A stretch of DNA of 64,000 nucleotides, taken from contig NZ_FZNY01000002.1 of NCBI RefSeq assembly GCF_900188275.1, positions 558,001 to 622,000 of the forward strand, written 5' to 3'. This document shows positions 1 through 64,000 of this stretch, piece by piece. The position numbers and the translations under genes were made by a program. The notes beneath the pieces were generated by a model, which saw nothing but the letters and a program-made list of their open reading frames with translations, searched no databases and was not told the DNA's origin. Numbering within the stretch: the stretch's first letter is position 1; each line of letters opens with the position of its first letter. This stretch comes from Dokdonia pacifica (GTDB lineage Bacteria > Bacteroidota > Bacteroidia > Flavobacteriales > Flavobacteriaceae).

Positions 1-757
1 GACCGTAGAACTCACTCACATCTGCTTCTTTGGCTACACGTAATAGCAATGAACCCGAACCACAGGTTGGGTCATATACTGATTTTACTTTGGTTTTTCC
101 TATAGTAACAATTTTGGCTAATATGGTAGACACCTGTTGAGGTGTGTAGAATTCTCCAGCGGTTTTACCAGCTCCAGCTGCAAATTTACCGATTAGGAAT
201 TCATATGCATCTCCCAGTACGTCACTCTCGATATCTTCTAATCTAAAATCGATTTCATCTAGTGCATTGATAATCTTTACGATAATCTCGTTCCTTGCGC
301 CTACTGTACGTCCTAGCTTTGTTGAGGTTAGGTCTAAATCTTCAAAAAGTGCTTCAAAATCATCTTGAGACTCGCTGTCCATCGTGCTTTGCTCGATGTG
401 TCTTAGGATTTCTTGAAGGTCGTCAAGTATGTATGTGCTTTCTCCTTCTACTTTTGAGCTTCCTTTGCTGGCTACAGCTGCAAATAATTCTTCTGGTTTT
501 AGGTAGTACCCTAATTTAATGAGTGACTCTTCACGAATTGCCTCAAGTGTTTCAGCGTCAGTCACTTGCGTGAAATCAGTAACTTCCTCACCTTCAAGTA
601 GTTGATTGGCATAAAGCTCCTGTTTTTCAGATAGATACTTAAAAAATATGAATCCCAAAATGTAGTCACGGTAATCATCTGGATTCATTTTACCTCTCAG
701 GAGGTTTGCTATTTCCCAGAGTTTACGCTGTAGGAGTTGTTTTTGTTCTTCTGACAT
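1..757 (-). CDS. hsdM: Type I restriction-modification methyltransferase subunit HsdM, N-terminal part (runs off the window)
   Basis: This is the modification (M) subunit of a type I restriction system, which methylates adenine in the target sequence and forms the core of the M2S/R2M2S complex. Translating the minus strand from the ATG at 757-755 gives MSEEQKQLLQRKLWEIANLL, then the HsdM N-terminal helical domain (about residues 8-150). The block AGEFYTPQQV follows, then the SAM-binding motif DPTCGSGSLLLR (about residue 228 on). The NPPY-type motif, HsdS and HsdR must lie beyond position 1. The start lies 35 bases inside the end of the upstream HTH gene, so translation is probably coupled. 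Family assignment is sure; completeness cannot be judged. It sits in what looks like integrative-element cargo. Confidence 0.93.
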   Translation of the reverse strand, partial: MSEEQKQLLQRKLWEIANLLRGKMNPDDYRDYILGFIFFKYLSEKQELYANQLLEGEEVTDFTQVTDAETLEAIREESLIKLGYYLKPEELFAAVASKGSSKVEGESTYILDDLQEILRHIEQSTMDSESQDDFEALFEDLDLTSTKLGRTVGARNEIIVKIINALDEIDFRLEDIESDVLGDAYEFLIGKFAAGAGKTAGEFYTPQQVSTILAKIVTIGKTKVKSVYDPTCGSGSLLLRVAKEADVSEFYG

Positions 758-962
758 TCGGTTGGTTAGTTTCTTTAATTAGGTCTTTTACTTCAACTGA
801 TAGGATTTCTGCAATAGCAAACAATACTTCTAGTCTGGGCTGTTGTCTGTTCTGGACATAGCCATTCACCATATTGTAGCTTTTGCCTAGCTTCTCTGCT
901 AGCCATATCTGCTTGATTCCCTTCTCGTTGAGTACTTCTTTTATCCTGTTCATTGTGTTCAA
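723..962 (-). CDS. Small XRE/Cro-type HTH protein, controller-like, overlapping hsdM
   Basis: This 79-aa DNA-binding protein has a Cro/CI-type helix-turn-helix at about residues 8-62 (core KQIWLAEKLGKSYNMVNGYV), followed by a polar, Thr-rich tail. It ends inside the hsdM reading frame with a 35-base overlap. Small XRE proteins directly upstream of hsdM are common in Bacteroidetes type I systems. By analogy with C-proteins it may set the timing of methylation and restriction; that role is inferred. The upstream region carries palindromes that could be its operators (987-1081). It has no other recognisable domain. Confidence 0.85.
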   Translation of the reverse strand: MNTMNRIKEVLNEKGIKQIWLAEKLGKSYNMVNGYVQNRQQPRLEVLFAIAEILSVEVKDLIKETNQPNVRRTKTTPTA

Positions 963-986
963 GATTTGAACAGCAAAATACTAAAT

Positions 987-1081
987 TGTTAATAACCTAT
1001 CGAATTTTGAGATATAAAATGTATAAAAAATGATATTTTAACTTGATTATCAAGTAGTTGTGTTATTTTGAGTTATTAACA
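987..1081. promoter_or_regulatory. Candidate operator region upstream of the HTH controller and hsdM
   Basis: Two nested dyads lie 25-120 bases upstream of the controller start. The inner one is the palindrome ACTTGAT-T-ATCAAGT at 1041-1055. The outer one is TGTTAATAAC at 987-996 paired with GTTATTAACA at 1072-1081 (10-base perfect arms). The position fits autoregulation by the XRE protein; the binder is inferred. Confidence 0.4.
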
Positions 1082-1289
1082 AAAATCTGATGAATGACTC
1101 TGAGTGAATATTGGCTAATGGTATTAAAAACAAGGATTTAGTCTAAAAACGATAGCAGTTATACCCGTGCGTGTAGGTGCAATAAGGGATGTTTAATTTC
1201 CTCATATTTTTGAAAAAAAAATTTCGGAGCACTCTGAACTGCGATATATGGTTTTGTTTTTAGCCATATGTAAGAGCGGTGACCGCAAA
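1082..1289. other. AT-rich intergenic stretch
   Basis: Together with the operator region this is the gene-free gap between the controller gene and the 158-aa protein. It shows a hairpin ATATGG...CCATAT (about 1244-1268) and a short dyad GCGGT-G-ACCGC (about 1276-1286). I found no ORF with family character. Confidence 0.4.
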
Positions 1290-1316
1290 CAAAAAAACCT
1301 CAGCGATTTGCTGAGG
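1290..1316 (-). terminator. Rho-independent terminator of the 158-aa gene
   Basis: On the minus strand the stem CCTCAGC / GCTGAGG (7 perfect pairs, 5-base loop) is followed by a run of seven T. It lies about 25 bases after the stop of the gene at 1342-1818. Confidence 0.85.
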
Positions 1317-1341
1317 TAGGTAGGGAGGTAGGTGTTGAAGC

Positions 1342-1818
1342 TTAATCCCATCGATGACGTAAACCACGTCCTCCAGCTGTAAAAACACCACCAAACACTT
1401 CTAAAGGCGCAAATACATTTACTGCTAAACTGGGGTCATCTACATAAATGAATCTACGCTTGTTTCCTGCTTGTGTTGTGGAAATTGGTGCTACTCTTAT
1501 ATTGTGAACAGACCTAACTTTTGACATATCCCACGCAGTATTGTCTCCAAGTTTAGTATAAACTGTCATCTGGTTACCAACTATCTCAAACCTGTAATGC
1601 TGCGTAAAATTGGCATCGCTATTAAATTTACGACCTTGCCATTTTCCTTGAATACCTTGCAGTACCTCATCTGCATTTTCAATAGAGATTTCTTTCTTTA
1701 ACTTGAACCCGAAATCTTTTTCGTCTCCAGTAATATAGCTTATTAGTGGAATACCGATAACAAAAAATAGAATTATTGGTATACCAAATTTTAATGCGTT
1801 TTTCTCTGTTTTAGTCAT
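1342..1818 (-). CDS. Hypothetical protein with one N-terminal membrane segment
   Basis: This 158-aa protein is not recognised as any family. It begins with a short basic stretch (MTKTEKNALKFG), then a hydrophobic segment at about residues 11-30 that would act as an uncleaved signal anchor. The remaining ~125 residues are mixed polar and beta-like, with no Cys, and contain GKWQGRKF and a Gly-rich end (FGGVFTAGGRGLRHRWD). It is a single-gene unit with its own terminator downstream, between the type I system and an oppositely oriented HTH gene. It is probably cargo of the integrative element. Confidence 0.6.
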   Translation of the reverse strand: MTKTEKNALKFGIPIILFFVIGIPLISYITGDEKDFGFKLKKEISIENADEVLQGIQGKWQGRKFNSDANFTQHYRFEIVGNQMTVYTKLGDNTAWDMSKVRSVHNIRVAPISTTQAGNKRRFIYVDDPSLAVNVFAPLEVFGGVFTAGGRGLRHRWD

Positions 1819-1919
1819 TGCTTATTTGATTTTGATAACACAAATATATCAAAAATAGGTTGTTCTCAACCTGTTACGGACAATTGGTGATTTCCAATGA
1901 GTTGTGGAGACTTTTGTGT

Positions 1920-2171
1920 ATGTCAAAAATTGAAGAGAAACAAAATGCAATAGATTTCTGCACCGAATTTGGAAAGCATCTAAGAAAACTTAGGAAATCT
2001 AAAGACCTAAGCATCGAAGAAATAGCCTATAAAGCTGGTATCGATGCTCAAAACCTTAGAAAGTACGAATTAGGAAAACAGGAAATGAAAATCTCAATGC
2101 TAAAACGTATCTCACTCGCTTTTGATATGTCACCTAGCGAGCTTATCGATTTTGAGGAAAGTCAGAATTGA
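1920..2171 (+). CDS. XRE-family HTH transcriptional regulator
   Basis: This 83-aa protein has a Cro/CI-type HTH at about residues 17-72: FGKHLRKLRKSKDLSIEEIA, then KAGIDAQNLRKYELGKQEMK, then the domain end ISLAFDMSPSELIDFEE. The frame stays open back to a TTG at 1860, but the ATG at 1920 gives the usual length and a normal N-terminus (MSKIEEKQ), so I use it. It is the only plus-strand gene in the element part. It diverges from the 158-aa membrane protein and runs convergent with the 101-aa gene downstream. It is a likely regulator of element functions. Confidence 0.8.
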   Translation: MSKIEEKQNAIDFCTEFGKHLRKLRKSKDLSIEEIAYKAGIDAQNLRKYELGKQEMKISMLKRISLAFDMSPSELIDFEESQN

Positions 2172-2190
2172 GATTTATCATTTTCAAAAC

Positions 2191-2496
2191 TTAACGATTT
2201 GCAGCGGTCATAAGCCTCTCTGATATTCCAAGGTAGTAATCGCAATAATCAGGATTCTCGCTTAAAATCTCTTTGAGTTTTTCCACTCCCACTTGTTTAT
2301 GGTGTTCTACTCCTGTAATTATCATTTCTGTGTACAGGACAATTTTAGTTTTAGTTTTCCAGTTATCACGTGTACGTGGGATTGCGTTTAATAGTAAATT
2401 AGCCATAAGTACTACTTTAGCCTTGTTTATATTCTTTATTCCCATTAAGCTTTTTATTCTTAATACTTCTTCAGTTAGTTCTCTATTATATTTCAT
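2191..2496 (-). CDS. Hypothetical protein (element cargo)
   Basis: This 101-aa soluble, helix-rich protein has no signal peptide, membrane segment or recognised motif. Its first codons overlap the end of the 152-aa gene by 11 bases (2486-2496), so the two are almost certainly translated together. They form an operon behind the HUH gene. Function unknown. Confidence 0.55.
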   Translation of the reverse strand: MKYNRELTEEVLRIKSLMGIKNINKAKVVLMANLLLNAIPRTRDNWKTKTKIVLYTEMIITGVEHHKQVGVEKLKEILSENPDYCDYYLGISERLMTAANR

Positions 2497-2944
2497 TTTT
2501 TCTCGGCATTAAAAAGTTAGTGTAGGCATCATTTTCAAAAAGTTTATATAATTCAGCTCTGTTATATAACCACCCATATTCTTCCATAGCGTATTGAGGG
2601 TTTTCAACAAAATTCTCTTCATACATCTGTCTTTGGTAGTCATAAATTAATTGAAACTCCAGTCTTGAAAAGTATAAAGTCTCGTGAGCATTTGGTGATT
2701 CAAAAAGCTCGTGTAAACGATTCTCATAATTCATTAAAACGTAGATTCTAACTATCGTTTCGTTGTTTACTATCCATTCTTCAAAAAGTTCTTTTCTTGA
2801 TTGCGCTTCAATTGAACAATCAAGTCCTAACGCATCATTAAACTCACCAACGAGTCGGCTGGTGCTTAAATCCTCAAAAAGCTTTTCATTTCTAATTATA
2901 TATCGTTTAATCACTTCTCTTTGGGTATCATTAAATCTCTCCAT
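2486..2944 (-). CDS. Hypothetical protein in the HUH-gene operon
   Basis: This 152-aa protein is acidic and rich in aromatic and charged residues (MERFNDTQREVIKRYIIRNE at the start, AMEEYGWLYNRAELYKLFEN near the end). It has no signal or membrane segment. It overlaps the upstream HUH gene by 14 bases and the downstream 101-aa gene by 11 bases, giving a tightly coupled three-gene operon. I do not recognise the family. Its position suggests an accessory replication/mobilisation role or anti-phage cargo; neither is shown by the sequence. Confidence 0.55.
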   Translation of the reverse strand: MERFNDTQREVIKRYIIRNEKLFEDLSTSRLVGEFNDALGLDCSIEAQSRKELFEEWIVNNETIVRIYVLMNYENRLHELFESPNAHETLYFSRLEFQLIYDYQRQMYEENFVENPQYAMEEYGWLYNRAELYKLFENDAYTNFLMPRKNEI

Positions 2945-3521
2945 TATCGATAGGGTTTTTCATTAAATAATTTATTGAGCAAGCTTTATTCTGGACTGGC
3001 TCGCAATACAGTCTGTAATTCTGAGTACTATCTAGGTATTTCTCTAAAATTCGGTTTATGATTGGTTCTATATATTTTGGCTCATAATCTGCCATCAAAT
3101 GCACGTGATTACGGTCTGACTTATCTAATTCTGTAACATACCAATATTTCACTTCTGGTGTAGCACCAGTTATCTCACTTACAATTTGCTGGTGATAGTG
3201 GTAATCATATTTATCTTTAGTTGTGTAGGCTATTTTTGTTTTCCAAGGATAACTATACACTGTATACTTTCTAGGTTGTTTCAATTCGAAAGCATCCAGT
3301 AAAGTATACTTTATGTAATATCTGCGACCTTTCTTGTATATGCTACCTTGTTCACTGTGCTTCTCATAAACACCTTTTACCATATTTTTCAAACTTCTAT
3401 AGCTTATACCTTTTAGTTCAACTAAATCTTTTAGTGAATACCATATATCTAATTTCTCATCATTCTTAGCTTTGATTATCTCATCAAATCTCTTTTTATC
3501 TATTTCTTTATTTACATTCAT
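2931..3521 (-). CDS. HTH-HUH endonuclease-like protein (Rep/relaxase type)
   Basis: This 196-aa protein has a MerR/excisionase-like helix-turn-helix in residues 25-75 (YSLKDLVELKGISYRSLKNM). Its C-terminal part carries an HUH-type metal motif, RNHVHLMAD (His139 and His141), and a candidate catalytic Tyr185 in CSINYLMKN. HUH enzymes nick one DNA strand and stay covalently bound through Tyr; they start rolling-circle replication, conjugal transfer or single-strand transposition. The protein is short for a full relaxase and resembles small Rep-like proteins of integrative elements. Origin-like hairpins lie in its leader (3569-3634). The HUH assignment rests on two motifs and on context, so it is moderate. 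Confidence 0.6.
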   Translation of the reverse strand: MNVNKEIDKKRFDEIIKAKNDEKLDIWYSLKDLVELKGISYRSLKNMVKGVYEKHSEQGSIYKKGRRYYIKYTLLDAFELKQPRKYTVYSYPWKTKIAYTTKDKYDYHYHQQIVSEITGATPEVKYWYVTELDKSDRNHVHLMADYEPKYIEPIINRILEKYLDSTQNYRLYCEPVQNKACSINYLMKNPIDNGEI

Positions 3522-3568
3522 ATACTATTTTATTATTTCTACTATTATTTGACAACAAGGCATACGTA

Positions 3569-3634
3569 GGACTTGTCTATTTAATAAATAGTCCAGTTAG
3601 GTGCAAAAGGAAATACTTTGCACGTATTTTTTTT
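3569..3634. other. Hairpin cluster upstream of the HUH gene: candidate origin and/or antisense RNA
   Basis: Between the HUH gene and the excisionase-like gene lie three structures. GGACT...AGTCC is at 3569-3594, and CTATTTA-A-TAAATAG at 3577-3591 lies inside it. GTGCAAA...TTTGCAC at 3601-3623 is followed by a plus-strand T-run (3627-3634). The last reads as a terminator in plus orientation although no plus gene precedes it. Either a nick-site hairpin for the HUH protein or a small RNA antisense to the HUH leader would explain it. The flanks (3522-3568, 3635-3726) show only repeats of TTTGCC. Confidence 0.4.
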
Positions 3635-3726
3635 AGTTTGCCTTTATTTACTAGGTCTAGCAGTTGAAAATAATTTTGCCGTGACCGTATTTAGGGTTCA
3701 AAAGTTTGCCCCTAATTATTGCGAGT

Positions 3727-3999
3727 TTAAGCGACTCGCTTCATAGAATCCTGTACGTCCTCCCATTTGTAGTAAACTCGAGTCCCAACCGAAAAAGCTG
3801 GTAAGACCCCTTGCTTGTTCCACTTGTTTAGGGTAACAAAGCTCACGTTTAACAGCTCACTGGCTTCAGTTCTAGTTAAGAGTCTTCCTGATTCATTTGG
3901 ACTGCTCAAATCGCAGGATTCTATTACTTCTTTTATTATTGTTTTTAATTCGCTTACCAATTCGTCTAGGCTCGCATTTTCTATCATTATATTTCTCAT
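3727..3999 (-). CDS. Excisionase-like / MerR-type helix-turn-helix protein
   Basis: This 90-aa protein has a short helical front and a HTH_17-type DNA-binding domain at about residues 40-85: LLTRTEASELLNVSFVTLNK, WNKQGVLPAFSVG, then TRVYYKWEDV. Such proteins beside a tyrosine recombinase act as excisionases or directionality factors in Bacteroidetes integrative elements. A second Met at residue 5 (MIENAS) is an equally good start. It lies 455 bases downstream of the integrase on the same strand, so it may have its own promoter. Confidence 0.75.
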   Translation of the reverse strand: MRNIMIENASLDELVSELKTIIKEVIESCDLSSPNESGRLLTRTEASELLNVSFVTLNKWNKQGVLPAFSVGTRVYYKWEDVQDSMKRVA

Positions 4000-4453
4000 T
4001 ACAAAGACTTTTAATATTATTAATTAATTACGGGACATACCTTTCCACCCTCCAGAAAGTCCCATTTTCTAGATTATTACAGTTCAATCTTTGTTTGTTT
4101 TGATAAAATACCAGCCGAAGCTTCAATTGGCTGTGTAAGGAAGTAATGCGCATTAAAAACTTACACTACAAATATAGTAAGAAAAATCAATGGTATCAAG
4201 GGCTAACACGCTATATTACAATATGTTAATTGTTTTATCTAAATTAAAAATGACATCATCTGTGAAGTACTGAAAAACAAGGAAAAGTTATTTTAGATAG
4301 ATTAAGATGAGATTCTGAACCAAAATAAAATCAAATTTTAACATTTTGAAGTATCACTTTTTGTCTTTTTGAGGTTAAAATCAATTAAAAATTACTCTTA
4401 ATTTTCACTCAAAACGTCAGATTTTGTAAATCCAATTAAAAAAGTTTAATGTT
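4000..4453. other. Gene-free stretch between integrase and excisionase-like gene
   Basis: This AT-rich stretch has no coding character. I see two hairpins: GGGAC...GTCCC (about 4032-4063) and CAGCC...GGCTG (about 4111-4132). Either could be a terminator-like fold, a regulator site or a recombination accessory site. Confidence 0.35.
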
Positions 4454-5794
4454 TTACTCATTTACTACTCTCAAATTCCCTTCAGAAAAGAATTTGTGCT
4501 TTCCAATCTTTTCAGCTCTCTCAAGGTGGCTCACTTTTATGTAGTTGTAGAACACTTTTTCGCTACTGTGACCAGAAATAGCCATAATATCAATAGTGGG
4601 CATACCGCTGAGGTATGCGTTAGTACAAAACGACCTTCTTGCCGTATGGTTTGCTATTAGCTCAAACTTCTTGTTATTATGGATTACCTTTTTACCTCCT
4701 TTAGTGATTTCTCTGGTCTCTATCTGGTCAATCTCAGCAAGTTCTGCAACTTTCTTAATACAGTAGTTGATGTGTTGGTCTGGCATATGTTGAGGTGGGT
4801 TTCCTTCATACTTACCTAAAATTTCCTCCACCATCCAGTTTACAGGAATTGCAATCGATTTTTGATTCTTCTTAGTAACTACTTCAATAAATTTCGTTCC
4901 GTTACGAGTGATAACATTCTTAGCTGTAAGTCTATTGAAGTCAGAAACACGAAGTCCTGTATTTGCTCCAATTAAAAATAAATCCCTAGCTCTATCCATT
5001 AGCTCTGGAGTCATACGCAAACCGTGTTTGTTCAGGTATGTACGTTCTTTGGATAAATCGTAATTGTATAACGTTATCAGCTCATCATTAGATAAAAACA
5101 CATTATGCACTTGCTCTGCTGGTTTACTAAAGTAGCGTTTAGAGTAATCCATATTACTGTGAAGGTCACGCTCAAAAGCTGCTCCCATTATCGTTTTGAG
5201 TATCTTGATAATAGTGCCTACATAATTTGCTGAGTAATTTTGTTCATACAACCACGTCACAAAATCATCGTAAAAGTCTAATGTGATTTTATTGAAGGTC
5301 AATTTATACTGCTCTTTGTGAAATGTTGTAAGCTTTGAAAATGTATTGCGGTAGGTTCTTAGTGTTCCAGCTCCTAGTGGCTTTCCTGTTGTAGGCAGTG
5401 GGTTCTTTTCATAATTAGAAAGAAACCACTCAAAAAATGGTAATAGCTCTAAATTCTCAATGTCACTTTTGTAAACTCGCTCAGGAAAAAGTACCTCATC
5501 GCAGATATCCTTTAGCATATCATTAGATACTTCCCTATTCTGGTTTGTACGCAAATCTGAATAAGACCTATTTAGGACAGTCTGGACTTCATTAAGTTTG
5601 TTATTGATGTCCTGTCTGTCCAGCTCGCTTGCTACATTCTTAATACGCATCTTGGTAGTATCCCAGTTTTTACTATTAGAAACCTTTAAACCTGTACTAT
5701 ACCTCAACCTTTTGTTAGCTCCATAATTAAATACTAGCTGAATACTCACATTTTTTCCTGTTGCTGGACGTAGTTTAAATGACAATTTTGACAT
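4454..5794 (-). CDS. Tyrosine recombinase / integrase (site-specific)
   Basis: A lambda-type integrase that cuts and rejoins att sites through a 3'-phosphotyrosine. From MSKLSFKLRPATGK (Met at 5794-5792, my chosen start; the frame is open to 5866 but those 24 residues look non-family) it has about 446 residues. It has an arm-binding N-terminus, a SAM-like core-binding domain (about 85-190) and a catalytic domain with Arg in ANTGLRVSDF, His/Arg in NHTARRSF, and His and Tyr in ISGHSSEKVFYNYIK. This is the Bacteroidetes integrative-element type. Its 5' end faces the repeat cluster at 6.0-6.2 kb, the likely att side. Confidence 0.93.
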   Translation of the reverse strand: MSKLSFKLRPATGKNVSIQLVFNYGANKRLRYSTGLKVSNSKNWDTTKMRIKNVASELDRQDINNKLNEVQTVLNRSYSDLRTNQNREVSNDMLKDICDEVLFPERVYKSDIENLELLPFFEWFLSNYEKNPLPTTGKPLGAGTLRTYRNTFSKLTTFHKEQYKLTFNKITLDFYDDFVTWLYEQNYSANYVGTIIKILKTIMGAAFERDLHSNMDYSKRYFSKPAEQVHNVFLSNDELITLYNYDLSKERTYLNKHGLRMTPELMDRARDLFLIGANTGLRVSDFNRLTAKNVITRNGTKFIEVVTKKNQKSIAIPVNWMVEEILGKYEGNPPQHMPDQHINYCIKKVAELAEIDQIETREITKGGKKVIHNNKKFELIANHTARRSFCTNAYLSGMPTIDIMAISGHSSEKVFYNYIKVSHLERAEKIGKHKFFSEGNLRVVNE

Positions 5795-6002
5795 ACTCAA
5801 TGAATTTACTGTAAAGATAATAGAAAAAGTGACACATATATAACCTTGTGTCATTATTTGTGTCACTTTTTAGTTTATCAAAAAAAATTTTAAAATCTGA
5901 TAAAATCTACAATATCTCGATAAAGCTTATATTTAATAAGGTTTTTTGTAAAGCATCCATATAAACTGAGATTAAGTGAAGTAAACTAAGAAAAATACAT
6001 TT
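5795..6002. other. Integrase leader region
   Basis: A-rich sequence between the integrase start and the first hairpin of the repeat cluster. It should hold the integrase promoter, but I cannot pick a convincing TAnnTTTG box. No ORF is seen. Confidence 0.3.
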
Positions 6003-6021
6003 GTGACCCTGTCGAGGTCAC
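6003..6021. repeat. Hairpin GTGACC / GGTCAC with direct-repeat sequence TGTCGAGGTCAC
   Basis: GTGACC (6003-6008) pairs with GGTCAC (6016-6021). The part TGTCGAGGTCAC (6010-6021) recurs exactly at 6201-6212, 191 bases further on. This is a candidate att-core or recombination scar at the element edge. Confidence 0.4.
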
Positions 6022-6031
6022 GAATAAATTA

Positions 6032-6065
6032 AAAGCAAGCTAAAATGAATAGCTTGCTTTTTTAT
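6032..6065 (+). terminator. Strong terminator hairpin in plus orientation
   Basis: AAAGCAAGCTA (6032-6042) pairs perfectly with TAGCTTGCTTT (6050-6060), followed by TTTTTATTTT. No plus-strand gene precedes it. It may be the orphaned 3' end of a chromosomal gene cut off by integration, or it may act bidirectionally. Confidence 0.7.
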
Positions 6066-6085
6066 TTTAGATAGATTTTAATTTT

Positions 6086-6212
6086 CAAAGCGGAGCTTTG
6101 TCAGGATCACCGTAGGTAATCCTGTTCGACAGGATGCCACCGCACCTCCTCGCCCCTTATTATATAAGATCCTCAGGATCTTATATAGCCATTCGGTCGT
6201 TGTCGAGGTCAC
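6086..6212. repeat. Cluster of small perfect hairpins at the element boundary
   Basis: In order: CAAAGC-GGA-GCTTTG (6086-6100), ATCCTGT-TCG-ACAGGAT (6119-6135) and the 12-base stem TATATAAGATCC-TCA-GGATCTTATATA (6161-6187). The second copy of TGTCGAGGTCAC is at 6201-6212. The composition is more GC-rich than the surroundings. It looks like a genome-specific intergenic repeat or recombination region, with no coding content. Confidence 0.5.
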
Positions 6213-6294
6213 AAAACCCAAGAAACCAGACCTTCAAGATGTGGTTTTCAATTTTTATTTAATAGTTATAAGGAATAGTCATTTCTAGTTTTTC

Positions 6295-8469
6295 TCATAT
6301 GGAACTAGCCATCCAACAATCCTTATAAAAGCTAGATAATTTAAGTAGTTCTTGATGGCTGTGCGAAACAACAGATTTTTTATTCTCAATAACACAAACT
6401 TTATCTGCAATTGTCCATATTGAGTTCAATCTATGTGTAATAAATAAAATAGTAATATTTGGTTTCAAAATACTAAGGATATTAAAAACAAAAGACTCTG
6501 TTTTTACATCCATTGCGGATGTAAATTCATCAAGTATCAAAAATTTAGGTTTCTTATAGATTGCCCTTATTAATGCTAGTATTTGCTTTTGACCGCTAGA
6601 TAAATTAATTCCTTCCTCTCCCACTATAGTTAAATAACCATTTGGTAGTCCTTCAATAAAGGTGTTAAATCCAAATTCCTGACAAAAGGATTCAACTTTT
6701 TCTTTGTTGTCCGTTTCTCCTAGTAATATATTATCTAAAACATTTCCATTAAAAAGAGTGATGTCCTGTGAAATAACACCTACTCTTTTTCTCCAACTTC
6801 TATTAGAAATGTTGCTAAGTTCAAAACTTCCATTGACAGATATCATTCCATTATCATAATAATAAAGTTTTTGAAAAATTTGACTTAAAGTACTCTTGCC
6901 ACATCCGCTCTCTCCTATAATAGCAAGGCACTCACCTTTATCAATAGAAAAATTTATGTTCTGTAATAAAGGTGTTCTTCCTGGGTAATTAAATCTTAGT
7001 TCTTTAATTTTTAATGATATATGATTTCCATCAAAATTATCATTTCCATCTTTCTCATTATTTAAAGATGCTAATTCGAACATTCTATTAAATGCAATTT
7101 GTGCCTCATTGATTGGAATAAATACTAAAGCTAGATCAGAAACTGTGGTTAAAAGTGATCCAGCAATACCTAAAATAGCCACAAGTTCTCCAATTGCCAT
7201 ACTTGAACTAAGAACTAGATTTGCGCAGTAAGAAATAACTACAATCATAAATAATGTTCCAAGAAGTCCTGAAAGTAGATTTAATTTGATATTAATTTTA
7301 CTTAAATCAAAAACTTTATCTTGATATGTACTGTATATATCTCTATTAATTGCTTGAAAAAATTCTTCTTTATTATTATTCTTAATAGTCGCGATGCCAT
7401 GAATTGAATTTATGTAGTTACTTTCACTCATAGCATATCCTTGCATGGTTGCCTTTTGTGCAAATATTATTTTGTCATTAAACCTATTTATTATTAGATA
7501 GTAAACAGGCAGGCTAAATGTAATAATTAACCCTGTTTGCCAAGAATAATAGTAAACGACTGACAAAGAAGTAATCGTGACTAAAACATTAATGATGGTA
7601 GATCCAATTAATTTAGAAATGACTTTTTGTATTCTTTGAGTATCATTTAATCTCGCTACTAATTCTCCAACTTTTCGATTGTCAAAAAAAGATTTGGGAA
7701 GATAAAGCAACTCCTTATAAAACCTATCTATAATTCTAACATTGAAATTTTTGAACTGAGAAATTATAAAATAATCTCTCATGAATATTAATAATGCTCT
7801 GGCAGTCAAAAGTAAGGTAACTAAAATAATTGCGATAACAAGTTTATTAATATTTCTAGAAGGCAAAATTTCGTCTATGAGTTTTTGAGAAAACACTGCC
7901 ATTATCAATCCTAGAAGAGATACAATTATACCTAAAAAGAAACTAAATACTATAAGTTTAGAATCATCTTTGATTAAACTTAGAAACCATTTTCTTTTCA
8001 GATATTTTTTTTTAATTGTTTCAGTTTTCTTTGGTTCTATTAAAAGAAGTGCTTTAGAGACCCATATATTATCTAATTCTTCTTTAGAATATTTAACTAT
8101 TCCATACGCCGGATCCCCAATTATAAAATGATCTCCATTAAATCCATAATTGACTATATAATGTTGTCTATTAGTATTCATTACAACGTGTAATATTATT
8201 GGATTTTTAAGTTTTGTTAAAAATTCTATATCTGCCGTTCCTGCTTCCACATTATATTCTAAAGACTCTAATGCATGTAGTAATCCGAGTAACGTTGTAC
8301 CTGTAATTGTTGTACCACTTAAATCTCTTAAATTTTGTAGCGATTCCTCCTCGGAATAGAATCTAATAATTGATGATAAACAAGCAACTCCGCAATCGCT
8401 TTGACCTAATTGTAATACAAAAGATTTTTTAATTCTTTTTGATAAAGTATGATTACTCTTAAATTTCAT
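6295..8469 (-). CDS. Peptidase-containing ABC transporter (C39) exporting double-glycine peptides
   Basis: This 724-aa PCAT/bacteriocin exporter cleaves a Gly-Gly leader in the cytoplasm and exports the mature peptide. The N-terminal C39 peptidase has Cys26 in GQSDCGVACL, His near 103 in NRQHYIVNYG and Asp near 118 in IIGDPAYG. The transmembrane domain (about 165-450) has six hydrophobic segments. The nucleotide-binding domain has Walker A GESGCGKST, signature LSSGQKQ, Walker B FLILDEFTSAMD and the H-loop in ITHRLN. It is complete and normal in length. It is the last gene of a minus operon with the precursor (9252-9428) and a membrane protein. No HlyD-type partner lies beside it, which is unusual for Gram-negative clusters. 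Confidence 0.95.
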   Translation of the reverse strand: MKFKSNHTLSKRIKKSFVLQLGQSDCGVACLSSIIRFYSEEESLQNLRDLSGTTITGTTLLGLLHALESLEYNVEAGTADIEFLTKLKNPIILHVVMNTNRQHYIVNYGFNGDHFIIGDPAYGIVKYSKEELDNIWVSKALLLIEPKKTETIKKKYLKRKWFLSLIKDDSKLIVFSFFLGIIVSLLGLIMAVFSQKLIDEILPSRNINKLVIAIILVTLLLTARALLIFMRDYFIISQFKNFNVRIIDRFYKELLYLPKSFFDNRKVGELVARLNDTQRIQKVISKLIGSTIINVLVTITSLSVVYYYSWQTGLIITFSLPVYYLIINRFNDKIIFAQKATMQGYAMSESNYINSIHGIATIKNNNKEEFFQAINRDIYSTYQDKVFDLSKINIKLNLLSGLLGTLFMIVVISYCANLVLSSSMAIGELVAILGIAGSLLTTVSDLALVFIPINEAQIAFNRMFELASLNNEKDGNDNFDGNHISLKIKELRFNYPGRTPLLQNINFSIDKGECLAIIGESGCGKSTLSQIFQKLYYYDNGMISVNGSFELSNISNRSWRKRVGVISQDITLFNGNVLDNILLGETDNKEKVESFCQEFGFNTFIEGLPNGYLTIVGEEGINLSSGQKQILALIRAIYKKPKFLILDEFTSAMDVKTESFVFNILSILKPNITILFITHRLNSIWTIADKVCVIENKKSVVSHSHQELLKLSSFYKDCWMASSI

Positions 8470-8573
8470 TATTAATTATTTAATATCTAATTATAATTTT
8501 TCATTTATATATGATACGTAGTTCATTGTTATATTTTTACTATAAATAACATTTAAGAAATCTGACGCATAGA

Positions 8574-9191
8574 CTAGTTGTTATTAATGAAGGAAAACAT
8601 AAAAAATAGCACCCAAAGAGCTAAAGCTGAACCATAGGATAAAGTTGTGGTTATTAATCCATTGCTAAAACCGATATTGGATTCTTTACTCACGAAATAA
8701 CCTATAAGAAAGCAATAAGCAACTTCAAAGAGATTAATTTTTTTTAATGGGTATATATAAATAGGATTTATATGGTAACCTGTTATATTTAACCCTGAAA
8801 ATGGGTAGAAATTCTGTAAATATTCAATCCCATAGTTATCAATAAAGTAATTAAACCAAATCATTTTGATTAAAATCGCAAGCAGGAAAACATATTCTGC
8901 CTTGACTACAATCTTAAGTATAGTCTTATAAGGCAATTCTATTTTTGTCAGGTAAAACCCAACATTTAAAACAAGCGCAATTATCAATACCCGTAAAAAC
9001 AGTGCAATTGGAAGTAAAGCATAATTTACCCATGATAATTTCTTATTATACTCTATAAAATCTTGAACGTAGTAGGTTCCTAATTGATCTTCGATAAATT
9101 GTTTAACAATTTCAAATTTATCTACGGAAACATCAAAAAAAATCTGCATTAATACAGAGAGTATTAATAATAAAATAATCTGTTTTTTCAT
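8574..9191 (-). CDS. Polytopic membrane protein of the peptide-export operon (immunity or maturation candidate)
   Basis: About 205 aa from MKKQIILLLILSVLMQIFFD (Met at 9191; the frame is open to 9251 but those extra residues run back towards the precursor gene and look non-coding). There are hydrophobic segments near residues 4-18, 55-80, 95-115, 155-172 and 180-202. No enzyme motif is seen. It lies between the double-glycine precursor and the C39 transporter on the same strand. Proteins of this size and topology recur in Bacteroidetes PCAT clusters; a role in self-protection or export assistance is inferred. Confidence 0.7.
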   Translation of the reverse strand: MKKQIILLLILSVLMQIFFDVSVDKFEIVKQFIEDQLGTYYVQDFIEYNKKLSWVNYALLPIALFLRVLIIALVLNVGFYLTKIELPYKTILKIVVKAEYVFLLAILIKMIWFNYFIDNYGIEYLQNFYPFSGLNITGYHINPIYIYPLKKINLFEVAYCFLIGYFVSKESNIGFSNGLITTTLSYGSALALWVLFFMFSFINNN

Positions 9192-9251
9192 TCTAAAAAA
9201 ATTAAAGAACCACACAATATTAATATTGCATGGTTCACCAATTAAAATCAA

Positions 9252-9428
9252 TTACTGCTCATTAGGACCACACGTTGGGCACAGTTCACAGTTTATACTC
9301 AACCAAGTTAAGTATCCCAAACCTAAGCCTGAGATCCATAGAGGTGAAGTTGATAATCTGTCGAAAATCTCGCAGTAAGTTTCACCTCCTTCTAGAGCTT
9401 CCATTTTGTCTAAGCTTATAGATTTCAT
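9252..9428 (-). CDS. Double-glycine leader peptide, putative bacteriocin-like precursor (58 aa)
   Basis: This short gene is easy to miss. The minus strand from ATG 9428-9426 to TAA 9254-9252 encodes a leader MKSISLDKMEALEGG. The core of 43 residues begins ETYCEIFDRLSTSPLWISGL, has a Gly/Leu/Trp-rich middle, and ends INCELCPTCGPNEQ. The leader has the usual hydrophobic spacing before Gly14-Gly15 (L..M..LEGG), the site cut by C39 peptidases such as the one encoded two genes downstream. The core has four Cys: one near its start and three in a C-terminal CELCPTC cluster, suggesting disulfides or metal binding. Coupling with the C39 exporter makes the precursor call strong; activity is unknown. 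Confidence 0.85.
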   Translation of the reverse strand: MKSISLDKMEALEGGETYCEIFDRLSTSPLWISGLGLGYLTWLSINCELCPTCGPNEQ

Positions 9429-9909
9429 AATTTAAATTTAAATGAGCCTACTCTTTTCATGGATTTTCAGCATCCTCCATACTTATCATACATTTTAATA
9501 TTGGACAATAAACCAAATACCTACACTTGAAAACCAAATGAAAATATGGTGTTTCATTTCTAACATAATACTGTCATATTTTTATAGATTTTTTTTGTCA
9601 TGACTCGAGATCTCCAATAATTATGAGTTAAAAGAAGACTTAGTATAGGAAAGACACAAGACCAAATAGATAAGTGCAGTGGGTTATTTCAAAAGCGTGC
9701 CAGTTTTTTTAAAAGTGTCTTCTCCTAATTAATGTAATATCAAATTCAGATCTATATTTATAGAGGTTTCCTACATTCATGAATTTTTAAAATCACAAGA
9801 ACGTTATGGACTTATTACATTAGCTAGAACATATAGAAGAGAGTTTTGGTTCTATCACATCTATATTAATTGATTTCTAAGAATTATATCTTTGGATTTA
9901 AAAACACTG
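9429..9909. other. Gene-free, probably decayed stretch
   Basis: A-rich sequence upstream of the precursor gene, so its promoter should lie here. A short plus-strand open segment (about 9748-9870) reads HEFLKSQERYGLITLARTYR, but it lacks a start and I recognise no family. A minus-strand scrap around 9469-9505 ends IKMYDKYGGC. Both may be relics. Confidence 0.3.
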
Positions 9910-10299
9910 TTAATAGGTTATATATTCTCAAAGACGATTATCATTCAAGCAATATATTTCAAATTTAGATTTGTCTTAAACAACCGAAAAATTGAAAAAC
10001 TTATGTCCCTTAGAGATGTAAAAGTCAATCATGTTATTATACAATGATGGTTTTTCAATTCACTTAATTATTAGAGAGAGTTCAGAAGGTGAAAGACATT
10101 TGTAAATAAATAATGGAGAATGGATAAAACTTATATTAAGATTAATAGGCAGTAGCGGTATTTATATATAATGTTAGATAAGGAAGGTAATATCATTGAT
10201 TACCTCTTAACCAAGTGAAGAAAACATATGAATTTTCAATCATTTTTGATTAAAATGATTACTAATAATGGCAAGCCAGAACTAATTAATATAGACAAG
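9910..10299 (+). pseudogene. Decayed IS6-family transposase fragment with six in-frame stops
   Basis: Read in one plus-strand frame, the segment gives the N-terminal and middle parts of an IS6/IS26/IS240-type DDE transposase: IFSKTIIIQAIYFKFRFVLN, then EKLMSLRDVKVNHVIIQ-stop-W, then WRMDKTYIKINRQ-stop-RYLY, LDKEGNIIDYLLTK-stop-RK and FLIKMITNNGKPELINIDK. The first DDE Asp (RMDKTYIK) and the IDK region are still visible. Stops fall at 10045, 10072, 10090, 10111, 10153 and 10216, yet no frameshift is needed over 390 bases. The C-terminal third and the ends are gone. It marks old transposition next to the bacteriocin-like operon. Confidence 0.8.
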
Positions 10300-10388
10300 A
10301 TGTCACAACACCTCCTCACCTTACCACCCCCATTACCAAGACTATGGATAAATCTAGAATGATTTCTAAAGGTGTATATTGGAACAAT

Positions 10389-10925
10389 TCAATTTTGTAT
10401 AATCCCTGGAGTACTAGAGCTCGTATTCGTAAATTGATTTATCAATCCATCACCTAGTTTATCAAAATCTTTATTTGCTACCATTTTCCTTATTTGCACA
10501 GGGTCAAAATTTCCATTAAAATAAAAAAAGGAGCCTTTTGTTGCATCATTTTTATACACGAGAATTTCTTTTACTACATCACCTCGCTCTCTTATGGAGA
10601 TCACATTACGTTTATCGTTATCATTATTACGGTATACCTCTATAAAAGAATTACTAGTTATTTTCGTCATCTGTTCGTTTAAGTAACTGGTACGTTCTGA
10701 AGTCTTACTTGGAAATTCCATATAACGTATATCCTTGGTATTACCTATAAGTGTATTGGTTTCTGGTGAGATACTACTTAAAAGTGTAAACATAAATCTT
10801 GGTACACGAACCGCTTTTACTTGATTTTCATTTTTATGGGCATTATAAAAAGCGTCTATAGAATTATAGCTCCCGCAAGAAGTAAGTAAGGCAATACCAA
10901 TCAATAACAGTAGTCTTTTAAACAT
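10389..10925 (-). CDS. DUF4252-type lipoprotein
   Basis: 178 aa with a lipoprotein signal (LLLLIGIALLTSCGS, acylated Cys17) and a body matching the DUF4252 family of Bacteroidetes, which occur as small envelope lipoproteins often near sigma-factor/anti-sigma operons. The conserved block is ERTSYLNEQMTKI to IRERGDVVKEILVY. Function is unknown for the family. It is the gene after the BamA-like protein (73-base gap, same strand), so they may be co-transcribed. Confidence 0.75.
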   Translation of the reverse strand: MFKRLLLLIGIALLTSCGSYNSIDAFYNAHKNENQVKAVRVPRFMFTLLSSISPETNTLIGNTKDIRYMEFPSKTSERTSYLNEQMTKITSNSFIEVYRNNDNDKRNVISIRERGDVVKEILVYKNDATKGSFFYFNGNFDPVQIRKMVANKDFDKLGDGLINQFTNTSSSTPGIIQN

Positions 10926-10998
10926 AAAGTAATTTTTAAAATTGTTCTAAATATAAGTAAGTAAATAGACAATTTTAGAATTAGACTCCCTAAGTGTA

Positions 10999-12165
10999 TT
11001 AAAACGCTTCAGCAATAGTAAAGTAGAAATAATTAGAGCTTTGTCCGAATCCATAGTCAAATCGCAGATTCAAATTCTCCGTTTTATCTAGTTTAAAACG
11101 TATCCCAGCCCCATAGTTAGGTCTAAAATTAGAAAGCTTAAAATTACTTACCGTATTTGCTACATCACCAGCGCCTACGAAGGCTACGGCACCCCATCGA
11201 GAGTCTCCAAAAGATCTACGATATTCCATTTGACCAGCCATCAAATGTCTGTCTACATATCTTCCTTCTCTATACCCACGCATGATTTCGTTACCTCCTA
11301 ATAGTGCCAATTCATTAAAAGGGACATCACCGCTTGAAAAACTTCCAAGTAACTGAAAACCTAAAATATCTTGTCCACTTTCTGATAACCCTAGGAAATG
11401 ACGAACATCAAAACGTGTTAATTGAAAAGCATGTGTTCCTCCCAACGCTTTCCCATATACGCCATAGGTGGCTTCTATATACCAACCATTTTCTGCATTC
11501 AATATGTTATTCCTACTATCATATAAGATAGCAGCTTCAACCCCTGAAGAAGTACTTCCATTAAATCCTGTGATATTATCTGGACCAACTGCGATGGCAT
11601 CTTCTTCTTCAAATGCAACATTTGAAATTGTATTGTAGCGTATACCAGCTCCTATAAAAAGGTATTTCGCAAACATCTGCTTTAAAAAAATAGGCTCAAA
11701 TAAAAATTGATAGTAATTATATTCCAGTTCGTTTTCTTTAGGGCTATCACGTCCTATCCCATAAAATAAACGTGGATAGTTTTGAAATAACAAATTACCC
11801 TCTATGACCCATTTTTCTTGATTTGTAAACACTTCGAAACCAGAATAAAATATAAACTGATTATTAAGAGTATATCGAATAGACATAGGAATATTGGAAG
11901 CTCTTGTCTCTTCACCACTACCATTAAATTTAAAAAGGTATTTAGCACCAGTTCCTATAGCTAGGTTTGTTTCTGGGCTATACGTCATCACTGGCGCTGC
12001 AATAAACTTTTGTAAATACAGTGTCGAATCTTTCTGATGTGCCTTTTTATTAGGGTAAAAAGTGAAGAACTCTGCTATTTTTTCCAAATTTTGGCCTTGT
12101 ACCCATTGAAAATTAAAAATAATTAGAGCAAATAGAATAACGTTTCTTATAGTGATTAACTTCAT
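10999..12165 (-). CDS. BamA/TamA-like outer-membrane beta-barrel (surface antigen D15 type), no POTRA domain
   Basis: 388 aa with a cleavable signal (LFALIIFNFQWVQGQ). The barrel follows directly: repeated amphipathic strands with DSRNNILNAENGWYIEATYG, ELALLGGNEIMRGYREGRYV (the L6-loop-like RGY motif) and a C-terminal GAGIRFKLDKTENLNLRFDY ending in aromatic IAEAF. There is no room for POTRA repeats. It is therefore a barrel-only member, like many Bacteroidetes proteins encoded beside phosphatases, lipases or other secreted proteins. Whether it exports a partner is unknown. Confidence 0.85.
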   Translation of the reverse strand: MKLITIRNVILFALIIFNFQWVQGQNLEKIAEFFTFYPNKKAHQKDSTLYLQKFIAAPVMTYSPETNLAIGTGAKYLFKFNGSGEETRASNIPMSIRYTLNNQFIFYSGFEVFTNQEKWVIEGNLLFQNYPRLFYGIGRDSPKENELEYNYYQFLFEPIFLKQMFAKYLFIGAGIRYNTISNVAFEEEDAIAVGPDNITGFNGSTSSGVEAAILYDSRNNILNAENGWYIEATYGVYGKALGGTHAFQLTRFDVRHFLGLSESGQDILGFQLLGSFSSGDVPFNELALLGGNEIMRGYREGRYVDRHLMAGQMEYRRSFGDSRWGAVAFVGAGDVANTVSNFKLSNFRPNYGAGIRFKLDKTENLNLRFDYGFGQSSNYFYFTIAEAF

Positions 12166-12341
12166 TATAGATTAGATATTGGTACTGCAAGTTTAACATC
12201 TTTTCATTTAGAATCAGACTAAATGATAAATTTTAACGTATCCCAAAGCTTTTTTAAGCTCCATTAAATGGCTCATAAAATGTATCTTAATTGTAAGTCT
12301 ATTTTTTTTATTAAATTGATGAGAATTTAAATCAAAACATT

Positions 12342-12422
12342 ATGGGTGTAGGAGCAATTTTTTTCGGGAGTCTAGCAGTTTGCTTAGTATTAGGCATTAT
12401 GGCAATGATTCAAGGAGAATAA
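12342..12422 (+). CDS. Membrane micro-protein (26 aa), tentative
   Basis: ATG 12342 to TAA 12420-12422 encodes a peptide starting MGVGAIFFGSLAVCLVLGIM and ending AMIQGE, almost wholly hydrophobic with an acidic end: one possible membrane helix. It sits 25 bases before another small ORF with a double-glycine leader and ahead of a strong terminator, so the pair looks like a genuine short transcript. Coding status is inferred from arrangement only. Confidence 0.4.
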   Translation: MGVGAIFFGSLAVCLVLGIMAMIQGE

Positions 12423-12447
12423 TTTAATAATCATTAAAATAAAAATT

Positions 12448-12579
12448 ATGAAATTAACTCATTTTAACGCGTTAAGCAACTACGAATTACCAAAAACATC
12501 TTCTATAAGTATTCAAGGTGGAAGCGGCACTGTAACTGTTCTGGATACAGATATGGAATCTATTGTAAAGCAAGATTAA
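12448..12579 (+). CDS. Small peptide with double-glycine leader (43 aa)
   Basis: ATG 12448 to TAA 12577-12579 encodes a leader MKLTHFNALSNYELPKTSSI followed by SIQGG. The short core SGTVTVLDTDMESIVKQD is acidic and lacks Cys. The L..L.NYEL pattern before Gly-Gly resembles leaders of Bacteroidetes exported peptides. It has no modification or export gene beside it; the C39 transporter at 6295-8469 is the nearest candidate. It ends eight bases before a strong terminator, which supports it as a real gene. Function unknown. Confidence 0.55.
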   Translation: MKLTHFNALSNYELPKTSSISIQGGSGTVTVLDTDMESIVKQD

Positions 12580-12586
12580 CTCATTA

Positions 12587-12625
12587 TATAAAAGTCCATT
12601 TCTGTAGTAGAAATGGACTTTTATA
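12587..12625. terminator. Bidirectional terminator between convergent genes
   Basis: Seventeen-base stem TATAAAAGTCCATTTCT / AGAAATGGACTTTTATA with a 5-base loop. A/T runs on both sides serve the peptide gene (plus) and the phospholipase-like gene (minus). Confidence 0.85.
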
Positions 12626-12643
12626 ATATATAGCTTTTCGCAA

Positions 12644-14392
12644 TTACTTAATTCCTAAAGCCTTTTCAAGGAATAGCAATCCTTCGTTATTATTTACTTT
12701 TAATCCTGTATTTATAAATTTCATCATTTCTTGATAGGCTTCAAAACTCTCTTTATTATTTGTAGGTGATGTATCTGCATCTGGATAATAGCATGTAAAT
12801 GCATGTAAATACCCTGTGGATCCTGCTTTAATCCCTAATGCCGAATTGGCTGTTGTTGTTACTTTATATTTAGTATACAATAATCTAGGAGTATTTTTAT
12901 ACTTGCTTGGTTGTTTTGGATAGCTCCAGGTCAATGCATTTTCTATAGGAGCACTTTCAAAAATTTGGAGCTCTGGAACTCCCACACAAACCCCATCACA
13001 ATTAAATCCAGTACAGAATTTCCCATCTAAACATAAGTCCATTCCTAATAAGGAAGCAATATCACTTCCTACTGCTGCTCCATTCTCACCCGGAACAAAA
13101 GGAGGTCCTTGTACATTATCAAAAGCTACGATATTAAAATTAGTGTCTTTATTGTTTAATTGTAAAAAGCTCATTAGTTGTGCCACCCCAGAATTATCGG
13201 TAGGTCCACCATCTGCAAGGCTTACCCTTTGTGTAGTAGCTAAATTACTAACAGAAGTACCATCATCTGCAACATTGTATTGTGCAATTCCATTTTGCAA
13301 ACTAAAATTTAATGCTAAGTTATCTGCGGCATAGGATCTATCCCAACCACCAGATATGTTCTTACTAGCAGCAAAACCTAAAGCAGCACTTGAAGCTGCA
13401 GCAGCATGCAGCACTTGAACTTGATCACTACGAATATCAGTTTTTATGGTAGCTGGTACTGTATTTGGATGATCTGCAACTTGTGAGTATGATAGACTAA
13501 TGGATTTACCTGTTCCTAATTCTGGAAAAAATGGAGGGCTTTTCAAATTTAAATTAGGACTATTAATACTAGAAAAGGTTACTGGTGTTACATCTGGTAC
13601 AACGCCATTACTACAGGAACCTCCATGTTTTCCATTAGTGCTTGCAGCACCATGAAGACACGCTTGATAATATTGATTATAACCTATTCCTGAAAGGCCT
13701 CCTGCAGCATTTAAAACTACATTATTGGTTAGCATCGTAGAAGCTATAAGCAATGATTTATCAGTCGCCCATTTCTGACGCGTTCCATTAAGTGTTAAAC
13801 TACCTAGAGGATAGTCTTTAAAAACTAAGCTTTTAATAGCTTCTTCCCATTTTATATGTTTTCCAGCATAATATGTCAAGACACAACCTGTATAAGCTTC
13901 TCCACTTACTGTACTACAATATGGACCAAAATCTAAAAAAGACGCTTTATTAAAAAGGTTTTGTTGACCTCCTAGCCAACCTCCATGCATTGTATTTCCC
14001 CAATTATTGAGCGGTATCGTTTCAATATTTGTTACAAATTTTGGAGAGTACACTAACATGGTACTAAACCAACTCCCGCCTGAATTAGATCCAATACTCT
14101 GTACATGCTGAAATACATTTTCTAATTTGTTCCCATTATTTTCCAGTAAAGATTGGGTCCATGCCGTATGTGCCGTATGCGCACGCCATCCACCACCTGC
14201 AAATGCCACATGAATATTGTCTGGTGGAGATGTTTCTACTTCAATTATCTGTTCAGGATTCTTTTTAGATTTTACATCAGAAGTAAGCTCATCACAACTT
14301 ATACTAAATAGTAACGTAGCAAATAAAAGAGCCAGGTTTCTAAACTGGGGGAATACATTTTTTTTAAATGAGACAGTTCGTATTTTTTTCAT
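12644..14392 (-). CDS. cPLA2/lysophospholipase-like lipoprotein
   Basis: 582 aa with a lipoprotein signal ending LFSISCDE and a catalytic fold like group IV phospholipase A2 and fungal phospholipase B. The visible motifs are the glycine-rich oxyanion segment FAGGGWRAHTAHT (about residues 64-76), the nucleophile segment SIGSNSGGSWFS (Ser in G-S-N-S-G-G) and the catalytic Asp in LADGGPTDNSGV. These enzymes use a Ser-Asp dyad to cleave fatty acids from phospholipids. Being anchored as a lipoprotein, it would act at the outer membrane or cell surface. The C-terminal half has several Cys (CLDGKFCTGFNCDGVCVG) that could form disulfides or bind metal. The substrate is unproven. Confidence 0.75.
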   Translation of the reverse strand: MKKIRTVSFKKNVFPQFRNLALLFATLLFSISCDELTSDVKSKKNPEQIIEVETSPPDNIHVAFAGGGWRAHTAHTAWTQSLLENNGNKLENVFQHVQSIGSNSGGSWFSTMLVYSPKFVTNIETIPLNNWGNTMHGGWLGGQQNLFNKASFLDFGPYCSTVSGEAYTGCVLTYYAGKHIKWEEAIKSLVFKDYPLGSLTLNGTRQKWATDKSLLIASTMLTNNVVLNAAGGLSGIGYNQYYQACLHGAASTNGKHGGSCSNGVVPDVTPVTFSSINSPNLNLKSPPFFPELGTGKSISLSYSQVADHPNTVPATIKTDIRSDQVQVLHAAAASSAALGFAASKNISGGWDRSYAADNLALNFSLQNGIAQYNVADDGTSVSNLATTQRVSLADGGPTDNSGVAQLMSFLQLNNKDTNFNIVAFDNVQGPPFVPGENGAAVGSDIASLLGMDLCLDGKFCTGFNCDGVCVGVPELQIFESAPIENALTWSYPKQPSKYKNTPRLLYTKYKVTTTANSALGIKAGSTGYLHAFTCYYPDADTSPTNNKESFEAYQEMMKFINTGLKVNNNEGLLFLEKALGIK

Positions 14393-14505
14393 AATATATG
14401 AATTGGTTAGTTGTATAAAATGCTTTTAATAAAGTATTTAAACATTCACTTATCAAGAACACGAGGAAAAACTAACGTATTATAAAAAAAAATAAAAGGG
14501 TGTTT

Positions 14506-15312
14506 TTACCTGTTTTTTTCTATAGTTCGCATCCCTTTTTTAAGAATATAAAGGGTCTCTTTAGAAGGGGTGCCTTTTTGCCATTTTGTATGTATAGATT
14601 GTACCCAATCAGGTTGTGACTTACTTGCATCATTTAACCAGTTTCCTACAGAATCTCGTACATACTTAGAAGTATCTGATTTTAATAGCTCTAAAATAGG
14701 AAGTCCTCTTTCTGGATGTTCTTGTAATTGTGGTATTTTCTTGGTCCACACGCCTACGGGTCTTAGGACCTCAGCAGCATACCTACGTACGTTCTCATCG
14801 GTACTCTTTGCCCATTTAGTTAATATCGTAATAGCAGTCTCTAGATCATCTATTAAGCGTTCTTTAGTGGCAAAAATAACTACTTCACGCAATCCAAAAT
14901 GAGCATCGGCAGCATAGGGTTGCATGGCAGTGAGTAAGGTTGCTGTAGTATCATAAAAAAGACTTTCTGTCCAACAAGCCCAACATCTCACAATATCACT
15001 AGAGTGTGTGGCTAAGTGCGCTTTCGCGAAAGCGGTATCAGAAAGCTGCGCAAAGGTCTCTCCTATTACTTTGGTATTACTATTTGCCGTAGGCTTCTTT
15101 TGGGCATGCACGGCAACTTCAAACGAAGAATACCACGCCATCTTATCCAAAGGTTCTAATACCGTTTTTAACAATGCCAATTGATCTACAGCCAACCATT
15201 CCATAAGGTTTTTGGTTTCCACTTTTCCAGCATTTAAGTATGCTAGTACTTCAGGGTTTAGATCTTTAAGACTCCTTGGGCCTTTTCTGTTTACAATATG
15301 TTCTGGTATCAT
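14506..15312 (-). CDS. DNA alkylation repair protein, AlkC-like HEAT-repeat protein
   Basis: 268 aa, helical throughout, with HEAT-like repeats typical of AlkC/AlkD-type DNA glycosylase-like proteins. These include a start region RSLKDLNPEVLAYLNAG, ENVRRYAAEVLRPVGVW and KYVRDSVGNWLNDASKSQPD. AlkC/AlkD proteins bind alkylated DNA and release 3-methyl- or 7-methyl-purines. It is a single gene at the end of a minus-strand group. It contains the first copy of the TTTCGCGAAA palindrome in the window (15019-15034), read as AFAKA, showing that this repeat is tolerated inside coding sequence. Confidence 0.75.
   Translation of the reverse strand: MIPEHIVNRKGPRSLKDLNPEVLAYLNAGKVETKNLMEWLAVDQLALLKTVLEPLDKMAWYSSFEVAVHAQKKPTANSNTKVIGETFAQLSDTAFAKAHLATHSSDIVRCWACWTESLFYDTTATLLTAMQPYAADAHFGLREVVIFATKERLIDDLETAITILTKWAKSTDENVRRYAAEVLRPVGVWTKKIPQLQEHPERGLPILELLKSDTSKYVRDSVGNWLNDASKSQPDWVQSIHTKWQKGTPSKETLYILKKGMRTIEKNR
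15019..15034. repeat. Palindrome CGCTTTCGCGAAAGCG (copy 1, in coding sequence)
   Basis: Full-arm copy inside the AlkC-like gene; read as AFAKA on the minus strand. Confidence 0.9.
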
Positions 15313-15393
15313 ATAATGAAGGTATCAAATTTGAGTTAATTCTTAAAAAATCTAGAAAAAATAATTAGATCTATTAAATATTTCTTCCTTCTT

Positions 15394-16350
15394 TTAAAAA
15401 GTTACCTTCTTAAGGTCCTGAGCTAGTTGTTGTGTAAATAAATGGGCGCCTTCCTTATTTAAATGACTGGCATTATAGAAAAATTCTTTTTTAAATGAGA
15501 GTTCGTTTTGAGAATAATCTAGAAATACTAAACTATATTTTTGAGCTATTTCTCTGTAAATTTCCATGGCTTCCTCCCTATTTTCTACATACTGCTGACC
15601 AGCAATATACTCTGGAGCATATACAAAGGTTACTGTGATACCATCGTTTTGACATTCTTGTATAAAACGCTCTAATAATGTTCTAGTGTCTGGATGAAAT
15701 TTAATTCTATATTTTTTTTCACTGGCTAATAAACTGTCTACACTAGCATCCCACTGTAGGTCAAAACTTCTAAATCCCTTTTGTCTAAAGTTTTCGCTAG
15801 TATCTTCTGGATGTAATAGATACGTATTTGCTTTTTTAATAGTCGCTGTTCTTCCTGCATAACGTATAAAAGGTATATAATAATCGGCTTTACTAAACCC
15901 TTTATAACCCGATGTATACACTGCCATGTTTTTATTCCATAACATATAGGGCAAGAATTGCTCTTGATTATATAAGTCTTCTCTTTTTTGTAGCGTAAAT
16001 GCATCTACACTTACTATAATATGACGGGGTTTCTTATTATGTTTTATGTATTCTAAATGTCGTAAATATTGTATTCTAAAATTATGACCATCGACACCAA
16101 AATTATATGTCTTTTTTCCAAGATAGGTTTCTAAAATCTCAGGATTGATTTGTACCCAAGCTCTAGATGAACCATAGATCGCAATATCTCCATCGATTTT
16201 ATTTTCATAAATCGCATTCCAAACTTCATATTCACCATGCATGCCATGATCTTCTTTTAGGGCATTAGAAATCAAATAGTCCAATGGATAACTCAGAGCT
16301 ACTAAAGGCAAGATGAGATACAATAATTTCAGTAAAAATCTCCTCATCAC
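15394..16350 (-). CDS. SGNH-like protein partnered with MBOAT (AlgX/AlgJ-like acetylation accessory)
   Basis: 318 aa with an N-terminal membrane anchor (LLKLLYLILPLVALSYPLDY) and a periplasmic SGNH-hydrolase-like body. Block I is DIAIYGSSRAWVQINP (Ser nucleophile candidate) and the late block is NASHLNKEGAHLF (Asn/His). The Asp of the usual triad is not obvious. It starts at the base next to the MBOAT stop, so they form a pair. Such pairs O-acetylate exopolysaccharides: MBOAT passes the acyl group through the membrane and the SGNH partner transfers it. It is the last gene of the long minus array. Confidence 0.7.
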   Translation of the reverse strand: MMRRFLLKLLYLILPLVALSYPLDYLISNALKEDHGMHGEYEVWNAIYENKIDGDIAIYGSSRAWVQINPEILETYLGKKTYNFGVDGHNFRIQYLRHLEYIKHNKKPRHIIVSVDAFTLQKREDLYNQEQFLPYMLWNKNMAVYTSGYKGFSKADYYIPFIRYAGRTATIKKANTYLLHPEDTSENFRQKGFRSFDLQWDASVDSLLASEKKYRIKFHPDTRTLLERFIQECQNDGITVTFVYAPEYIAGQQYVENREEAMEIYREIAQKYSLVFLDYSQNELSFKKEFFYNASHLNKEGAHLFTQQLAQDLKKVTF

Positions 16351-17787
16351 TTAAAATTGAAAATAAATAAATTGTTGCTCACTTCCTCTAAACCATAGTA
16401 TTGCAAGAGCTATCCCATAGTATAAGGTATAACGTAGTCCTTTTTTATGTTTTGTTCCTATTATCTGAATTGCATAGGTTCCTTCTCTCCCTACCCATTC
16501 TATGATTAAAAAACATATAATAAGTAACAACTCTTGTTTTGGAATTACCTCTGGGTATTGAAATAATGAAGAAGAGAAAATAGTGGTAAGATATTGCCAT
16601 GCATGGGCTATATTTTCAGCTCTAAAAAAAATCCATGCTAACATTGTCAATGAAAATGTACTTATCATTTTAAAGATATCATTTACACTAGGTACTAATT
16701 TTCCTTTGGCGACAATCTCTATATGATTTCTATTTTTTTTAGCCAATAGTAACGGTAAGAAGTATAAAGCATTTAACATACCCCATACAATAAATGTCCA
16801 ATTAGCACCATGCCAGAAACCGCTTATAATAAAAATAATAAAGGTATTCCTTACTTGTTGCCAGACATTTCCTCTACTGCCTCCTAAAGGGATATATACA
16901 TAATCTCTAAACCAAGTGGACAGTGATATATGCCAACGTCTCCAGAATTCTGCAATACATCTGGAAAAATACGGAAATGAAAAATTCTGTTTTAAATCAA
17001 ATCCAAAAAACCTAGCAGTACCTATAGCGATATCTGAATAACCTGAAAAATCTCCATAAATCTGAAAGGTAAAAAGTACTGCTCCTATCACTAATGTACT
17101 ACCAGAAAGCTCCTCTGAATTCGTAAAAATATAGTTTGCATATTCTGCGCAATTATCGGCAATCACTACTTTTTTAAAAAGTCCCCATAAGATTTGCTTT
17201 ACCCCATCTACTGCTTTTGTATAAACAAAGGTTCGTTTTCTATAAAATTGAGGTAATAAATGGGTAGCTCTTTCTATAGGTCCTGCTACTAATTGCGGAA
17301 AAAAACATACAAAAGCAGCAAAACCAATCATATCTTTTGCAGGTTGTAACTTCCCGCGATATATATCTATCGTATAACTTAAGGTTTGAAAAGTGTAAAA
17401 ACTAATTCCTACGGGTAGGATAACCTTAAGAGAGCTTGCCGTAAACTCTTGTCCAACTAAAGAAAATGCCGAAATAAAATTATCTAGAAAGAAATTATAG
17501 TACTTAAAGAATCCCAAAATCCCTAAGTTGATACTTATACTCAACCATAATAAGAGCTTCTTGTGTGACTTTTTTTGCTTTCGCGAAAGCGTATATCCCA
17601 CATAATAATCTACGAGTGTACTGAGTAGTATTAAAGATAAAAAACGCCAATCCCACCATCCGTAAAAAAGATAACTAGCAATAACAATAAGTACATTCTG
17701 AGCTTTATTATTTTTTTGAGGAATGCACCAATAGAGGGCAAAAACAATAGGCAGAAATATGGCAAAATCTAATGAATTAAAAAGCAT
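16351..17787 (-). CDS. MBOAT-family O-acyltransferase (AlgI/DltB-like)
   Basis: 478 aa with 10 or more membrane segments and the hallmark MBOAT motifs: CIAEFWRRWHISLSTWFRDY, IPLGGSRG, and the invariant His in ISGFWHGANWTFIVWG. AlgI-type enzymes hand acetyl groups from the cytoplasm to a periplasmic transferase for polysaccharide acetylation. It is next to the SGNH-like gene with no gap, and 63 bases after the Wzc-like gene. The palindrome TTTCGCGAAA lies inside (17577-17590), read in the loop TLSRKQKKS. Confidence 0.92.
   Translation of the reverse strand: MLFNSLDFAIFLPIVFALYWCIPQKNNKAQNVLIVIASYLFYGWWDWRFLSLILLSTLVDYYVGYTLSRKQKKSHKKLLLWLSISINLGILGFFKYYNFFLDNFISAFSLVGQEFTASSLKVILPVGISFYTFQTLSYTIDIYRGKLQPAKDMIGFAAFVCFFPQLVAGPIERATHLLPQFYRKRTFVYTKAVDGVKQILWGLFKKVVIADNCAEYANYIFTNSEELSGSTLVIGAVLFTFQIYGDFSGYSDIAIGTARFFGFDLKQNFSFPYFSRCIAEFWRRWHISLSTWFRDYVYIPLGGSRGNVWQQVRNTFIIFIISGFWHGANWTFIVWGMLNALYFLPLLLAKKNRNHIEIVAKGKLVPSVNDIFKMISTFSLTMLAWIFFRAENIAHAWQYLTTIFSSSLFQYPEVIPKQELLLIICFLIIEWVGREGTYAIQIIGTKHKKGLRYTLYYGIALAILWFRGSEQQFIYFQF
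17577..17590. repeat. Palindrome GCTTTCGCGAAAGC (copy 2, in coding sequence)
   Basis: Inside the MBOAT gene, in a cytoplasmic-loop region. Confidence 0.9.
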
Positions 17788-17850
17788 AACTACCGTTTGT
17801 TTTTATAAATTTCTATCAAAATTGTGTATCCTAAACTTTTTTGATAAGGA

Positions 17851-20211
17851 TCACTTATTTTTTACATTATATCCATAACCATAGCCATATGCGCCACCCA
17901 TATTGGTAGAGGCATAATTTAATAAAACAGCCATATTTACTAATCTTCCTTCTTGGTAATACTTCTCAGGGATACTCAATAATCGTTTGTCAGAAAAGTT
18001 TTCTTTTACAACATATACTGTTAAGTCTGCAAATTTGCTTATTAATAACGTATCGGTTACTAGACTCACTGGGGCTGTATCTACCACAATGTAATCGTAG
18101 TTTTTTTCCAAATACTCAAACATGGTTTGTACCCGTTCATTCATTAATAATCCTGATGGATTAGGAGGGATTACACCTGGAGGAATTACACGTAAAGGAT
18201 CTTCTCCTTTTTCGGTATAAATAATATCTTCAATACTTATGTCTGTACTCATGATATAATTTGTAAATCCTGTGGTCGCTTTTCCATTAGGTAGGTCTAT
18301 GACTTCATGAAATTTTGGAAATCTAAAATCTGTTCCAATAAAAGCTACTTTGTGACCAGATATAGCAAGTGTCTTTGCAATATTAGAGGAGATAAATGTT
18401 TTTCCTTCTCCGGAAACACTGGAGGTTGTGAAAATAATTTTTCCTGTTGGTTTCTCAACACCAGCTAATAGAAAGTTGATATTGGTTCTCAATATTCTAA
18501 AAGCCTCTGAGACTGGACTTCTACTCGTCTTATCTATAGCAAATTGATTTTTATATTTGCCTTTAGGTATGGTCCCAATAATAGGAGCAGATACGAGTTC
18601 TTCTAAGTCTCTTTTAGACTTTACATTGGTATTGAGTAATTCTCTTATATACAATACTACAAATGGTAAAAAGAGGCTTAATACTGTAGATAAAAAGTAG
18701 GTACTGCTTTTATTAGGTGATACAGGTAAAAAGCTTGTGGGTGAAGCTCTATCTATAATTCGAGAGTTAGGCACTGTAATATGACTTGTAATATCTGCTT
18801 CTTCTTTTTTCTGGAGTAAGTATAAATACAACTGTTCTGTTACGCCTTGTTCTCTGGCAATCTCCCTCAAGTCTTTTTGTCTTTCAGGAGCTTGATATAG
18901 CTTACTTTGAAATCCGTTTTCTCGACGTTGCACACTATTTAACTTAATAGCTACTTTATCTTGTAAACTCACTAGACTTTGGAATAGTACTTCACGTAAT
19001 CCAGCTAACTGGTCGTCTATTTTAACTACTACTGGGTTCTTAATCGTAGATGTTTTTAGTAGTTTTTTTCGTTGTAAGACTAAGGTATTATACTTTCCTA
19101 TATCTGTAGAAATAGAAGAATCATCTATTCCTAAATTACTTGGAATAACTTCATTTTTTGCTTCTTTATTTTTTAAGAAATCAATGGTAGATTGTATCAA
19201 GAGGTTTTGTGTCTCGTAAATAGCAATCTGTCGTTTGTTTTCTGTAGAGATATCTGCAAGTCTTCCTGAAGATCCAGCTACATCTTCAGTAATGCCATAT
19301 TGTGACATATACTTTGCAGCTTGATTATCTACACTGGATAAATCTTCAGATATATCTGTAAGACGGTCATTTATAAATTGAGCCGTTTTATTGGATGTTT
19401 CTTTTTTGTTATTAATAGTTCTTGTACCATAAGCATCTACAAGGTTATTTATAAAATCTTCTGCTTTTGGAATAACAGCATCTCTTAATGAAACTTGTAA
19501 TACCGATGAGTTCTGTCCTACTCTAGTTATCATAAGACGTGCTCTATAACTCGCAACTAAACTTCGTACAGGTAGTAATTTTATTTTAATTACTTTTCCT
19601 ACAGCACTATTGATATTTGTTTGATTAGGAATTAAAACAGCTTCTCCCACACTTGTCGCTACTGGAGTTCCAAAATCATGAGCACTTAATTCATTACCAT
19701 CAGTATCAATAAAAGAAAAAGAAGTCCCCGAATTGATACGCACATTAAATATCCCACTTCTTCTGTAAAGCAAAGAATCAGGAACTAAAAAATCGATGGT
19801 TACAATAGGTTTTTCATACTCTTCTATATCTAGAACCCTACCTTCATAGAAGTATTGTACATGGAGCTTGAGCTTTGTGATTACATTCTTGATTAATGTT
19901 TTAGATTTTAATATCTGGATTTCGTTTTCTATTTGATCATTAGATTGTTCTAATCCTAAATCTTTAAATACAGAAAGTCCAGCATCGCTCAAATTATCTT
20001 CTTGGGAAATTACAATCGTAGAAGACACCTCATACTGAGGTACCGAATATCGCAATGACACGTATGCACATACTGTAAATACAATAAAACACAACACAAA
20101 CCAATACCAATACCGTAGGTATTTAAGAAGTAAATCTTTTAGATTAAAATCTTTAAACCCCGGTATAGAAGGGGGATTAAGAGTCTCATCAGAAGTGGGA
20201 TTTGATTTCAT
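17851..20211 (-). CDS. wzc: Wzc-like polysaccharide co-polymerase with tyrosine autokinase domain
   Basis: 786 aa with an N-terminal Wzz chain-length domain between two membrane segments (about 32-52 and 505-525) and coiled-coil in the periplasmic part. The C-terminal BY-kinase has Walker A SSVSGEGKTFISSNIA, Walker A' VAFIGTDFRFPKF and Walker B YDYIVVDTAPVS. The very end is Tyr-rich (GGAYGYGYGYNVKNK), the usual cluster of autophosphorylated tyrosines. It regulates chain length and export in Wzx/Wzy capsule systems together with Wza, which is encoded 20 bases upstream. It is full length with all kinase motifs. Confidence 0.93.
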   Translation of the reverse strand: MKSNPTSDETLNPPSIPGFKDFNLKDLLLKYLRYWYWFVLCFIVFTVCAYVSLRYSVPQYEVSSTIVISQEDNLSDAGLSVFKDLGLEQSNDQIENEIQILKSKTLIKNVITKLKLHVQYFYEGRVLDIEEYEKPIVTIDFLVPDSLLYRRSGIFNVRINSGTSFSFIDTDGNELSAHDFGTPVATSVGEAVLIPNQTNINSAVGKVIKIKLLPVRSLVASYRARLMITRVGQNSSVLQVSLRDAVIPKAEDFINNLVDAYGTRTINNKKETSNKTAQFINDRLTDISEDLSSVDNQAAKYMSQYGITEDVAGSSGRLADISTENKRQIAIYETQNLLIQSTIDFLKNKEAKNEVIPSNLGIDDSSISTDIGKYNTLVLQRKKLLKTSTIKNPVVVKIDDQLAGLREVLFQSLVSLQDKVAIKLNSVQRRENGFQSKLYQAPERQKDLREIAREQGVTEQLYLYLLQKKEEADITSHITVPNSRIIDRASPTSFLPVSPNKSSTYFLSTVLSLFLPFVVLYIRELLNTNVKSKRDLEELVSAPIIGTIPKGKYKNQFAIDKTSRSPVSEAFRILRTNINFLLAGVEKPTGKIIFTTSSVSGEGKTFISSNIAKTLAISGHKVAFIGTDFRFPKFHEVIDLPNGKATTGFTNYIMSTDISIEDIIYTEKGEDPLRVIPPGVIPPNPSGLLMNERVQTMFEYLEKNYDYIVVDTAPVSLVTDTLLISKFADLTVYVVKENFSDKRLLSIPEKYYQEGRLVNMAVLLNYASTNMGGAYGYGYGYNVKNK

Positions 20212-20231
20212 AAATTTCTAATCTAAATGGT

Positions 20232-21071
20232 TTATTGGGTGATTGCAATAACAGAAATGATAATCCCTAAAACAGATGTAACCGATGTTAATACGCGTGG
20301 CCAATTGCTATTTTTAGATGATTTTGCTTTAGACGCATTAGGCTCTACATACACGACATCATTTTGTGACAGATAGTATACAGGAGAGCTAAAAACATCT
20401 TTAGAAGTAAGATCCACTTTATGTATTACTTGCGTGTTATTTTCTTCTCGTATTACGGTTATATTGGTACGTTTCCCTTGAATACCTAAATCGCCTGCAA
20501 GCCCTAATGCTTCTATAAGTGTAATCCGTTCGTTGTTGACAGTAAAAGGTCCTGGATTTTGCACTTCTCCTAGAATCGTAATTTTAAAATTTTCAAGTCG
20601 TACAGACACAATGGGATCATTAATATATTCGGTTAATTTTTCTTTAATCATATCCTTAACCTCAGCACTAGAAAGTCCCCCTATTTTAAGTTCTCCTAAT
20701 ACAGGAAACTCTATCATCCCATTATCATCTATTAAATAGGATGGTCTCGGTGCTGTTGTACTTGTAGTTAAGGCACCACTTTCTGAATTTAATGAGGTCG
20801 TTCCTGCGTTAAATGGGATTGCAATAGCTGCATCAGGAGCAGAAACCTTAATACTAATAATATCATGAGGTTTATAGGTCGCTATAAAACGATTCCCAGA
20901 AGTGATTTGTTCTAAGTTTTCTGACTCTTGAAAGTACACAATGTCTTTAGGTGCTTTACAAGACACAATAAAGAGAACTAATACAATACAGTATATTATT
21001 TTCAGTAACCATCGGTGGTATACAGACATCTCGTTAGGATGTTTTTTGAGTATTTTGTTATTTATTTTCAT
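20232..21071 (-). CDS. wza: Polysaccharide export outer-membrane lipoprotein (Wza-like)
   Basis: 279 aa. A lipobox LVLFIVSCKAP follows a hydrophobic stretch. The Poly_export domain (about 55-150, with YKPHDIISIKVSAPD and DDNGMIEFPVLGELKIGG) is followed by an SLBB domain (FKITILGEVQNPGPFTVN). A C-terminal membrane segment (VLTSVTSVLGIIISVIAI) is typical of Bacteroidetes members. Met15 (MSVYHRWLLK) is an alternative start that would give a shorter signal. Forms the outer-membrane export pore with Wzc below. Confidence 0.92.
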   Translation of the reverse strand: MKINNKILKKHPNEMSVYHRWLLKIIYCIVLVLFIVSCKAPKDIVYFQESENLEQITSGNRFIATYKPHDIISIKVSAPDAAIAIPFNAGTTSLNSESGALTTSTTAPRPSYLIDDNGMIEFPVLGELKIGGLSSAEVKDMIKEKLTEYINDPIVSVRLENFKITILGEVQNPGPFTVNNERITLIEALGLAGDLGIQGKRTNITVIREENNTQVIHKVDLTSKDVFSSPVYYLSQNDVVYVEPNASKAKSSKNSNWPRVLTSVTSVLGIIISVIAITQ

Positions 21072-21122
21072 GACTGGGTGGGTTGATATGATTTTTATGA
21101 TTGCTTTGTATATGTTTCTTTA

Positions 21123-21142
21123 TACGCTTTCGCGAAAGCGTA
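21123..21142. repeat. Perfect 20-base palindrome TACGCTTTCGCGAAAGCGTA (copy 3, intergenic)
   Basis: Full-length perfect form in the 85-base gap between wza and the glycosyltransferase gene. Confidence 0.95.
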
Positions 21143-21156
21143 CTCAGGCTATTTAT

Positions 21157-22320
21157 TTATAATGATTCATATTCTTCTAAAAGAGACTTCCAGATACGTT
21201 TTCGTTCATACTTTTTACATATAGGCGCTCTTGCGTTTTGGGTTAGGTAGTTGTAATATTTTTTATTTATTAGGAGCTCTTCCATGCTATTTTGAAGTGC
21301 TTCTACATTTTTTACGGGAATAATTGTTCCATTGATGCCTTCTTCTACAATCTCATTACATCCATTAATATCAGAAACTATACTTGGTATTTGCATAGCA
21401 CTAGCTTGCAATACTGTGTTTGGGAAACCTTCTCGATAACTAGGAAAAGTGAGCACATTAGAGATGGCTAAAAATGGACGAACATCTTCTTGCCATCCTA
21501 TGAGAATGATATTCTTATTTGTTTCTATTTCATTTTCTGTTTCTAGAAATAGTTGCGCTGTTTCTTGATCATAATATCCTACTAAAAGCAGCTTTGTATG
21601 TGCATGCTCTTTTTGAATATTTTTAAAAGCTTTTACGAGCTCATTAATTCCTTTATCTTTTACAATTCTTCCTAGAAAAGTGTATACAAAATCTGATGGG
21701 TTTATTGATAATTGTTTGTAGAGCTTTTGCTTTTCAGTCTCTGTATAAAGCGATGGTGTAAAATGAGAGGTATCAATACCATTTGAACTTCCAGTTCCTA
21801 TAACTTTTATTTTTTTAGAATCTGTAAACTTATGATCTAAGATAATCTCTTTAAGACCGAAAGAATTGGGATATACTTTTGTAGCACATGCATAGGTGAT
21901 TTTTTCGACAAAATTTAGTAAACGCCTTCTCGACCCTGTGGCTTCTACCAGAGGTAAACCTGCTACGGTGTGTAATCTATTAGGGACTCTGGCAATTTTT
22001 GCTGCGAGCATTGCAAGTGTTCCTGCTTTTGGGGTATGACTATGAACAATGGCCGGTTTTTCTTTTTTGAAAATTTTATAGAGTTGATATAATGCTTTTA
22101 AATCTTTAAGTGGTGTGATTTCACGAGTCATTTCTACAGGAATTACTCGTACATTTTCTTTTTTAGCTAGCGTATCAATCACGGCTTCTCCATTGGTTAC
22201 ATCTCCCCTACTACCTATGCCTATCATTTCGTAGTAGGCAGACATAAAATGAAGTTGCCCTTGTAACAAAGTTCCTAAGGAACCTGAATGTGTCGCTACT
22301 CTAATTATTTTTTTCATCAC
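21157..22320 (-). CDS. Glycosyltransferase family 4
   Basis: 387 aa with the two-domain GT-B fold. The N-terminal half has HSHTPKAGTLAMLAAKIARV and TVAGLPLVEATGSRR, as in PglA/WbnK-type enzymes. The C-terminal donor half has FLGRIVKDKGINELVKAF and the GT4 signature PSYREGFPNTVLQASAM. It would add one sugar to an undecaprenyl-linked oligosaccharide in the cytoplasm. Donor and acceptor cannot be read from the sequence. There are gaps on both sides (85 and 115 bases) while its neighbours overlap, so it may begin a separately tuned part of the array. Confidence 0.9.
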   Translation of the reverse strand: MMKKIIRVATHSGSLGTLLQGQLHFMSAYYEMIGIGSRGDVTNGEAVIDTLAKKENVRVIPVEMTREITPLKDLKALYQLYKIFKKEKPAIVHSHTPKAGTLAMLAAKIARVPNRLHTVAGLPLVEATGSRRRLLNFVEKITYACATKVYPNSFGLKEIILDHKFTDSKKIKVIGTGSSNGIDTSHFTPSLYTETEKQKLYKQLSINPSDFVYTFLGRIVKDKGINELVKAFKNIQKEHAHTKLLLVGYYDQETAQLFLETENEIETNKNIILIGWQEDVRPFLAISNVLTFPSYREGFPNTVLQASAMQIPSIVSDINGCNEIVEEGINGTIIPVKNVEALQNSMEELLINKKYYNYLTQNARAPICKKYERKRIWKSLLEEYESL

Positions 22321-22435
22321 TGGATGGTATACACTCTAATTTATGATACAAATAAACCTCAGTTCCTGCACAATACATTATAAAAGAATGTAAAGCGGAA
22401 AAAACAGGTTTGAAAAGGAATAATTGATCATTACT

Positions 22436-23515
22436 TTACAGCGCTTTATATACATTTATATAAGCATCTATCATGAATGATAGATCGTACTCTTGTGCCC
22501 TATCAAGACACTGTTTCTGAATTTTTAAATAGTATTCTTTATCATATAATAATTGTTCTATACTGTTTTTTAATTGCACATGATTACCGGGTTCAAATAA
22601 AATTCCTTCTTCTCCAATTACTTCAGATAAACCAGGAACATTAGATCCTATACATGGATTTCCAGCAGCCATACCTTCTACAATAGCAAGTCCAAATCCT
22701 TCATAATGGGAAGAAAGCACACTCACATCTGATAGTTTCAAGAGCTGAGGGATATCTGTTCTATAACCTAAAAAATGAACTCTATGTTTAATATTTAATG
22801 TCGTAGCAAGTCCTATTTTTTCTTCTTTTAGCACACCATCTCCTATCAGTAATAGATGTACTTCATCTGGTAATAGGGATATGGCTTTAAGCAAAGTGTC
22901 TTGATCTTTCTGAGGCGTAAAACTGGCTACTTGAATAATCACTTTTGCATTTTCAGGAATACCAATATGATACTTAGATAGTCCTGTAGCGTTTTTAAAT
23001 ACTTCTATAGGAATCCCATTGGGAATCGTTACAATGGTATCATTGCTTTTCTTAAGATGACTTTGCAAATTTTCTTTTACACCTTTAGAAATGGCGATTA
23101 CTTTATCATATTTTTTATAGATCCATCTATCTATATATTTAAAGACAACGGAAGCTCTTCGTCTATTATCAGTATTATGTTCTGTTACAATAAGTTTTGC
23201 TCGATTTTTTAAAAACAATGTTGCTAATGACACCCAATATAAACTTGGAAATAGATGTACATGTACAATGTCATATTCCTTTAAATACTTTCTAAGTGCA
23301 ATACTATATAATGGATTATATAAGCTCTTCTTCTTTGTAGTAACTATCTTTACTTGATGTTTTTGCGCTAACTCATTGTAGAAAAATGTCTTTTCGGGAT
23401 GTAATACTAGAACATCAGTGGTGATTCCTCTTTCTATAAATTTAGGAATTGTGTCTACTAGCAGTTTTTCTGCGCCTCCAAAATGAAGTGAATTAATGAC
23501 ATGTATTATCTTCAT
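22436..23515 (-). CDS. Glycosyltransferase family 4
   Basis: 359 aa, GT-B. It starts MKIIHVINSLHFGGAEKLLV (retaining GT4 N-terminus) and has VASFTPQKDQDTLLKAISLL and the donor-site motif LSSHYEGFGLAIVEGMAAGNP. The start overlaps the stop of the GT2 gene by 4 bases (ATGA), so the two are translationally coupled. It acts in repeat-unit assembly; sugar specificity is unknown. Confidence 0.92.
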   Translation of the reverse strand: MKIIHVINSLHFGGAEKLLVDTIPKFIERGITTDVLVLHPEKTFFYNELAQKHQVKIVTTKKKSLYNPLYSIALRKYLKEYDIVHVHLFPSLYWVSLATLFLKNRAKLIVTEHNTDNRRRASVVFKYIDRWIYKKYDKVIAISKGVKENLQSHLKKSNDTIVTIPNGIPIEVFKNATGLSKYHIGIPENAKVIIQVASFTPQKDQDTLLKAISLLPDEVHLLLIGDGVLKEEKIGLATTLNIKHRVHFLGYRTDIPQLLKLSDVSVLSSHYEGFGLAIVEGMAAGNPCIGSNVPGLSEVIGEEGILFEPGNHVQLKNSIEQLLYDKEYYLKIQKQCLDRAQEYDLSFMIDAYINVYKAL

Positions 23516-24417
23516 AATTCCTTCTTTTGAGTGAGACTATCTTTTAGATAAAAAAACATTCCTAATGGAATCCATACAAAAGCGAGGTATTGCTTTTTAA
23601 GTAGTTGTATATGCTGGAGCATATGGGATCTATTACAAAAAAAGAATCTCCAAAAATTGATATGGGCTTTACATCTATTGACAAGACCTATTTTAGTAAC
23701 AGCACCTAATTCTGCATATAAATGCATCACCCCTTTTGGGTATTTTCTTCTGAGTGTTATAGATTGTGCCGATAGTCCATCTTCTAAGTATTCACATTCA
23801 TATACATTTTCATTAAAAAACAACATTTGATACTGTTGTCCTATCCGATTCCAAACTATACTTTCTGGGAGGAATTTTTCTTCTTCAAACTTAGGAAACG
23901 GGTATTGTTTTAAAATAGTCGTTTTAAATACCTCAGCTCTATCTCCTTGAATTTTATGAATATATCGATAGTCAAATATATCACAAATCGCATCTCTGTG
24001 AAGAGAATCAGAACCTACCACTTGTTTATTAAAATAACATTTTAGCCCTACAACACCTGCTATATCAGGGTTGTCTTTTATAGATGCTATTTTCTTATGA
24101 AGAATCGCTATAGCATCAGAGGGCAATCTATCATCACTATCTACGATAAAGAAAAAGGTTCCTTTTGCTTTAGAAACTCCTGTATTAATAGCAATATGTT
24201 TTCCTTGATTTTTTTGTTTATAATAACGTATCGGAAAAGAAGCATTTTGCTCAAATCCTTTTAGTACCTGAGCTGTAGTATCTGTACTTCCATCATCTAT
24301 CACTATCCATTCAAAATGAGTATTTGTTTGCGCTTCAAGACTTCTATAAAGTATAGGAAGTAACTCACTTCTATTATAAGTGGCAGTACATATTGATATG
24401 AGTATATTGCTATCCAT
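23512..24417 (-). CDS. Glycosyltransferase family 2
   Basis: 301 aa, GT-A. It has a front like ISICTATYNRSELLPILYRS, the nucleotide-binding segment FEWIVIDDGSTDTT and the metal-binding DxD in FFIVDSDDRLP. A basic, aromatic C-terminus (QYLAFVWIPLGMFFYLKDSL) may contact the membrane. Spacing to the EpsG-type gene is three bases. It is an inverting enzyme for one residue of the repeat unit. Confidence 0.92.
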   Translation of the reverse strand: MDSNILISICTATYNRSELLPILYRSLEAQTNTHFEWIVIDDGSTDTTAQVLKGFEQNASFPIRYYKQKNQGKHIAINTGVSKAKGTFFFIVDSDDRLPSDAIAILHKKIASIKDNPDIAGVVGLKCYFNKQVVGSDSLHRDAICDIFDYRYIHKIQGDRAEVFKTTILKQYPFPKFEEEKFLPESIVWNRIGQQYQMLFFNENVYECEYLEDGLSAQSITLRRKYPKGVMHLYAELGAVTKIGLVNRCKAHINFWRFFFCNRSHMLQHIQLLKKQYLAFVWIPLGMFFYLKDSLTQKKEL

Positions 24418-24420
24418 CTT

Positions 24421-25512
24421 TTATAAATATGTGAGTAACCAAACGAAAAACAGACTTACAGAAATCGCGCCTGCCATAAAATAAGATTGGTTTTTTAAAT
24501 TCGTTGCGTAAATAATTGGGTATACTACAAGTACTGGTATTAAAAACCAGGATAAATAGGCTATTCTATTTGTATATGGGAAGTATATAAAATACAGCCA
24601 TATGGTATTTGAAATAATGTAGAGGTTAAAAATCTTGGAGAAAAAAACATTTTTGAAGTGATATTTATAGATAAAATAATACCCTAAGTAAATAACAATA
24701 CCGCTGTAGATGATAAAATCAATCCTAAAAGATGATCTTGCAAATACGCCATTATCAATGGCACTAAAATCTCCTCTATCATCTACCAATCCTATGGAAG
24801 ATGTGACTAAGAAATTAATCACCGTAAGTAATCTTTTTCCAAACAAAAAACTTATTGGAATACTTACTAGCCAAAGCCCTAATAATACTTTTGTATTCCT
24901 ATAAAACTGTGCAATAATAAGTGCCAGTGTAGGAAGTGCCATACTTGTATGGAAACTTATCGATAATGCGATTAAAGCATACATTATCAACTTTCTTTGA
25001 TTAAAGGCTAAGGCAAATATGAAAAATGAAGTGGCCAATCCATTACGCATTCCGTTAATTCCAAATGGCCAAAAAGACATAGAGGTAACATACATCACCA
25101 CTGCGAAAAAAGCATACTTTTTAAACCATTTTTGAAATGAAAAATACACAGGGAATACATACAATATGGCAGTAATTAGATAGAAGGTTTGAATATTAAA
25201 AAACTTTGCTAAGAACTTCATGTAGTAATAGAAACCAAAATCTTTGCCTGATTCCCATAAAGGATCTCTTTGAATATTTAAGTAGATGGTAGTGTACTTA
25301 TAGGTATCTCCATAATAACGCCAACTTCCAAAGGGATTTCGCAAACCTATAAACAGGGTAACAATAACGAGTAGCAATATAGTCCCTACAAGCAAATTTG
25401 CTTCTGGAAATTTTTCAAGTGTTCGATAGCGCAACAACGGTAAGATACCAATCATAGATAGAATGGTAATTACCGTAAAGAAAGTGGTCATATAATATTG
25501 ATCTGCTATCAC
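24421..25512 (-). CDS. EpsG-family oligosaccharide polymerase (Wzy role)
   Basis: 363 aa with about ten membrane segments. It has the EpsG-type central region PFGINGMRNGLATSFFIFAL followed by IALSISFHTSMALPTLALII, with the conserved Arg and His. EpsG-like proteins polymerise undecaprenyl-linked repeat units at the periplasmic face. It is the only polymerase candidate in the array and has Wzx, Wza and Wzc neighbours, giving a complete Wzx/Wzy-type export path. Confidence 0.85.
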   Translation of the reverse strand: MIADQYYMTTFFTVITILSMIGILPLLRYRTLEKFPEANLLVGTILLLVIVTLFIGLRNPFGSWRYYGDTYKYTTIYLNIQRDPLWESGKDFGFYYYMKFLAKFFNIQTFYLITAILYVFPVYFSFQKWFKKYAFFAVVMYVTSMSFWPFGINGMRNGLATSFFIFALAFNQRKLIMYALIALSISFHTSMALPTLALIIAQFYRNTKVLLGLWLVSIPISFLFGKRLLTVINFLVTSSIGLVDDRGDFSAIDNGVFARSSFRIDFIIYSGIVIYLGYYFIYKYHFKNVFFSKIFNLYIISNTIWLYFIYFPYTNRIAYLSWFLIPVLVVYPIIYATNLKNQSYFMAGAISVSLFFVWLLTYL

Positions 25513-26633
25513 GTTGAAATAATTTTATATAATTGTTTACAATAGAATTCCCATGTACTTCTTTGTAACACACGTTCTCTTGCTTTTGTAGCTTGTTTAG
25601 CAATAAGTTCAGGGGTTTCTATAATGTTAGTGAGTATGTGTGTTAATGCTTCAACATTATCTTGTTCAAATAACCATCCGCCATTTCCTACTTCTATGGC
25701 ATCAGAAATTCCGCCTGTTTTTGTCCCTATTGCTGGGATTCCACAAGATTGTGCTTCTAAAAAAACTAATCCAAATCCTTCGACTTGATTGGATGTTTTT
25801 TCTTCTCTTGTAGCAAGAATAAATACGTCTTTGGTATTGTAAAAATCAGGAAGTTCTTGATCTGGTATAAACCCATGAAGATGGATTTGAGATTTTATAG
25901 AAGAAACCATTATTAACTTTTTTAGTTCTTCTAAATAAGGTCCCGTGCCTGCTATATGCCATTCTATTTTAGATTGTAGTTTCTGGGGAAGACTCTCTAA
26001 TGTTTTTAAAATAAAATCATGGCCTTTAAATTTTAAAATACGAGATACGGTTACAAAGCGTATTACTTCATCTGTAGTGCTTTGTATGGATGTGTTAGGT
26101 GTGAAAAATTCATGATTTACTGCTAATGGTAATGCTTCGACCATAGCTTTCGGTTGAATATGTGCTACTAAGCCTTTTGTATAATGACTATTGGTGATTA
26201 CCTTTTTTGCTTTCCCTAACATCCATTTTGCATAGATAGGTAACCAAAAGTGTTTTCTCATCATAGCATTTCCAGCTAAAAACTCAGCGCCATGGCCTAA
26301 TATGTATATATTCTTCATTCCTCCTAGAAAGGCTAATAATGCTTCAGGATGCCAAATGCCACAAATAACATCATAAGATTGCTTATCCTTTATCTTACTA
26401 ATCGTACGTATGGTAGCTAATTCACATTGTATACGCTTTGCTGGCAATCGGATAACTTCTACAGTAGAGCTTGTTTGATATGGTATTGAAACAGTAGGTA
26501 TATCTACGGTTAGTATGGTGATTGTATTATAAAAAGAAGATAACCCACCTGTAATCTCATGACATAAACGAGCAATACCTCCAGTGGATGGAGGATAATC
26601 GTATGATAAGATTAATAGGTTTCTATTTTTCAT
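25509..26633 (-). CDS. Glycosyltransferase family 4
   Basis: 374 aa. It starts MKNRNLLILSYDYPPSTGGI (Gly-rich GT4 acceptor-domain start). The C-terminal half has VSRILKFKGHDFILKTL and LATREEKTSNQVEGFGLVFL, where Glu-Gly-Phe-Gly is the donor-site motif. It overlaps the downstream polymerase gene by 4 bases. Repeat-unit assembly; specificity unknown. Confidence 0.92.
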   Translation of the reverse strand: MKNRNLLILSYDYPPSTGGIARLCHEITGGLSSFYNTITILTVDIPTVSIPYQTSSTVEVIRLPAKRIQCELATIRTISKIKDKQSYDVICGIWHPEALLAFLGGMKNIYILGHGAEFLAGNAMMRKHFWLPIYAKWMLGKAKKVITNSHYTKGLVAHIQPKAMVEALPLAVNHEFFTPNTSIQSTTDEVIRFVTVSRILKFKGHDFILKTLESLPQKLQSKIEWHIAGTGPYLEELKKLIMVSSIKSQIHLHGFIPDQELPDFYNTKDVFILATREEKTSNQVEGFGLVFLEAQSCGIPAIGTKTGGISDAIEVGNGGWLFEQDNVEALTHILTNIIETPELIAKQATKARERVLQRSTWEFYCKQLYKIIST

Positions 26634-26639
26634 AATGGT

Positions 26640-27521
26640 TTACTGTGTTCTTAATGAAGGTTGTTTTGCTACTCGTTTTCCGTCTTTTAATCCGTTGTAA
26701 TAACTCTTGAAAATGCCAATATCTTTATACGCAATTGTATATGAAACAATAAGTTTTATGAGATAGAGATTTGCTGTTATGTTATGATGCCACGGTAAAT
26801 GTCTGTAGATAACAATGGTACGATTTCGCGAAAGCGAATATATATATGCACGAATATCTGACACCCTACATCCCCCTGTTTCTGCTGCTAAATGTGTCAT
26901 ATGCGCTTTATGATTATAAAAAATGGTATGTCCTGTTTTTTTGAAACGCAAGCAAAAATCTGTCTCTTCATAAAGAGCTGCGCCTTTGGTAAGTTGCTCA
27001 TCTATACCACCTACTTCTGTGTAGACACTTTTCTTTACAGAGAAATTTCCTCCGCCCGCATGATCTACTTCTCTTTGCCCTTCTAAATGAAACCCTCTAA
27101 GAGGGGTTGCTGTCCGAGACACAAATTTTCCGATCTCACAATCTGAATTTGTTTTAAACTTTTCTGTGATACCGCCCGCAACCATACTAATATCATTAGC
27201 ATCTAAAAAGATAGCGTGTTGTGCTAATAAATCAGGCTCACACCGTATATCATCATCAAGATACAAGAGATACTCATAGATTGCATTTGTAGCGCCATAA
27301 TTTCTAGCTTCTGGTAGGCCTTTAAAACTCGTAATATGATGGTATGTAATAAAATCAAAACCTTTGATATAGTTAAGAACCTCTACATCTTTTTCTTGTG
27401 ATTGATCTACAATTATCACCTCAAAAGGATGTTCATACTGCTGTAGCACTAAATCCTTTAATGTATTTAACAGAAAAGCTGTTCTATGAAGGGTTGGTAT
27501 GATGATAGAAAATCCTTTCAT
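26640..27521 (-). CDS. Glycosyltransferase family 2 (rhamnosyltransferase-like)
   Basis: 293 aa, GT-A. It has FSIIIPTLHRTAFLLNTLKD, the DxD region YLLYLDDDIRCEPDLL, and the acceptor-side motif GGGNFSVKKSVYTEVGGIDE with GAALYEETDFCLR (the ED catalytic pair of inverting GT2). It overlaps the preceding gene in the array by 4 bases. A degenerate palindrome copy (26821-26836) lies near the C-terminal coding part. Confidence 0.9.
   Translation of the reverse strand: MKGFSIIIPTLHRTAFLLNTLKDLVLQQYEHPFEVIIVDQSQEKDVEVLNYIKGFDFITYHHITSFKGLPEARNYGATNAIYEYLLYLDDDIRCEPDLLAQHAIFLDANDISMVAGGITEKFKTNSDCEIGKFVSRTATPLRGFHLEGQREVDHAGGGNFSVKKSVYTEVGGIDEQLTKGAALYEETDFCLRFKKTGHTIFYNHKAHMTHLAAETGGCRVSDIRAYIYSLSRNRTIVIYRHLPWHHNITANLYLIKLIVSYTIAYKDIGIFKSYYNGLKDGKRVAKQPSLRTQ
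26821..26836. repeat. Palindrome, degenerate left arm CGATTTCGCGAAAGCG (copy 4, in coding sequence)
   Basis: One mismatch in the left arm; inside a GT2 gene. Confidence 0.8.
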
Positions 27522-28858
27522 GATTGTAACGCTTCAAATAGGTTGATAAATGCTTGTACTTGAGAAGAAGCTAAATAGCGCTTGCAATAGGTTGTATTTG
27601 GGTTATGGATTGTTTGTTGATTTTGAAAAATAGTTTTTAGTTTCTCTACACTATCTTCTTCATTAAATTGTAAGAATGTGGCTGTATTTGCTTTTATAAG
27701 TTCTTTTTTAGCTTCACTTATTTCTGGTACAAATGCTAGTACTTGTTTTTGGAGCGCTATATAGTCTATTAGTTTTGCAAATACGCACCACCAATAAGCT
27801 TTATCTCCATTGATCAATAAAACATAAGCAGCTTTCTCTATCATGTCATAGAGCTGTGATTGCGGCATATGGTCATAGAATGTGACATGATTGGTAAGTT
27901 CTAACTCTTTTACATAAGGTAATGCGACACGTTCATTAATTTCTTTATTCCCTATAATTTGTATTTGAGGAATTTGCCCAATAGGAAGTCCTTCTATTGC
28001 TTTTTTATAAATCGTAAAGAAGGCATCTTTATACTCTTTTAAATACTCTCCTACCAATACTAAAGTATTCTCCTTTTCTACTTGTGGTGTAGGGATATAA
28101 TCATCATCAATTCCTGTAGGAATGAACTCAAATTTTGCATCATATTCGCCTGCATATTGATCGTGAAATATCATCCCATAAGATGAGGATGTACCTACAA
28201 TCTTATCGGCATATTGAAATGTAAGATCCTGAATACGTTTTTGTTTTGCATACACCTTAGCTATAGAAGAATGAAACCTTTTGCCATATGTAATAGGATC
28301 TCTAAAATCTGCTACCCACTGAATAGGCATTGTTTTTTTTAATTCAATCCCTATCTCATTTGCTGTAAACGGGAGTGTCGTTGTAAATACGGTTGCTATA
28401 TTTTCTTCTTTTATTAGTTTTTTAGCAAGCTTTATAGCACCTCTCTTCCATGTCCAAAATCTATCTGGGTTTTTTAAATGTCTATTAAGGATATAATGAT
28501 AGCATTTAGCTGCAAGTGTTGGTTTGGATTCTTTCTTAGTATGGGTAGTAGCAATAGTAGCTGCTTGGTCAAAAACACCTTGTTTTTTTAATGTTTTATA
28601 AGTTCTATCTGGACCCCCAAGTGCCATTTTAACACCTCGTATACTTGGTTCTATGTAGCTTGTTCTGTAGATAGGGATATCTTCTAACTCCTCTAATAAT
28701 AAAGGGTCTTCATTATATTCATAATTAATCGACACTGTAATGACATAGGGTTGCCATCCCATCCGTTTTAAATACTTTACAAGCTTATGTGCCCTAAAAA
28801 CAGCAGCATGCGTTTCAGGAGCAAAAAAGGGTGTGATGACAAGTACTTTCTTATTCAT
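27518..28858 (-). CDS. Glycosyltransferase family 4-like protein
   Basis: 446 aa, longer than its neighbours. The N-terminus MNKKVLVITPFFAPETHAAV is a GT4-type start; the middle has PDRFWTWKRGAIKLAKKL and IQWVADFRDPITYGKRFH, a block typical of GT4 proteins in Bacteroidetes capsule loci. The usual EGFP/EGFG donor motif is absent: the corresponding region reads EKAAYVLLINGDKAYWWCVF, so donor binding is unusual. It overlaps the upstream gene by 8 bases and the downstream gene by 4. Confidence 0.8.
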   Translation of the reverse strand: MNKKVLVITPFFAPETHAAVFRAHKLVKYLKRMGWQPYVITVSINYEYNEDPLLLEELEDIPIYRTSYIEPSIRGVKMALGGPDRTYKTLKKQGVFDQAATIATTHTKKESKPTLAAKCYHYILNRHLKNPDRFWTWKRGAIKLAKKLIKEENIATVFTTTLPFTANEIGIELKKTMPIQWVADFRDPITYGKRFHSSIAKVYAKQKRIQDLTFQYADKIVGTSSSYGMIFHDQYAGEYDAKFEFIPTGIDDDYIPTPQVEKENTLVLVGEYLKEYKDAFFTIYKKAIEGLPIGQIPQIQIIGNKEINERVALPYVKELELTNHVTFYDHMPQSQLYDMIEKAAYVLLINGDKAYWWCVFAKLIDYIALQKQVLAFVPEISEAKKELIKANTATFLQFNEEDSVEKLKTIFQNQQTIHNPNTTYCKRYLASSQVQAFINLFEALQS

Positions 28859-30002
28859 GTCCTATTACATTTTTGTAAACATTGATATTCTGTACAACCA
28901 ATTTTTTCTGATCAAAGAAGTCGATCACACGTTGTTTTGCATTTCTTCCTAATCGCAAAGCATAGGAAGTATCTGTGAGTAATCTATTTATTTTCTGTGC
29001 AAAAGCTTGATATTTATCTGGATACTCTAACAAACCTGATTTTGTATCTTCTATAGATTCATTTGCCCATCCTATAGATGATGCAACAATGGGTTTTTCC
29101 ATAGCCATAGCTTCTAACCAAGAGATAGGAAATGCTTCTGCAAAACTTGGGAAAACACAAATAGCCGATTGGGAAATCATTTGAGACATCTCTTCATAAG
29201 GAACAACACCTTTATAATGAACATTCTGTAATGCAGATGGTGTTAAAATAGATTTCATCACTTCCCAAGTAGATTTCTTTTCTATGAAGTCTACTGCATC
29301 TTTCCCTACTAGCGTTAAAGTTGCATTGGGATTTATGGTATGAAGAATATTAAAAATATGAGCTAAGGCCATCATTCCTTTTTTACGTACCAAGGTTCCG
29401 AAATAAAGGATGTTTTGACTTTCGGTAGCATTTTGAAATAAGGTATTGAATGCTTCTATATCTATTCCATTATACACCACCTCAAAATTAAGACACGGAA
29501 ACTCAAAGACACTTTCGGTAAGTTTTCCTGAAAATTCGCTTACAGCTATTACTTTTTTAGATCTGTTAATCGCCATTTTTTCTAGATAATACAATAATCT
29601 AGGTTTTGACATTCCTTGAAGATGATTAAAATAAGTTACAGATCCATGTATTCTTGTCACCACTGGAATCTTGAAATTAAAAAAGGCATGTAATCCTTCC
29701 CAATCTGGTGCTTCAATAAGGTCTATGTGATCTGTTGCAATGTGTTTTTTAACTCTAGTACGTATTTTGAAACGATCTTTGATAGGAGAAAACCTAGAAC
29801 GAGATACTCCTTTAATCGCAACAATACGTATATCTTCATCATACCATATACGATCACTGGATGATAAACATAAAAATATAGTCACCTGATACCCATTCTT
29901 TACTAATGAGGTAGCCATCATCTTGATAAAAGACCCTATTCCCCCTGCTGGTGGTGTACTAGGATGTGGATATTCTGAGGTTATGTAGGCTATATGTTTC
30001 AC
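28851..30002 (-). CDS. Glycosyltransferase family 4
   Basis: 383 aa. It starts MKHIAYITSEYPHPSTPPAG (GIG loop following) and has VVTRIHGSVTYFNHLQG and VIAVSEFSGKLTESV. In the donor half there are ILYFGTLVRKKGMMALAHIF and FPSFAEAFPISWLEAMAMEK (Glu-Ala-Phe-Pro variant of the GT4 motif). The start overlaps the acyltransferase stop by 4 bases. Repeat-unit assembly; sugar unknown. Confidence 0.92.
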   Translation of the reverse strand: MKHIAYITSEYPHPSTPPAGGIGSFIKMMATSLVKNGYQVTIFLCLSSSDRIWYDEDIRIVAIKGVSRSRFSPIKDRFKIRTRVKKHIATDHIDLIEAPDWEGLHAFFNFKIPVVTRIHGSVTYFNHLQGMSKPRLLYYLEKMAINRSKKVIAVSEFSGKLTESVFEFPCLNFEVVYNGIDIEAFNTLFQNATESQNILYFGTLVRKKGMMALAHIFNILHTINPNATLTLVGKDAVDFIEKKSTWEVMKSILTPSALQNVHYKGVVPYEEMSQMISQSAICVFPSFAEAFPISWLEAMAMEKPIVASSIGWANESIEDTKSGLLEYPDKYQAFAQKINRLLTDTSYALRLGRNAKQRVIDFFDQKKLVVQNINVYKNVIGHE

Positions 30003-31063
30003 TTGCGAATGTATTTTTTACGTAAATAGATATTGAGAGGTTTTTCAAAATAACGATATAAAATGCCGCTCCCAAGCACAGAAATTATAAATGCTACAGC
30101 AATAAGCAGGTAGCCATTTTCAAAAAGACGAAACTTATAATTCACAATCCATAACACTTGGATCACTAATTGGTGAATCATATAAAAAGCAAAGCTTATT
30201 TCGCCTAACCATATCAGTGTTTTCTTTGATAAAATATGAGAGATAATCCCACGTTGAAATGAGAATATAAAAATCAAGAAAGCCATAGGAAGCCAGTAGT
30301 AAATAGACCACCTAAAATCTTGTGAAACTCCAGAGCGAAAAATATAACACATACTAAAAAATGCAATCGAAATAACTTCGAGTAATGTTGCATTCTTTTG
30401 TATCCATGCATGCTCTTTATAGCGGGTATACATATCAAAAAGTAATATTCCCAATATAAAATCAAAGACTCTAAAAAGCGGATTAATATAATATACCCAA
30501 TGATTGGCATCTGTACTAGGTACAAAAGCGATAATGAGTATAGGAATTAGCAACACCAAAAGGATATACTTTCGTAATAAGGCAACAGCAAGAAGCAATA
30601 GAGGAAAAAGTGTATAGAAAAACATTTCATTTGAAATGCTCCAAGAAACTCCATTAAAAGAAAAGAAATACTCTTTTGCTGGAATAAAACTTTGTACCAA
30701 TAATGTATTAGCTACCGATTTTAGCCAGAAGGTTATGTCTCCTAATCTTCCATAATAAGATAGCAAAAATGCAACCCCAAATGTGAGAATATGTAAGGGA
30801 TAAATTCTAAAAATTCGAGCAAGTATAAATTTCTTAAATGGTATCTTTTTTTGTAGAAATGCATCTTTGTATTTGAATGACAAAATAAATCCGCTTAGGA
30901 TAAAGAAAAAGCTTACACCTAAATATCCTTCACTCATGGATAAATAACTAGCATATGTATCTGTTAGAAAATCTTCATTGTAAGATAGAAACAACCCTCC
31001 TAAATGGCCTGAAAAAACCATGTAAGCAAATACAAAACGAAGGGATGTGAGTGGTTTTAGCAT
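29999..31063 (-). CDS. Acyltransferase family 3 membrane protein (OafA-like)
   Basis: 354 aa with about ten membrane helices. The acyltransferase-3 signature is at the start: SLRFVFAYMVFSGHLGG (catalytic His in the first helix region) and the family block YLGVSFFFILSGFILSFKY. OafA-type enzymes add acetyl or other acyl groups to surface sugars. It lies directly after a paralogous acyltransferase (4-base gap), giving two membrane acylation steps besides MBOAT. Confidence 0.9.
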   Translation of the reverse strand: MLKPLTSLRFVFAYMVFSGHLGGLFLSYNEDFLTDTYASYLSMSEGYLGVSFFFILSGFILSFKYKDAFLQKKIPFKKFILARIFRIYPLHILTFGVAFLLSYYGRLGDITFWLKSVANTLLVQSFIPAKEYFFSFNGVSWSISNEMFFYTLFPLLLLAVALLRKYILLVLLIPILIIAFVPSTDANHWVYYINPLFRVFDFILGILLFDMYTRYKEHAWIQKNATLLEVISIAFFSMCYIFRSGVSQDFRWSIYYWLPMAFLIFIFSFQRGIISHILSKKTLIWLGEISFAFYMIHQLVIQVLWIVNYKFRLFENGYLLIAVAFIISVLGSGILYRYFEKPLNIYLRKKYIRK

Positions 31064-31067
31064 AGTT

Positions 31068-32066
31068 TTACTTAAAAATGATTTTTTTAATAATTCTTTT
31101 TAAAGGTGGTTCTATATAATAAGTGATGACTGTCGCTATTAAAACCGCAATAGATGTGGTCAATAAAATACTAATAGACCGATCCATATGCTTATCAAAA
31201 AATAACATGAAAATATATCCTACAAGTTGATGTACTAAGTACAATGGATATGAAACAAAGCCAAGGAATAATAAGAACTTACTTCTTCCTAAGATTTCAA
31301 ATTTCAAATACACAAAAACGTAAAAAAACAAGACGATAATAGGAAACGATATCAGTAAAATGGTAAGTTCTAAATGAGGTCTTACCACACTATATAAAGC
31401 TATTGCTAGCGAAAGGTTTGCGATGATAAGCGCATGTAAGTATAGCGCTGGTTTACCCTTAGACATGTATATTCTATAAAAGCAAATCCCTATCATAAAC
31501 AATAACACATAATTAAGATCTAGTAACCTACTTATAATCGGAATTGGGAAAAAATAGTGAATCAAGCAAATCACTAGCAAAGCGCCATTGTACAAAAGTA
31601 TTTTATCTACTTTCTTGATCATAAAGAGAAATGCCATCAGTAAATAAAAAAGTAATTCTGGTAATAAAGACCAATAGGCTCCATCTACATGGTGAAATTT
31701 CAACAACTCATGAAACATGGTAAAATTGAATAGAATATCAATTACAGGTCTATCAAACATAGGGTCAATAGACTGAGACTTTGTAATCCAAATGACTCCT
31801 AAAGTAATTAGAATACAGATCCAAAACGTAGGATATAGCCGTATAAAACGTTTCTTTAAAAATTGCCACCCACTCGTACACCGTTCTATAGTAAGTGTAA
31901 TTACAAAACCGCTTAGGATAAAGAAGAAAGGAACCCCTAACCATCCATGAGGAAAATACAGAGATGATTCGACACCAAAATCTTTACTATAAATAGTAGT
32001 ATAATGATATAAAACCACACCTAAGGCCGCAAGCCCTCTAAAAGCATCTAACTCTTTAATTCTCAT
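31068..32066 (-). CDS. Acyltransferase family 3 membrane protein (second copy)
   Basis: 332 aa, polytopic. It starts MRIKELDAFRGLAALGVVLY-H (the R..A...V..YH catalytic motif) and has HGWLGVPFFFILSGFVITLT. The start overlaps the flippase gene by 11 bases. Divergent from the adjacent acyltransferase, so probably a different acceptor or position rather than a recent duplication. Confidence 0.9.
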   Translation of the reverse strand: MRIKELDAFRGLAALGVVLYHYTTIYSKDFGVESSLYFPHGWLGVPFFFILSGFVITLTIERCTSGWQFLKKRFIRLYPTFWICILITLGVIWITKSQSIDPMFDRPVIDILFNFTMFHELLKFHHVDGAYWSLLPELLFYLLMAFLFMIKKVDKILLYNGALLVICLIHYFFPIPIISRLLDLNYVLLFMIGICFYRIYMSKGKPALYLHALIIANLSLAIALYSVVRPHLELTILLISFPIIVLFFYVFVYLKFEILGRSKFLLFLGFVSYPLYLVHQLVGYIFMLFFDKHMDRSISILLTTSIAVLIATVITYYIEPPLKRIIKKIIFK

Positions 32067-33609
32067 GACTAGACATTTTTTTTAAGGGATGAATAGATTT
32101 TGTACGCTTTCGCGAAAGCATACCCAGAAAAATTCCCATTAGAGATGTACGCTCAGTTTTACTTAGGAGCACATACATTCCTATTACAAATAATAGGGTA
32201 AATACAATACCTTTTAGAATAAAGAATCCCCATCCGTTTCCAATAAAATGAACAGCATAATATGTGATCACACACACCGGAATAAATAGTAACAGGTATG
32301 GGAATAATGCTTTTGTAAAATATTGTTTCATATCAAGACCTAATTTAATTTGATAGTAAAACACCACCATAATTTGAAGTATCATGAGTGCTCCAAAAAT
32401 GCCGTAAATAATTCCTTTAAGTCCGTATATTGTAGATAGATAACCTCCTATACCAATACCAATAATGGTGAGGATTAAAGACGATAACGATTTAAATCGC
32501 ATCAGTTTTTTAGCTTCTAAAATAGCATGGGCATACCCTTGTGATATAGGCATCACATAAGCTATCATAATAAGCAAAGCCACAAGCCACGCATCTTTAT
32601 AGGTCTCTCCTACCCATAAAACAATAAACTCTTGCCCTAAAATCAAGAAACCGCCAAGTATATAAAAAAGTACGATCATCGTGATTCTTGAAATACGTAT
32701 CATCTCAGCTGTAAGCAATGCAGTAGTATCATTTTTATAAATAGATTTTACCGCTTTAGGTAATACAAGCCCGTTAATGACATTACCAAATGTTAGAAAA
32801 TATAACCCTAGTGTAACGCCTACTGCATAAATAGCAACGACAACTGTATTTGTTGTAGCTCCAAGAATAACTTGACCTGTACGCCATTGAAACTGATAGA
32901 CCATTCCGAATACAAAAATCCAGATAGAGTAACTAAAAATTTCTTTTAAAAAGCGATGATCAAAACGGTGTAATTTGATACGTACTTTAAGTTTTGTAAA
33001 CACATAATAGATGGTAGTTACAATAAACAATACATTTAATGCACTATCTAAGATGACTAAGCCCAATGCATCTGCGCCTTTATATAGTATTGCAATCACA
33101 AGCAATGCTCTGATTACATACTTACAGATAGTTAGCACCCTTGGAAAAACAAAGTGCTCATAACCATTACAGATCCCTGTAAAAGCGCCTCCTGGTAATG
33201 TAATCGCAATGTTGAAGATAAAGAGTAAAAGCATCATCTTTGCTTTGCTCATTTGGTCTAATGTCAAGGTATCACCAAATAAAGTTTCTACATTTAGGTA
33301 CATGATCATTCCAAAAACGACCACGACTAAACTGATGATCGAATACAAAATAAGACTAACTGCTAAGAAGTTTTCCTGCCCTTTTTCATCTTGTTGCGCT
33401 CTGTATTGCGCAACAAATCGTACAATAGCATTTGTCAATCCTAAATCTAATATGGATAAGTACCCTACAAATGCTCCGATAAGTGCAAACAGTCCGTATT
33501 CTGAGTCACCTAACATCTTTACGATAAAAGGGGTCAAAACAATCCCTACAATATTGGAAATACCAAGATTGATATAGGAAAGTAATGCTGCTTTTTTTAT
33601 CTGACTCAA
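32056..33609 (-). CDS. wzx: Wzx-type oligosaccharide flippase (MATE/MOP superfamily)
   Basis: 517 aa with 12-14 membrane segments. It begins MSQIKKAALLSYINLGISNI, then VGIVLTPFIVKMLGDSEYGL, the typical PST/Wzx start. It flips undecaprenyl-linked repeat units to the periplasm for the EpsG-type polymerase. A palindrome copy lies near its 3' end (32103-32122). It is the first polysaccharide gene after the NRPS block; the gap to the PhyH gene is only 27 bases, so the two blocks are joined without a visible terminator. Confidence 0.92.
   Translation of the reverse strand: MSQIKKAALLSYINLGISNIVGIVLTPFIVKMLGDSEYGLFALIGAFVGYLSILDLGLTNAIVRFVAQYRAQQDEKGQENFLAVSLILYSIISLVVVVFGMIMYLNVETLFGDTLTLDQMSKAKMMLLLFIFNIAITLPGGAFTGICNGYEHFVFPRVLTICKYVIRALLVIAILYKGADALGLVILDSALNVLFIVTTIYYVFTKLKVRIKLHRFDHRFLKEIFSYSIWIFVFGMVYQFQWRTGQVILGATTNTVVVAIYAVGVTLGLYFLTFGNVINGLVLPKAVKSIYKNDTTALLTAEMIRISRITMIVLFYILGGFLILGQEFIVLWVGETYKDAWLVALLIMIAYVMPISQGYAHAILEAKKLMRFKSLSSLILTIIGIGIGGYLSTIYGLKGIIYGIFGALMILQIMVVFYYQIKLGLDMKQYFTKALFPYLLLFIPVCVITYYAVHFIGNGWGFFILKGIVFTLLFVIGMYVLLSKTERTSLMGIFLGMLSRKRTKSIHPLKKMSSHEN
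32103..32122. repeat. Palindrome TACGCTTTCGCGAAAGCATA (copy 5, in coding sequence)
   Basis: One arm mismatch; inside the end of the flippase gene. Confidence 0.9.
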
Positions 33610-33636
33610 AATGATTGGTTGTTGGTTAATTGATTA

Positions 33637-34476
33637 TTATATACTTACAGATATACTCTGTGTAACTTCTCGTATCGATCGATTATCTATTTGTATAGGA
33701 TTAAAATCCCGTAGACAGATATAATCGGGTCTATTTTTTTCTTTTCTATCTTCTGGTAAATTGGACGTTACATTGTAAGTCATGATCGCTGTATTTCTAT
33801 CGTATGGAGAAATATTTGCATTAGAACCATGATATACATTTGGATGAAAAAAGATAGCGGTGCCTATTTTTCCAATACCAGGTTCAATGCCATCTTGATC
33901 TACCATTTTTTTAATCAATTCATTTTTAATGGTAAATTTTAAATCACCATTTAAAGAATTTTCTAGTGCTATCGTCCCTTCAGTTAAGTGTTCTTTGTGT
34001 TGAAAATCTGCAATACCAGTAGTATGCGATCTAGGAATAAACATCAAAGGTCCCTGTGCATGATCTGTATCTTGTAGTAATACCATAACAGAAAGCATAT
34101 TTGATTCCTTTACACCATCATCTATATGCCAAAATGGATAATCTTGATGCCACTCCCATATACCACCTCCAAAGGCCTTTTTGTTATTAAGCTTATACTG
34201 ATAGAGATAAATTGAAGGATCATTTAATAATTGTTGTGTTGGTACAACTAAACGTTCTTGTTTATATAACCAATCAAACTCTTCTCTAATAGTTTGTGGT
34301 GCAAATACAGAGCGTATAGCTCCATTTTCTTCTCTTATAATATTGGGCATGGGTTTATCATCTATCTGATGAACCCCATCTCGTATGCCTTGTACCTCAT
34401 CTTCTGTAAATAAACCATCAACGATGAGGAATCCATTTTCGTGATAATGATCTATTTGTGCTGTTGTTAATTTCAT
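33637..34476 (-). CDS. Phytanoyl-CoA dioxygenase family (EctD-like) Fe(II)/2-oxoglutarate hydroxylase
   Basis: 279 aa. The facial metal triad is visible: His and Asp in WEWHQDYPFWHIDDG and distal His in FFHPNVYHGSNAN. An Arg for 2-oxoglutarate follows (YDRNTAIMTYN). The layout and the block LLQDTDHAQGPLMFIPRSH match ectoine-hydroxylase-like PhyH proteins, which often hydroxylate free or carrier-bound amino acids in peptide pathways. It is encoded next to the phosphopantetheinyl transferase and NRPS genes on the same strand, so a tailoring step on an amino-acid unit is the best inference. Confidence 0.85.
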   Translation of the reverse strand: MKLTTAQIDHYHENGFLIVDGLFTEDEVQGIRDGVHQIDDKPMPNIIREENGAIRSVFAPQTIREEFDWLYKQERLVVPTQQLLNDPSIYLYQYKLNNKKAFGGGIWEWHQDYPFWHIDDGVKESNMLSVMVLLQDTDHAQGPLMFIPRSHTTGIADFQHKEHLTEGTIALENSLNGDLKFTIKNELIKKMVDQDGIEPGIGKIGTAIFFHPNVYHGSNANISPYDRNTAIMTYNVTSNLPEDRKEKNRPDYICLRDFNPIQIDNRSIREVTQSISVSI

Positions 34477-34504
34477 TCTTATATTTTTTAAAGTGGATTT
34501 TCTG

Positions 34505-35227
34505 CTATTGATACCTCCATGAGGTTATACCAGACACATTTCCTTTTACAGAAACAGCACCGATGTAATCTTTTCTAGGTTCAATAGCATGTAACATCCA
34601 TTTTTCTTTTTCTTTTTTATCCCATTTTGTATCGATAAGTGTTGCTTCTTTAGTAGAATCTAAACTCACTACAAATTGATCTAGCGGAAATGCGAGTCCG
34701 CTACCCATTGCTTTTATAAATGCTTCCTTTCGAGTCCAGCAATTGTAAAAAGCTTGAGTATGATAGGTATGATCTAAAGCAAACAGAGAAGTCACCTCTT
34801 CTTCAGAGAAAAAGAGCTTTGCAATCTTTTTAACATCTACTTTTCTCTTGGTATACTCTACATCTATTCCTATGGTATGTTCTTGAATAAATCCTAAGAG
34901 TATGGTATCTCCAGAATGCGAAATATTAAATTGAAGCGCTCCATAATTTTGCACAAAGGGTTTCCCGTTGTAACCAAACTGAAACTCAATTTGATCTGGA
35001 GCACTCTTTAAATAATTTCCTAATAATAATCTCAAAACCCCTCTTGCTATAATAAAACAAGAGCGATCTTTTTGGAACCTGTATTTCAAAGCACGCGCTC
35101 TCTCAGATGCATCAAGAAGATTCCAATAGGTAGCTAACCTATCTTCATGCGCATTTTTACACACAGACCAAATATGTAATTGATCTGATGATAATGAGAG
35201 GTGTTGATTTGAAAAATTAGTCCACAT
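34505..35227 (-). CDS. 4'-phosphopantetheinyl transferase, Sfp type
   Basis: 240 aa. Converts apo carrier domains to holo form by attaching phosphopantetheine to Ser. Signature motifs are present: the magnesium-binding TIGIDVEYTKR and the late motif NCWTRKEAFIKAMGSGL, preceded by FNISHSGD. It is 5 bases downstream of the C-T-TE gene, so it is made with the NRPS it must activate. Full length. Confidence 0.95.
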   Translation of the reverse strand: MWTNFSNQHLSLSSDQLHIWSVCKNAHEDRLATYWNLLDASERARALKYRFQKDRSCFIIARGVLRLLLGNYLKSAPDQIEFQFGYNGKPFVQNYGALQFNISHSGDTILLGFIQEHTIGIDVEYTKRKVDVKKIAKLFFSEEEVTSLFALDHTYHTQAFYNCWTRKEAFIKAMGSGLAFPLDQFVVSLDSTKEATLIDTKWDKKEKEKWMLHAIEPRKDYIGAVSVKGNVSGITSWRYQ

Positions 35228-35232
35228 ACGAT

Positions 35233-37659
35233 TTAGCTTTCTATAATTACTTGATCCATCGCTTGCGCTGTATGTAATACATCTGGATCTTCAAAAAATG
35301 TAGCATGCTGTCCTTTTGTAGTCTTCACAATAATTTCTCCAAGTACCAGAGGTTTCCATGAGCGTACAATCTCATGATTGTAATGATCGTCTCCTTTTTC
35401 TGTAAGAATTAGCGATACATTATCAATTTTGGAATCCCATGTATATGCATTAAACAAATCCACCAGATGTAATCGCATCTTTTCTGTATTCTTTTCGGCT
35501 TCATTTCCAAAAAGCCTTACGCGTATAGGTTTTAAATAAAACATTACACGAAATCCAATCATAGCATATAAAGCTTTGAAAGGGTTTGAGAAAAATCGCT
35601 TTAAAAAGGCAGTTACTCTAATAAGTAATCGTTCTTTATCAAATAATAATCTATGTTCTGCAATGGTATCTGCAACAATAAGATGTGTTTCTCTTCCTTT
35701 AGATTTTAAGTAGCTTACCATTTCTAATCCTACTGCTGTACTAAAACAATAAACAACAATATTAAGCGTCCCTTCGGGTTGTACTAGACTTATCTCATCG
35801 GCATAATCTCTTGCCATGTCTTCAATACTTTGATGCATATTATCTTCTCCAAAAATCCCAACAGGCTGTAATGCATATACAGGTCTTTGAATATCTATTG
35901 CATCTGCTAAACTCTTATAAAAAAATACATGACCTCCCCCCGCATGAATACAAAATAAAGGTGTCTTATCTCCTTTTGTTTTGATAGGCACTAAGTATTT
36001 CCATGCAACAGTATCTGTATTTCCTTTGGTAGTAATCACTTCGGCTAATGCCTGGATGGTAGGTGATTCTAATAATGTTGTGGGAGGTAGTTTTACACCT
36101 AATTTCTCTTCTATAAGTGCAAACATTTTGACAGATAACAATGATTTTCCACCTAAATGGAAAAAGCTATCGGTGATACTTATATAATTTATTCCAAAGA
36201 GTTGTTCCCAGATTTCAACCAATGTTAATTCTACTTTATTTCGAGGAGCGATATAGGTAGTTTCTTTCTTTTCAAAATCCTCTTGAACTTGTAAATCATC
36301 TAGTATACGCTTTCGCGAAAGCGCACTAGGAATGATTGGAATTTGTTGTAAGGCGTCATTTACAGAAGTGTCTTTATTTAAAAGTAGCGTGACCGCTATT
36401 GTAGGAATCACATTAAGAAACCATTCTATAATAGCTGTGGGAATCACAGTTGTATTCACTAATAAATCATACTGAATACAATCTTCTATTTTGAAAATTA
36501 CCGTCAAAGGATAGGTAGTTGTAATACCGCTTTCAAAACTACTCACTGTAAGATCTCCACTAGAAATATTTTCCCATGGGAAGTTTTCAAAAACAAATAA
36601 ATTATCAAATAATGGTTGATCTTCAGGTACATTAGCCCAAGAAACAATCTCATCTATCTTACAATATTCATAGTTACGCGCTCCTTGTTGCTGAGATTGT
36701 AACTGCTGTAAACAAAACTGAAATGAGTGAGAGATATCAAATAGTGTTCGTACGGGAAGTACATTGGCAAACATTCCTGCCATACGTTCTATATTCGGAA
36801 AAGGAATAGAACGGCCAGAAACAGTGGTTCCAAAAGTTACATCTTTCGTATTGAAACATTTTGCAAGTGCCAATGACCAAATACCTTGAAACAACGTATT
36901 AAGAGTAACTTTATAATGTTTGGCTAGACTTTTTAAATCTTCAGATGTCTGTACCGTAAACTTATTTGTATAGGACGTAGGTGTTTTACCTAGCGACTGT
37001 GCTGTATTTTGTTGAAATAAAGATGCTTTTGTAAAGTCTTCAAAAGTAGTTTTCCAGAAATCTGCAGCGCCATTTAATGTATTGGTCTTTAACCAATTTC
37101 TATACGATGTATAGTTTGGAATTGTAGGTAATTGTGGTGATACTCCTGAAGATAAACTTGCATAATATGCAAATGCATCTTTTAAAATAATAGTAGATGA
37201 CCATCCATCTAAAAGTAAATGATGACATTCCCACACAAAGTAATAACTATCTGATTCTTTTTGAATAACACTTATTCTGGAAAGAGGGTTTTCTTCAAAG
37301 GCAACTCCTAGATCTTTTCGTTCTTTTTTATAAGCTTCTAGTGATCTATTTTGTTCTGTAGCAGGTTGATCTCTCCAATCTAAAAAAGACCATTGAATTT
37401 CCTTTTCAGGTCGTACTAAAAGTACAGGACGCTCTACATTTTTCCAGTGTACAGAAGTACGCATTACCTCATGACGTTTTGAAACTGCTTTCCAAGCTTG
37501 CTTAAATAATGCAATATCTAACGGTCCATCTATCACACACTGAACAGTCAAAAAGCCTTGATCTTCGCCTTCTGTTAAGTGATGGAAAAGTAACCCCTGT
37601 TGCATTGCATTAAGCGGATAGATCGCATCTATTTTAGGTTTTTTGATCGTTGTTTCCAT
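35233..37659 (-). CDS. NRPS termination protein: condensation - carrier - thioesterase, no adenylation domain
   Basis: 808 aa. The condensation domain (about 10-450) has HHLLLDGWSS at 146-155. The carrier domain (about 475-545) has FFHLGGKSLL with Ser506. The alpha/beta thioesterase is at about 565-808. No adenylation domain is present, so the carrier must be loaded in trans, or the module may receive a nucleophile differently. The thioesterase elbow reads VVYCFSTAV (Ser640), with Cys and Ala in place of the two Gly of GxSxG. His in GQHATFFEDPDV is present. It follows an epimerisation domain, so the condensation domain should accept a D-residue. A palindrome copy sits in the C-T linker (36308-36323). 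Confidence 0.9.
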   Translation of the reverse strand: METTIKKPKIDAIYPLNAMQQGLLFHHLTEGEDQGFLTVQCVIDGPLDIALFKQAWKAVSKRHEVMRTSVHWKNVERPVLLVRPEKEIQWSFLDWRDQPATEQNRSLEAYKKERKDLGVAFEENPLSRISVIQKESDSYYFVWECHHLLLDGWSSTIILKDAFAYYASLSSGVSPQLPTIPNYTSYRNWLKTNTLNGAADFWKTTFEDFTKASLFQQNTAQSLGKTPTSYTNKFTVQTSEDLKSLAKHYKVTLNTLFQGIWSLALAKCFNTKDVTFGTTVSGRSIPFPNIERMAGMFANVLPVRTLFDISHSFQFCLQQLQSQQQGARNYEYCKIDEIVSWANVPEDQPLFDNLFVFENFPWENISSGDLTVSSFESGITTTYPLTVIFKIEDCIQYDLLVNTTVIPTAIIEWFLNVIPTIAVTLLLNKDTSVNDALQQIPIIPSALSRKRILDDLQVQEDFEKKETTYIAPRNKVELTLVEIWEQLFGINYISITDSFFHLGGKSLLSVKMFALIEEKLGVKLPPTTLLESPTIQALAEVITTKGNTDTVAWKYLVPIKTKGDKTPLFCIHAGGGHVFFYKSLADAIDIQRPVYALQPVGIFGEDNMHQSIEDMARDYADEISLVQPEGTLNIVVYCFSTAVGLEMVSYLKSKGRETHLIVADTIAEHRLLFDKERLLIRVTAFLKRFFSNPFKALYAMIGFRVMFYLKPIRVRLFGNEAEKNTEKMRLHLVDLFNAYTWDSKIDNVSLILTEKGDDHYNHEIVRSWKPLVLGEIIVKTTKGQHATFFEDPDVLHTAQAMDQVIIES
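36308..36323. repeat. Palindrome CGCTTTCGCGAAAGCG (copy 6, in coding sequence)
   Basis: In the linker between condensation and carrier domains of the C-T-TE protein, read as ALSRKR on the minus strand. Confidence 0.9.
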
Positions 37660-37698
37660 GTCTCTTTACTTTTATATGATGACTCTGTGTTTTCAGGT

Positions 37699-39879
37699 TT
37701 ATTCTAAAAAACCGAGTAAACTATCTAAATCATCTTGACTTATTTCTGCATCAGAAAAATCAGAAGGCGTATATCCTCCATTCTCTATTTGATTGCAGTA
37801 CGCCCCAATCTCTTGAATACGTTCTTTAAAGTCGTTTACTAATTGTGTGATTGTTTCATCTGCATGTACATTGCTTCCATAACTAAAGGTGCCGTGTAAT
37901 TGCTCATCTATTATCTGTACATTAATTTCTAATTTGTAATGGCGCTCACTTCGTAAGTCTCTAAGATTTTCTGAAAGCGTACTGACGGTAATTCCATGAT
38001 CTGCAACAGAAGTGGTTTTCGTTCCTAAGAAGTTAAATACGATTTCAGGGTTTCCAATAGCTCCAAAGGCATTTTTGATATAGCGTAATGCGCCATATCC
38101 TATCCCTCCGTTGGGAATGCTTCTCATTTTTTCTTTTACAGAAACGATTTGACTCTCTAAGTCATGGTAGGATGTATGCACAAACTTCATAGGGAAATAA
38201 GAGGTAAACCATCCTACGGTCTTAGATACATCTAGCGCCGAATTTGAAGTTTCTCTTCCATGTCTCTCAAAACCAATAGCCACTTCATCTTGATTACTCC
38301 AAGTACTAATTGTAGCTATGAAAGCTGTAATAAGAAGTTCTTCTATCTTTGTATTATACGCTTGATTTGCTTCCTGTAGCTCTTTGGTAAGTTCTTTATC
38401 AAGTGTAAAATGCAGTTGTGTGATATCTTTTTCTTCAATGACTTCGATAGCTTCTTTATCATAGGGTAAAGCACCCACTGGGATTATCTGAGAGGCCCAA
38501 AAATCAAACTCATCATTTGCTATCGTGTCTGCATACCTATGAAGATATTCACTCCATGATTTAATAGAGCTCGTTTTAGGTTCAGATGTTATAGTTCCTA
38601 CTTGTTGTAATGCATTTATAAAATCGTCTGTAATAATCTGCCAAGACACGGCGTCTACTACCAAGTGATGTGCAATAAGTATACAGAAATTAGTAGTTGA
38701 TACTCCTGTATTAAAGTAGATACACTTAAATAAAGATCCTTCAGATAAGATAAATGCATCTTGAACACCTTGTATATGTTGGGATGCTACTTGCTCATAC
38801 TCTTCTGGGGCAATCCCTGTACAATCTACATACTCTAATGCAAAAATTTGTTCTGGTTTCCCTATATCTTGTATCCATCTATCTTCTTCAAATCTAAATC
38901 GTGATCGTAATGCATCATGTTGGATAATCATATAATCGCAAACTGCTTGCAATTGTTTTTCAGAAAAAGTAGCTAGTCTGTCTAACCAAACGCCTTGATT
39001 CCAATACTGGGGCGCATTTTTATGATCCTCAAAAAACCACTGTTGTATTGGAGATAAGGGTACAATACCTTGTAATAGTTCCCTTTTAAATTCTTTTGTT
39101 TCCGCTTTCGCGAAAAGCGATAACTCAGCAATTGTCTGATGTTCAAAGATGTGATTAGATTCAAGAATAATCCCTTCTTTTCTAGCCTTTGCAATGATCT
39201 GGATACTTAAGATAGAATCTCCTCCTATTTCAAAAAAGTTATCATTTGTATGTATAGGAGAAAAACCAAGAGTCTCTTCCCAGATACCTACAAGTTTTTC
39301 TTCCACAGAGATGTCATGAGTTTGAGTAGTCGCTGCAAAAAGACTTAATTCAGCAATGGTTTGATGTTCAAACAGTGCATTGGATGCTAAAACAATTCCC
39401 TCTTTTCTTGCTTTTGCTATAATTTGAATACTTAAAATAGAATCCCCTCCTATTTCAAAAAAGTTATCATTTGTATGTATAGGGGAAAAACCAAGGGTCT
39501 CTTCCCAAATGGTCACTAACTGTTGTTCTAGTGTATGAGAAGTACTTTGGGAAGTATGAGATGTAGATTCTTTGGTTGTTGTTGTTGTTGTTGTAAGTAA
39601 CTGTTTTCTATCAATTTTTCCATTGGGTAATACGGGCATTTGAGCCACAGGCACAAATTGTGATGGTACCATATAATCTGGTAATTTACCATGAAGTTCT
39701 TGTCTTAATTGATCTACCGAAAACTGCGCACTACCTTGTACATAAGCAACAATACGCTTACGACCAGAAGTAGTTGTGTTTTTTGCTTGTATCGCAATGG
39801 CTTCCTTTACTTTAAGCAATAGTAATTGTTTCCTTTTAGGACTTAATGCTTCTATTCTATCTTCTATATTTCCTCCCAT
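37699..39879 (-). CDS. NRPS protein: C-terminal adenylation subdomain (A9-A10) - carrier - carrier - epimerisation
   Basis: About 726 aa from the ATG at 39879 (overlapping the methyltransferase stop as TAATG; the frame is open a little further upstream). It opens with only the last part of an adenylation domain: RIVAYVQG, A9 LPDYMVPSQF (near residue 66) and A10 LPNGKIDRKQL with the catalytic Lys (near 87). Two almost identical carrier domains follow (FFEIGGDSILSIQ at Ser147 and Ser222). An epimerisation domain comes last, with HHLVVDAVSW, VGWFTSYFP and FNFLG. The missing A1-A8 core is encoded at 40686-43640. A poly-Thr linker precedes the first carrier; a palindrome lies between carrier 2 and E. 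Confidence 0.9.
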   Translation of the reverse strand: MGGNIEDRIEALSPKRKQLLLLKVKEAIAIQAKNTTTSGRKRIVAYVQGSAQFSVDQLRQELHGKLPDYMVPSQFVPVAQMPVLPNGKIDRKQLLTTTTTTTKESTSHTSQSTSHTLEQQLVTIWEETLGFSPIHTNDNFFEIGGDSILSIQIIAKARKEGIVLASNALFEHQTIAELSLFAATTQTHDISVEEKLVGIWEETLGFSPIHTNDNFFEIGGDSILSIQIIAKARKEGIILESNHIFEHQTIAELSLFAKAETKEFKRELLQGIVPLSPIQQWFFEDHKNAPQYWNQGVWLDRLATFSEKQLQAVCDYMIIQHDALRSRFRFEEDRWIQDIGKPEQIFALEYVDCTGIAPEEYEQVASQHIQGVQDAFILSEGSLFKCIYFNTGVSTTNFCILIAHHLVVDAVSWQIITDDFINALQQVGTITSEPKTSSIKSWSEYLHRYADTIANDEFDFWASQIIPVGALPYDKEAIEVIEEKDITQLHFTLDKELTKELQEANQAYNTKIEELLITAFIATISTWSNQDEVAIGFERHGRETSNSALDVSKTVGWFTSYFPMKFVHTSYHDLESQIVSVKEKMRSIPNGGIGYGALRYIKNAFGAIGNPEIVFNFLGTKTTSVADHGITVSTLSENLRDLRSERHYKLEINVQIIDEQLHGTFSYGSNVHADETITQLVNDFKERIQEIGAYCNQIENGGYTPSDFSDAEISQDDLDSLLGFLE
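39103..39119. repeat. Palindrome with one extra A, CGCTTTCGCGAAAAGCG (copy 7, in coding sequence)
   Basis: In the linker between the second carrier and the epimerisation domain. Confidence 0.8.
39573..39594. repeat. Trinucleotide repeat (GTT)n coding poly-Thr
   Basis: Six or more GTT units on the plus strand; on the coding strand they read as a Thr run in the A-stub/carrier linker. In-frame slippage would only change linker length. Confidence 0.75.
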
Positions 39880-40676
39880 TATTTTATTGCTTTTACAACT
39901 ACAATTGAATTTGCCCACCAGATATCTTTTACATCTTCTGGCATTGTCAAAGCAACTGTCTGAATACTAAATGAAGAAAAATGCTTCAATAATAAACGTT
40001 GGTGCTCTCTACTTAAAGAGTCTATCTCATTAGAGAAATAGGTGAAAGATCCGCCAGGATTAAGATGACTAGAAGCATACGGAAAGAAATGCTCTGCAAA
40101 TGTGATACTCTCCTGAACATACTTCATATACTCCTCTTCATTTAATGGATATGTATGAAAAAATATTCCATCAAATAATCCAATATCATCTATTCTATCT
40201 TGCCATAATCCTTGTACCATTCGGATATCATTTCCTTGATATTTTTCTTTCCATTCTTGAAAATAATCATTGATGACAGCTTCATTACACTCTATAATTG
40301 TGTGAGATTTTACATCATACGCCTGAATCATATCTGAAGAGATGCCTCTTCCAAAACCAATTTCTAGAATATCACCCTGAGTTTCACAAATCACATCAGC
40401 CATCGCTTGCATGAGTGGTATTTGCCAATCTTCCATAATCTCCTGATCAGAAAGCTTTGTATGTGTTCTATCATGTATTTCTCTAATCTCCGTAGCGACA
40501 TTTCCAGGCACAAAGTGTTTTGCCTGCTCATCTATCGCTTCTATATCTGCCGAGAACTCTTTGAGCGCTCTATTTATCACTGCCGATCGCTGAATAGCTC
40601 TAGGTGGATTAATAAAATTCTCCTCCTTTATCGTAAGTTGTACTTCGTATCCTTCTGATCTTCTAACTCTTCGCAT
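39879..40676 (-). CDS. GAMT-like SAM-dependent methyltransferase encoded between the two parts of an adenylation domain
   Basis: 265 aa. The SAM motif is DILEIGFGRGISSDMIQ, followed by HTIIECNEAV, VQGLWQDRI, FDGIFFHTYPLNEEEY and LNPGGSFTYFSNEID. This order closely matches guanidinoacetate N-methyltransferases (VLEVGFG, WIIECND, GLWEDV, YDTYPLSEE). The acidic residues that hold the guanidino group in GAMT appear replaced (W-E-T-P by WQIP, and Y-D-T-Y-P by FHTYP), so the substrate is probably different. About 60 extra N-terminal residues precede the fold. It begins three codons after the in-frame stop of the upstream NRPS gene, and its stop overlaps the next NRPS start. Confidence 0.85.
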   Translation of the reverse strand: MRRVRRSEGYEVQLTIKEENFINPPRAIQRSAVINRALKEFSADIEAIDEQAKHFVPGNVATEIREIHDRTHTKLSDQEIMEDWQIPLMQAMADVICETQGDILEIGFGRGISSDMIQAYDVKSHTIIECNEAVINDYFQEWKEKYQGNDIRMVQGLWQDRIDDIGLFDGIFFHTYPLNEEEYMKYVQESITFAEHFFPYASSHLNPGGSFTYFSNEIDSLSREHQRLLLKHFSSFSIQTVALTMPEDVKDIWWANSIVVVKAIK

Positions 40677-40685
40677 GATCTCTTT

Positions 40686-43640
40686 TTAATCTAATGTATC
40701 TAGTACTACCTCTACAGCTTCTTCTTGAAGCGTCTCTATAGAAGTGAGTATTTGTTGTACTTCTTTATTTGAAATGTGTTTCGTAAGGGTATTGGTAAGT
40801 TGTGTAGCATTTAAAAATGCTAGGTTTTCCCAATCAATTGTGTCTGTTTCATTCTGAACCATCACTACCGCTTGTTCTACATGAGGCGCACTATGTATAT
40901 GTTGCGCAATCTCATCCAGTTCTATTCTATACCCTCTTACTTTTACTTGTTGGTCTTTTCTTCCTAAAAATTCAATGGTACCATCGGCTCTATATTTGGC
41001 AATATCACCGGTTTTATAAAGACGTTTTGTAACATCTGTATCAAATGGATGTTGTATAAATGCTTGTGCAGTTTTCTCAGGATCATTTAAATATCCAGAT
41101 GCAAGCCCTAAACCACCTATATATAATTCGCCAGGAGTACCATAAGGAACTCGCTTTGCATCATCATTAAGAATGTATACTTGTATATTTTTAATAGGGC
41201 TCCCAATAGGAATACTACTCGCATTACTATCGCTAGGTTGCAATTGATGTGCAATACACCATACGGTACTTTCTGTAGGACCATATTCATTATACAGTTT
41301 TACTTGTGGTATCGTATCAAAATGCTGTGCTGCCAATTGTGTTGTGCAGGCTTCTCCTGCTACAATAACCGTATCTAATGATGCGAGTTTTTTTACATCT
41401 CCATAGTTGATCAAATGCGTATACAATGAAGGAAGCATTAATGTATGTGTTACTTTATTTGCTTCTATGGTTTGTACCAGACGATCTATATCTTGTTCTA
41501 GATGTTTTTCTGAAATGACTAAGGTTCCTCCTGTACATAAACTCCAGAATATTCCTGTTTTTGAACTGTCAAAAGAAACCGAAGACATCACTAAAAATGA
41601 TGTAGGATCATATCCATAAAAATCGGTTCTAGACAATGTAGAATTGATGATATTCTTATGTGTGATAGGAACTCCTTTAGGTTTTCCTGTACTTCCAGAG
41701 GTATAAATTACATAGGCAAGGTCACTATTTGATACTTGTGGTAAGGTAACCTCAGCAACATCTGTTTCAAAAATAGCTTCGATGGTAAGCGTTTGAACGG
41801 GTACATTCTCAAAACTTGATGCGATATGTTTTTGGGTGATAACCGCTTTCGCGAAAGCGTTATTAAGAATATAAGAAATACGTTCTGACGGGTATTCAGG
41901 ATCGAGCGGAAGATAGGCAGCGCCTGCCTTAAGAATCCCTAATAATCCAATAATCATATCTTCTGAACGATCGATACATAGTCCTACTATATCATTCTTT
42001 TGGATGCCTCGTTCTAAAAGTTGATACGCAATGCGAGTTGCTCGTGTGTTTAACTCTTTGTAGGTGATTTTTTTATCTTTAAAAGTAATGGCTATCGCTT
42101 CTGGATGTTGTAATGCTTGTGCTGTAATAAGTTCGTGAATGCCTTGCTCAGCAATCTGATATTCTTGTACAGGAGCTTCTAGAGCAGTATAAAACTGTGT
42201 TTCTTGTGCTGTTTGTAATTCGATATCTGAAAGAATTACATCTGGGTTTTTAATCACCTTCGTAAGAATTCCTTCAAAATGCGCATGCATACGTTCAATA
42301 GTTGTTGCATCAAATAGATCTGTTGCATACTCCATTAATGACATAAGTGAACCTTCGTCTTCAGATATATATAGCGTTAGATCAAACTTTGCAACACCTG
42401 CATCATAAGGTTCATAGGTGATTTTTATAGCATCGCCTAACGTAGGGGTTTCTGGAACTTTATGATATAAAAACATCACTTGAAAGAAAGGATGTACACT
42501 TAAAGACCGTGTTGGTTTTAATGTATTTACTAAGGTGTCAAAAGAAATATCTTTATTAGAAAATGCATCTAAGGTGGTTTTCTTTACTTCTTTTACCAAT
42601 GCGCTAAACGAAGCTTGTTTTTCAACCTGTGTTCGCAAGACTAACGTATCATTAAAAAATCCAATAAGGTTTTCTAAACGTGTTTGATCCCTTTTAGTAA
42701 TAGGAGTTCCAACAATAATATCTTCTTGACCTGCATATTTCTGTAACAATACATAGTAGATACTAAGCATGGTTACATACGGGGTTGCTTCTAGCTTTTT
42801 ACAGAGATCAAAAAAGTCTTTCGATATTTGATCACTATATACTTGCTTGTGAAATGTCCCTTTGTACGAAGGCTGTGCTTTTTTGGGATAATCTGTTGGT
42901 AGATTTAATGTGGATAATTCTCCAGAAAGTTTTTGTTTCCAGTAATCTAGATGCTCGTTATTAATTTCTTGATTCCCTTGCCAATGTGCATAACTTGCGT
43001 ATTGTATTTCTGGTTTTTCAATTTGTGGTGTTACCCCATTTACAAGTTTTGCATAATTTGAAGCGAGTTCTTTTCTAAAAACCTTCATAGACCATTTATC
43101 CGTAATGATATGGTGCATGACGATTAAAAATAAAAAGTCGTTCTCTGCTACCTTTATAAGGGTAGATTGTAATAAGGTTTCATCAGAAAGGTAAAATGTA
43201 TGACTCGCATTTTTACGTATGAGCGCATCTGCTTTTTGAGAAGCTATCTCATATGCTGTATTACTGAAATCATAGTATGAAAATACCGAATTAGAAGTAG
43301 GTGCTGTATGTACCGTAGGAATCCCCTCATCTACCCGAAAGTTGGATCGCAAGATATCATGTTTATCTTCAATGAGTCGTATACTCTTTTCAAATAATGC
43401 TACCTGAACATCTCCTTGTAATTTATAGAGTTCTGAATAATTATAAAAAGGATTGTCTGGAAATAATTGCTGTAAAAACCATAGTCGTTTTTGTTCTCGA
43501 GATAAGGGTACAGTTACTGCTTCTGGTATTTTTGTAATCTCAGTAGTATCTGTAGACTTCTTATCACGATTTTTCCATCTAGATAACAAAGACGCTTTGG
43601 AAGAGAGTGCACTTTCTTTTTTCACAATAGTTGTATTCAT
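40686..43640 (-). CDS. NRPS protein: condensation - adenylation core (A1-A8), truncated before A9
   Basis: 984 aa. The condensation domain (about 45-480) has HHIITDKWS at 176-184. The adenylation core (about 500-930) has A3 YTSGSTGKPKG, A5 NEYGPTEST, A7 YKTGD and A8 GRKDQQVKVRGYRIELDEI (893-911). It then ends after a 70-residue tail; A9, A10 and any carrier are missing and resume in the gene at 37699-39879. Pocket residues read by alignment to GrsA are roughly D-S-T-L-I-A-E-V-W, which resembles some aromatic-type codes; treat as a guess. A palindrome is inserted between A2 and A3 (AFAKA). It lies 8 bases after the HupE gene. Confidence 0.92.
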   Translation of the reverse strand: MNTTIVKKESALSSKASLLSRWKNRDKKSTDTTEITKIPEAVTVPLSREQKRLWFLQQLFPDNPFYNYSELYKLQGDVQVALFEKSIRLIEDKHDILRSNFRVDEGIPTVHTAPTSNSVFSYYDFSNTAYEIASQKADALIRKNASHTFYLSDETLLQSTLIKVAENDFLFLIVMHHIITDKWSMKVFRKELASNYAKLVNGVTPQIEKPEIQYASYAHWQGNQEINNEHLDYWKQKLSGELSTLNLPTDYPKKAQPSYKGTFHKQVYSDQISKDFFDLCKKLEATPYVTMLSIYYVLLQKYAGQEDIIVGTPITKRDQTRLENLIGFFNDTLVLRTQVEKQASFSALVKEVKKTTLDAFSNKDISFDTLVNTLKPTRSLSVHPFFQVMFLYHKVPETPTLGDAIKITYEPYDAGVAKFDLTLYISEDEGSLMSLMEYATDLFDATTIERMHAHFEGILTKVIKNPDVILSDIELQTAQETQFYTALEAPVQEYQIAEQGIHELITAQALQHPEAIAITFKDKKITYKELNTRATRIAYQLLERGIQKNDIVGLCIDRSEDMIIGLLGILKAGAAYLPLDPEYPSERISYILNNAFAKAVITQKHIASSFENVPVQTLTIEAIFETDVAEVTLPQVSNSDLAYVIYTSGSTGKPKGVPITHKNIINSTLSRTDFYGYDPTSFLVMSSVSFDSSKTGIFWSLCTGGTLVISEKHLEQDIDRLVQTIEANKVTHTLMLPSLYTHLINYGDVKKLASLDTVIVAGEACTTQLAAQHFDTIPQVKLYNEYGPTESTVWCIAHQLQPSDSNASSIPIGSPIKNIQVYILNDDAKRVPYGTPGELYIGGLGLASGYLNDPEKTAQAFIQHPFDTDVTKRLYKTGDIAKYRADGTIEFLGRKDQQVKVRGYRIELDEIAQHIHSAPHVEQAVVMVQNETDTIDWENLAFLNATQLTNTLTKHISNKEVQQILTSIETLQEEAVEVVLDTLD
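41844..41859. repeat. Palindrome CGCTTTCGCGAAAGCG (copy 8, in coding sequence)
   Basis: Inside the adenylation domain between motifs A2 and A3, read as NAFAKAV. Confidence 0.9.
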
Positions 43641-43648
43641 TTATGTTT

Positions 43649-44878
43649 TTATTTCAACCCTAATTTGACAGCAATTTCATATAACCAATAGGTAATAGTA
43701 TCTTCTACTCCAAGGTTTACATCAAACACTCTTTCTATAATCCAATAGATAGAGGCAAGAATCAAAAAGATAGATCCTCCAATAAGTATTTTTGGGTATG
43801 ATTTTCTATTTCTAATAAGAAAAAGTATAGGGAAGATCAGAGCGATAATAACGAGTTGTCCTATTTCTACACCAATGTTAAATCCTAGTAAAGAATACAC
43901 TAAAAACTCATCCTTAAGACCTATATCTCCTAATACACTAGCAAATCCAAAACCGTGGAATAAGCCAAAAACAAAAGCAATAACCCAATCTCTTCCTTTA
44001 AAAATAGGCTTGATATTATGAAATGCTGCAAGTCCAATGGAAAAGGCGATAATAGATTCTACGATCCATCCTGGCAAACTAATAATTTGTAATGCGGCAA
44101 GACTTAATGTAATGGTATGTGCAATTGTAAAGAATGTTACAATCTTTATGATATATGAAAAAGCTGGTTTAAAACGAGTAACAGGTTTCCAACTTTTAAG
44201 AGGTGATAGTTTCTTATCTCGTCTACGCCATACAACAGCTGGCAATATAAGAGCGATGAGAAAGAAAATATGATCTGTTCCTATCCATATATGCCAAACA
44301 CCTTGTTTGATCATAGCAACAAACCCTTTCCAAACAGAAACCTTTGTTAAGTCTAAGGTATCTGTAGTGCTACTTGGTGTAAAGTATAAAGAGATATTAG
44401 ACTCATTATTAATAACACCAGCTTTCCAATTATATTCCATTGTTAGAAAGCCTCTATGTGTAGGAGATTCTTCAAATGCAATATCATAGTTAACATCCAT
44501 AGTATCTGGAAGAGGGTCTACATTATCAAGGTCAAAAAACACCTGTATGTAATCTCCCAGTCCTGTGGACAAAACATCAATACCTTTAAAGGTTACATTA
44601 TGGATTCCTGCAGATGAAGAAAAACTTGAATGCTGCAGTATATATGCTCTCAATTCTTGATAGTGAGGCTCTATAGCCTCCAAACTATTTCCTTCTTTAA
44701 GAAGTCCCCAATTAAAAATTTTATTTAAGTCTTCTGCTTGTATTTCAAATCGACCTTCTATACCATCAGATTCATATATCCTAAGAAATATAAAACCTTG
44801 TTCTGGAGCATGCGCATTTGCAAACAGAGAATTCAGTAGTATAAAAGCAAAAAGAAAACGGGTGATTATTTTTTTCAT
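43649..44878 (-). CDS. HupE/UreJ-2 family membrane protein (putative metal permease)
   Basis: 409 aa. Signal peptide (FLFAFILLNSLFANAHA), a periplasmic domain of about 170 residues, then seven or so membrane segments. The family motifs are GVWHIWIGTDHIFFLIALIL, FTIAHTITLSLA and FGLFHGFGFASVLGDIGL, with conserved His/Asp that probably bind divalent metal (HupE/UreJ relatives handle nickel or cobalt). It is the first gene of the minus array, only 8 bases before the NRPS gene, so metal uptake and peptide synthesis are co-transcribed. The metal is unknown. Confidence 0.85.
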   Translation of the reverse strand: MKKIITRFLFAFILLNSLFANAHAPEQGFIFLRIYESDGIEGRFEIQAEDLNKIFNWGLLKEGNSLEAIEPHYQELRAYILQHSSFSSSAGIHNVTFKGIDVLSTGLGDYIQVFFDLDNVDPLPDTMDVNYDIAFEESPTHRGFLTMEYNWKAGVINNESNISLYFTPSSTTDTLDLTKVSVWKGFVAMIKQGVWHIWIGTDHIFFLIALILPAVVWRRRDKKLSPLKSWKPVTRFKPAFSYIIKIVTFFTIAHTITLSLAALQIISLPGWIVESIIAFSIGLAAFHNIKPIFKGRDWVIAFVFGLFHGFGFASVLGDIGLKDEFLVYSLLGFNIGVEIGQLVIIALIFPILFLIRNRKSYPKILIGGSIFLILASIYWIIERVFDVNLGVEDTITYWLYEIAVKLGLK

Positions 44879-45474
44879 TAAAATGAATATTTTGTTTTTA
44901 AAAAATAGAAGAGAGCCATTTTGGTATTGTCAAAAATTAAAGCATCAATACTGCTTACATTATTTCATTTTGACAATCTCTAAAATTCATATTTTGTACA
45001 CATCAGTGCTGTTTAAAAATGATCCCTCAACCAACTATTTTTAATTATCAGATCAAAAGAACAACATAAACACATCTTATTCTATTAAATATAGATGAAG
45101 AGGAAAAAGAAGACCTAAAAAGGAATTATATCCCATGAAAGAATTCCTAAAATCATAAGCAATCATCTTTATTTTCATTCAGCTTCATAACCATATCTTC
45201 ACTATTGAAAGATATATTCATGAAATACCAGATAAGTTCACAAATCAATGATATTGTATTTAAATACCTGATTTAAAGTATTTTATGTTTAAAATAATAA
45301 TATAAAATCATAAATAATATATCAGCACGTCTTATATTAAATTGGACTTTTTTCCTTTTTAAAGGGAAAAATTCCCATTGACCTAGTTTTAATTTACAAT
45401 AAGAATAAGCTGTTGTTAATTTGCTCCAGTAATTACTCAAAGAGTGAAAAACAACCATTAAAAAGGATACTATT
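44879..45474. promoter_or_regulatory. Divergent intergenic control region between the two biosynthetic arrays
   Basis: This 596-base AT-rich gap must contain the promoters of both arrays. ATTGTCAAAA (44926-44935) and TTTTGACAAT (44968-44977) form a perfect 10-base inverted repeat 32 bases apart, close to the HupE start. A second dyad AGGAATT...AATTCCT lies at about 45120-45149. I found no clean TAnnTTTG box and no gene. Confidence 0.5.
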
Positions 45475-46626
45475 TTGGATTTTTCTTGGACAGAAGAACA
45501 GCTACAATTTAAGAATGAAGTTATCAGTTTTGCAGAAACAAAATTGAATGATTCACATCTTGTCAATGATCATAAATTAGAATTTATGAGGAAGAATTGG
45601 CAACTATGTGCAGACTTCGGCATGCTTAGTTTATCTGTTCCAAAACAATATGGTACTCATACTAAAGACATAGATATTCTATCTGCAATATTAGCCATGG
45701 AAGGTTTGGGATATGGATGTAGGGACAACGGATTACCCTTTGCAATGAATGCGCAAATGTGGACGGTACAGCTTCCTATTGCTCAATTTGGAACAGAAAC
45801 GCAAAAGGAAACATTCCTTCCCAAACTTACTTCTGGAGAATGGATTGCTTGTCATGCCCTTACAGAACCAGAAGCAGGCTCTGATGTTTTTAATATGCAA
45901 ACTACAGCTACAAAAGTAGAAGGCGGATATATACTTAATGGAAAGAAACACCTTATTACATTAGGCCCTGTTTGTGATATCGCATTAGTATTTGCAGTTA
46001 CAAACCCAACGTTAGGAAAATGGGGACTTTCTGTTTTTATAGTAGAAAAGGGAACTAAAGGATTTGAAACAAGTCTTAATAAAGCAAAAATGGGACTTCG
46101 TACTGTCCCTATAGGCGACCTTACATTTACCGATTGCTTTGTGAAAGAAGAAAATAGATTAGGATCTGAAGGTGCAGGATGGAGTATTACAAATCACTCC
46201 TTAGAACTAGATCGTTGTAGCGTACATGCAAGTCAGATAGGTGCTATGGAGCGTCAACTAGAAGCTTCTATAGCTTATGTAAAGCAGCGTAAGCAGTTTG
46301 GAAAATCTGTGGGGCAATTTCAATCGGTTTCTAATAGGATTGCCGATATGAAATTACGACTAGAAACATCACGTCTCTTATTATATAAAGTAGCTTGGTT
46401 AAAAAGCCAAGGGAAATCGGCGATGCTAGAATCGGCGATGCTCAAATTACAAATTAGTGAAAGCTTTGTTGCTTCAAGTCTGGATACTATTCGTAATCAT
46501 GGTGGGTATGGGTACTTAACCGAAAATGAAGTAGAACGGGATTTACGAGATGCCGTCGGAGGTGTGATTTATGCAGGAACCTCAGATATTCAACGAAATA
46601 TAATTGCTAAAACTATTGGGTTATAA
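45475..46626 (+). CDS. Acyl-CoA dehydrogenase-family flavoenzyme, prolyl-carrier-protein dehydrogenase-like
   Basis: 383 aa. It uses a TTG start (45475-45477) behind an AAGGA-like site; this gives MDFSWTEEQLQF, the normal start of the family, and the next Met is too far in. It contains ALTEPEAGSDVFNMQTTA (flavin-binding block), RKQFGKSVGQFQSVSNRIAD and YAGTSDIQRNIIAKTIGL. These blocks closely match PigA/RedW/PltE/AnaB-type dehydrogenases, which oxidise prolyl-S-carrier to a pyrrole or dehydroproline thioester. The next two genes encode the matching ligase and carrier. Substrate is inferred. Confidence 0.85.
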   Translation: MDFSWTEEQLQFKNEVISFAETKLNDSHLVNDHKLEFMRKNWQLCADFGMLSLSVPKQYGTHTKDIDILSAILAMEGLGYGCRDNGLPFAMNAQMWTVQLPIAQFGTETQKETFLPKLTSGEWIACHALTEPEAGSDVFNMQTTATKVEGGYILNGKKHLITLGPVCDIALVFAVTNPTLGKWGLSVFIVEKGTKGFETSLNKAKMGLRTVPIGDLTFTDCFVKEENRLGSEGAGWSITNHSLELDRCSVHASQIGAMERQLEASIAYVKQRKQFGKSVGQFQSVSNRIADMKLRLETSRLLLYKVAWLKSQGKSAMLESAMLKLQISESFVASSLDTIRNHGGYGYLTENEVERDLRDAVGGVIYAGTSDIQRNIIAKTIGL

Positions 46627-46640
46627 GCTTTCGCGAAAGC
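46627..46640. repeat. Palindrome GCTTTCGCGAAAGC (copy 9, intergenic)
   Basis: In the 30-base gap between the dehydrogenase and the ligase, right after the stop codon. Confidence 0.9.
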
Positions 46641-46656
46641 GTACTAAAAAACAGAT

Positions 46657-48222
46657 ATGTTAGTATACACACTTCCACATATTATAGAAAATGCCGCACA
46701 GCAGCAGCCTGATAAAATTGCATTTAAATACCTAAGTGATACCCTTACTTTTTCGGAGTTACATGTAAAATCTAATCAGCTAGCACAGTATTTAAAAAAC
46801 AAAGGGATTCAAAAAGGTGACCGAATTGGAATATACATGCCTAGATGTCTGGAAACTACTATTGCAATATATGGCATCTTAAAAGCTGGAGCTGTTTATG
46901 TTCCTTTAGATCCTTTTGCACCTATAACTCGAACAGAATTTGTATGCAAAGATTGTGATATCAAGCATATTATAAGTATTCCGCAACAGACACGTAAACT
47001 AAAGAAGTTTTCAGGTGATACAGGTCTGGTATCTATTATAGGAATTCATCAAGAGCTATCTGTAGCAACCGCTATTTCTTGGGAAACTATTTTTGAAGTT
47101 TCGATAGTTCCATCTGCACCCGTAAATATTCTTGGAGATGATCTGGCTTATATTTTATATACATCGGGCTCTACAGGAACGCCAAAAGGAATTATGCATA
47201 CGCATACCAGTGCATTGGCTTTTGTGAAGCTTGCAGCAACTATGTATGAGATGCAAGATGCTATTTATGGTATGCATGCGCCTTTACATTTTGATCCATC
47301 TGTACAAGGGTATTATGCAGCACCTTATGCATTGGCTACAACAATTATAGTATCAGATGCGCATACAAAAATGCCATCTAGTCTTGCTGAGCTTATAGAA
47401 AAAGAAAAAATAACGATTTGGTTTTCTGTACCATTAGCATTGATACAAATGCTTTCACATGGAAATCTTGATCATAGAGATATGTCATCTTTAAAATGGG
47501 TGTTATTCTCAGGAGAAGTATTTGCTACAAAGCATTTACAAGCATTAATGAAGCGTTGGCCTTTTGCAAAATTCAGCAATATATATGGGCCTACAGAGGC
47601 CAACCAATGTACTTATTACCATTTAGAAACACCTCCTCTTACGGATGTTCCTATTCCCATAGGATATATCTGGGGAGATACTGCTTTTAAAATTATAGAC
47701 CCACAAGACCAAGAGGTCAATGATGGAGATATCGGAGAGCTTGTTATACGTACTGCAACCATGATGAAGGGATATTGGAATAACCCCGAATTAACACAAG
47801 CTTCTTTTTACAAAGAGGAAACTATTGTTGGCGCACCACATATTTATTACAGAACAGGAGATCAAGTTTGTCTAGATAAAGAAGGTAGACTCCTGTTTTT
47901 AGGAAGAAAAGATCATCAGGTAAAAATAAGAGGATATAGAATTGAATTAGGAGAGATAGAAAGTGTGCTTTCTTCTTATTCTGGCATTGAAGAAGCAGTG
48001 ACCATTGTCATTAATGAAGAGATAACAGCCCAGAAAAAACTTATAGCTATTCTTTTACCTTCTCATCACACTAGTATAGACATCGCGGCATTAAAGGCGT
48101 ATTGCCAGCAGAATTTACCTGCGTATGCAATACCCGATAGCATAGAAATTTATAATGAGTTTCCAAGAACTGCTTCAGGAAAAATAAATCGGAAAGAGAT
48201 TGAAAAACGAATAACATCATAA
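46657..48222 (+). CDS. Free-standing adenylation enzyme, amino acid (probably proline):carrier ligase
   Basis: 521 aa, complete. It has A3 YTSGSTGTPKGIM, A5 NIYGPTEANQCTYY, A7 YRTGD, A8 GRKDHQVKIRGYRIELGEIE and A10 TASGKINRKEI. The blocks WVLFSGEVFATKHLQALMKR and YGPTEANQCTYY are typical of PltF/RedM/AnaC-type ligases that load proline on a separate carrier. The A4 region reads HFDPSVQGYY rather than the usual FDLS form, so the amino acid is not certain. Followed after one base by the carrier gene. Confidence 0.88.
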   Translation: MLVYTLPHIIENAAQQQPDKIAFKYLSDTLTFSELHVKSNQLAQYLKNKGIQKGDRIGIYMPRCLETTIAIYGILKAGAVYVPLDPFAPITRTEFVCKDCDIKHIISIPQQTRKLKKFSGDTGLVSIIGIHQELSVATAISWETIFEVSIVPSAPVNILGDDLAYILYTSGSTGTPKGIMHTHTSALAFVKLAATMYEMQDAIYGMHAPLHFDPSVQGYYAAPYALATTIIVSDAHTKMPSSLAELIEKEKITIWFSVPLALIQMLSHGNLDHRDMSSLKWVLFSGEVFATKHLQALMKRWPFAKFSNIYGPTEANQCTYYHLETPPLTDVPIPIGYIWGDTAFKIIDPQDQEVNDGDIGELVIRTATMMKGYWNNPELTQASFYKEETIVGAPHIYYRTGDQVCLDKEGRLLFLGRKDHQVKIRGYRIELGEIESVLSSYSGIEEAVTIVINEEITAQKKLIAILLPSHHTSIDIAALKAYCQQNLPAYAIPDSIEIYNEFPRTASGKINRKEIEKRITS

Positions 48223-48223
48223 A

Positions 48224-48460
48224 ATGCAGGAGAAAATTATAAAATACATAGAAGAAGAATTAGCTAATGAAGAGTTAGATGGCGGATTAGAGGCTACAGA
48301 AGATTTATTAGGTAGTGGCATTTTAGATTCATTAGGGATGATGAAACTCATCGCATTCCTAGAAGATGAGTTTGGGTGTAAAGTATTACCAGAAGAAATG
48401 GTTATTGAAAATTTTATGACCGTAGCACACGTAAATGATTATCTAGTAAGTAAACAGTAA
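48224..48460 (+). CDS. Free-standing peptidyl/acyl carrier protein (PltL/RedO/AnaD-like)
   Basis: 78 aa, four-helix carrier with the phosphopantetheine Ser in GSGILDSLGMMKLIAFLEDE. The end ENFMTVAHVNDYLVSK matches carriers that pair with proline ligases and prolyl dehydrogenases. It starts one base after the ligase stop and ends 13 bases before the C-A-T NRPS, so it likely presents the oxidised starter to that condensation domain. Confidence 0.92.
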   Translation: MQEKIIKYIEEELANEELDGGLEATEDLLGSGILDSLGMMKLIAFLEDEFGCKVLPEEMVIENFMTVAHVNDYLVSKQ

Positions 48461-48473
48461 AAAGCATTTTACA

Positions 48474-51400
48474 ATGAAAAACAACTACGAGCCTTTAACA
48501 CAAAGTCAATCATTATTATGGATAGGACAGGAAATGAATCCTGAATCTCCTATGTATAATATGGTGATGACCTATGAACTAAAGGTTTCAATCTCTGTAA
48601 TGCACTTTCAAATGGCTTTTCAAAAGCTGATACAAAAATATGATGCATTACGATCTGTTTTTCAGATAAACGAAGGAATACCTACACAAGTTTTTTTACC
48701 TGATCATACGTATGAACTAGAAATTATTGATTTTTCTAATGAAGAAGATCCAGAAAACTCTTATAACCTTTGGCAACAAAATAGAATTACAAAACGATTT
48801 GATATAGCTGCTTGTCTAGTAGATAGTGTACTTATAAAACTACACGATTCTCATTATATCTGGTATATAAATCAGCATCATTTAATTACTGATGCTTGGA
48901 GTAATAGCCTCCTTTTTTCTAAGATTGCGCACTATTATAAAGCGTATAAAAATGAAGTGTTGTTACCAGCAATTCAAGAAGAATTCTCTTATAAAACCTA
49001 TATCCAGCAAGAACGATTAGAAAGAACACTCACAAAAAATGATACTGCAAAAGAGTATTGGGCACAAAAAATAAAGACCAGTCCTCCCACTCCAAACTTA
49101 TATTTCAATCCCCCAATTAGTCTAGGCACTGAATCCACTCGATCGTATATAAATTTAGGTCTTGAACGATCTAAAAAACTAAGAGCATTAGCCAACGAAA
49201 GAGGGATTCGTGTCTGGACCGAACACTTATCGTTATATAATATATTCTTAACCACCCTTTTTGCTTATTTATATAGAGTAAGTGGACAAGAACAATTAAC
49301 TATAGGTTCACCAACTCATAATAGAACTTCCAAAAAAATTAAAGAAACCGTAGGATTTTTTGTAGAAGTATTTCCATTGTTTGCTACGATAGATAAAGAA
49401 GAAACTTTTCTTTCCTTATTACAAAAAGTACAAGTAGAGAGTAATCACTTCCTAAAACATGCAAAACCAGGGATTTCTACATCAGATTTGCATAGAAGTT
49501 TTCATGTATTGTTCAATTACATCCATGCCGCAAACACAGATTTTGATGGAGTGCCAGTTCGTTCAGAATGGGTACATTCAGGGCATCATGATCCAAGACA
49601 TCAAATACGCTTACACGTACACGATTTACAAAACACAGGAGAAATTCAACTGTATTTTGATCTCAACAATCATGCATTTGATACTCAAAAACAAGCATTA
49701 ATTCCACAGCATTTCGTAATGCTCTTGGATGCATTTATTGCTCATAAAGAACAAGCAATAGCTCAACCCCCTTTAGTTAGCACGCATGAATATGAGAATA
49801 TGTTTGCTGCTTTACATCAACATACAACTCCTACAGCTACCTATGATACTATCATAACTCAGATAGAACAGCAAGTAACAAAAACGCCTTTTGACACGAG
49901 TGTTGTTTTCGAAAAAGATACGATTACCTATCAAGAACTCAATGCAAAAGCAAATCAGTTTGCGCATTATTTATTAGCACAAGATATAGGTGTTGGGTCA
50001 CAAGTTGCTATATGGCTTAAGCGCTCTCCAGAATATATTATAAGTGTACTTGCTATTCTTAAAACTGGAGCAACGTATATCTCAATTCCATACAATTTCC
50101 CTCAAGACAGGGTTGCGTATATAATAGCAGATAGCAAAGCATCATTGTTAATTTGGCAGGAAGAAGAACAACTTACAGATTTCAAAGAATCAAAATTAAA
50201 AACGCTCTGTATAGACACATTAGAAACAACCATACTTTCTCAATACAAGCATACAAATCCTGAGATTGCTATTCCAAAAGAAACGATCGCTTTCTTAATA
50301 TATACATCAGGATCTACAGGAAATCCTAAGGGTGTTGAAATTACACATGAAGCCTTAAGCAATTATATTAAGTGGACCGAAAATGCATATATAAAATCAC
50401 ATGAACTAGAGCAACCATCTATCCCATTATTTACAACTGTTGGATTTGATATTACTGCAAATTCTGTATTTCTACCGCTCATTTGCGGAGGAAACATTCA
50501 TGTCTATCAAGAACAGGATACCGAAGTAGATCTTTCGATTACAGATGTGATAGAAGATAATAGTGTTTCTTTTATCAAATTAACTCCTGCACATGTACAC
50601 TTTTTAAAAGGCAAAGACCTTTCTCAAAGTACTATCCAGGTAATTGTAGTAACCGGTGATGAATTCAAAACGGCTTTAGGGGTTGATATTGTCAACACTT
50701 TCAATAAACCAGTACATATATACAATGAGTATGGACCTTCAGAAGCAACTATAGGATGCATCTATCATAAATTCAATCCTGAAGAAGATGTAGCCGCTAG
50801 TGTACCTATCGGGTTGCCTATACATAATATGCAAGTATACGTATTAGATCGTTTTCTTAACCCTGTACCGCAAGGCGTTATAGGAGAACTATATCTAGGA
50901 GGAACAGGACTCTCAAGTGGCTATTGGAATAAACCTGAACTTACCCAACGTAAATTTATAAAAAGCCCATTTCAATCTACAGATACTATATATCGTACAG
51001 AAGACCTTGTGAGAGTAAATGATCAAGGGATTATTGAGTTTCTAGGACGTACCGATTTTCAAGTAAAAATAAACGGGTATCGGATTGAACTGGGAGAAAT
51101 AGAAGCCCATCTTTTATCGTATACTGGTATTACTACAAGTACGGTAATAGTCTCAAAAAATGAAGATGATTTTAAGAGTCTTGCGGCCTATTTTTCTGCT
51201 ACTACCCCTATTGATTTAAAGGATTTACAATTGTTTCTCAATACAAAATTACCCAAATACATGGTGCCTGTGTATTACAAGCAATTAGAGACCCTGCCGC
51301 TTTCACCCAATGGAAAAGTAGATAGAAAAGCGCTAGAAATTATAGAAACAAAAACCATACAGAGTAATACTTCGTATGTATCCCCAAGAAACGAAATAGA

Positions 51401-51629
51401 AGAAGAAGTTGCTACCATATGGCGTGCTGTATTTAATCTAACAAAAATTGGAATACATGATTCCTTTATTGAATTAGGCGGAGAATCATTAATGGCTATT
51501 CAAATTACGACACGAATTAATGAAACATTTGAATTCAAACTGCCGCTTAATAAAATATTTGAATTACAGACCATTGCCCAGATAGCATCTTATATAGAAG
51601 AAACATTAATCAATTTATTACAAGAATAA
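48474..51629 (+). CDS. NRPS module: condensation - adenylation - carrier
   Basis: 1051 aa. The condensation domain (about 5-430) has HHLITDAWS at 135-143. The adenylation domain (about 460-960) has A3 YTSGSTGNPKG, A4 TVGFDITANSVF, A5 NEYGPSEATIGC, A7 YRTED (Glu for Gly), A8 GRTDFQVKINGYRIELGEIE, A9 LPKYMVP and A10 SPNGKVDRKAL. The carrier has FIELGGESLMAIQ. There is no thioesterase, so it hands on to another protein, plausibly the truncated C-A protein of the opposite array. Pocket residues (about D-I-N-A-V-T-E-I-G) match no code I know. A7 departs from the usual YRTGD. Confidence 0.93.
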   Translation: MKNNYEPLTQSQSLLWIGQEMNPESPMYNMVMTYELKVSISVMHFQMAFQKLIQKYDALRSVFQINEGIPTQVFLPDHTYELEIIDFSNEEDPENSYNLWQQNRITKRFDIAACLVDSVLIKLHDSHYIWYINQHHLITDAWSNSLLFSKIAHYYKAYKNEVLLPAIQEEFSYKTYIQQERLERTLTKNDTAKEYWAQKIKTSPPTPNLYFNPPISLGTESTRSYINLGLERSKKLRALANERGIRVWTEHLSLYNIFLTTLFAYLYRVSGQEQLTIGSPTHNRTSKKIKETVGFFVEVFPLFATIDKEETFLSLLQKVQVESNHFLKHAKPGISTSDLHRSFHVLFNYIHAANTDFDGVPVRSEWVHSGHHDPRHQIRLHVHDLQNTGEIQLYFDLNNHAFDTQKQALIPQHFVMLLDAFIAHKEQAIAQPPLVSTHEYENMFAALHQHTTPTATYDTIITQIEQQVTKTPFDTSVVFEKDTITYQELNAKANQFAHYLLAQDIGVGSQVAIWLKRSPEYIISVLAILKTGATYISIPYNFPQDRVAYIIADSKASLLIWQEEEQLTDFKESKLKTLCIDTLETTILSQYKHTNPEIAIPKETIAFLIYTSGSTGNPKGVEITHEALSNYIKWTENAYIKSHELEQPSIPLFTTVGFDITANSVFLPLICGGNIHVYQEQDTEVDLSITDVIEDNSVSFIKLTPAHVHFLKGKDLSQSTIQVIVVTGDEFKTALGVDIVNTFNKPVHIYNEYGPSEATIGCIYHKFNPEEDVAASVPIGLPIHNMQVYVLDRFLNPVPQGVIGELYLGGTGLSSGYWNKPELTQRKFIKSPFQSTDTIYRTEDLVRVNDQGIIEFLGRTDFQVKINGYRIELGEIEAHLLSYTGITTSTVIVSKNEDDFKSLAAYFSATTPIDLKDLQLFLNTKLPKYMVPVYYKQLETLPLSPNGKVDRKALEIIETKTIQSNTSYVSPRNEIEEEVATIWRAVFNLTKIGIHDSFIELGGESLMAIQITTRINETFEFKLPLNKIFELQTIAQIASYIEETLINLLQE

Positions 51630-51658
51630 CACACTATAAAAACAATAACCATACAGGG

Positions 51659-51678
51659 TACGCTTTCGCGAAAGCGCA
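51659..51678. repeat. Palindrome TACGCTTTCGCGAAAGCGCA (copy 10, intergenic)
   Basis: In the gap between the C-A-T NRPS and the His-rich membrane protein, 8 bases before the next start. Confidence 0.9.
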
Positions 51679-51685
51679 TAAAAAA

Positions 51686-52153
51686 ATGAAAACTACAGTA
51701 TCAAAAGGCTTAAAGCCATTCGTCTTTCACCTCATCATAGTCGCCATGAGCGTATTGTATGTGTTTGGTCCTGTACATGTAGAAGTAAATAAACTTTTAC
51801 ATACCATCAGTCATGGTTTAGAAATGCCTGATTATATTCTTGATCATCAAAATACTTCAGGAAGTCATACCAATACTCACAAAAGTGAAACACATGAAAA
51901 TATTGCTGTATTCCATGATCATAAAGTCATCACCCTGTTAGATAAAATACTAGAAGGAGCTGACCAAAATAGTGACGATTCTGATATACAAACTATTATT
52001 TTCAAAATAGATAAACATATAACTCAATACACAGGTAATCCTGAAGAAACCTTTTCCATAGTAGCTTTAGAAGCAACACAACCCATTTTAGAACAGAAAA
52101 AAAAGGTTTGCAAAGGATATTTAAGAGGATTCAGGAAACCTCCAAAAGCATAA
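51686..52153 (+). CDS. His-rich membrane-anchored protein, hypothetical
   Basis: 155 aa. It has an N-terminal hydrophobic segment (about 10-28, FVFHLIIVAMSVLYVFGP), then a His-rich stretch: KLLHTISHGLEMPDYILDHQ, then SGSHTNTHKSETHENIAVFH. The basic C-terminus has one Cys. The His cluster on the periplasmic side suggests metal binding. It lies directly ahead of a TonB-dependent receptor whose plug also has a HAHG motif, in a locus that begins with a HupE permease. I do not recognise the family. Confidence 0.65.
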   Translation: MKTTVSKGLKPFVFHLIIVAMSVLYVFGPVHVEVNKLLHTISHGLEMPDYILDHQNTSGSHTNTHKSETHENIAVFHDHKVITLLDKILEGADQNSDDSDIQTIIFKIDKHITQYTGNPEETFSIVALEATQPILEQKKKVCKGYLRGFRKPPKA

Positions 52154-52244
52154 TTACGTATACACATTTAGAAAGCTTAAAGTATCTGAATACATAATTG
52201 AGGATACACTCATTTACATATTTAAAAACACTACTCAAGCTAGA

Positions 52245-52271
52245 TATATCACAGAAAAAATCAGTGATATA
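52245..52271. promoter_or_regulatory. Candidate operator ahead of the TonB receptor gene
   Basis: Perfect inverted repeat TATATCAC (52245-52252) / GTGATATA (52264-52271) with an 11-base spacer, 32 bases before the receptor start. It could serve a metal-responsive repressor; the regulator is not identified. Confidence 0.4.
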
Positions 52272-52302
52272 GGGATTGTATTGAGTAAAAATTAAAAAAA
52301 CC

Positions 52303-54609
52303 ATGTTTAAAAACATACTATATGTCGTACTATTTTTAGTAATCAGTACTACATATGCAACCGAAACCGAGACGATAATAATAGATCCAATAACGACAGC
52401 TCCTCATGAGATAAATGGAGTGGTTAAAGACAGCCAAACTGATCTTCCTATTGAAGGTATTGTTGTCTATAATAAAACATCAGGAGCATATGCATCTTCA
52501 AATATTTCTGGATATTATAAATTAAATGATATTTCAGTAGGTGATATCATTACTTTTTCAGGATTAGGATATGCAAGTCAGGAAATTACAATTACCGAAA
52601 CGCAACTAGATACGATATTAGACATTCGCATGGATGAAGAGGCAGTATCTTTAGAGCAGGTAGTATTAGTTTCTGAAATAAATTCATTGACAAGCCTCGT
52701 AGATATAGATGTTCAAAATAATCCTGTAAAATCTGCTCAGGAGATTTTACGTAGAGTACCCGGATTGATCATTGGGCAGCATGCTGGAGGAGGAAAAGCA
52801 GAACAACTTTTCTTACGCGGATTTGATATAGATCACGGAACCGATGTAGCCATAGATGTAGATGGACTCCCCGTTAACCTACCTTCACATGCGCATGGAC
52901 AAGGGTATGCCGATCTTCACTTTGTGATTCCAGAAACAATAGATAATATAGATTTTGGAAAAGGCCCATATTATGCAGATAAAGGGAATTTTAATACAGC
53001 AGGTTATGTAAGTTTAAAAACTAAAAAAGCCATTGATGAGAATCTGATTTCTTTAGAAGTAGGACAGTTTAATACTGTAAGAGCAGTAAGTTTAATTAAA
53101 CTATTAGATGGAGAATATAGTAATGCTTATTTCGGATCGGAATTAGTTCTTACTGATGGGGTTTTTGACTCTCCACAGGATTTTAACCGTATCAATCTAC
53201 TAGGGCGTTATAACTTTAATAATTTCGAAGATGAGGAATTAACCATTTCTATTTCTCATTTTCAAAGTAAATGGAATGCTTCAGGACAAATTCCACAGCG
53301 AGCTGTAGATCAAGGGTTAATTTCTAGATTTGGGGCTATTGATGATACTGAAGGAGGGCTCACAAGTAGATCAAACATATGGCTTAATCATAGAAAACAG
53401 TTGAGTGAGCACCAAGAATTAAAGACAAAAGCATTTTTATCTCGATATGATTTTGAACTCTACTCTAACTTTACTTTCTTCTTAGAAGATCCAGAAAATG
53501 GAGATCAGATTCGTCAGCAAGAAGGGCGTACTATCTTTGGAGCAGAAACGGTATATGAACATACATTTGATCAAAAGAATGAGCGTAATAGATTGCGTTT
53601 TAATGCTGGATTAGGATTTAGATATGACGACAATAATGATGTAGAATTATCCCGTACACGTGACAGAAGAGTCCTCTTAGAGAGACTTGCCTTTGGTGAT
53701 GTAGATGAAGTAAATGCTTATGGATTTGCAAGTGCTACATACAAAGTAGGAAATTGGACCTTCAATCCTGGACTACGTATTGATTATTTTGAATTTGATT
53801 ATGTAGACTTTTTAAACCCTTTTGGTTTTCTAAATCCTGATTTAAACATTGATTCAATAAGTGAGGACGATATTATTTTTAGTCCAAAATTTAATACCGT
53901 ATTCACACCTAACTCACAATTACAATTATTTGCAAAAGCAGGCTTTGGATTTCATTCAAATGATTCTAGAGTTGTAACTGCAAGAACTGGAGAAGAAACA
54001 CTTCCTTCTGCATTTGGAGTAGATATAGGTACCATTGTAAAGCCATTAAATGGATTAGTGCTTAATGCCACTTTATGGGGGCTTTCACTTGAACAAGAGT
54101 TTGTATATGTAGGTGATGCAGCTGTCGTAGAACCAAGTGGTAGATCTAGACGTTTAGGAGTAGAGCTTGGGGCGAGATATCAAATTAACAAATGGTTATA
54201 TGCCAATGCCGATGTTAATTATACCTATGCCAGAAGTATTGATGAGATAGATGGTCAAGACTTTATTCCATTGGCGCCAGACCTTACCTCATCAGGAAGT
54301 ATCGCTGTTCAAAACTTAGGTAAATTTTCTGGAAACCTATCCTATAGATATATCAAAGATAGACCAGCAAATGAAGATAATTCTATCGTAGCTGAAGGAT
54401 ATTTTGTAACTGATTTAAGTGCCAATTATGCTTTCGCGAAAGGTTGGAATATAGGTTTAATCGTAGAAAACCTATTTGATACTGAGTGGAACGAGACTCA
54501 ATTTGCAACAGAGACACGATTATTCGATGAAGTAAATCCAGTTGAAGAGATAACTTTCACTCCTGGAACTCCTTTTTCCGCTAGAGTTAAATTATCTGTG
54601 ACTTTTTAA
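52303..54609 (+). CDS. TonB-dependent outer-membrane receptor with carboxypeptidase-regulatory-like domain
   Basis: 768 aa. Signal peptide (MFKNILYVVLFLVISTTYAT), CarboxypepD_reg-like domain (about 38-110, HEINGVVKDSQTDLPIEGI), plug domain (VPGLIIGQHAGGGKAEQLFL, with PVNLPSHAHGQGYADLHFVI) and a 22-strand barrel ending in aromatic RVKLSVTF. It imports a large or metal-bound ligand using TonB energy. The plug's His motif, the His-rich neighbour and HupE point to a metal ligand, perhaps bound to the locus's own peptide; this is inference. A palindrome copy is read as AFAKG in a late strand. Confidence 0.92.
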   Translation: MFKNILYVVLFLVISTTYATETETIIIDPITTAPHEINGVVKDSQTDLPIEGIVVYNKTSGAYASSNISGYYKLNDISVGDIITFSGLGYASQEITITETQLDTILDIRMDEEAVSLEQVVLVSEINSLTSLVDIDVQNNPVKSAQEILRRVPGLIIGQHAGGGKAEQLFLRGFDIDHGTDVAIDVDGLPVNLPSHAHGQGYADLHFVIPETIDNIDFGKGPYYADKGNFNTAGYVSLKTKKAIDENLISLEVGQFNTVRAVSLIKLLDGEYSNAYFGSELVLTDGVFDSPQDFNRINLLGRYNFNNFEDEELTISISHFQSKWNASGQIPQRAVDQGLISRFGAIDDTEGGLTSRSNIWLNHRKQLSEHQELKTKAFLSRYDFELYSNFTFFLEDPENGDQIRQQEGRTIFGAETVYEHTFDQKNERNRLRFNAGLGFRYDDNNDVELSRTRDRRVLLERLAFGDVDEVNAYGFASATYKVGNWTFNPGLRIDYFEFDYVDFLNPFGFLNPDLNIDSISEDDIIFSPKFNTVFTPNSQLQLFAKAGFGFHSNDSRVVTARTGEETLPSAFGVDIGTIVKPLNGLVLNATLWGLSLEQEFVYVGDAAVVEPSGRSRRLGVELGARYQINKWLYANADVNYTYARSIDEIDGQDFIPLAPDLTSSGSIAVQNLGKFSGNLSYRYIKDRPANEDNSIVAEGYFVTDLSANYAFAKGWNIGLIVENLFDTEWNETQFATETRLFDEVNPVEEITFTPGTPFSARVKLSVTF
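54430..54443. repeat. Palindrome, right arm shortened GCTTTCGCGAAAGG (copy 11, in coding sequence)
   Basis: In the TonB receptor gene. Confidence 0.8.
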
Positions 54610-54649
54610 TAGAAGTCAAGATATTGCATATTGTATTAATGACACTCAT

Positions 54650-54689
54650 GGCAGTTATAGTTAAAAGCATTTTTATAGCTGTAACTGCC
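54650..54689. other. Hairpin after the TonB receptor gene
   Basis: GGCAGTTATAG (54650-54660) pairs with CTGTAACTGCC (54679-54689), one G-U pair, 18-base loop. No T-run follows, so termination is uncertain. Confidence 0.45.
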
Positions 54690-54742
54690 TCATTTAAAAA
54701 TCAAATAAACATACCTATACAGCTATTTTTTAGTACCATCTG

Positions 54743-56701
54743 ATGACAGAAAAAACGAGACATAGAATCATTAAAAAAAGCCTTCTTATCCGTTCTGTAG
54801 AGCAAAAGCTTTTAGAACTTTTTCAGCAAGGCAAAATTAATGGTACTGTACATACTTGCATTGGGCAAGAATTAATAGGCGTATGCGCAGCAGAATTTCT
54901 AAATGATAATGATCACGTATTATCAAATCATCGTGGTCATGGTCATTTTTTGTCCAGAAATGATAATCTTGTTGGCTTCTTTGCAGAATTAATGGGCCGA
55001 GTAGATGGAATTTGTGGCGGTATAGGAGGTAGTCAGCACTTTTATACTCATAATCATATCTCAAATGGTATTCAAGGAGGGATGACTCCTATCGGAGTAG
55101 GTATTGCCCTTGCCAATAAAATTAAAGTCACAAACAATATTGTTGTATGCTATATTGGTGATGGAACTCTAGGTGAAGGTATCATTTATGAAGCCTTCAA
55201 TTTAGCCTCCTTATGGGAACTTCCTATCGTATTTGTACTTGAAAATAATAAAGTAGCACAGTCTACAGCTATAGAACAAACTCTATCAGGTTCTATAAAA
55301 GAGAGAGCTATTGGTTTTGGATTAGAATACCTAGCTTCCAATACATGGGATTTAGAGCATCTAGTAACTACTTTTGAAAAGGCTACTACGCTTTCGCGAA
55401 AAGATAACAAGGCGGTTTTCCTAGAAATAGACACCTATCGTTTAAACTCACACTCAAAAGGAGACGATAATAGAAATCCAGAAGAGGTTCGACGTTATGA
55501 AATAAAAGACATTTTAAATAAAGAATTAGAAGAAAATAGTGATGTATTAGCCCCCGTACTTCAAGATATAGATACTAAAATTAACGAGGCATTACATAAA
55601 GTACAACACTCCCCTTTTACAGAAACGATACTTCCCATACCATCGGCATATACCGAAGTTACCTATTCAAAACAAGAAGGTGTTCAAAGTGATAAAAGAA
55701 TAAATGAATTAATTCATGATGCTTTACGATCACAATTTGAAAAGGAAGAGAACACCATTATGATTGGTGAAGATATTGAACATGTAACCCCTTGGACATC
55801 AGCACCGTATGGAGGTGCATTTAAAGTATCTAAAGATCTAAGTGAACATTTTAAAAATGTAAAAAACACCCCTATCTCAGAAGCAGCTATTACGGGAGTA
55901 GGTACTGGTTTATCAATAGGAGACATGCTCCCTATTATTGAAATCATGTTTGGCGACTTTATGACGCTAACCTTTGACCAATTGTATAACCATGCATGTA
56001 AATTTCATAGAATGTGTAGTGGTCAAGTATCTATTCCTTTAATTATACGAACCCCAATGGGAGGTAAAAGAGGATACGGTCCTACACATAGCCAATCTTT
56101 AGAAAAACATTTTTTAGGAATTACAGACCTAACTATGGTTGCACTTAATTATAGAATTCCTCCAAAAGATATCTATGCCTCTATTTTTGCACAAAAGAAT
56201 CCTACCATTGTTATTGAAAACAAAGTATTATATACAAAACGTATCCAAAAACAAGTGCTCATAGGATATGAAGCAGTTATAAGTGATGAAACCTATCCTA
56301 CTCTAAAAATAACTCCTCAAAAAAGAATACCAGACATTACTATCCTCTGTTATGGAGAAGTACTAGAAGATGCTGAAAAAGCAGTAGAGCTTGCATTTGA
56401 AGAAGAAGAAATTCTATGTGAAATCATCTGTCCAACACAAATCAATCCTATAAACATAGTACCCATACTTCAATCTATCAAGAATACACAAAGCTTATTA
56501 ACCATAGAAGAAGGAACAAACATTGCAGCGTATAGTTCAGAAGTTGCTGCGCTCATTATGGAACATAATGTGCCTCTTAAAACATTTAAAAGGTTAGCAA
56601 ATAATAACATTATACCTAGTTCATACCAATCTGAATTGAATATCATTCCTAATGAAAATTCAATTTTGAAAAAAATCAAAGAAACCTATTATGCAAAATA
56701 G
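54743..56701 (+). CDS. 2-oxoacid dehydrogenase E1, alpha and beta subunits fused
   Basis: 652 aa. The thiamine-diphosphate decarboxylating component of a 2-oxoacid dehydrogenase complex. Alpha half (about 1-300): VHTCIGQELIGVCAAEFL, the RGHGHFL segment and the ThDP motif YIGDGTLGEG (139 on) ending in LENN. Beta half (about 325-652): MIGEDIEHVTPWTSAPYGGA, PISEAAITGVGTGLSIGDML and MGGKRGYGPTHSQSLEKHFL. E1 decarboxylates a 2-oxoacid and loads the acyl group onto a lipoyl arm. It overlaps by 11 bases the next gene, whose first domain is a lipoyl domain. The 2-oxoacid is unknown. Confidence 0.93.
   Translation: MTEKTRHRIIKKSLLIRSVEQKLLELFQQGKINGTVHTCIGQELIGVCAAEFLNDNDHVLSNHRGHGHFLSRNDNLVGFFAELMGRVDGICGGIGGSQHFYTHNHISNGIQGGMTPIGVGIALANKIKVTNNIVVCYIGDGTLGEGIIYEAFNLASLWELPIVFVLENNKVAQSTAIEQTLSGSIKERAIGFGLEYLASNTWDLEHLVTTFEKATTLSRKDNKAVFLEIDTYRLNSHSKGDDNRNPEEVRRYEIKDILNKELEENSDVLAPVLQDIDTKINEALHKVQHSPFTETILPIPSAYTEVTYSKQEGVQSDKRINELIHDALRSQFEKEENTIMIGEDIEHVTPWTSAPYGGAFKVSKDLSEHFKNVKNTPISEAAITGVGTGLSIGDMLPIIEIMFGDFMTLTFDQLYNHACKFHRMCSGQVSIPLIIRTPMGGKRGYGPTHSQSLEKHFLGITDLTMVALNYRIPPKDIYASIFAQKNPTIVIENKVLYTKRIQKQVLIGYEAVISDETYPTLKITPQKRIPDITILCYGEVLEDAEKAVELAFEEEEILCEIICPTQINPINIVPILQSIKNTQSLLTIEEGTNIAAYSSEVAALIMEHNVPLKTFKRLANNNIIPSSYQSELNIIPNENSILKKIKETYYAK
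55387..55403. repeat. Palindrome, right arm degenerate TACGCTTTCGCGAAAAG (copy 12, in coding sequence)
   Basis: In the E1 gene, read as TLSRKD. Confidence 0.8.
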
Positions 56702-57797
56702 TATAGCACCCATTATTGTAACAAAAGAAGGCGTTAGTGACGATTTTTATAAAGTAATAGAATTATACAAAGATCACGGATCGTGGGTAGAAGAAGGTGA
56801 TTTAATTCTCTGTTTTGAAACATCAAAAACGGCTATTGATATAGAAGCGCCTAAAAATGGATATGTATTTTTTGATACCAATGAAAATGAAGAAATAACC
56901 ATTGGGCAAACTATTGCTGTTATCGCAGAAGAAGAAACATTTTCTTATGACGATTGGTTTCGATTTGTAAATAAATCACAAGAGCATAAAAAAGACATCC
57001 AAAATAATACTATAAAAATATCAAGACCAGCACAAAAGCTAATCGATCAACATACTATTGATATTGCTGTTTTTAAAGACGCATCCATGATTACCCGAGC
57101 TGATGTAGAAGACTATATCAAAAGCTTAGACTCTGTTAACATTGTAGATGATATTCAACTAGATAAAGGCAGTGTTCTGATATTTGGTGGTGGTGGCCAC
57201 GCAAAAGTGTGTATTGAAATCATAAAACAAACAAAAACACATACCATGATTGGTGTGGTAGATGATAATATACCACTAAACACCCCCATTTTAGATATTC
57301 CTATTATTGGAAATTTACTAACAGTAGATCAACTTATACAAAAAGGGCTTCAGAATGTTATTTTAGGAATAGGAGGCATTTTGCGTAAAGGAATGCGAAA
57401 AAAAATATTCCTTTCACTAAAAGAAAAAGGATTGTATGTACCTAATATTATACACCCTTCTGCCTCTGTTGAACCCTCTGTACAATTAGGCGAAGGAAAT
57501 CAAATCATGCAAGGAGCTATTGTAGGAAGTAATGTCACCATTGGAAATAATTGTATTATCAATTCAGGAAGTATTATTTCTCATGATACTGTGATAGGTG
57601 ACAATGTCCATATTGCGCCAGGTGCTATCATTGCCGGAGGTGTCACTATTAAAGAAGACAGTATTATTGGCATGGGAGCAACTGTCTTTTTAGGACTTAC
57701 CATTGGTAAAAACGTAATCATTCAAAATGGTACTCACATATTTACTGATATAGAAGATGATAGCCATATCAAGAAAGATGTAATCATAGAAGAATAA
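56691..57797 (+). CDS. Lipoyl domain - E3-binding-like segment - NeuD/PglD-type acyltransferase fusion
   Basis: 368 aa. Residues 1-85 form a lipoyl domain with the lipoyl Lys46 in CFETSKTAIDIEAP. Residues about 105-140 resemble a peripheral subunit-binding domain (ISRPAQKLIDQHTIDIAVFK, then ITRADVEDYIKS). From about 162 to the end the protein is a NeuD/PglD-like enzyme: SVLIFGGGGHAKVCIEII (Rossmann-like front), then hexapeptide repeats of a left-handed beta-helix (IGNNCIINSGSIISHDTVIG, HIAPGAIIAGGVTI). The usual E2 catalytic domain is absent. The design suggests that acyl groups made by E1 pass from lipoyl-Lys46 to a sugar amine or similar acceptor. Confidence 0.9.
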   Translation: MQNSIAPIIVTKEGVSDDFYKVIELYKDHGSWVEEGDLILCFETSKTAIDIEAPKNGYVFFDTNENEEITIGQTIAVIAEEETFSYDDWFRFVNKSQEHKKDIQNNTIKISRPAQKLIDQHTIDIAVFKDASMITRADVEDYIKSLDSVNIVDDIQLDKGSVLIFGGGGHAKVCIEIIKQTKTHTMIGVVDDNIPLNTPILDIPIIGNLLTVDQLIQKGLQNVILGIGGILRKGMRKKIFLSLKEKGLYVPNIIHPSASVEPSVQLGEGNQIMQGAIVGSNVTIGNNCIINSGSIISHDTVIGDNVHIAPGAIIAGGVTIKEDSIIGMGATVFLGLTIGKNVIIQNGTHIFTDIEDDSHIKKDVIIEE

Positions 57798-57842
57798 TTC
57801 CATTACCTCTACACACAAAAATTATATATGTTGATATATGAT

Positions 57843-58295
57843 TTAATGAGCAACTTTATAATTACCAGGCGTAAATTGAAATGTTTTCATTAATCGTGTC
57901 CAAGTATTTATTTGAGCAATTGCTAATGTCAAAAAACATATTTCTTCTTTAGAAAAAAAGTTTAATAAAGGAGTATATACCTGATCAGGAATAGGTTTTT
58001 CAGATAAATCTGTTAACACCTCTGTAAAGGTAAGTGCCACTTTTTCTTTTTCTGTAAAATAAGGTGCCTCTTGCCATACACACAAAGAAGAAAGTCGTAG
58101 GTCGGTTTCATTTACTTCTTTTAATTCTTTATGGTGCATATCAACACAATAAGCACATCCATTTTTTTGAGCAACTCTTAGTCTTATGATTTCGAGTAAT
58201 TTAAATTCTAAAGTAGATGAGCTAATAAAACTTTCAATCTTTCTTAAATTTTCAAACATTCCATCAGGAATATCTTGATACGTAATTCGTTCCAT
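57843..58295 (-). CDS. Carboxymuconolactone decarboxylase / AhpD-like protein
   Basis: 150 aa, helical, with the redox motif KNGCAYCVDMHHKEL (Cys-X-X-Cys followed by His), as in AhpD-type peroxidase partners. The end TLAIAQINTWTRLMKTFQFT is typical. It converges with the lipoyl/NeuD gene (45-base gap). The Crp-like regulator gene lies 79 bases away on the same strand. A thiol-dependent peroxide-detoxifying role is the family norm; the substrate is unknown. Confidence 0.88.
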   Translation of the reverse strand: MERITYQDIPDGMFENLRKIESFISSSTLEFKLLEIIRLRVAQKNGCAYCVDMHHKELKEVNETDLRLSSLCVWQEAPYFTEKEKVALTFTEVLTDLSEKPIPDQVYTPLLNFFSKEEICFLTLAIAQINTWTRLMKTFQFTPGNYKVAH

Positions 58296-58374
58296 GCTAT
58301 ATGATATGTAAATTAGTGTACAAATGTATAGCAGGCTTCTATAAGAACTACTTAAGATATCTTAAGAAAAATGA

Positions 58375-58953
58375 TTAGATATTCTTTCGTATTTCGCTTA
58401 AGTACTCAGGAGTAATATCTAGATAAGAAGCAATCATATACTGAGGAACTCTTTGAAAAAAATCTGGTAGCTGTTTTACCATAGTATAATAGCGCTCTTT
58501 ACTATTAGTTTTCATAAATATTTCATCTTTCCGTTGAAGAGCAATCAACATATTTTCAGTAATTTTTCTAAAGGCTCTTTCTAAAGCAGGAATCTTAACA
58601 TATAGTACTTCTAGGTTTTCTTTTGTGATTTGAAGTACTATGGTTTCTTCTATTGCTTGAATTGAATTTGTAGAAGGTGTCTGATTTAGAAAACTATTTA
58701 AATTAGTAATCCACCAATTTTCTATCCCAAAAGCACTAATATTTTCATGTCCGTTATCATCAAATCTAAATTGACGTACTAAACCTTTCAGAATAAAAAA
58801 ATTGTATTGACAAACGGTCCCTTGTTTAAGTAAGAAATCTTTCTTTTGATACTTCTCATATGAACACTGATGAAAAATCAATTCAATATCAGTCTCATTA
58901 AAAGTTGCGTAACGAGTTAAGTATTCACGCAATTGATTCTTTATTTGAATCAT
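58375..58953 (-). CDS. Crp/Fnr-family transcriptional regulator
   Basis: 192 aa with a cyclic-nucleotide-binding-type beta roll (about 25-115, FLLKQGTVCQYNFFILKGLV) and a compact C-terminal HTH (MIASYLDITPEYLSEIRK). This short form is common in Bacteroidetes and is usually not known to bind cAMP. It begins 10 bases after the Wzi gene's stop on the same strand. The neighbouring AhpD-like gene is a likely target or partner. Confidence 0.88.
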   Translation of the reverse strand: MIQIKNQLREYLTRYATFNETDIELIFHQCSYEKYQKKDFLLKQGTVCQYNFFILKGLVRQFRFDDNGHENISAFGIENWWITNLNSFLNQTPSTNSIQAIEETIVLQITKENLEVLYVKIPALERAFRKITENMLIALQRKDEIFMKTNSKERYYTMVKQLPDFFQRVPQYMIASYLDITPEYLSEIRKNI

Positions 58954-58963
58954 TTTTCTTGAA

Positions 58964-60334
58964 TTAAAAAGTATACCTATACCCTATTCCAGCACCAAAA
59001 AATGTATCACGATCTTCATTAAAATCGGCGCCAATTTCTGCACTAAAAACCCCTATATTTTCTACAGGTAGTAATGCTTTAAAATAGCTATATACAAAAG
59101 TATCTCTAGGGGATCTAGGTACTGCAAAAGTTCCTAAATTTTCTAGATAGGTAAGTTTTAATATATAATCTAGCTTCCAGAAACTTCCTGTTACTCCTAA
59201 GTGATGTGCAATACTCCTATTATTTGTTCCAGCAGCTATACCCTCAGCAGAAGGAACTACAGTGATAAAAGGTAAACCTATCGTTCGGCCTTCATAAGTC
59301 CATCCTGATCTATACGTACCATTTGTAAAATAATTATCCCCTCCACTTTGTTGTCCATCATTCTGTACAGCTCTTGGGCTACCACTTTGCGATACCGTTT
59401 GAACGTACTCATATAAAAACTTCTTAAACAATGTAGAAGACTTTGGAGAGACTGAAATTCCCCAAACACCATCAGGAAAATTATTAAGTTCTATTCCTGA
59501 TCTATCTTCAAATAGAGATTGATAGTATACATCAAAATCTATCCCATCTGTGTTTCTTTTTTTATACTCAATACTATAAGAACCAATATGATTTCCTAAT
59601 GCATTTACTTGATCTCCAAAATCGGCATTATCTCCCCCTCCGCTTCCAAAAAATATTTTTGTAAAGTCAGAAAAACCATCAGGTTGCTCTCCTCGCAACG
59701 GAGACGTTCCTCCCCATTGAGCCGCGTGTTGTAATCCAAAACGCAACGTACTGCTCGTAGTAATATCCCAATTAAAATATACGTTTTTGTAATGTACATT
59801 TACATTATCTACAAAACGATCATCATTAAGTATAAAATGAGCAATAGTACCATCTACCGAAAAGTTTTTAAATAATTTAATAGGCGATGAATTTTGAATA
59901 ATTATACCAGGCAATGCGCGTGTATTAGATGAGAATAAAATGTTCCTTCTTACACTAGATAACTCATAAGTATTATCTGTAAAATCTTTAGATCCTACCG
60001 TAATATCAATCCATGAGTTTCTAAAATTTGCATATAACTCTGCTCGTTGCACACTTGGATCGATCCCATCACGTCCAACTCCAGATGCTTTAATAATTAT
60101 AGAACTATTAGGAGATAAGGCGTAGTCCGCTTTCGCGAAAGCGTATACCAGCCCATTAGTCTCAGGGCCTAATCGACCGTATGTGTTTGTAAATGTCCAG
60201 AAAGGAAGTTCTTCATTTGAAAGGTAACCAAAGGCTTCAACACCTCCGCTAAAACGTATATCTTCTTGCTCCTGAGACAATGCCAAGGTATATATACCCA
60301 CAGAGAAAAGTATTGAAATGAACAGTTTTTGCAT
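58964..60334 (-). CDS. wzi: Capsule assembly Wzi-family outer-membrane protein
   Basis: 456 aa. A cleavable signal (ILFSVGIYTLALSQ) and a beta-barrel with the family blocks NTYGRLGPETNGLVYAFAKA, FTDNTYELSSVRRN, and DNYFTNGTYRSGWTYEGRTI followed by GLPFI. It ends in aromatic GAGIGYRYTF. Wzi is a lectin-like barrel that anchors capsule chains to the surface. It is separated from the Wzx/Wzy array by the plus-strand genes. A full palindrome copy lies in the coding region (60128-60143), read as AYAFAKAD. Confidence 0.85.
   Translation of the reverse strand: MQKLFISILFSVGIYTLALSQEQEDIRFSGGVEAFGYLSNEELPFWTFTNTYGRLGPETNGLVYAFAKADYALSPNSSIIIKASGVGRDGIDPSVQRAELYANFRNSWIDITVGSKDFTDNTYELSSVRRNILFSSNTRALPGIIIQNSSPIKLFKNFSVDGTIAHFILNDDRFVDNVNVHYKNVYFNWDITTSSTLRFGLQHAAQWGGTSPLRGEQPDGFSDFTKIFFGSGGGDNADFGDQVNALGNHIGSYSIEYKKRNTDGIDFDVYYQSLFEDRSGIELNNFPDGVWGISVSPKSSTLFKKFLYEYVQTVSQSGSPRAVQNDGQQSGGDNYFTNGTYRSGWTYEGRTIGLPFITVVPSAEGIAAGTNNRSIAHHLGVTGSFWKLDYILKLTYLENLGTFAVPRSPRDTFVYSYFKALLPVENIGVFSAEIGADFNEDRDTFFGAGIGYRYTF
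60128..60143. repeat. Palindrome CGCTTTCGCGAAAGCG (copy 13, in coding sequence)
   Basis: In the wzi gene near the signal-peptide end of the protein. Confidence 0.9.
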
Positions 60335-60474
60335 ACTGAGAAAATTTTTCTAAATATAGTAATACCTGCTCTTAAAACGGGTGTTTTTTTACCCTATTTA
60401 GAGATGCATACTAAAAATGTTTTAGATATATCGTATCACATATTTGATAACAAATACGTATTTTTATGTGAGGT

Positions 60475-61329
60475 ATGACAAGAGATTTTATACATATTAA
60501 TGACTTTATCATTTTGGTTGAAGAAGCCAAATCGGCTACTACAGAAATAGATGCATGCCGCTTTGAAGAACCACTTATAGCCGTCGCTTTTTATGGCTCT
60601 GGAAATGTAGATCTTGCCGTTCAATATGGTGAAAAGAAAAAGAAATTTAAGCATACTAAAGGGCTAGCGCTTTCTTTTTATGCCAATGACCAAGTAATAT
60701 TTGAACATACTATTTCTCCTGATAAAAATTTAGAATGCATTGTGGTAGCTACTGCTTTACGGAATCTAGACCAACTTCCAAATCAAGAAGGCGAGATTTT
60801 TAGAGATTTATTACAAGAGTTAGTACACCCCAAAGATCATTATGTAGAAGGACCTAGTTTCTTCATGACCCCAGATATGCAAAGCATTGTAGATGCCATT
60901 TTTGCCAATCAATACTCAGGTAAAACAAAAATGATGTTTTTCAGAAGTCAGATTACGGCACTTCTTTCTCACTTCTTTGGGCAACTCGCTATGATGCATG
61001 AAATGACCTCAACATCAAATCATAGTGATCAATTAAATAAGGTGAAAGAAATTCTTATCGCCAACTTAGACAATCCACCTTCTCTTACAGAGCTTTCAAA
61101 GCAAATAGGACTCAATACCACCAAACTAAAAAAGGAATTTAAAGCAGTTTTTGGAGTCCCTGTGTTTAAATACCTCCAGAATGAGCGCCTTTCTACTGCA
61201 CATGCATTGATACACACAAAAAATGCAACAGTGCAAGAGGCCGCTTGGCAAGTAGGTTATGATAGCTTGAGTTCTTTCTCTAATGCATTTGCAAAAAAGT
61301 TTGGCTACAGACCTAGTCAAATTAAGTAA
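60475..61329 (+). CDS. AraC-family transcriptional regulator (PchR-like layout)
   Basis: 284 aa. A sensor domain of about 180 residues is followed by the double-HTH AraC domain (about 185-284): PSLTELSKQIGLNTTKLKKE and QEAAWQVGYDSLSSFSNAFA, ending KKFGYRPSQIK. The N-terminal layout and the sequence FEHTISPDKNLECIVV resemble PchR-type regulators that sense siderophores or other small ligands; the ligand is not readable. It is divergent from wzi (140-base gap) and precedes a CxxCH mini-protein and a DUF1772 gene on the same strand. Confidence 0.88.
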   Translation: MTRDFIHINDFIILVEEAKSATTEIDACRFEEPLIAVAFYGSGNVDLAVQYGEKKKKFKHTKGLALSFYANDQVIFEHTISPDKNLECIVVATALRNLDQLPNQEGEIFRDLLQELVHPKDHYVEGPSFFMTPDMQSIVDAIFANQYSGKTKMMFFRSQITALLSHFFGQLAMMHEMTSTSNHSDQLNKVKEILIANLDNPPSLTELSKQIGLNTTKLKKEFKAVFGVPVFKYLQNERLSTAHALIHTKNATVQEAAWQVGYDSLSSFSNAFAKKFGYRPSQIK

Positions 61330-61418
61330 CGCTCTTTTCGAACAAATCAAACTTCCGCTCGAATAAATGTTTCGAGCTACATCCCTGCATCTTTGTATCA
61401 TCAAAACAATAAAAATGT

Positions 61419-61769
61419 ATGATGATGACAACACTTATAAAACTCATAATTGGACTTACGCTTTCACTAGCAAACATGACTGCGATATCTAGTACTTCAT
61501 CAGAAGAAGTAACCCCTATTATTCTAGAAAATAATACTCGCACAGAAAAAGAAACAGCTTACCAAATACTCAATAACAAATGTAATGTCTGCCATATAAA
61601 ACGTAATAAGAGACGTGTTTTTACTCTAGAAAATATGACGCAATGGGCAGACGATATTCATAGGCAAGTATTTATCAAAAAGAGAATGCCCAAAGGCAAA
61701 AAAATCAAATTAACAACTACAGAATATCAGCAATTATTAACGTGGATTACTACTACAAAAAATCAATAA
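61419..61769 (+). CDS. Small exported protein with one CxxCH haem-binding motif
   Basis: 116 aa. Signal peptide (LIKLIIGLTLSLANMTAISS), then a short helical domain with NNKCNVCHIKRNKRRVFTLE and a likely Met ligand in KKRMPKGKKIKL. The motif fits a class-I-like mini cytochrome c, periplasmic. It ends two bases before the DUF1772 gene, so the pair is one operon. Confidence 0.75.
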   Translation: MMMTTLIKLIIGLTLSLANMTAISSTSSEEVTPIILENNTRTEKETAYQILNNKCNVCHIKRNKRRVFTLENMTQWADDIHRQVFIKKRMPKGKKIKLTTTEYQQLLTWITTTKNQ

Positions 61770-61771
61770 CT

Positions 61772-62266
61772 ATGGAATTTTCAATCAAAACGGGGATACT
61801 TTTCATGAGTATTCTATGTACAGGACTTACCGCAGGATTATGCTTTACATGGTCTAATGCCATAACACCTGGAATAGGTAGACTAGATGACCTCTCATTT
61901 TTACAGTCATTTCAAGGGATGAATAGAGCTATTATCAATCCTAGTTTTTTAATCGTGTTCTTTAGTCCTGTAGTATTACTTTTTCTCAATGTATACTTTT
62001 TTAAAGAGGCGCATCGCGCTACATTTTGGTCATTTCTTGTTGCCGCAATCCTGTTTTTTGTAGGGATAGGATTGATCACCATTTTCAAGAATGTACCACT
62101 TAATGAAATGCTGGACAAAGCTTCTTTAGAAACCATGTCTACTATTGAGTTAAAAGAACTACGAGAAGCCTTTGAAAAACCTTGGAATCGTTGGCATATA
62201 CAACGTACTATCACCTCGTTTACGGCTTTTACATTACTACTTATAGGAATTATATACACAAAATAA
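61772..62266 (+). CDS. DUF1772 (anthrone-oxygenase-like) membrane protein
   Basis: 164 aa from ATG 61772 (the frame is open 30 bases further upstream, which would overlap the preceding stop). Four membrane helices with the family's first-helix block TAGLCFTWSNAITPGIGRLD and the late RWHIQRTITSFTAFTLLLI. Founder members are anthrone oxygenases; most bacterial ones are uncharacterised. Coupled to the CxxCH mini-protein gene. Confidence 0.8.
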   Translation: MEFSIKTGILFMSILCTGLTAGLCFTWSNAITPGIGRLDDLSFLQSFQGMNRAIINPSFLIVFFSPVVLLFLNVYFFKEAHRATFWSFLVAAILFFVGIGLITIFKNVPLNEMLDKASLETMSTIELKELREAFEKPWNRWHIQRTITSFTAFTLLLIGIIYTK

Positions 62267-62276
62267 TAATACTGTA

Positions 62277-62294
62277 TACGCTTTCGCGAAATCG
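62277..62294. repeat. Palindrome, right arm broken TACGCTTTCGCGAAATCG (copy 14, intergenic)
   Basis: Ten bases after the DUF1772 stop, leading into a repetitive stretch. Confidence 0.8.
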
Positions 62295-62299
62295 AGCTT

Positions 62300-62402
62300 G
62301 CGAGATTCACGACCAGAGGGAGAGCAAAGCGATAAAGCGGACTTATAAAATTCATAATCAAAGAGATAGTGAAGCGTTAAAGCGTACTTAGGAGGATTCA
62401 TC
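62300..62402. repeat. Imperfect direct repeat unit in the intergenic stretch before the NmrA-like gene
   Basis: Two units of about 40 bases, each running from AAAGCGATAAAGCGGACTTA-like to GAAGCGTTAAAGCGTACTTA-like sequence and ending in ATTCAT. It looks like a small genome-specific repeat. An AGGAGG at about 62390 sits before an ATG at 62403, an alternative start for the next gene. Confidence 0.5.
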
Positions 62403-62456
62403 ATGTACATCAAAAAACGAATTATATCAATTAATACTCATAAAAACGAACAAACA

Positions 62457-63287
62457 ATGAAATCAGAAAACATCTTAGTCATCGGAGGAACCGGAAAAAC
62501 AGGGAGAAGAATTGTACAACAACTTCAAGAACTCGGACATCACGTCCGTGTGGGATCAAGATCTAATCAACCGTCATTCGACTGGCACCAACCAGAAGGC
62601 TGGGCAGAAGCATTAGAAGGAATGGATAAAGTGTATATCACCTACCAACCAGATCTAGCGGTGCCTGGCGCATTAGCAGCCATAGAACAATTGGTTAAAG
62701 AAGCAAAAAGAGCCCAGATCAAAAAACTCGTGTTATTATCTGGAAAAGGAGAACGTGAAGCAGAACTATGTGAACAAGTAGTGATTCATTCTGGAATAGC
62801 ATATACAATTGTACGTGCCAGTTGGTTTAACCAAAACTTTAGCGAAAGCTTTTTATTAGATCCTATTTTAGAAGGGGTCGTAGCACTTCCACAGGCAGCA
62901 GCGCAAATTCCATTTGTAGACGTACAAGATATTGCTGCCGTTGCAGTAGAAGCATTACTAGACGAAAAGCATAATGGACACATTTACCAACTCACAGGAC
63001 CACGTACACTCACCTTTAATGATGCAATTAATGAAATTGCAAAAGCAAGTAATAGAACCATTACATTTATTCCTGTAAGTGTTCCTGAATATGGTGAAGG
63101 AATGCGTAAAGCAAACCTCCCTGAAGATTTTATATGGCTTATTGAATACCTATTTACTGAAGTGTTAGGAAATCCAAACAACTCCGAAGTAACAGAGGAC
63201 ATTCAGAAAATATTAGGAAGAAAAGCCATTGACTTTAGTGACTATGTACAACGAACAGCAGCTACAGGTATTTGGAATAAGAATTAA
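62457..63287 (+). CDS. NmrA-like NAD(P)-binding protein (SDR superfamily)
   Basis: 276 aa from MKSENILVIGGTGKTGRRIV, the dinucleotide-binding GGTGKTG motif at the very start, as in NmrA/HSCARG-type sensors and related quinone reductases. It has LLSGKGEREAELCEQVVIHS, YTIVRASWFNQNFSE and YQLTGPRTLTFNDAINEIAK. The frame extends upstream to an ATG at 62403 with a good AGGAGG, which would add 18 residues ahead of the Rossmann fold; I prefer 62457 but cannot exclude the longer form. It is followed by a terminator and a TetR gene that may control it. Confidence 0.88.
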   Translation: MKSENILVIGGTGKTGRRIVQQLQELGHHVRVGSRSNQPSFDWHQPEGWAEALEGMDKVYITYQPDLAVPGALAAIEQLVKEAKRAQIKKLVLLSGKGEREAELCEQVVIHSGIAYTIVRASWFNQNFSESFLLDPILEGVVALPQAAAQIPFVDVQDIAAVAVEALLDEKHNGHIYQLTGPRTLTFNDAINEIAKASNRTITFIPVSVPEYGEGMRKANLPEDFIWLIEYLFTEVLGNPNNSEVTEDIQKILGRKAIDFSDYVQRTAATGIWNKN

Positions 63288-63310
63288 AATCCAACCGATC
63301 TTATATGATC

Positions 63311-63350
63311 ATATCCAGAAACGGTTTTGCTGTTTCTGGATATTTTTTTG
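63311..63350 (+). terminator. Rho-independent terminator of the NmrA-like gene
   Basis: Twelve-base perfect stem ATATCCAGAAAC / GTTTCTGGATAT, 9-base loop, followed by seven T. Confidence 0.9.
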
Positions 63351-63371
63351 AAAGAAAAAGTTATGTTAAAA

Positions 63372-63415
63372 TAAATTAAACCGATTAGTCTAATTTAAAA
63401 ATATTTCTATATTTG
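63372..63415 (+). promoter_or_regulatory. Promoter and dyad operator of the TetR gene
   Basis: A Bacteroidetes -7 box TATATTTG (TAnnTTTG) at 63408-63415 lies 7 bases before the ATG. Upstream is the inverted repeat TAAATTA / TAATTTA (63372-63397), with an inner dyad TTAAAC-N6-GTCTAA. It is probably the autoregulatory TetR site. Confidence 0.55.
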
Positions 63416-63422
63416 CAATCAA

Positions 63423-64000
63423 ATGGGCTATAAATATAACAAAGAAGAAATTCTAGATGTAGGATATGATGTTTTTCGTAGAAACGGATATCACAATGTG
63501 GGAATTAATCAGATTTTAAAAGAATCTGGTATCCCTAAGGGCTCTTTTTATAACTTTTTTGACTCTAAAGAAGACTTTGCGCAACAGGTAATCAAACGAT
63601 ATGGTGAAAACAACCAATGTTGGATGCAAAAATATTTTGATGATTGTGAGCTCTCCCCTATTGAGTGTTTAAAATCATTTTATGCAATGATGATTCATTA
63701 CAACGAAGAAGATAATTATGCCGGCGGTTGTTTAGTTAATAATATGTGTGTTGAAGTGGGAAGAAATAATGACATGCTAGCAAAAGAATCTAACCAGCAG
63801 TTTGTAGGCTGGTTACAAATACTTGCAAGTGTTGTAAAAAAAGGACAAGATCAAGGACAAATTACCACACAATATAACTCCTTATGGCTAGCAGAATATT
63901 TACATGCTGGATTTTATGGAGTCCTTTCTAGAACTAAAGTAACTCGTAATCGTGAATATATGGATGCTTGGCATACCATGACTTTTAATTTTATCACACA
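63423..64000 (+). CDS. TetR/AcrR-family repressor, cut by the window end
   Basis: At least 192 aa from ATG 63423. N-terminal HTH: EEILDVGYDVFRRNGYHNVG, then INQILKESGIPKGSFYNFFD (recognition helix) and SKEDFAQQVI. The C-terminal ligand domain is in view up to TFNFIT and the stop lies beyond 64000. The GSFYNFF form and the following NNQCWMQKYF and AGGCLVNNMCVE (two Cys) resemble NemR/AcuR-like repressors of reductases for reactive electrophiles. It follows the NmrA-like gene on the same strand, with its own promoter. Confidence 0.9.
   Translation, partial: MGYKYNKEEILDVGYDVFRRNGYHNVGINQILKESGIPKGSFYNFFDSKEDFAQQVIKRYGENNQCWMQKYFDDCELSPIECLKSFYAMMIHYNEEDNYAGGCLVNNMCVEVGRNNDMLAKESNQQFVGWLQILASVVKKGQDQGQITTQYNSLWLAEYLHAGFYGVLSRTKVTRNREYMDAWHTMTFNFIT

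Follow-up and report, generated by a model that had tools for sequence, protein, structure and literature searches.

An adenylation domain encoded in two pieces, with a GAMT-like methyltransferase gene at the A8–A9 break, in Dokdonia pacifica and relatives from at least seven phyla

In both the annotation and the engineering of NRPSs, adenylation (A) domains are as a rule treated as units that cannot be divided. The closest described system is that of corallorazine, in which Crz1.2 alone gave no glycine turnover and a 1:1 mixture with Crz2 gave almost full turnover, and the methyltransferase fused behind A8 is described as of the type I N-methyltransferase kind (PMC11342130). The second related group comprises the interrupted A-M-A domains, which include KtzH, McyA and others (PMC11355689). 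In a literature search to which subscription journals were mostly closed, a split A domain was found reported solely for corallorazine (PMC11342130).

We analysed a stretch of 64,000 nucleotides from Dokdonia pacifica (the window), in which three consecutive ORFs on the minus strand, at 43640..40686 (984 aa), 40676..39879 (265 aa) and 39879..37699 (726 aa if counted from the ATG overlapping the stop codon of the methyltransferase), carry what the original prediction described as an A domain interrupted at a8-a9 and broken into three polypeptides. Gene order and the Pfam and NCBIfam matches bear out this layout, and its coordinates hold exactly. Protein 1 (40686..43640; ORF, Pfam, NCBIfam) comprises a C domain and an A domain up to motif A8. 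Pfam places a Condensation domain at residues 43–482 (42195..43514) and the AMP-binding core of the A domain at residues 507–851 (41088..42122), the core bearing the specificity pattern FDSS...VAGE...NEYGPTExTVW, and the NCBIfam A-domain profile TIGR01733 spans residues 526–926. The C-A protein does end after A8, as had been foreseen, with the addition of a tail of about 50 residues past this motif (residues 936–984, 40689..40835, delimited by length comparison and the L073 model described below) that runs to the TAA stop at 40686..40688. The two junctions are likewise as claimed. At the first, the TAA (40688-40686) is followed by AAA GAG ATC and then, three codons on and with the frame unchanged, by the ATG at 40676; the second is a TAATG, with the stop at 39881-39879 and the ATG from 39879 in a different frame. 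Between them lies the stand-alone GAMT-like methyltransferase (39879..40676), whose N-terminal extension, residues 1–60 (40497..40676), was delimited from the structure model, dN/dS and the G246 remnant discussed below. Protein 3 (37699..39879; ORF, Pfam) begins with a linker, residues 1–40 (39760..39879; length comparison, L073 model), an addition of about 40 residues preceding the A9 part to the predicted order of A9-A10 and then T-T-E. The A9-A10 part, from LPDYMVP to NGKIDR with the A10 lysine present (39595..39759; NCBIfam, motif scan), is followed by a first T domain (39343..39525; Pfam), a second that is a close copy of it (39115..39306; Pfam, with limits read from the sequence) and an E (condensation-type) domain (37741..39072; Pfam, TIGR01720). 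Pfam reports the T and E domains as two PP-binding stretches and a Condensation-type match; whole adenylating-enzyme profiles from NCBIfam meet protein 3 solely near their ends, and positions 424–502 of the 505 in the DltA profile PRK04813 align to its residues 37–110.

Further along the minus strand lie the next subunit, a C-T-TE protein without an A domain (35233..37659; ORF, Pfam), a phosphopantetheinyl transferase (34505..35227; Pfam, NCBIfam) and a PhyH-type dioxygenase (33637..34476; Pfam, NCBIfam) whose best NCBIfam match, ectoine hydroxylase, falls below the cut-off. The plus strand carries an acyl-CoA dehydrogenase, a stand-alone adenylating ligase and a 78-aa carrier-like protein identified by eye (45475..48460), and then module 2, a C-A-T protein with an A domain that is uninterrupted in this genome (48474..51629). 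The top PDB match of the ligase is the multidomain linear gramicidin synthase and its best stand-alone match is the prolyl ligase 6o6e; a dehydrogenase, a prolyl-type ligase and a carrier would presumably fit a pyrrole-type starter.

The original prediction had proposed that the same split be sought in relatives, and a scan of genome contigs for methyltransferase relatives yielded 58 loci, the nearest from Dokdonia (94%). Protein 1, a near full-length methyltransferase and the A9-A10 protein are separate ORFs in a row in 41 of the 58, which belong to seven phyla (Bacteroidota, Rhodothermota, Chloroflexota, Pseudomonadota, Acidobacteriota, Planctomycetota and Verrucomicrobiota), protein 1 or 3 being cut by a contig end in some (e.g. 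L028, L040, L059). The remaining loci comprise three with a disturbed or shortened methyltransferase frame (L051, L056, L058), one with the A9-A10 part absent at a contig end (L070), one with the pieces apart (L065), four with the first two parts fused (L067, L071, L073, L074), two with the methyltransferase beside complete A domains (L075, L076) and six with no split partner seen (L054, L064, L080–L083). Among the four fused at the first junction, L071 is cut by a contig end and no A9-A10 part was found near L074; in the two where this part is seen, it has its own ORF. A single ORF for all three parts was seen in none of the 58 loci, those cut by contig ends not being judgeable. No fused long open frame occurred among the three matches (our own included) at E ≤ 1e-20 in 395 genomes of the phylum, and the contig scan for a fused form used two peptide patterns from close relatives, which a diverged fused form could escape.

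The A10 lysine motif is present in 48/48 A9-A10 parts, and the code letters E-V-W occur in all 44 module rows, the window included, in which our script found the A5 motif; the pattern failed on 6 of 53 rows (L047, L053, L057, L068, L073, L078) and met other A domains in L064, L075 and L076, which were left out of the 44. Comparison of the window with L026 gave dN/dS values of 0.095 for protein 1, 0.16 for its tail, 0.054 for the methyltransferase, 0.086 for the linker and 0.17 for the A9-A10 part, and the genes of the split module are thus under purifying selection. An assembly error or a pseudogene is ruled out, as the same three ORFs recur in independent genomes from many genera, which excludes the former, and dN/dS against L026 lies at 0.05–0.17. 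These data also bear on a reading in which the A domain is dead, the A part of protein 1 and the A9-A10 stub being leftovers and the T domains being loaded by another A domain. The C-T-TE subunit downstream has no A domain, so trans loading or skipping happens in this pathway anyway; however, the code letters and the A10 motif are kept across phyla, protein 1 has a dN/dS of about 0.1, orthologous one-piece domains hold the same halves together and the corallorazine pair is active as two pieces, which makes a dead domain very improbable.

For the methyltransferase (METHYLTRANSFERASE), neither Pfam nor NCBIfam gave a match at E 0.001. It resembles GAMT in sequence (phmmer, E 1.4e-20), and in a Foldseek search with its model (pLDDT 88) the top five PDB matches are all GAMT, near 1e-12, with the next fold class near 1e-7; the separate methyltransferase named in the original prediction is therefore confirmed both by sequence match and by predicted fold. 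The protein carries the motif GDILEIGFGRG, and the SAM-motif positions G-L-E-G-G-G are invariant, together with His 174, in 22/22 aligned rows. This histidine stands where GAMT has its catalytic Asp 134, YDTYPL of GAMT being aligned to FHTYPL, and the substitution is invariant in both the 22/22 and the 11/11 rows of two alignments. The W-E-T-P stretch of GAMT is replaced by W-Q-I-P, or by W-L-I-P in 2/11 rows of one alignment; the Glu of this stretch has a role at the substrate in GAMT. Asp 134 of GAMT is catalytic and located at the substrate (PMC12471008). The enzyme thus shares the GAMT fold, whereas it differs from GAMT in having His for the catalytic Asp, Gln or Leu for the Glu of W-E-T-P, and an N-terminal extension of about 60 residues. 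Assignment as GAMT proper was rejected because the catalytic Asp is missing. The extension is modelled as a β-hairpin and a 26-residue helix, and it is the most constrained part of the methyltransferase against L026 (dN/dS 0.012). A plasmid collection was also searched and held no relative of the methyltransferase.

Within Flavobacteriaceae, the methyltransferase was found in 12 of 397 genomes (our own included); eleven of these have it complete, and in G303 it starts at residue 35. The same search returned one remnant and two weak matches that we took to be unrelated. The family sample was re-searched with the start of protein 3 and 22 regions were read, one of which (L105) proved to be another NRPS; the rest carry the orthologous module. 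The other 21 (L084–L104), in whose genomes the methyltransferase search had no match, fall into three states. In six genomes (L084–L089) the halves are on two ORFs with long open frames and no methyltransferase between them; in L090 they are joined in one ORF of 1461 aa that keeps both tail and linker; and at least 14 genomes (L091–L104, taken from the top of the match list, so that 14 is a lower bound) have an ordinary one-piece A domain. In Rhodohalobacter, the methyltransferase (65% identical) is a lone gene behind module 2, and the opposite strand encodes an undivided C-A-T-E protein of 1505 aa that has the same code pattern. The split without the methyltransferase and the methyltransferase without the split both exist, and neither therefore requires the other.

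The remnant, in G246 (L025), is an 87-aa ORF made up of the first 52–56 and the last 35 residues of the methyltransferase, with both neighbours open. It is 59% identical to L045 over this part (60% for protein 1), with a dN/dS of 0.20 that includes the time preceding the deletion. Its retention, together with the strong constraint on the N-terminal extension, speaks for a methyltransferase that is mainly a structural bridge between the halves, methylation being secondary. Against this stand the six split loci that have no methyltransferase between the halves, the invariant SAM-motif positions and His 174, and Rhodohalobacter, which retains the gene despite its one-piece A domain; we consider a mainly structural role improbable. 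The G246 remnant hints that part of the methyltransferase helps to bridge the halves, yet six genomes do without it. Most likely, the GAMT-like methyltransferase is a separate partner of the halves.

The original prediction held that the parts must meet to complete the domain, which is supported, or that the TAA might occasionally be read through, which is not supported, the frame and the stop codon being unconserved in relatives. At the first junction, 44 relatives could be compared (the 41 three-ORF loci plus L051, L058 and L070): the methyltransferase is in frame in 13 and out of frame in the nearest Dokdonia, L026, and the stops are TAA in 29, TGA in 12 and TAG in three. The second junction is in frame in 4/41 loci and brings a frame change in the other 37, and in 30/41 the stop codon of the methyltransferase shares 1 or 4 bases with the start codon of protein 3. 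In L065, protein 1 sits 4.5 kb from the other two pieces, and the interval contains two genes on the other strand, one of them for C-T-TE. The conserved frame relation across a stop that marks programmed read-through or frameshifting is not seen, and read-through or frameshifting as the rule was rejected on the frames, the stop codons and the separation in L065. Production of one fused interrupted A domain, by read-through at the first junction and frameshifting at the second, would agree with the in-frame ATG behind the TAA in the window, with the first-junction fusions in L067, L071, L073 and L074 and with the single in-frame TAA that parts the halves in L085 and L087, both of which lack the methyltransferase. 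With the variable frames and stops, the overlapping start and stop codons, the distance in L065 and the out-of-frame halves of L084, the sister of L085, all opposed to it, we regard this as extremely unlikely. At L085 and L087 themselves read-through may occur, given the single in-frame TAA and, in L087, a TTG as the sole start available for the second half.

The split forms measured share a tail that is absent from their one-piece relatives. The distance from A8 to the stop is 69–100 residues in 46 three-piece rows, with a median of 90; it is 80–94 in the six split rows without methyltransferase and 89 in the locus with the remnant, as against 40–53 from A8 to the next strand in 13/14 one-piece rows (the fourteenth, L104, was missed by the pattern and is alike by eye) and 142 in L090. 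On the other side of the break, 19–49 residues (median 42) precede that strand in the A9-A10 protein, as measured in 45/48 rows. About 90 extra residues thus accompany the break, and in the L073 model the tail and the linker are each predicted to form two helices. Comparison with L026 shows clear selection on both tail (0.16) and linker (0.086); in comparisons with L027 and L028 it is weaker, with dN/dS of 0.29–0.45 and dS near or above 1 in places. By eye, the linker resembles the LSPxxRxLL found at the start of other NRPS subunits, e.g. protein 1 of L065.

The break itself leaves one strand of the small subdomain, AVVMVQNE, on protein 1 and another, KRIVAYV, on protein 3, and is located in the loop that connects the two. 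For structural comparison, L073 was folded as one chain consisting of its AN-methyltransferase fusion, an in-frame TAG read as Gln, and the A9-A10 part. The model has a pLDDT of 84.5 and a pTM of 0.62, stretches under pLDDT 50 including residues 467–487. Its two halves superimpose as one A domain on 4d4i (VIA-align, 460/481 residues, 2.2 Å, model residues 1–827), and its top Foldseek match is 5wmm, the experimental structure of an A domain, from TioS, into which a methylation domain is inserted. The halves are thus, in this model, compatible with one A-domain fold; the chain is single by construction, and the meeting of separate chains therefore lies beyond its reach.

It is highly probable, in our judgement, that this is a real A domain synthesised as two chains that complete each other in trans, with a helical clamp and an independently docking methyltransferase. 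Reassembly of the halves in trans is very likely, and the corallorazine pair proves the principle. From protein 1 would come the large core and, as the first half of the small subdomain, the A8 strand-helix-strand; the remaining strand and helix, with A9 and the A10 lysine, would come from protein 3, where they are continuous with its T domains. As a β-hairpin loop is the site of the break, the halves could close by strand pairing, each protein contributing one strand, and the tail helices of protein 1 (about 50 residues) and linker helices of protein 3 (about 40 residues) probably constitute the clamp. The methyltransferase, a third independent protein, may dock near the joint through its N-terminal extension and would methylate the residue held on the T domain, most likely on nitrogen. 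The physical reassembly, the clamp, the docking and the methylated atom are inferred.

The direction of change was examined with a quick tree of protein 1 (74 rows; L064, L075 and L076, loci that gave no match and rows shorter than 330 residues were excluded), rooted on module 2 as a distant outgroup. Three-piece rows of several phyla branch first. The one-piece rows need six state changes, four of them forced by starred branches, and the split rows without the enzyme need three; the remnant locus L025 is sister of the three-piece L045, and the long branches L072 and L074 met. A second outgroup, L105, fell inside the tree and may therefore be a distant member. AU tests (57 rows, 17 having been dropped; LG+G4 without a mixture model; groups named after the first tree had been seen) rejected a single clade for the one-piece rows (p 8.9e-64), for the split rows without the enzyme (p 8.4e-106) and for all rows without the enzyme (p 9.6e-6). 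In a tree of the A9-A10-T part, computed without L084 and L085, which the cutting rule missed, all one-piece A9-A10 parts fall among those of the split family, and L097, L099 and L104 form a group of their own, although their protein 1 parts have their closest relatives elsewhere. Recombination near the A8-A9 break has thus played a part, and the number of independent rejoinings is uncertain. In the methyltransferase tree, three of the four first-junction-fused forms group together.

The same recombination, and a protein 1 root that rests on a distant outgroup, lend some weight to the opposite order of events, in which the one-piece form is ancestral in Flavobacteriaceae and the split forms arose by recombination or transfer. 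The one-piece rows are nevertheless nested inside three-piece rows in the protein 1 trees, the AU tests reject one clade both for them and for all rows without the methyltransferase, and L090 still has tail and linker within its single ORF; we judge a one-piece ancestor unlikely. With moderate confidence we propose a multi-phylum assembly line in which the A domain is natively made as separate proteins, with helical clamps at a break in a β-hairpin and a methyltransferase that plugs in and out, the enzyme having been lost several times, with a functional two-piece domain left behind, and whittled once to an 87-residue bridge, and the halves having been rejoined more than once.

If this is true, nature has recorded in this family how a catalytic domain of an NRPS was split and healed. 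The family shows that such a split, of which one example, corallorazine, has been demonstrated in vitro, is old and widespread, that a free methyltransferase can occupy the joint, and that domain, enzyme and joint can each come and go on their own. For the construction of A domains from interchangeable halves, the helices of tail and linker are candidates for natural clamps, and annotation by domain profiles will make such split modules appear broken.

Compared with the interrupted A-M-A domains, the locus is alike in having the methyltransferase at the a8-a9 point, a catalytic domain lying between a8 and a9 in the gene order of the window, and 5wmm is the first Foldseek match of the L073 chain. 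Those domains are single polypeptides, however, whereas stops stand at both junctions here and none of the 58 loci is fused throughout. Like Crz1/Crz2 as described (PMC11342130), the window has an A domain whose parts up to A8 and from A9 onwards are encoded by separate ORFs, with motifs intact in both halves, the methyltransferase at the break and A9-A10 joined to T. Compared by that description, it is unlike them in that the methyltransferase is a third protein with a GAMT fold, separate from the A8 half in the window and in 41/58 loci, and in that some relatives here have the split but no methyltransferase; the two-piece layout described for Crz occurs in L067 and L073, but with the GAMT-like enzyme. 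The locus is thus a three-piece variant of the corallorazine kind that would function like an interrupted A domain without being a single chain, and what it adds to corallorazine is the division into three pieces, a GAMT-like enzyme that stands free, and the series of losses and rejoinings.

Approximately 340 residues resembling the N-acetyl sugar amidotransferase WbuX interrupt the A domain of module 2, at A8-A9, in relatives. The insertion matched TIGR03573 (WbuX) at 1.5e-37 in locus L025 (1713-5855, minus strand) and at 1.8e-42 in locus L075, both below the cut-off. The gap length points to the same insertion in L049, L052, L055, L057, L061, L068, L070, L071, L073, L075 and L078, and in loci other than L025 and L075 it was called from the A8-A9 gap length alone. 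Module 2 of the window is without it. A literature search, mostly outside subscription journals, found no paper on a WbuX-like insertion in an A domain.

The pieces of the split A domain lie apart in L065 (2490-12820), where 4.5 kb separates protein 1 from the methyltransferase and A9-A10 protein; this interval holds a C-T-TE gene and one further gene on the opposite strand. The paired T domains of the window's protein 3 (39115..39525) are close tandem copies (80% over 55 residues), and the T-T arrangement is also present in 8 relatives.

The cluster is flanked (43649..44878 and 51686..54609) by a HupE/UreJ-family membrane protein (PF13795, 2.8e-46), a 155-aa protein without a Pfam match and a TonB-dependent receptor, which may point to a product that binds or moves a metal. 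HupE-like and ~159-aa ORFs similar to those of the window, read by eye, also adjoin the cluster in G246, the genome of L025.

The methyltransferase frame is broken or shortened in L051, L056 and L058 (n=3, draft or metagenome) in the sequences as they stand, which may reflect either a real change or an assembly error. In L076 of Micromonospora (8272-10759), a methyltransferase of this family adjoins a complete stand-alone A domain. Like GAMT, it has Asp (FFDTYP) at the position where the split family methyltransferases have His.
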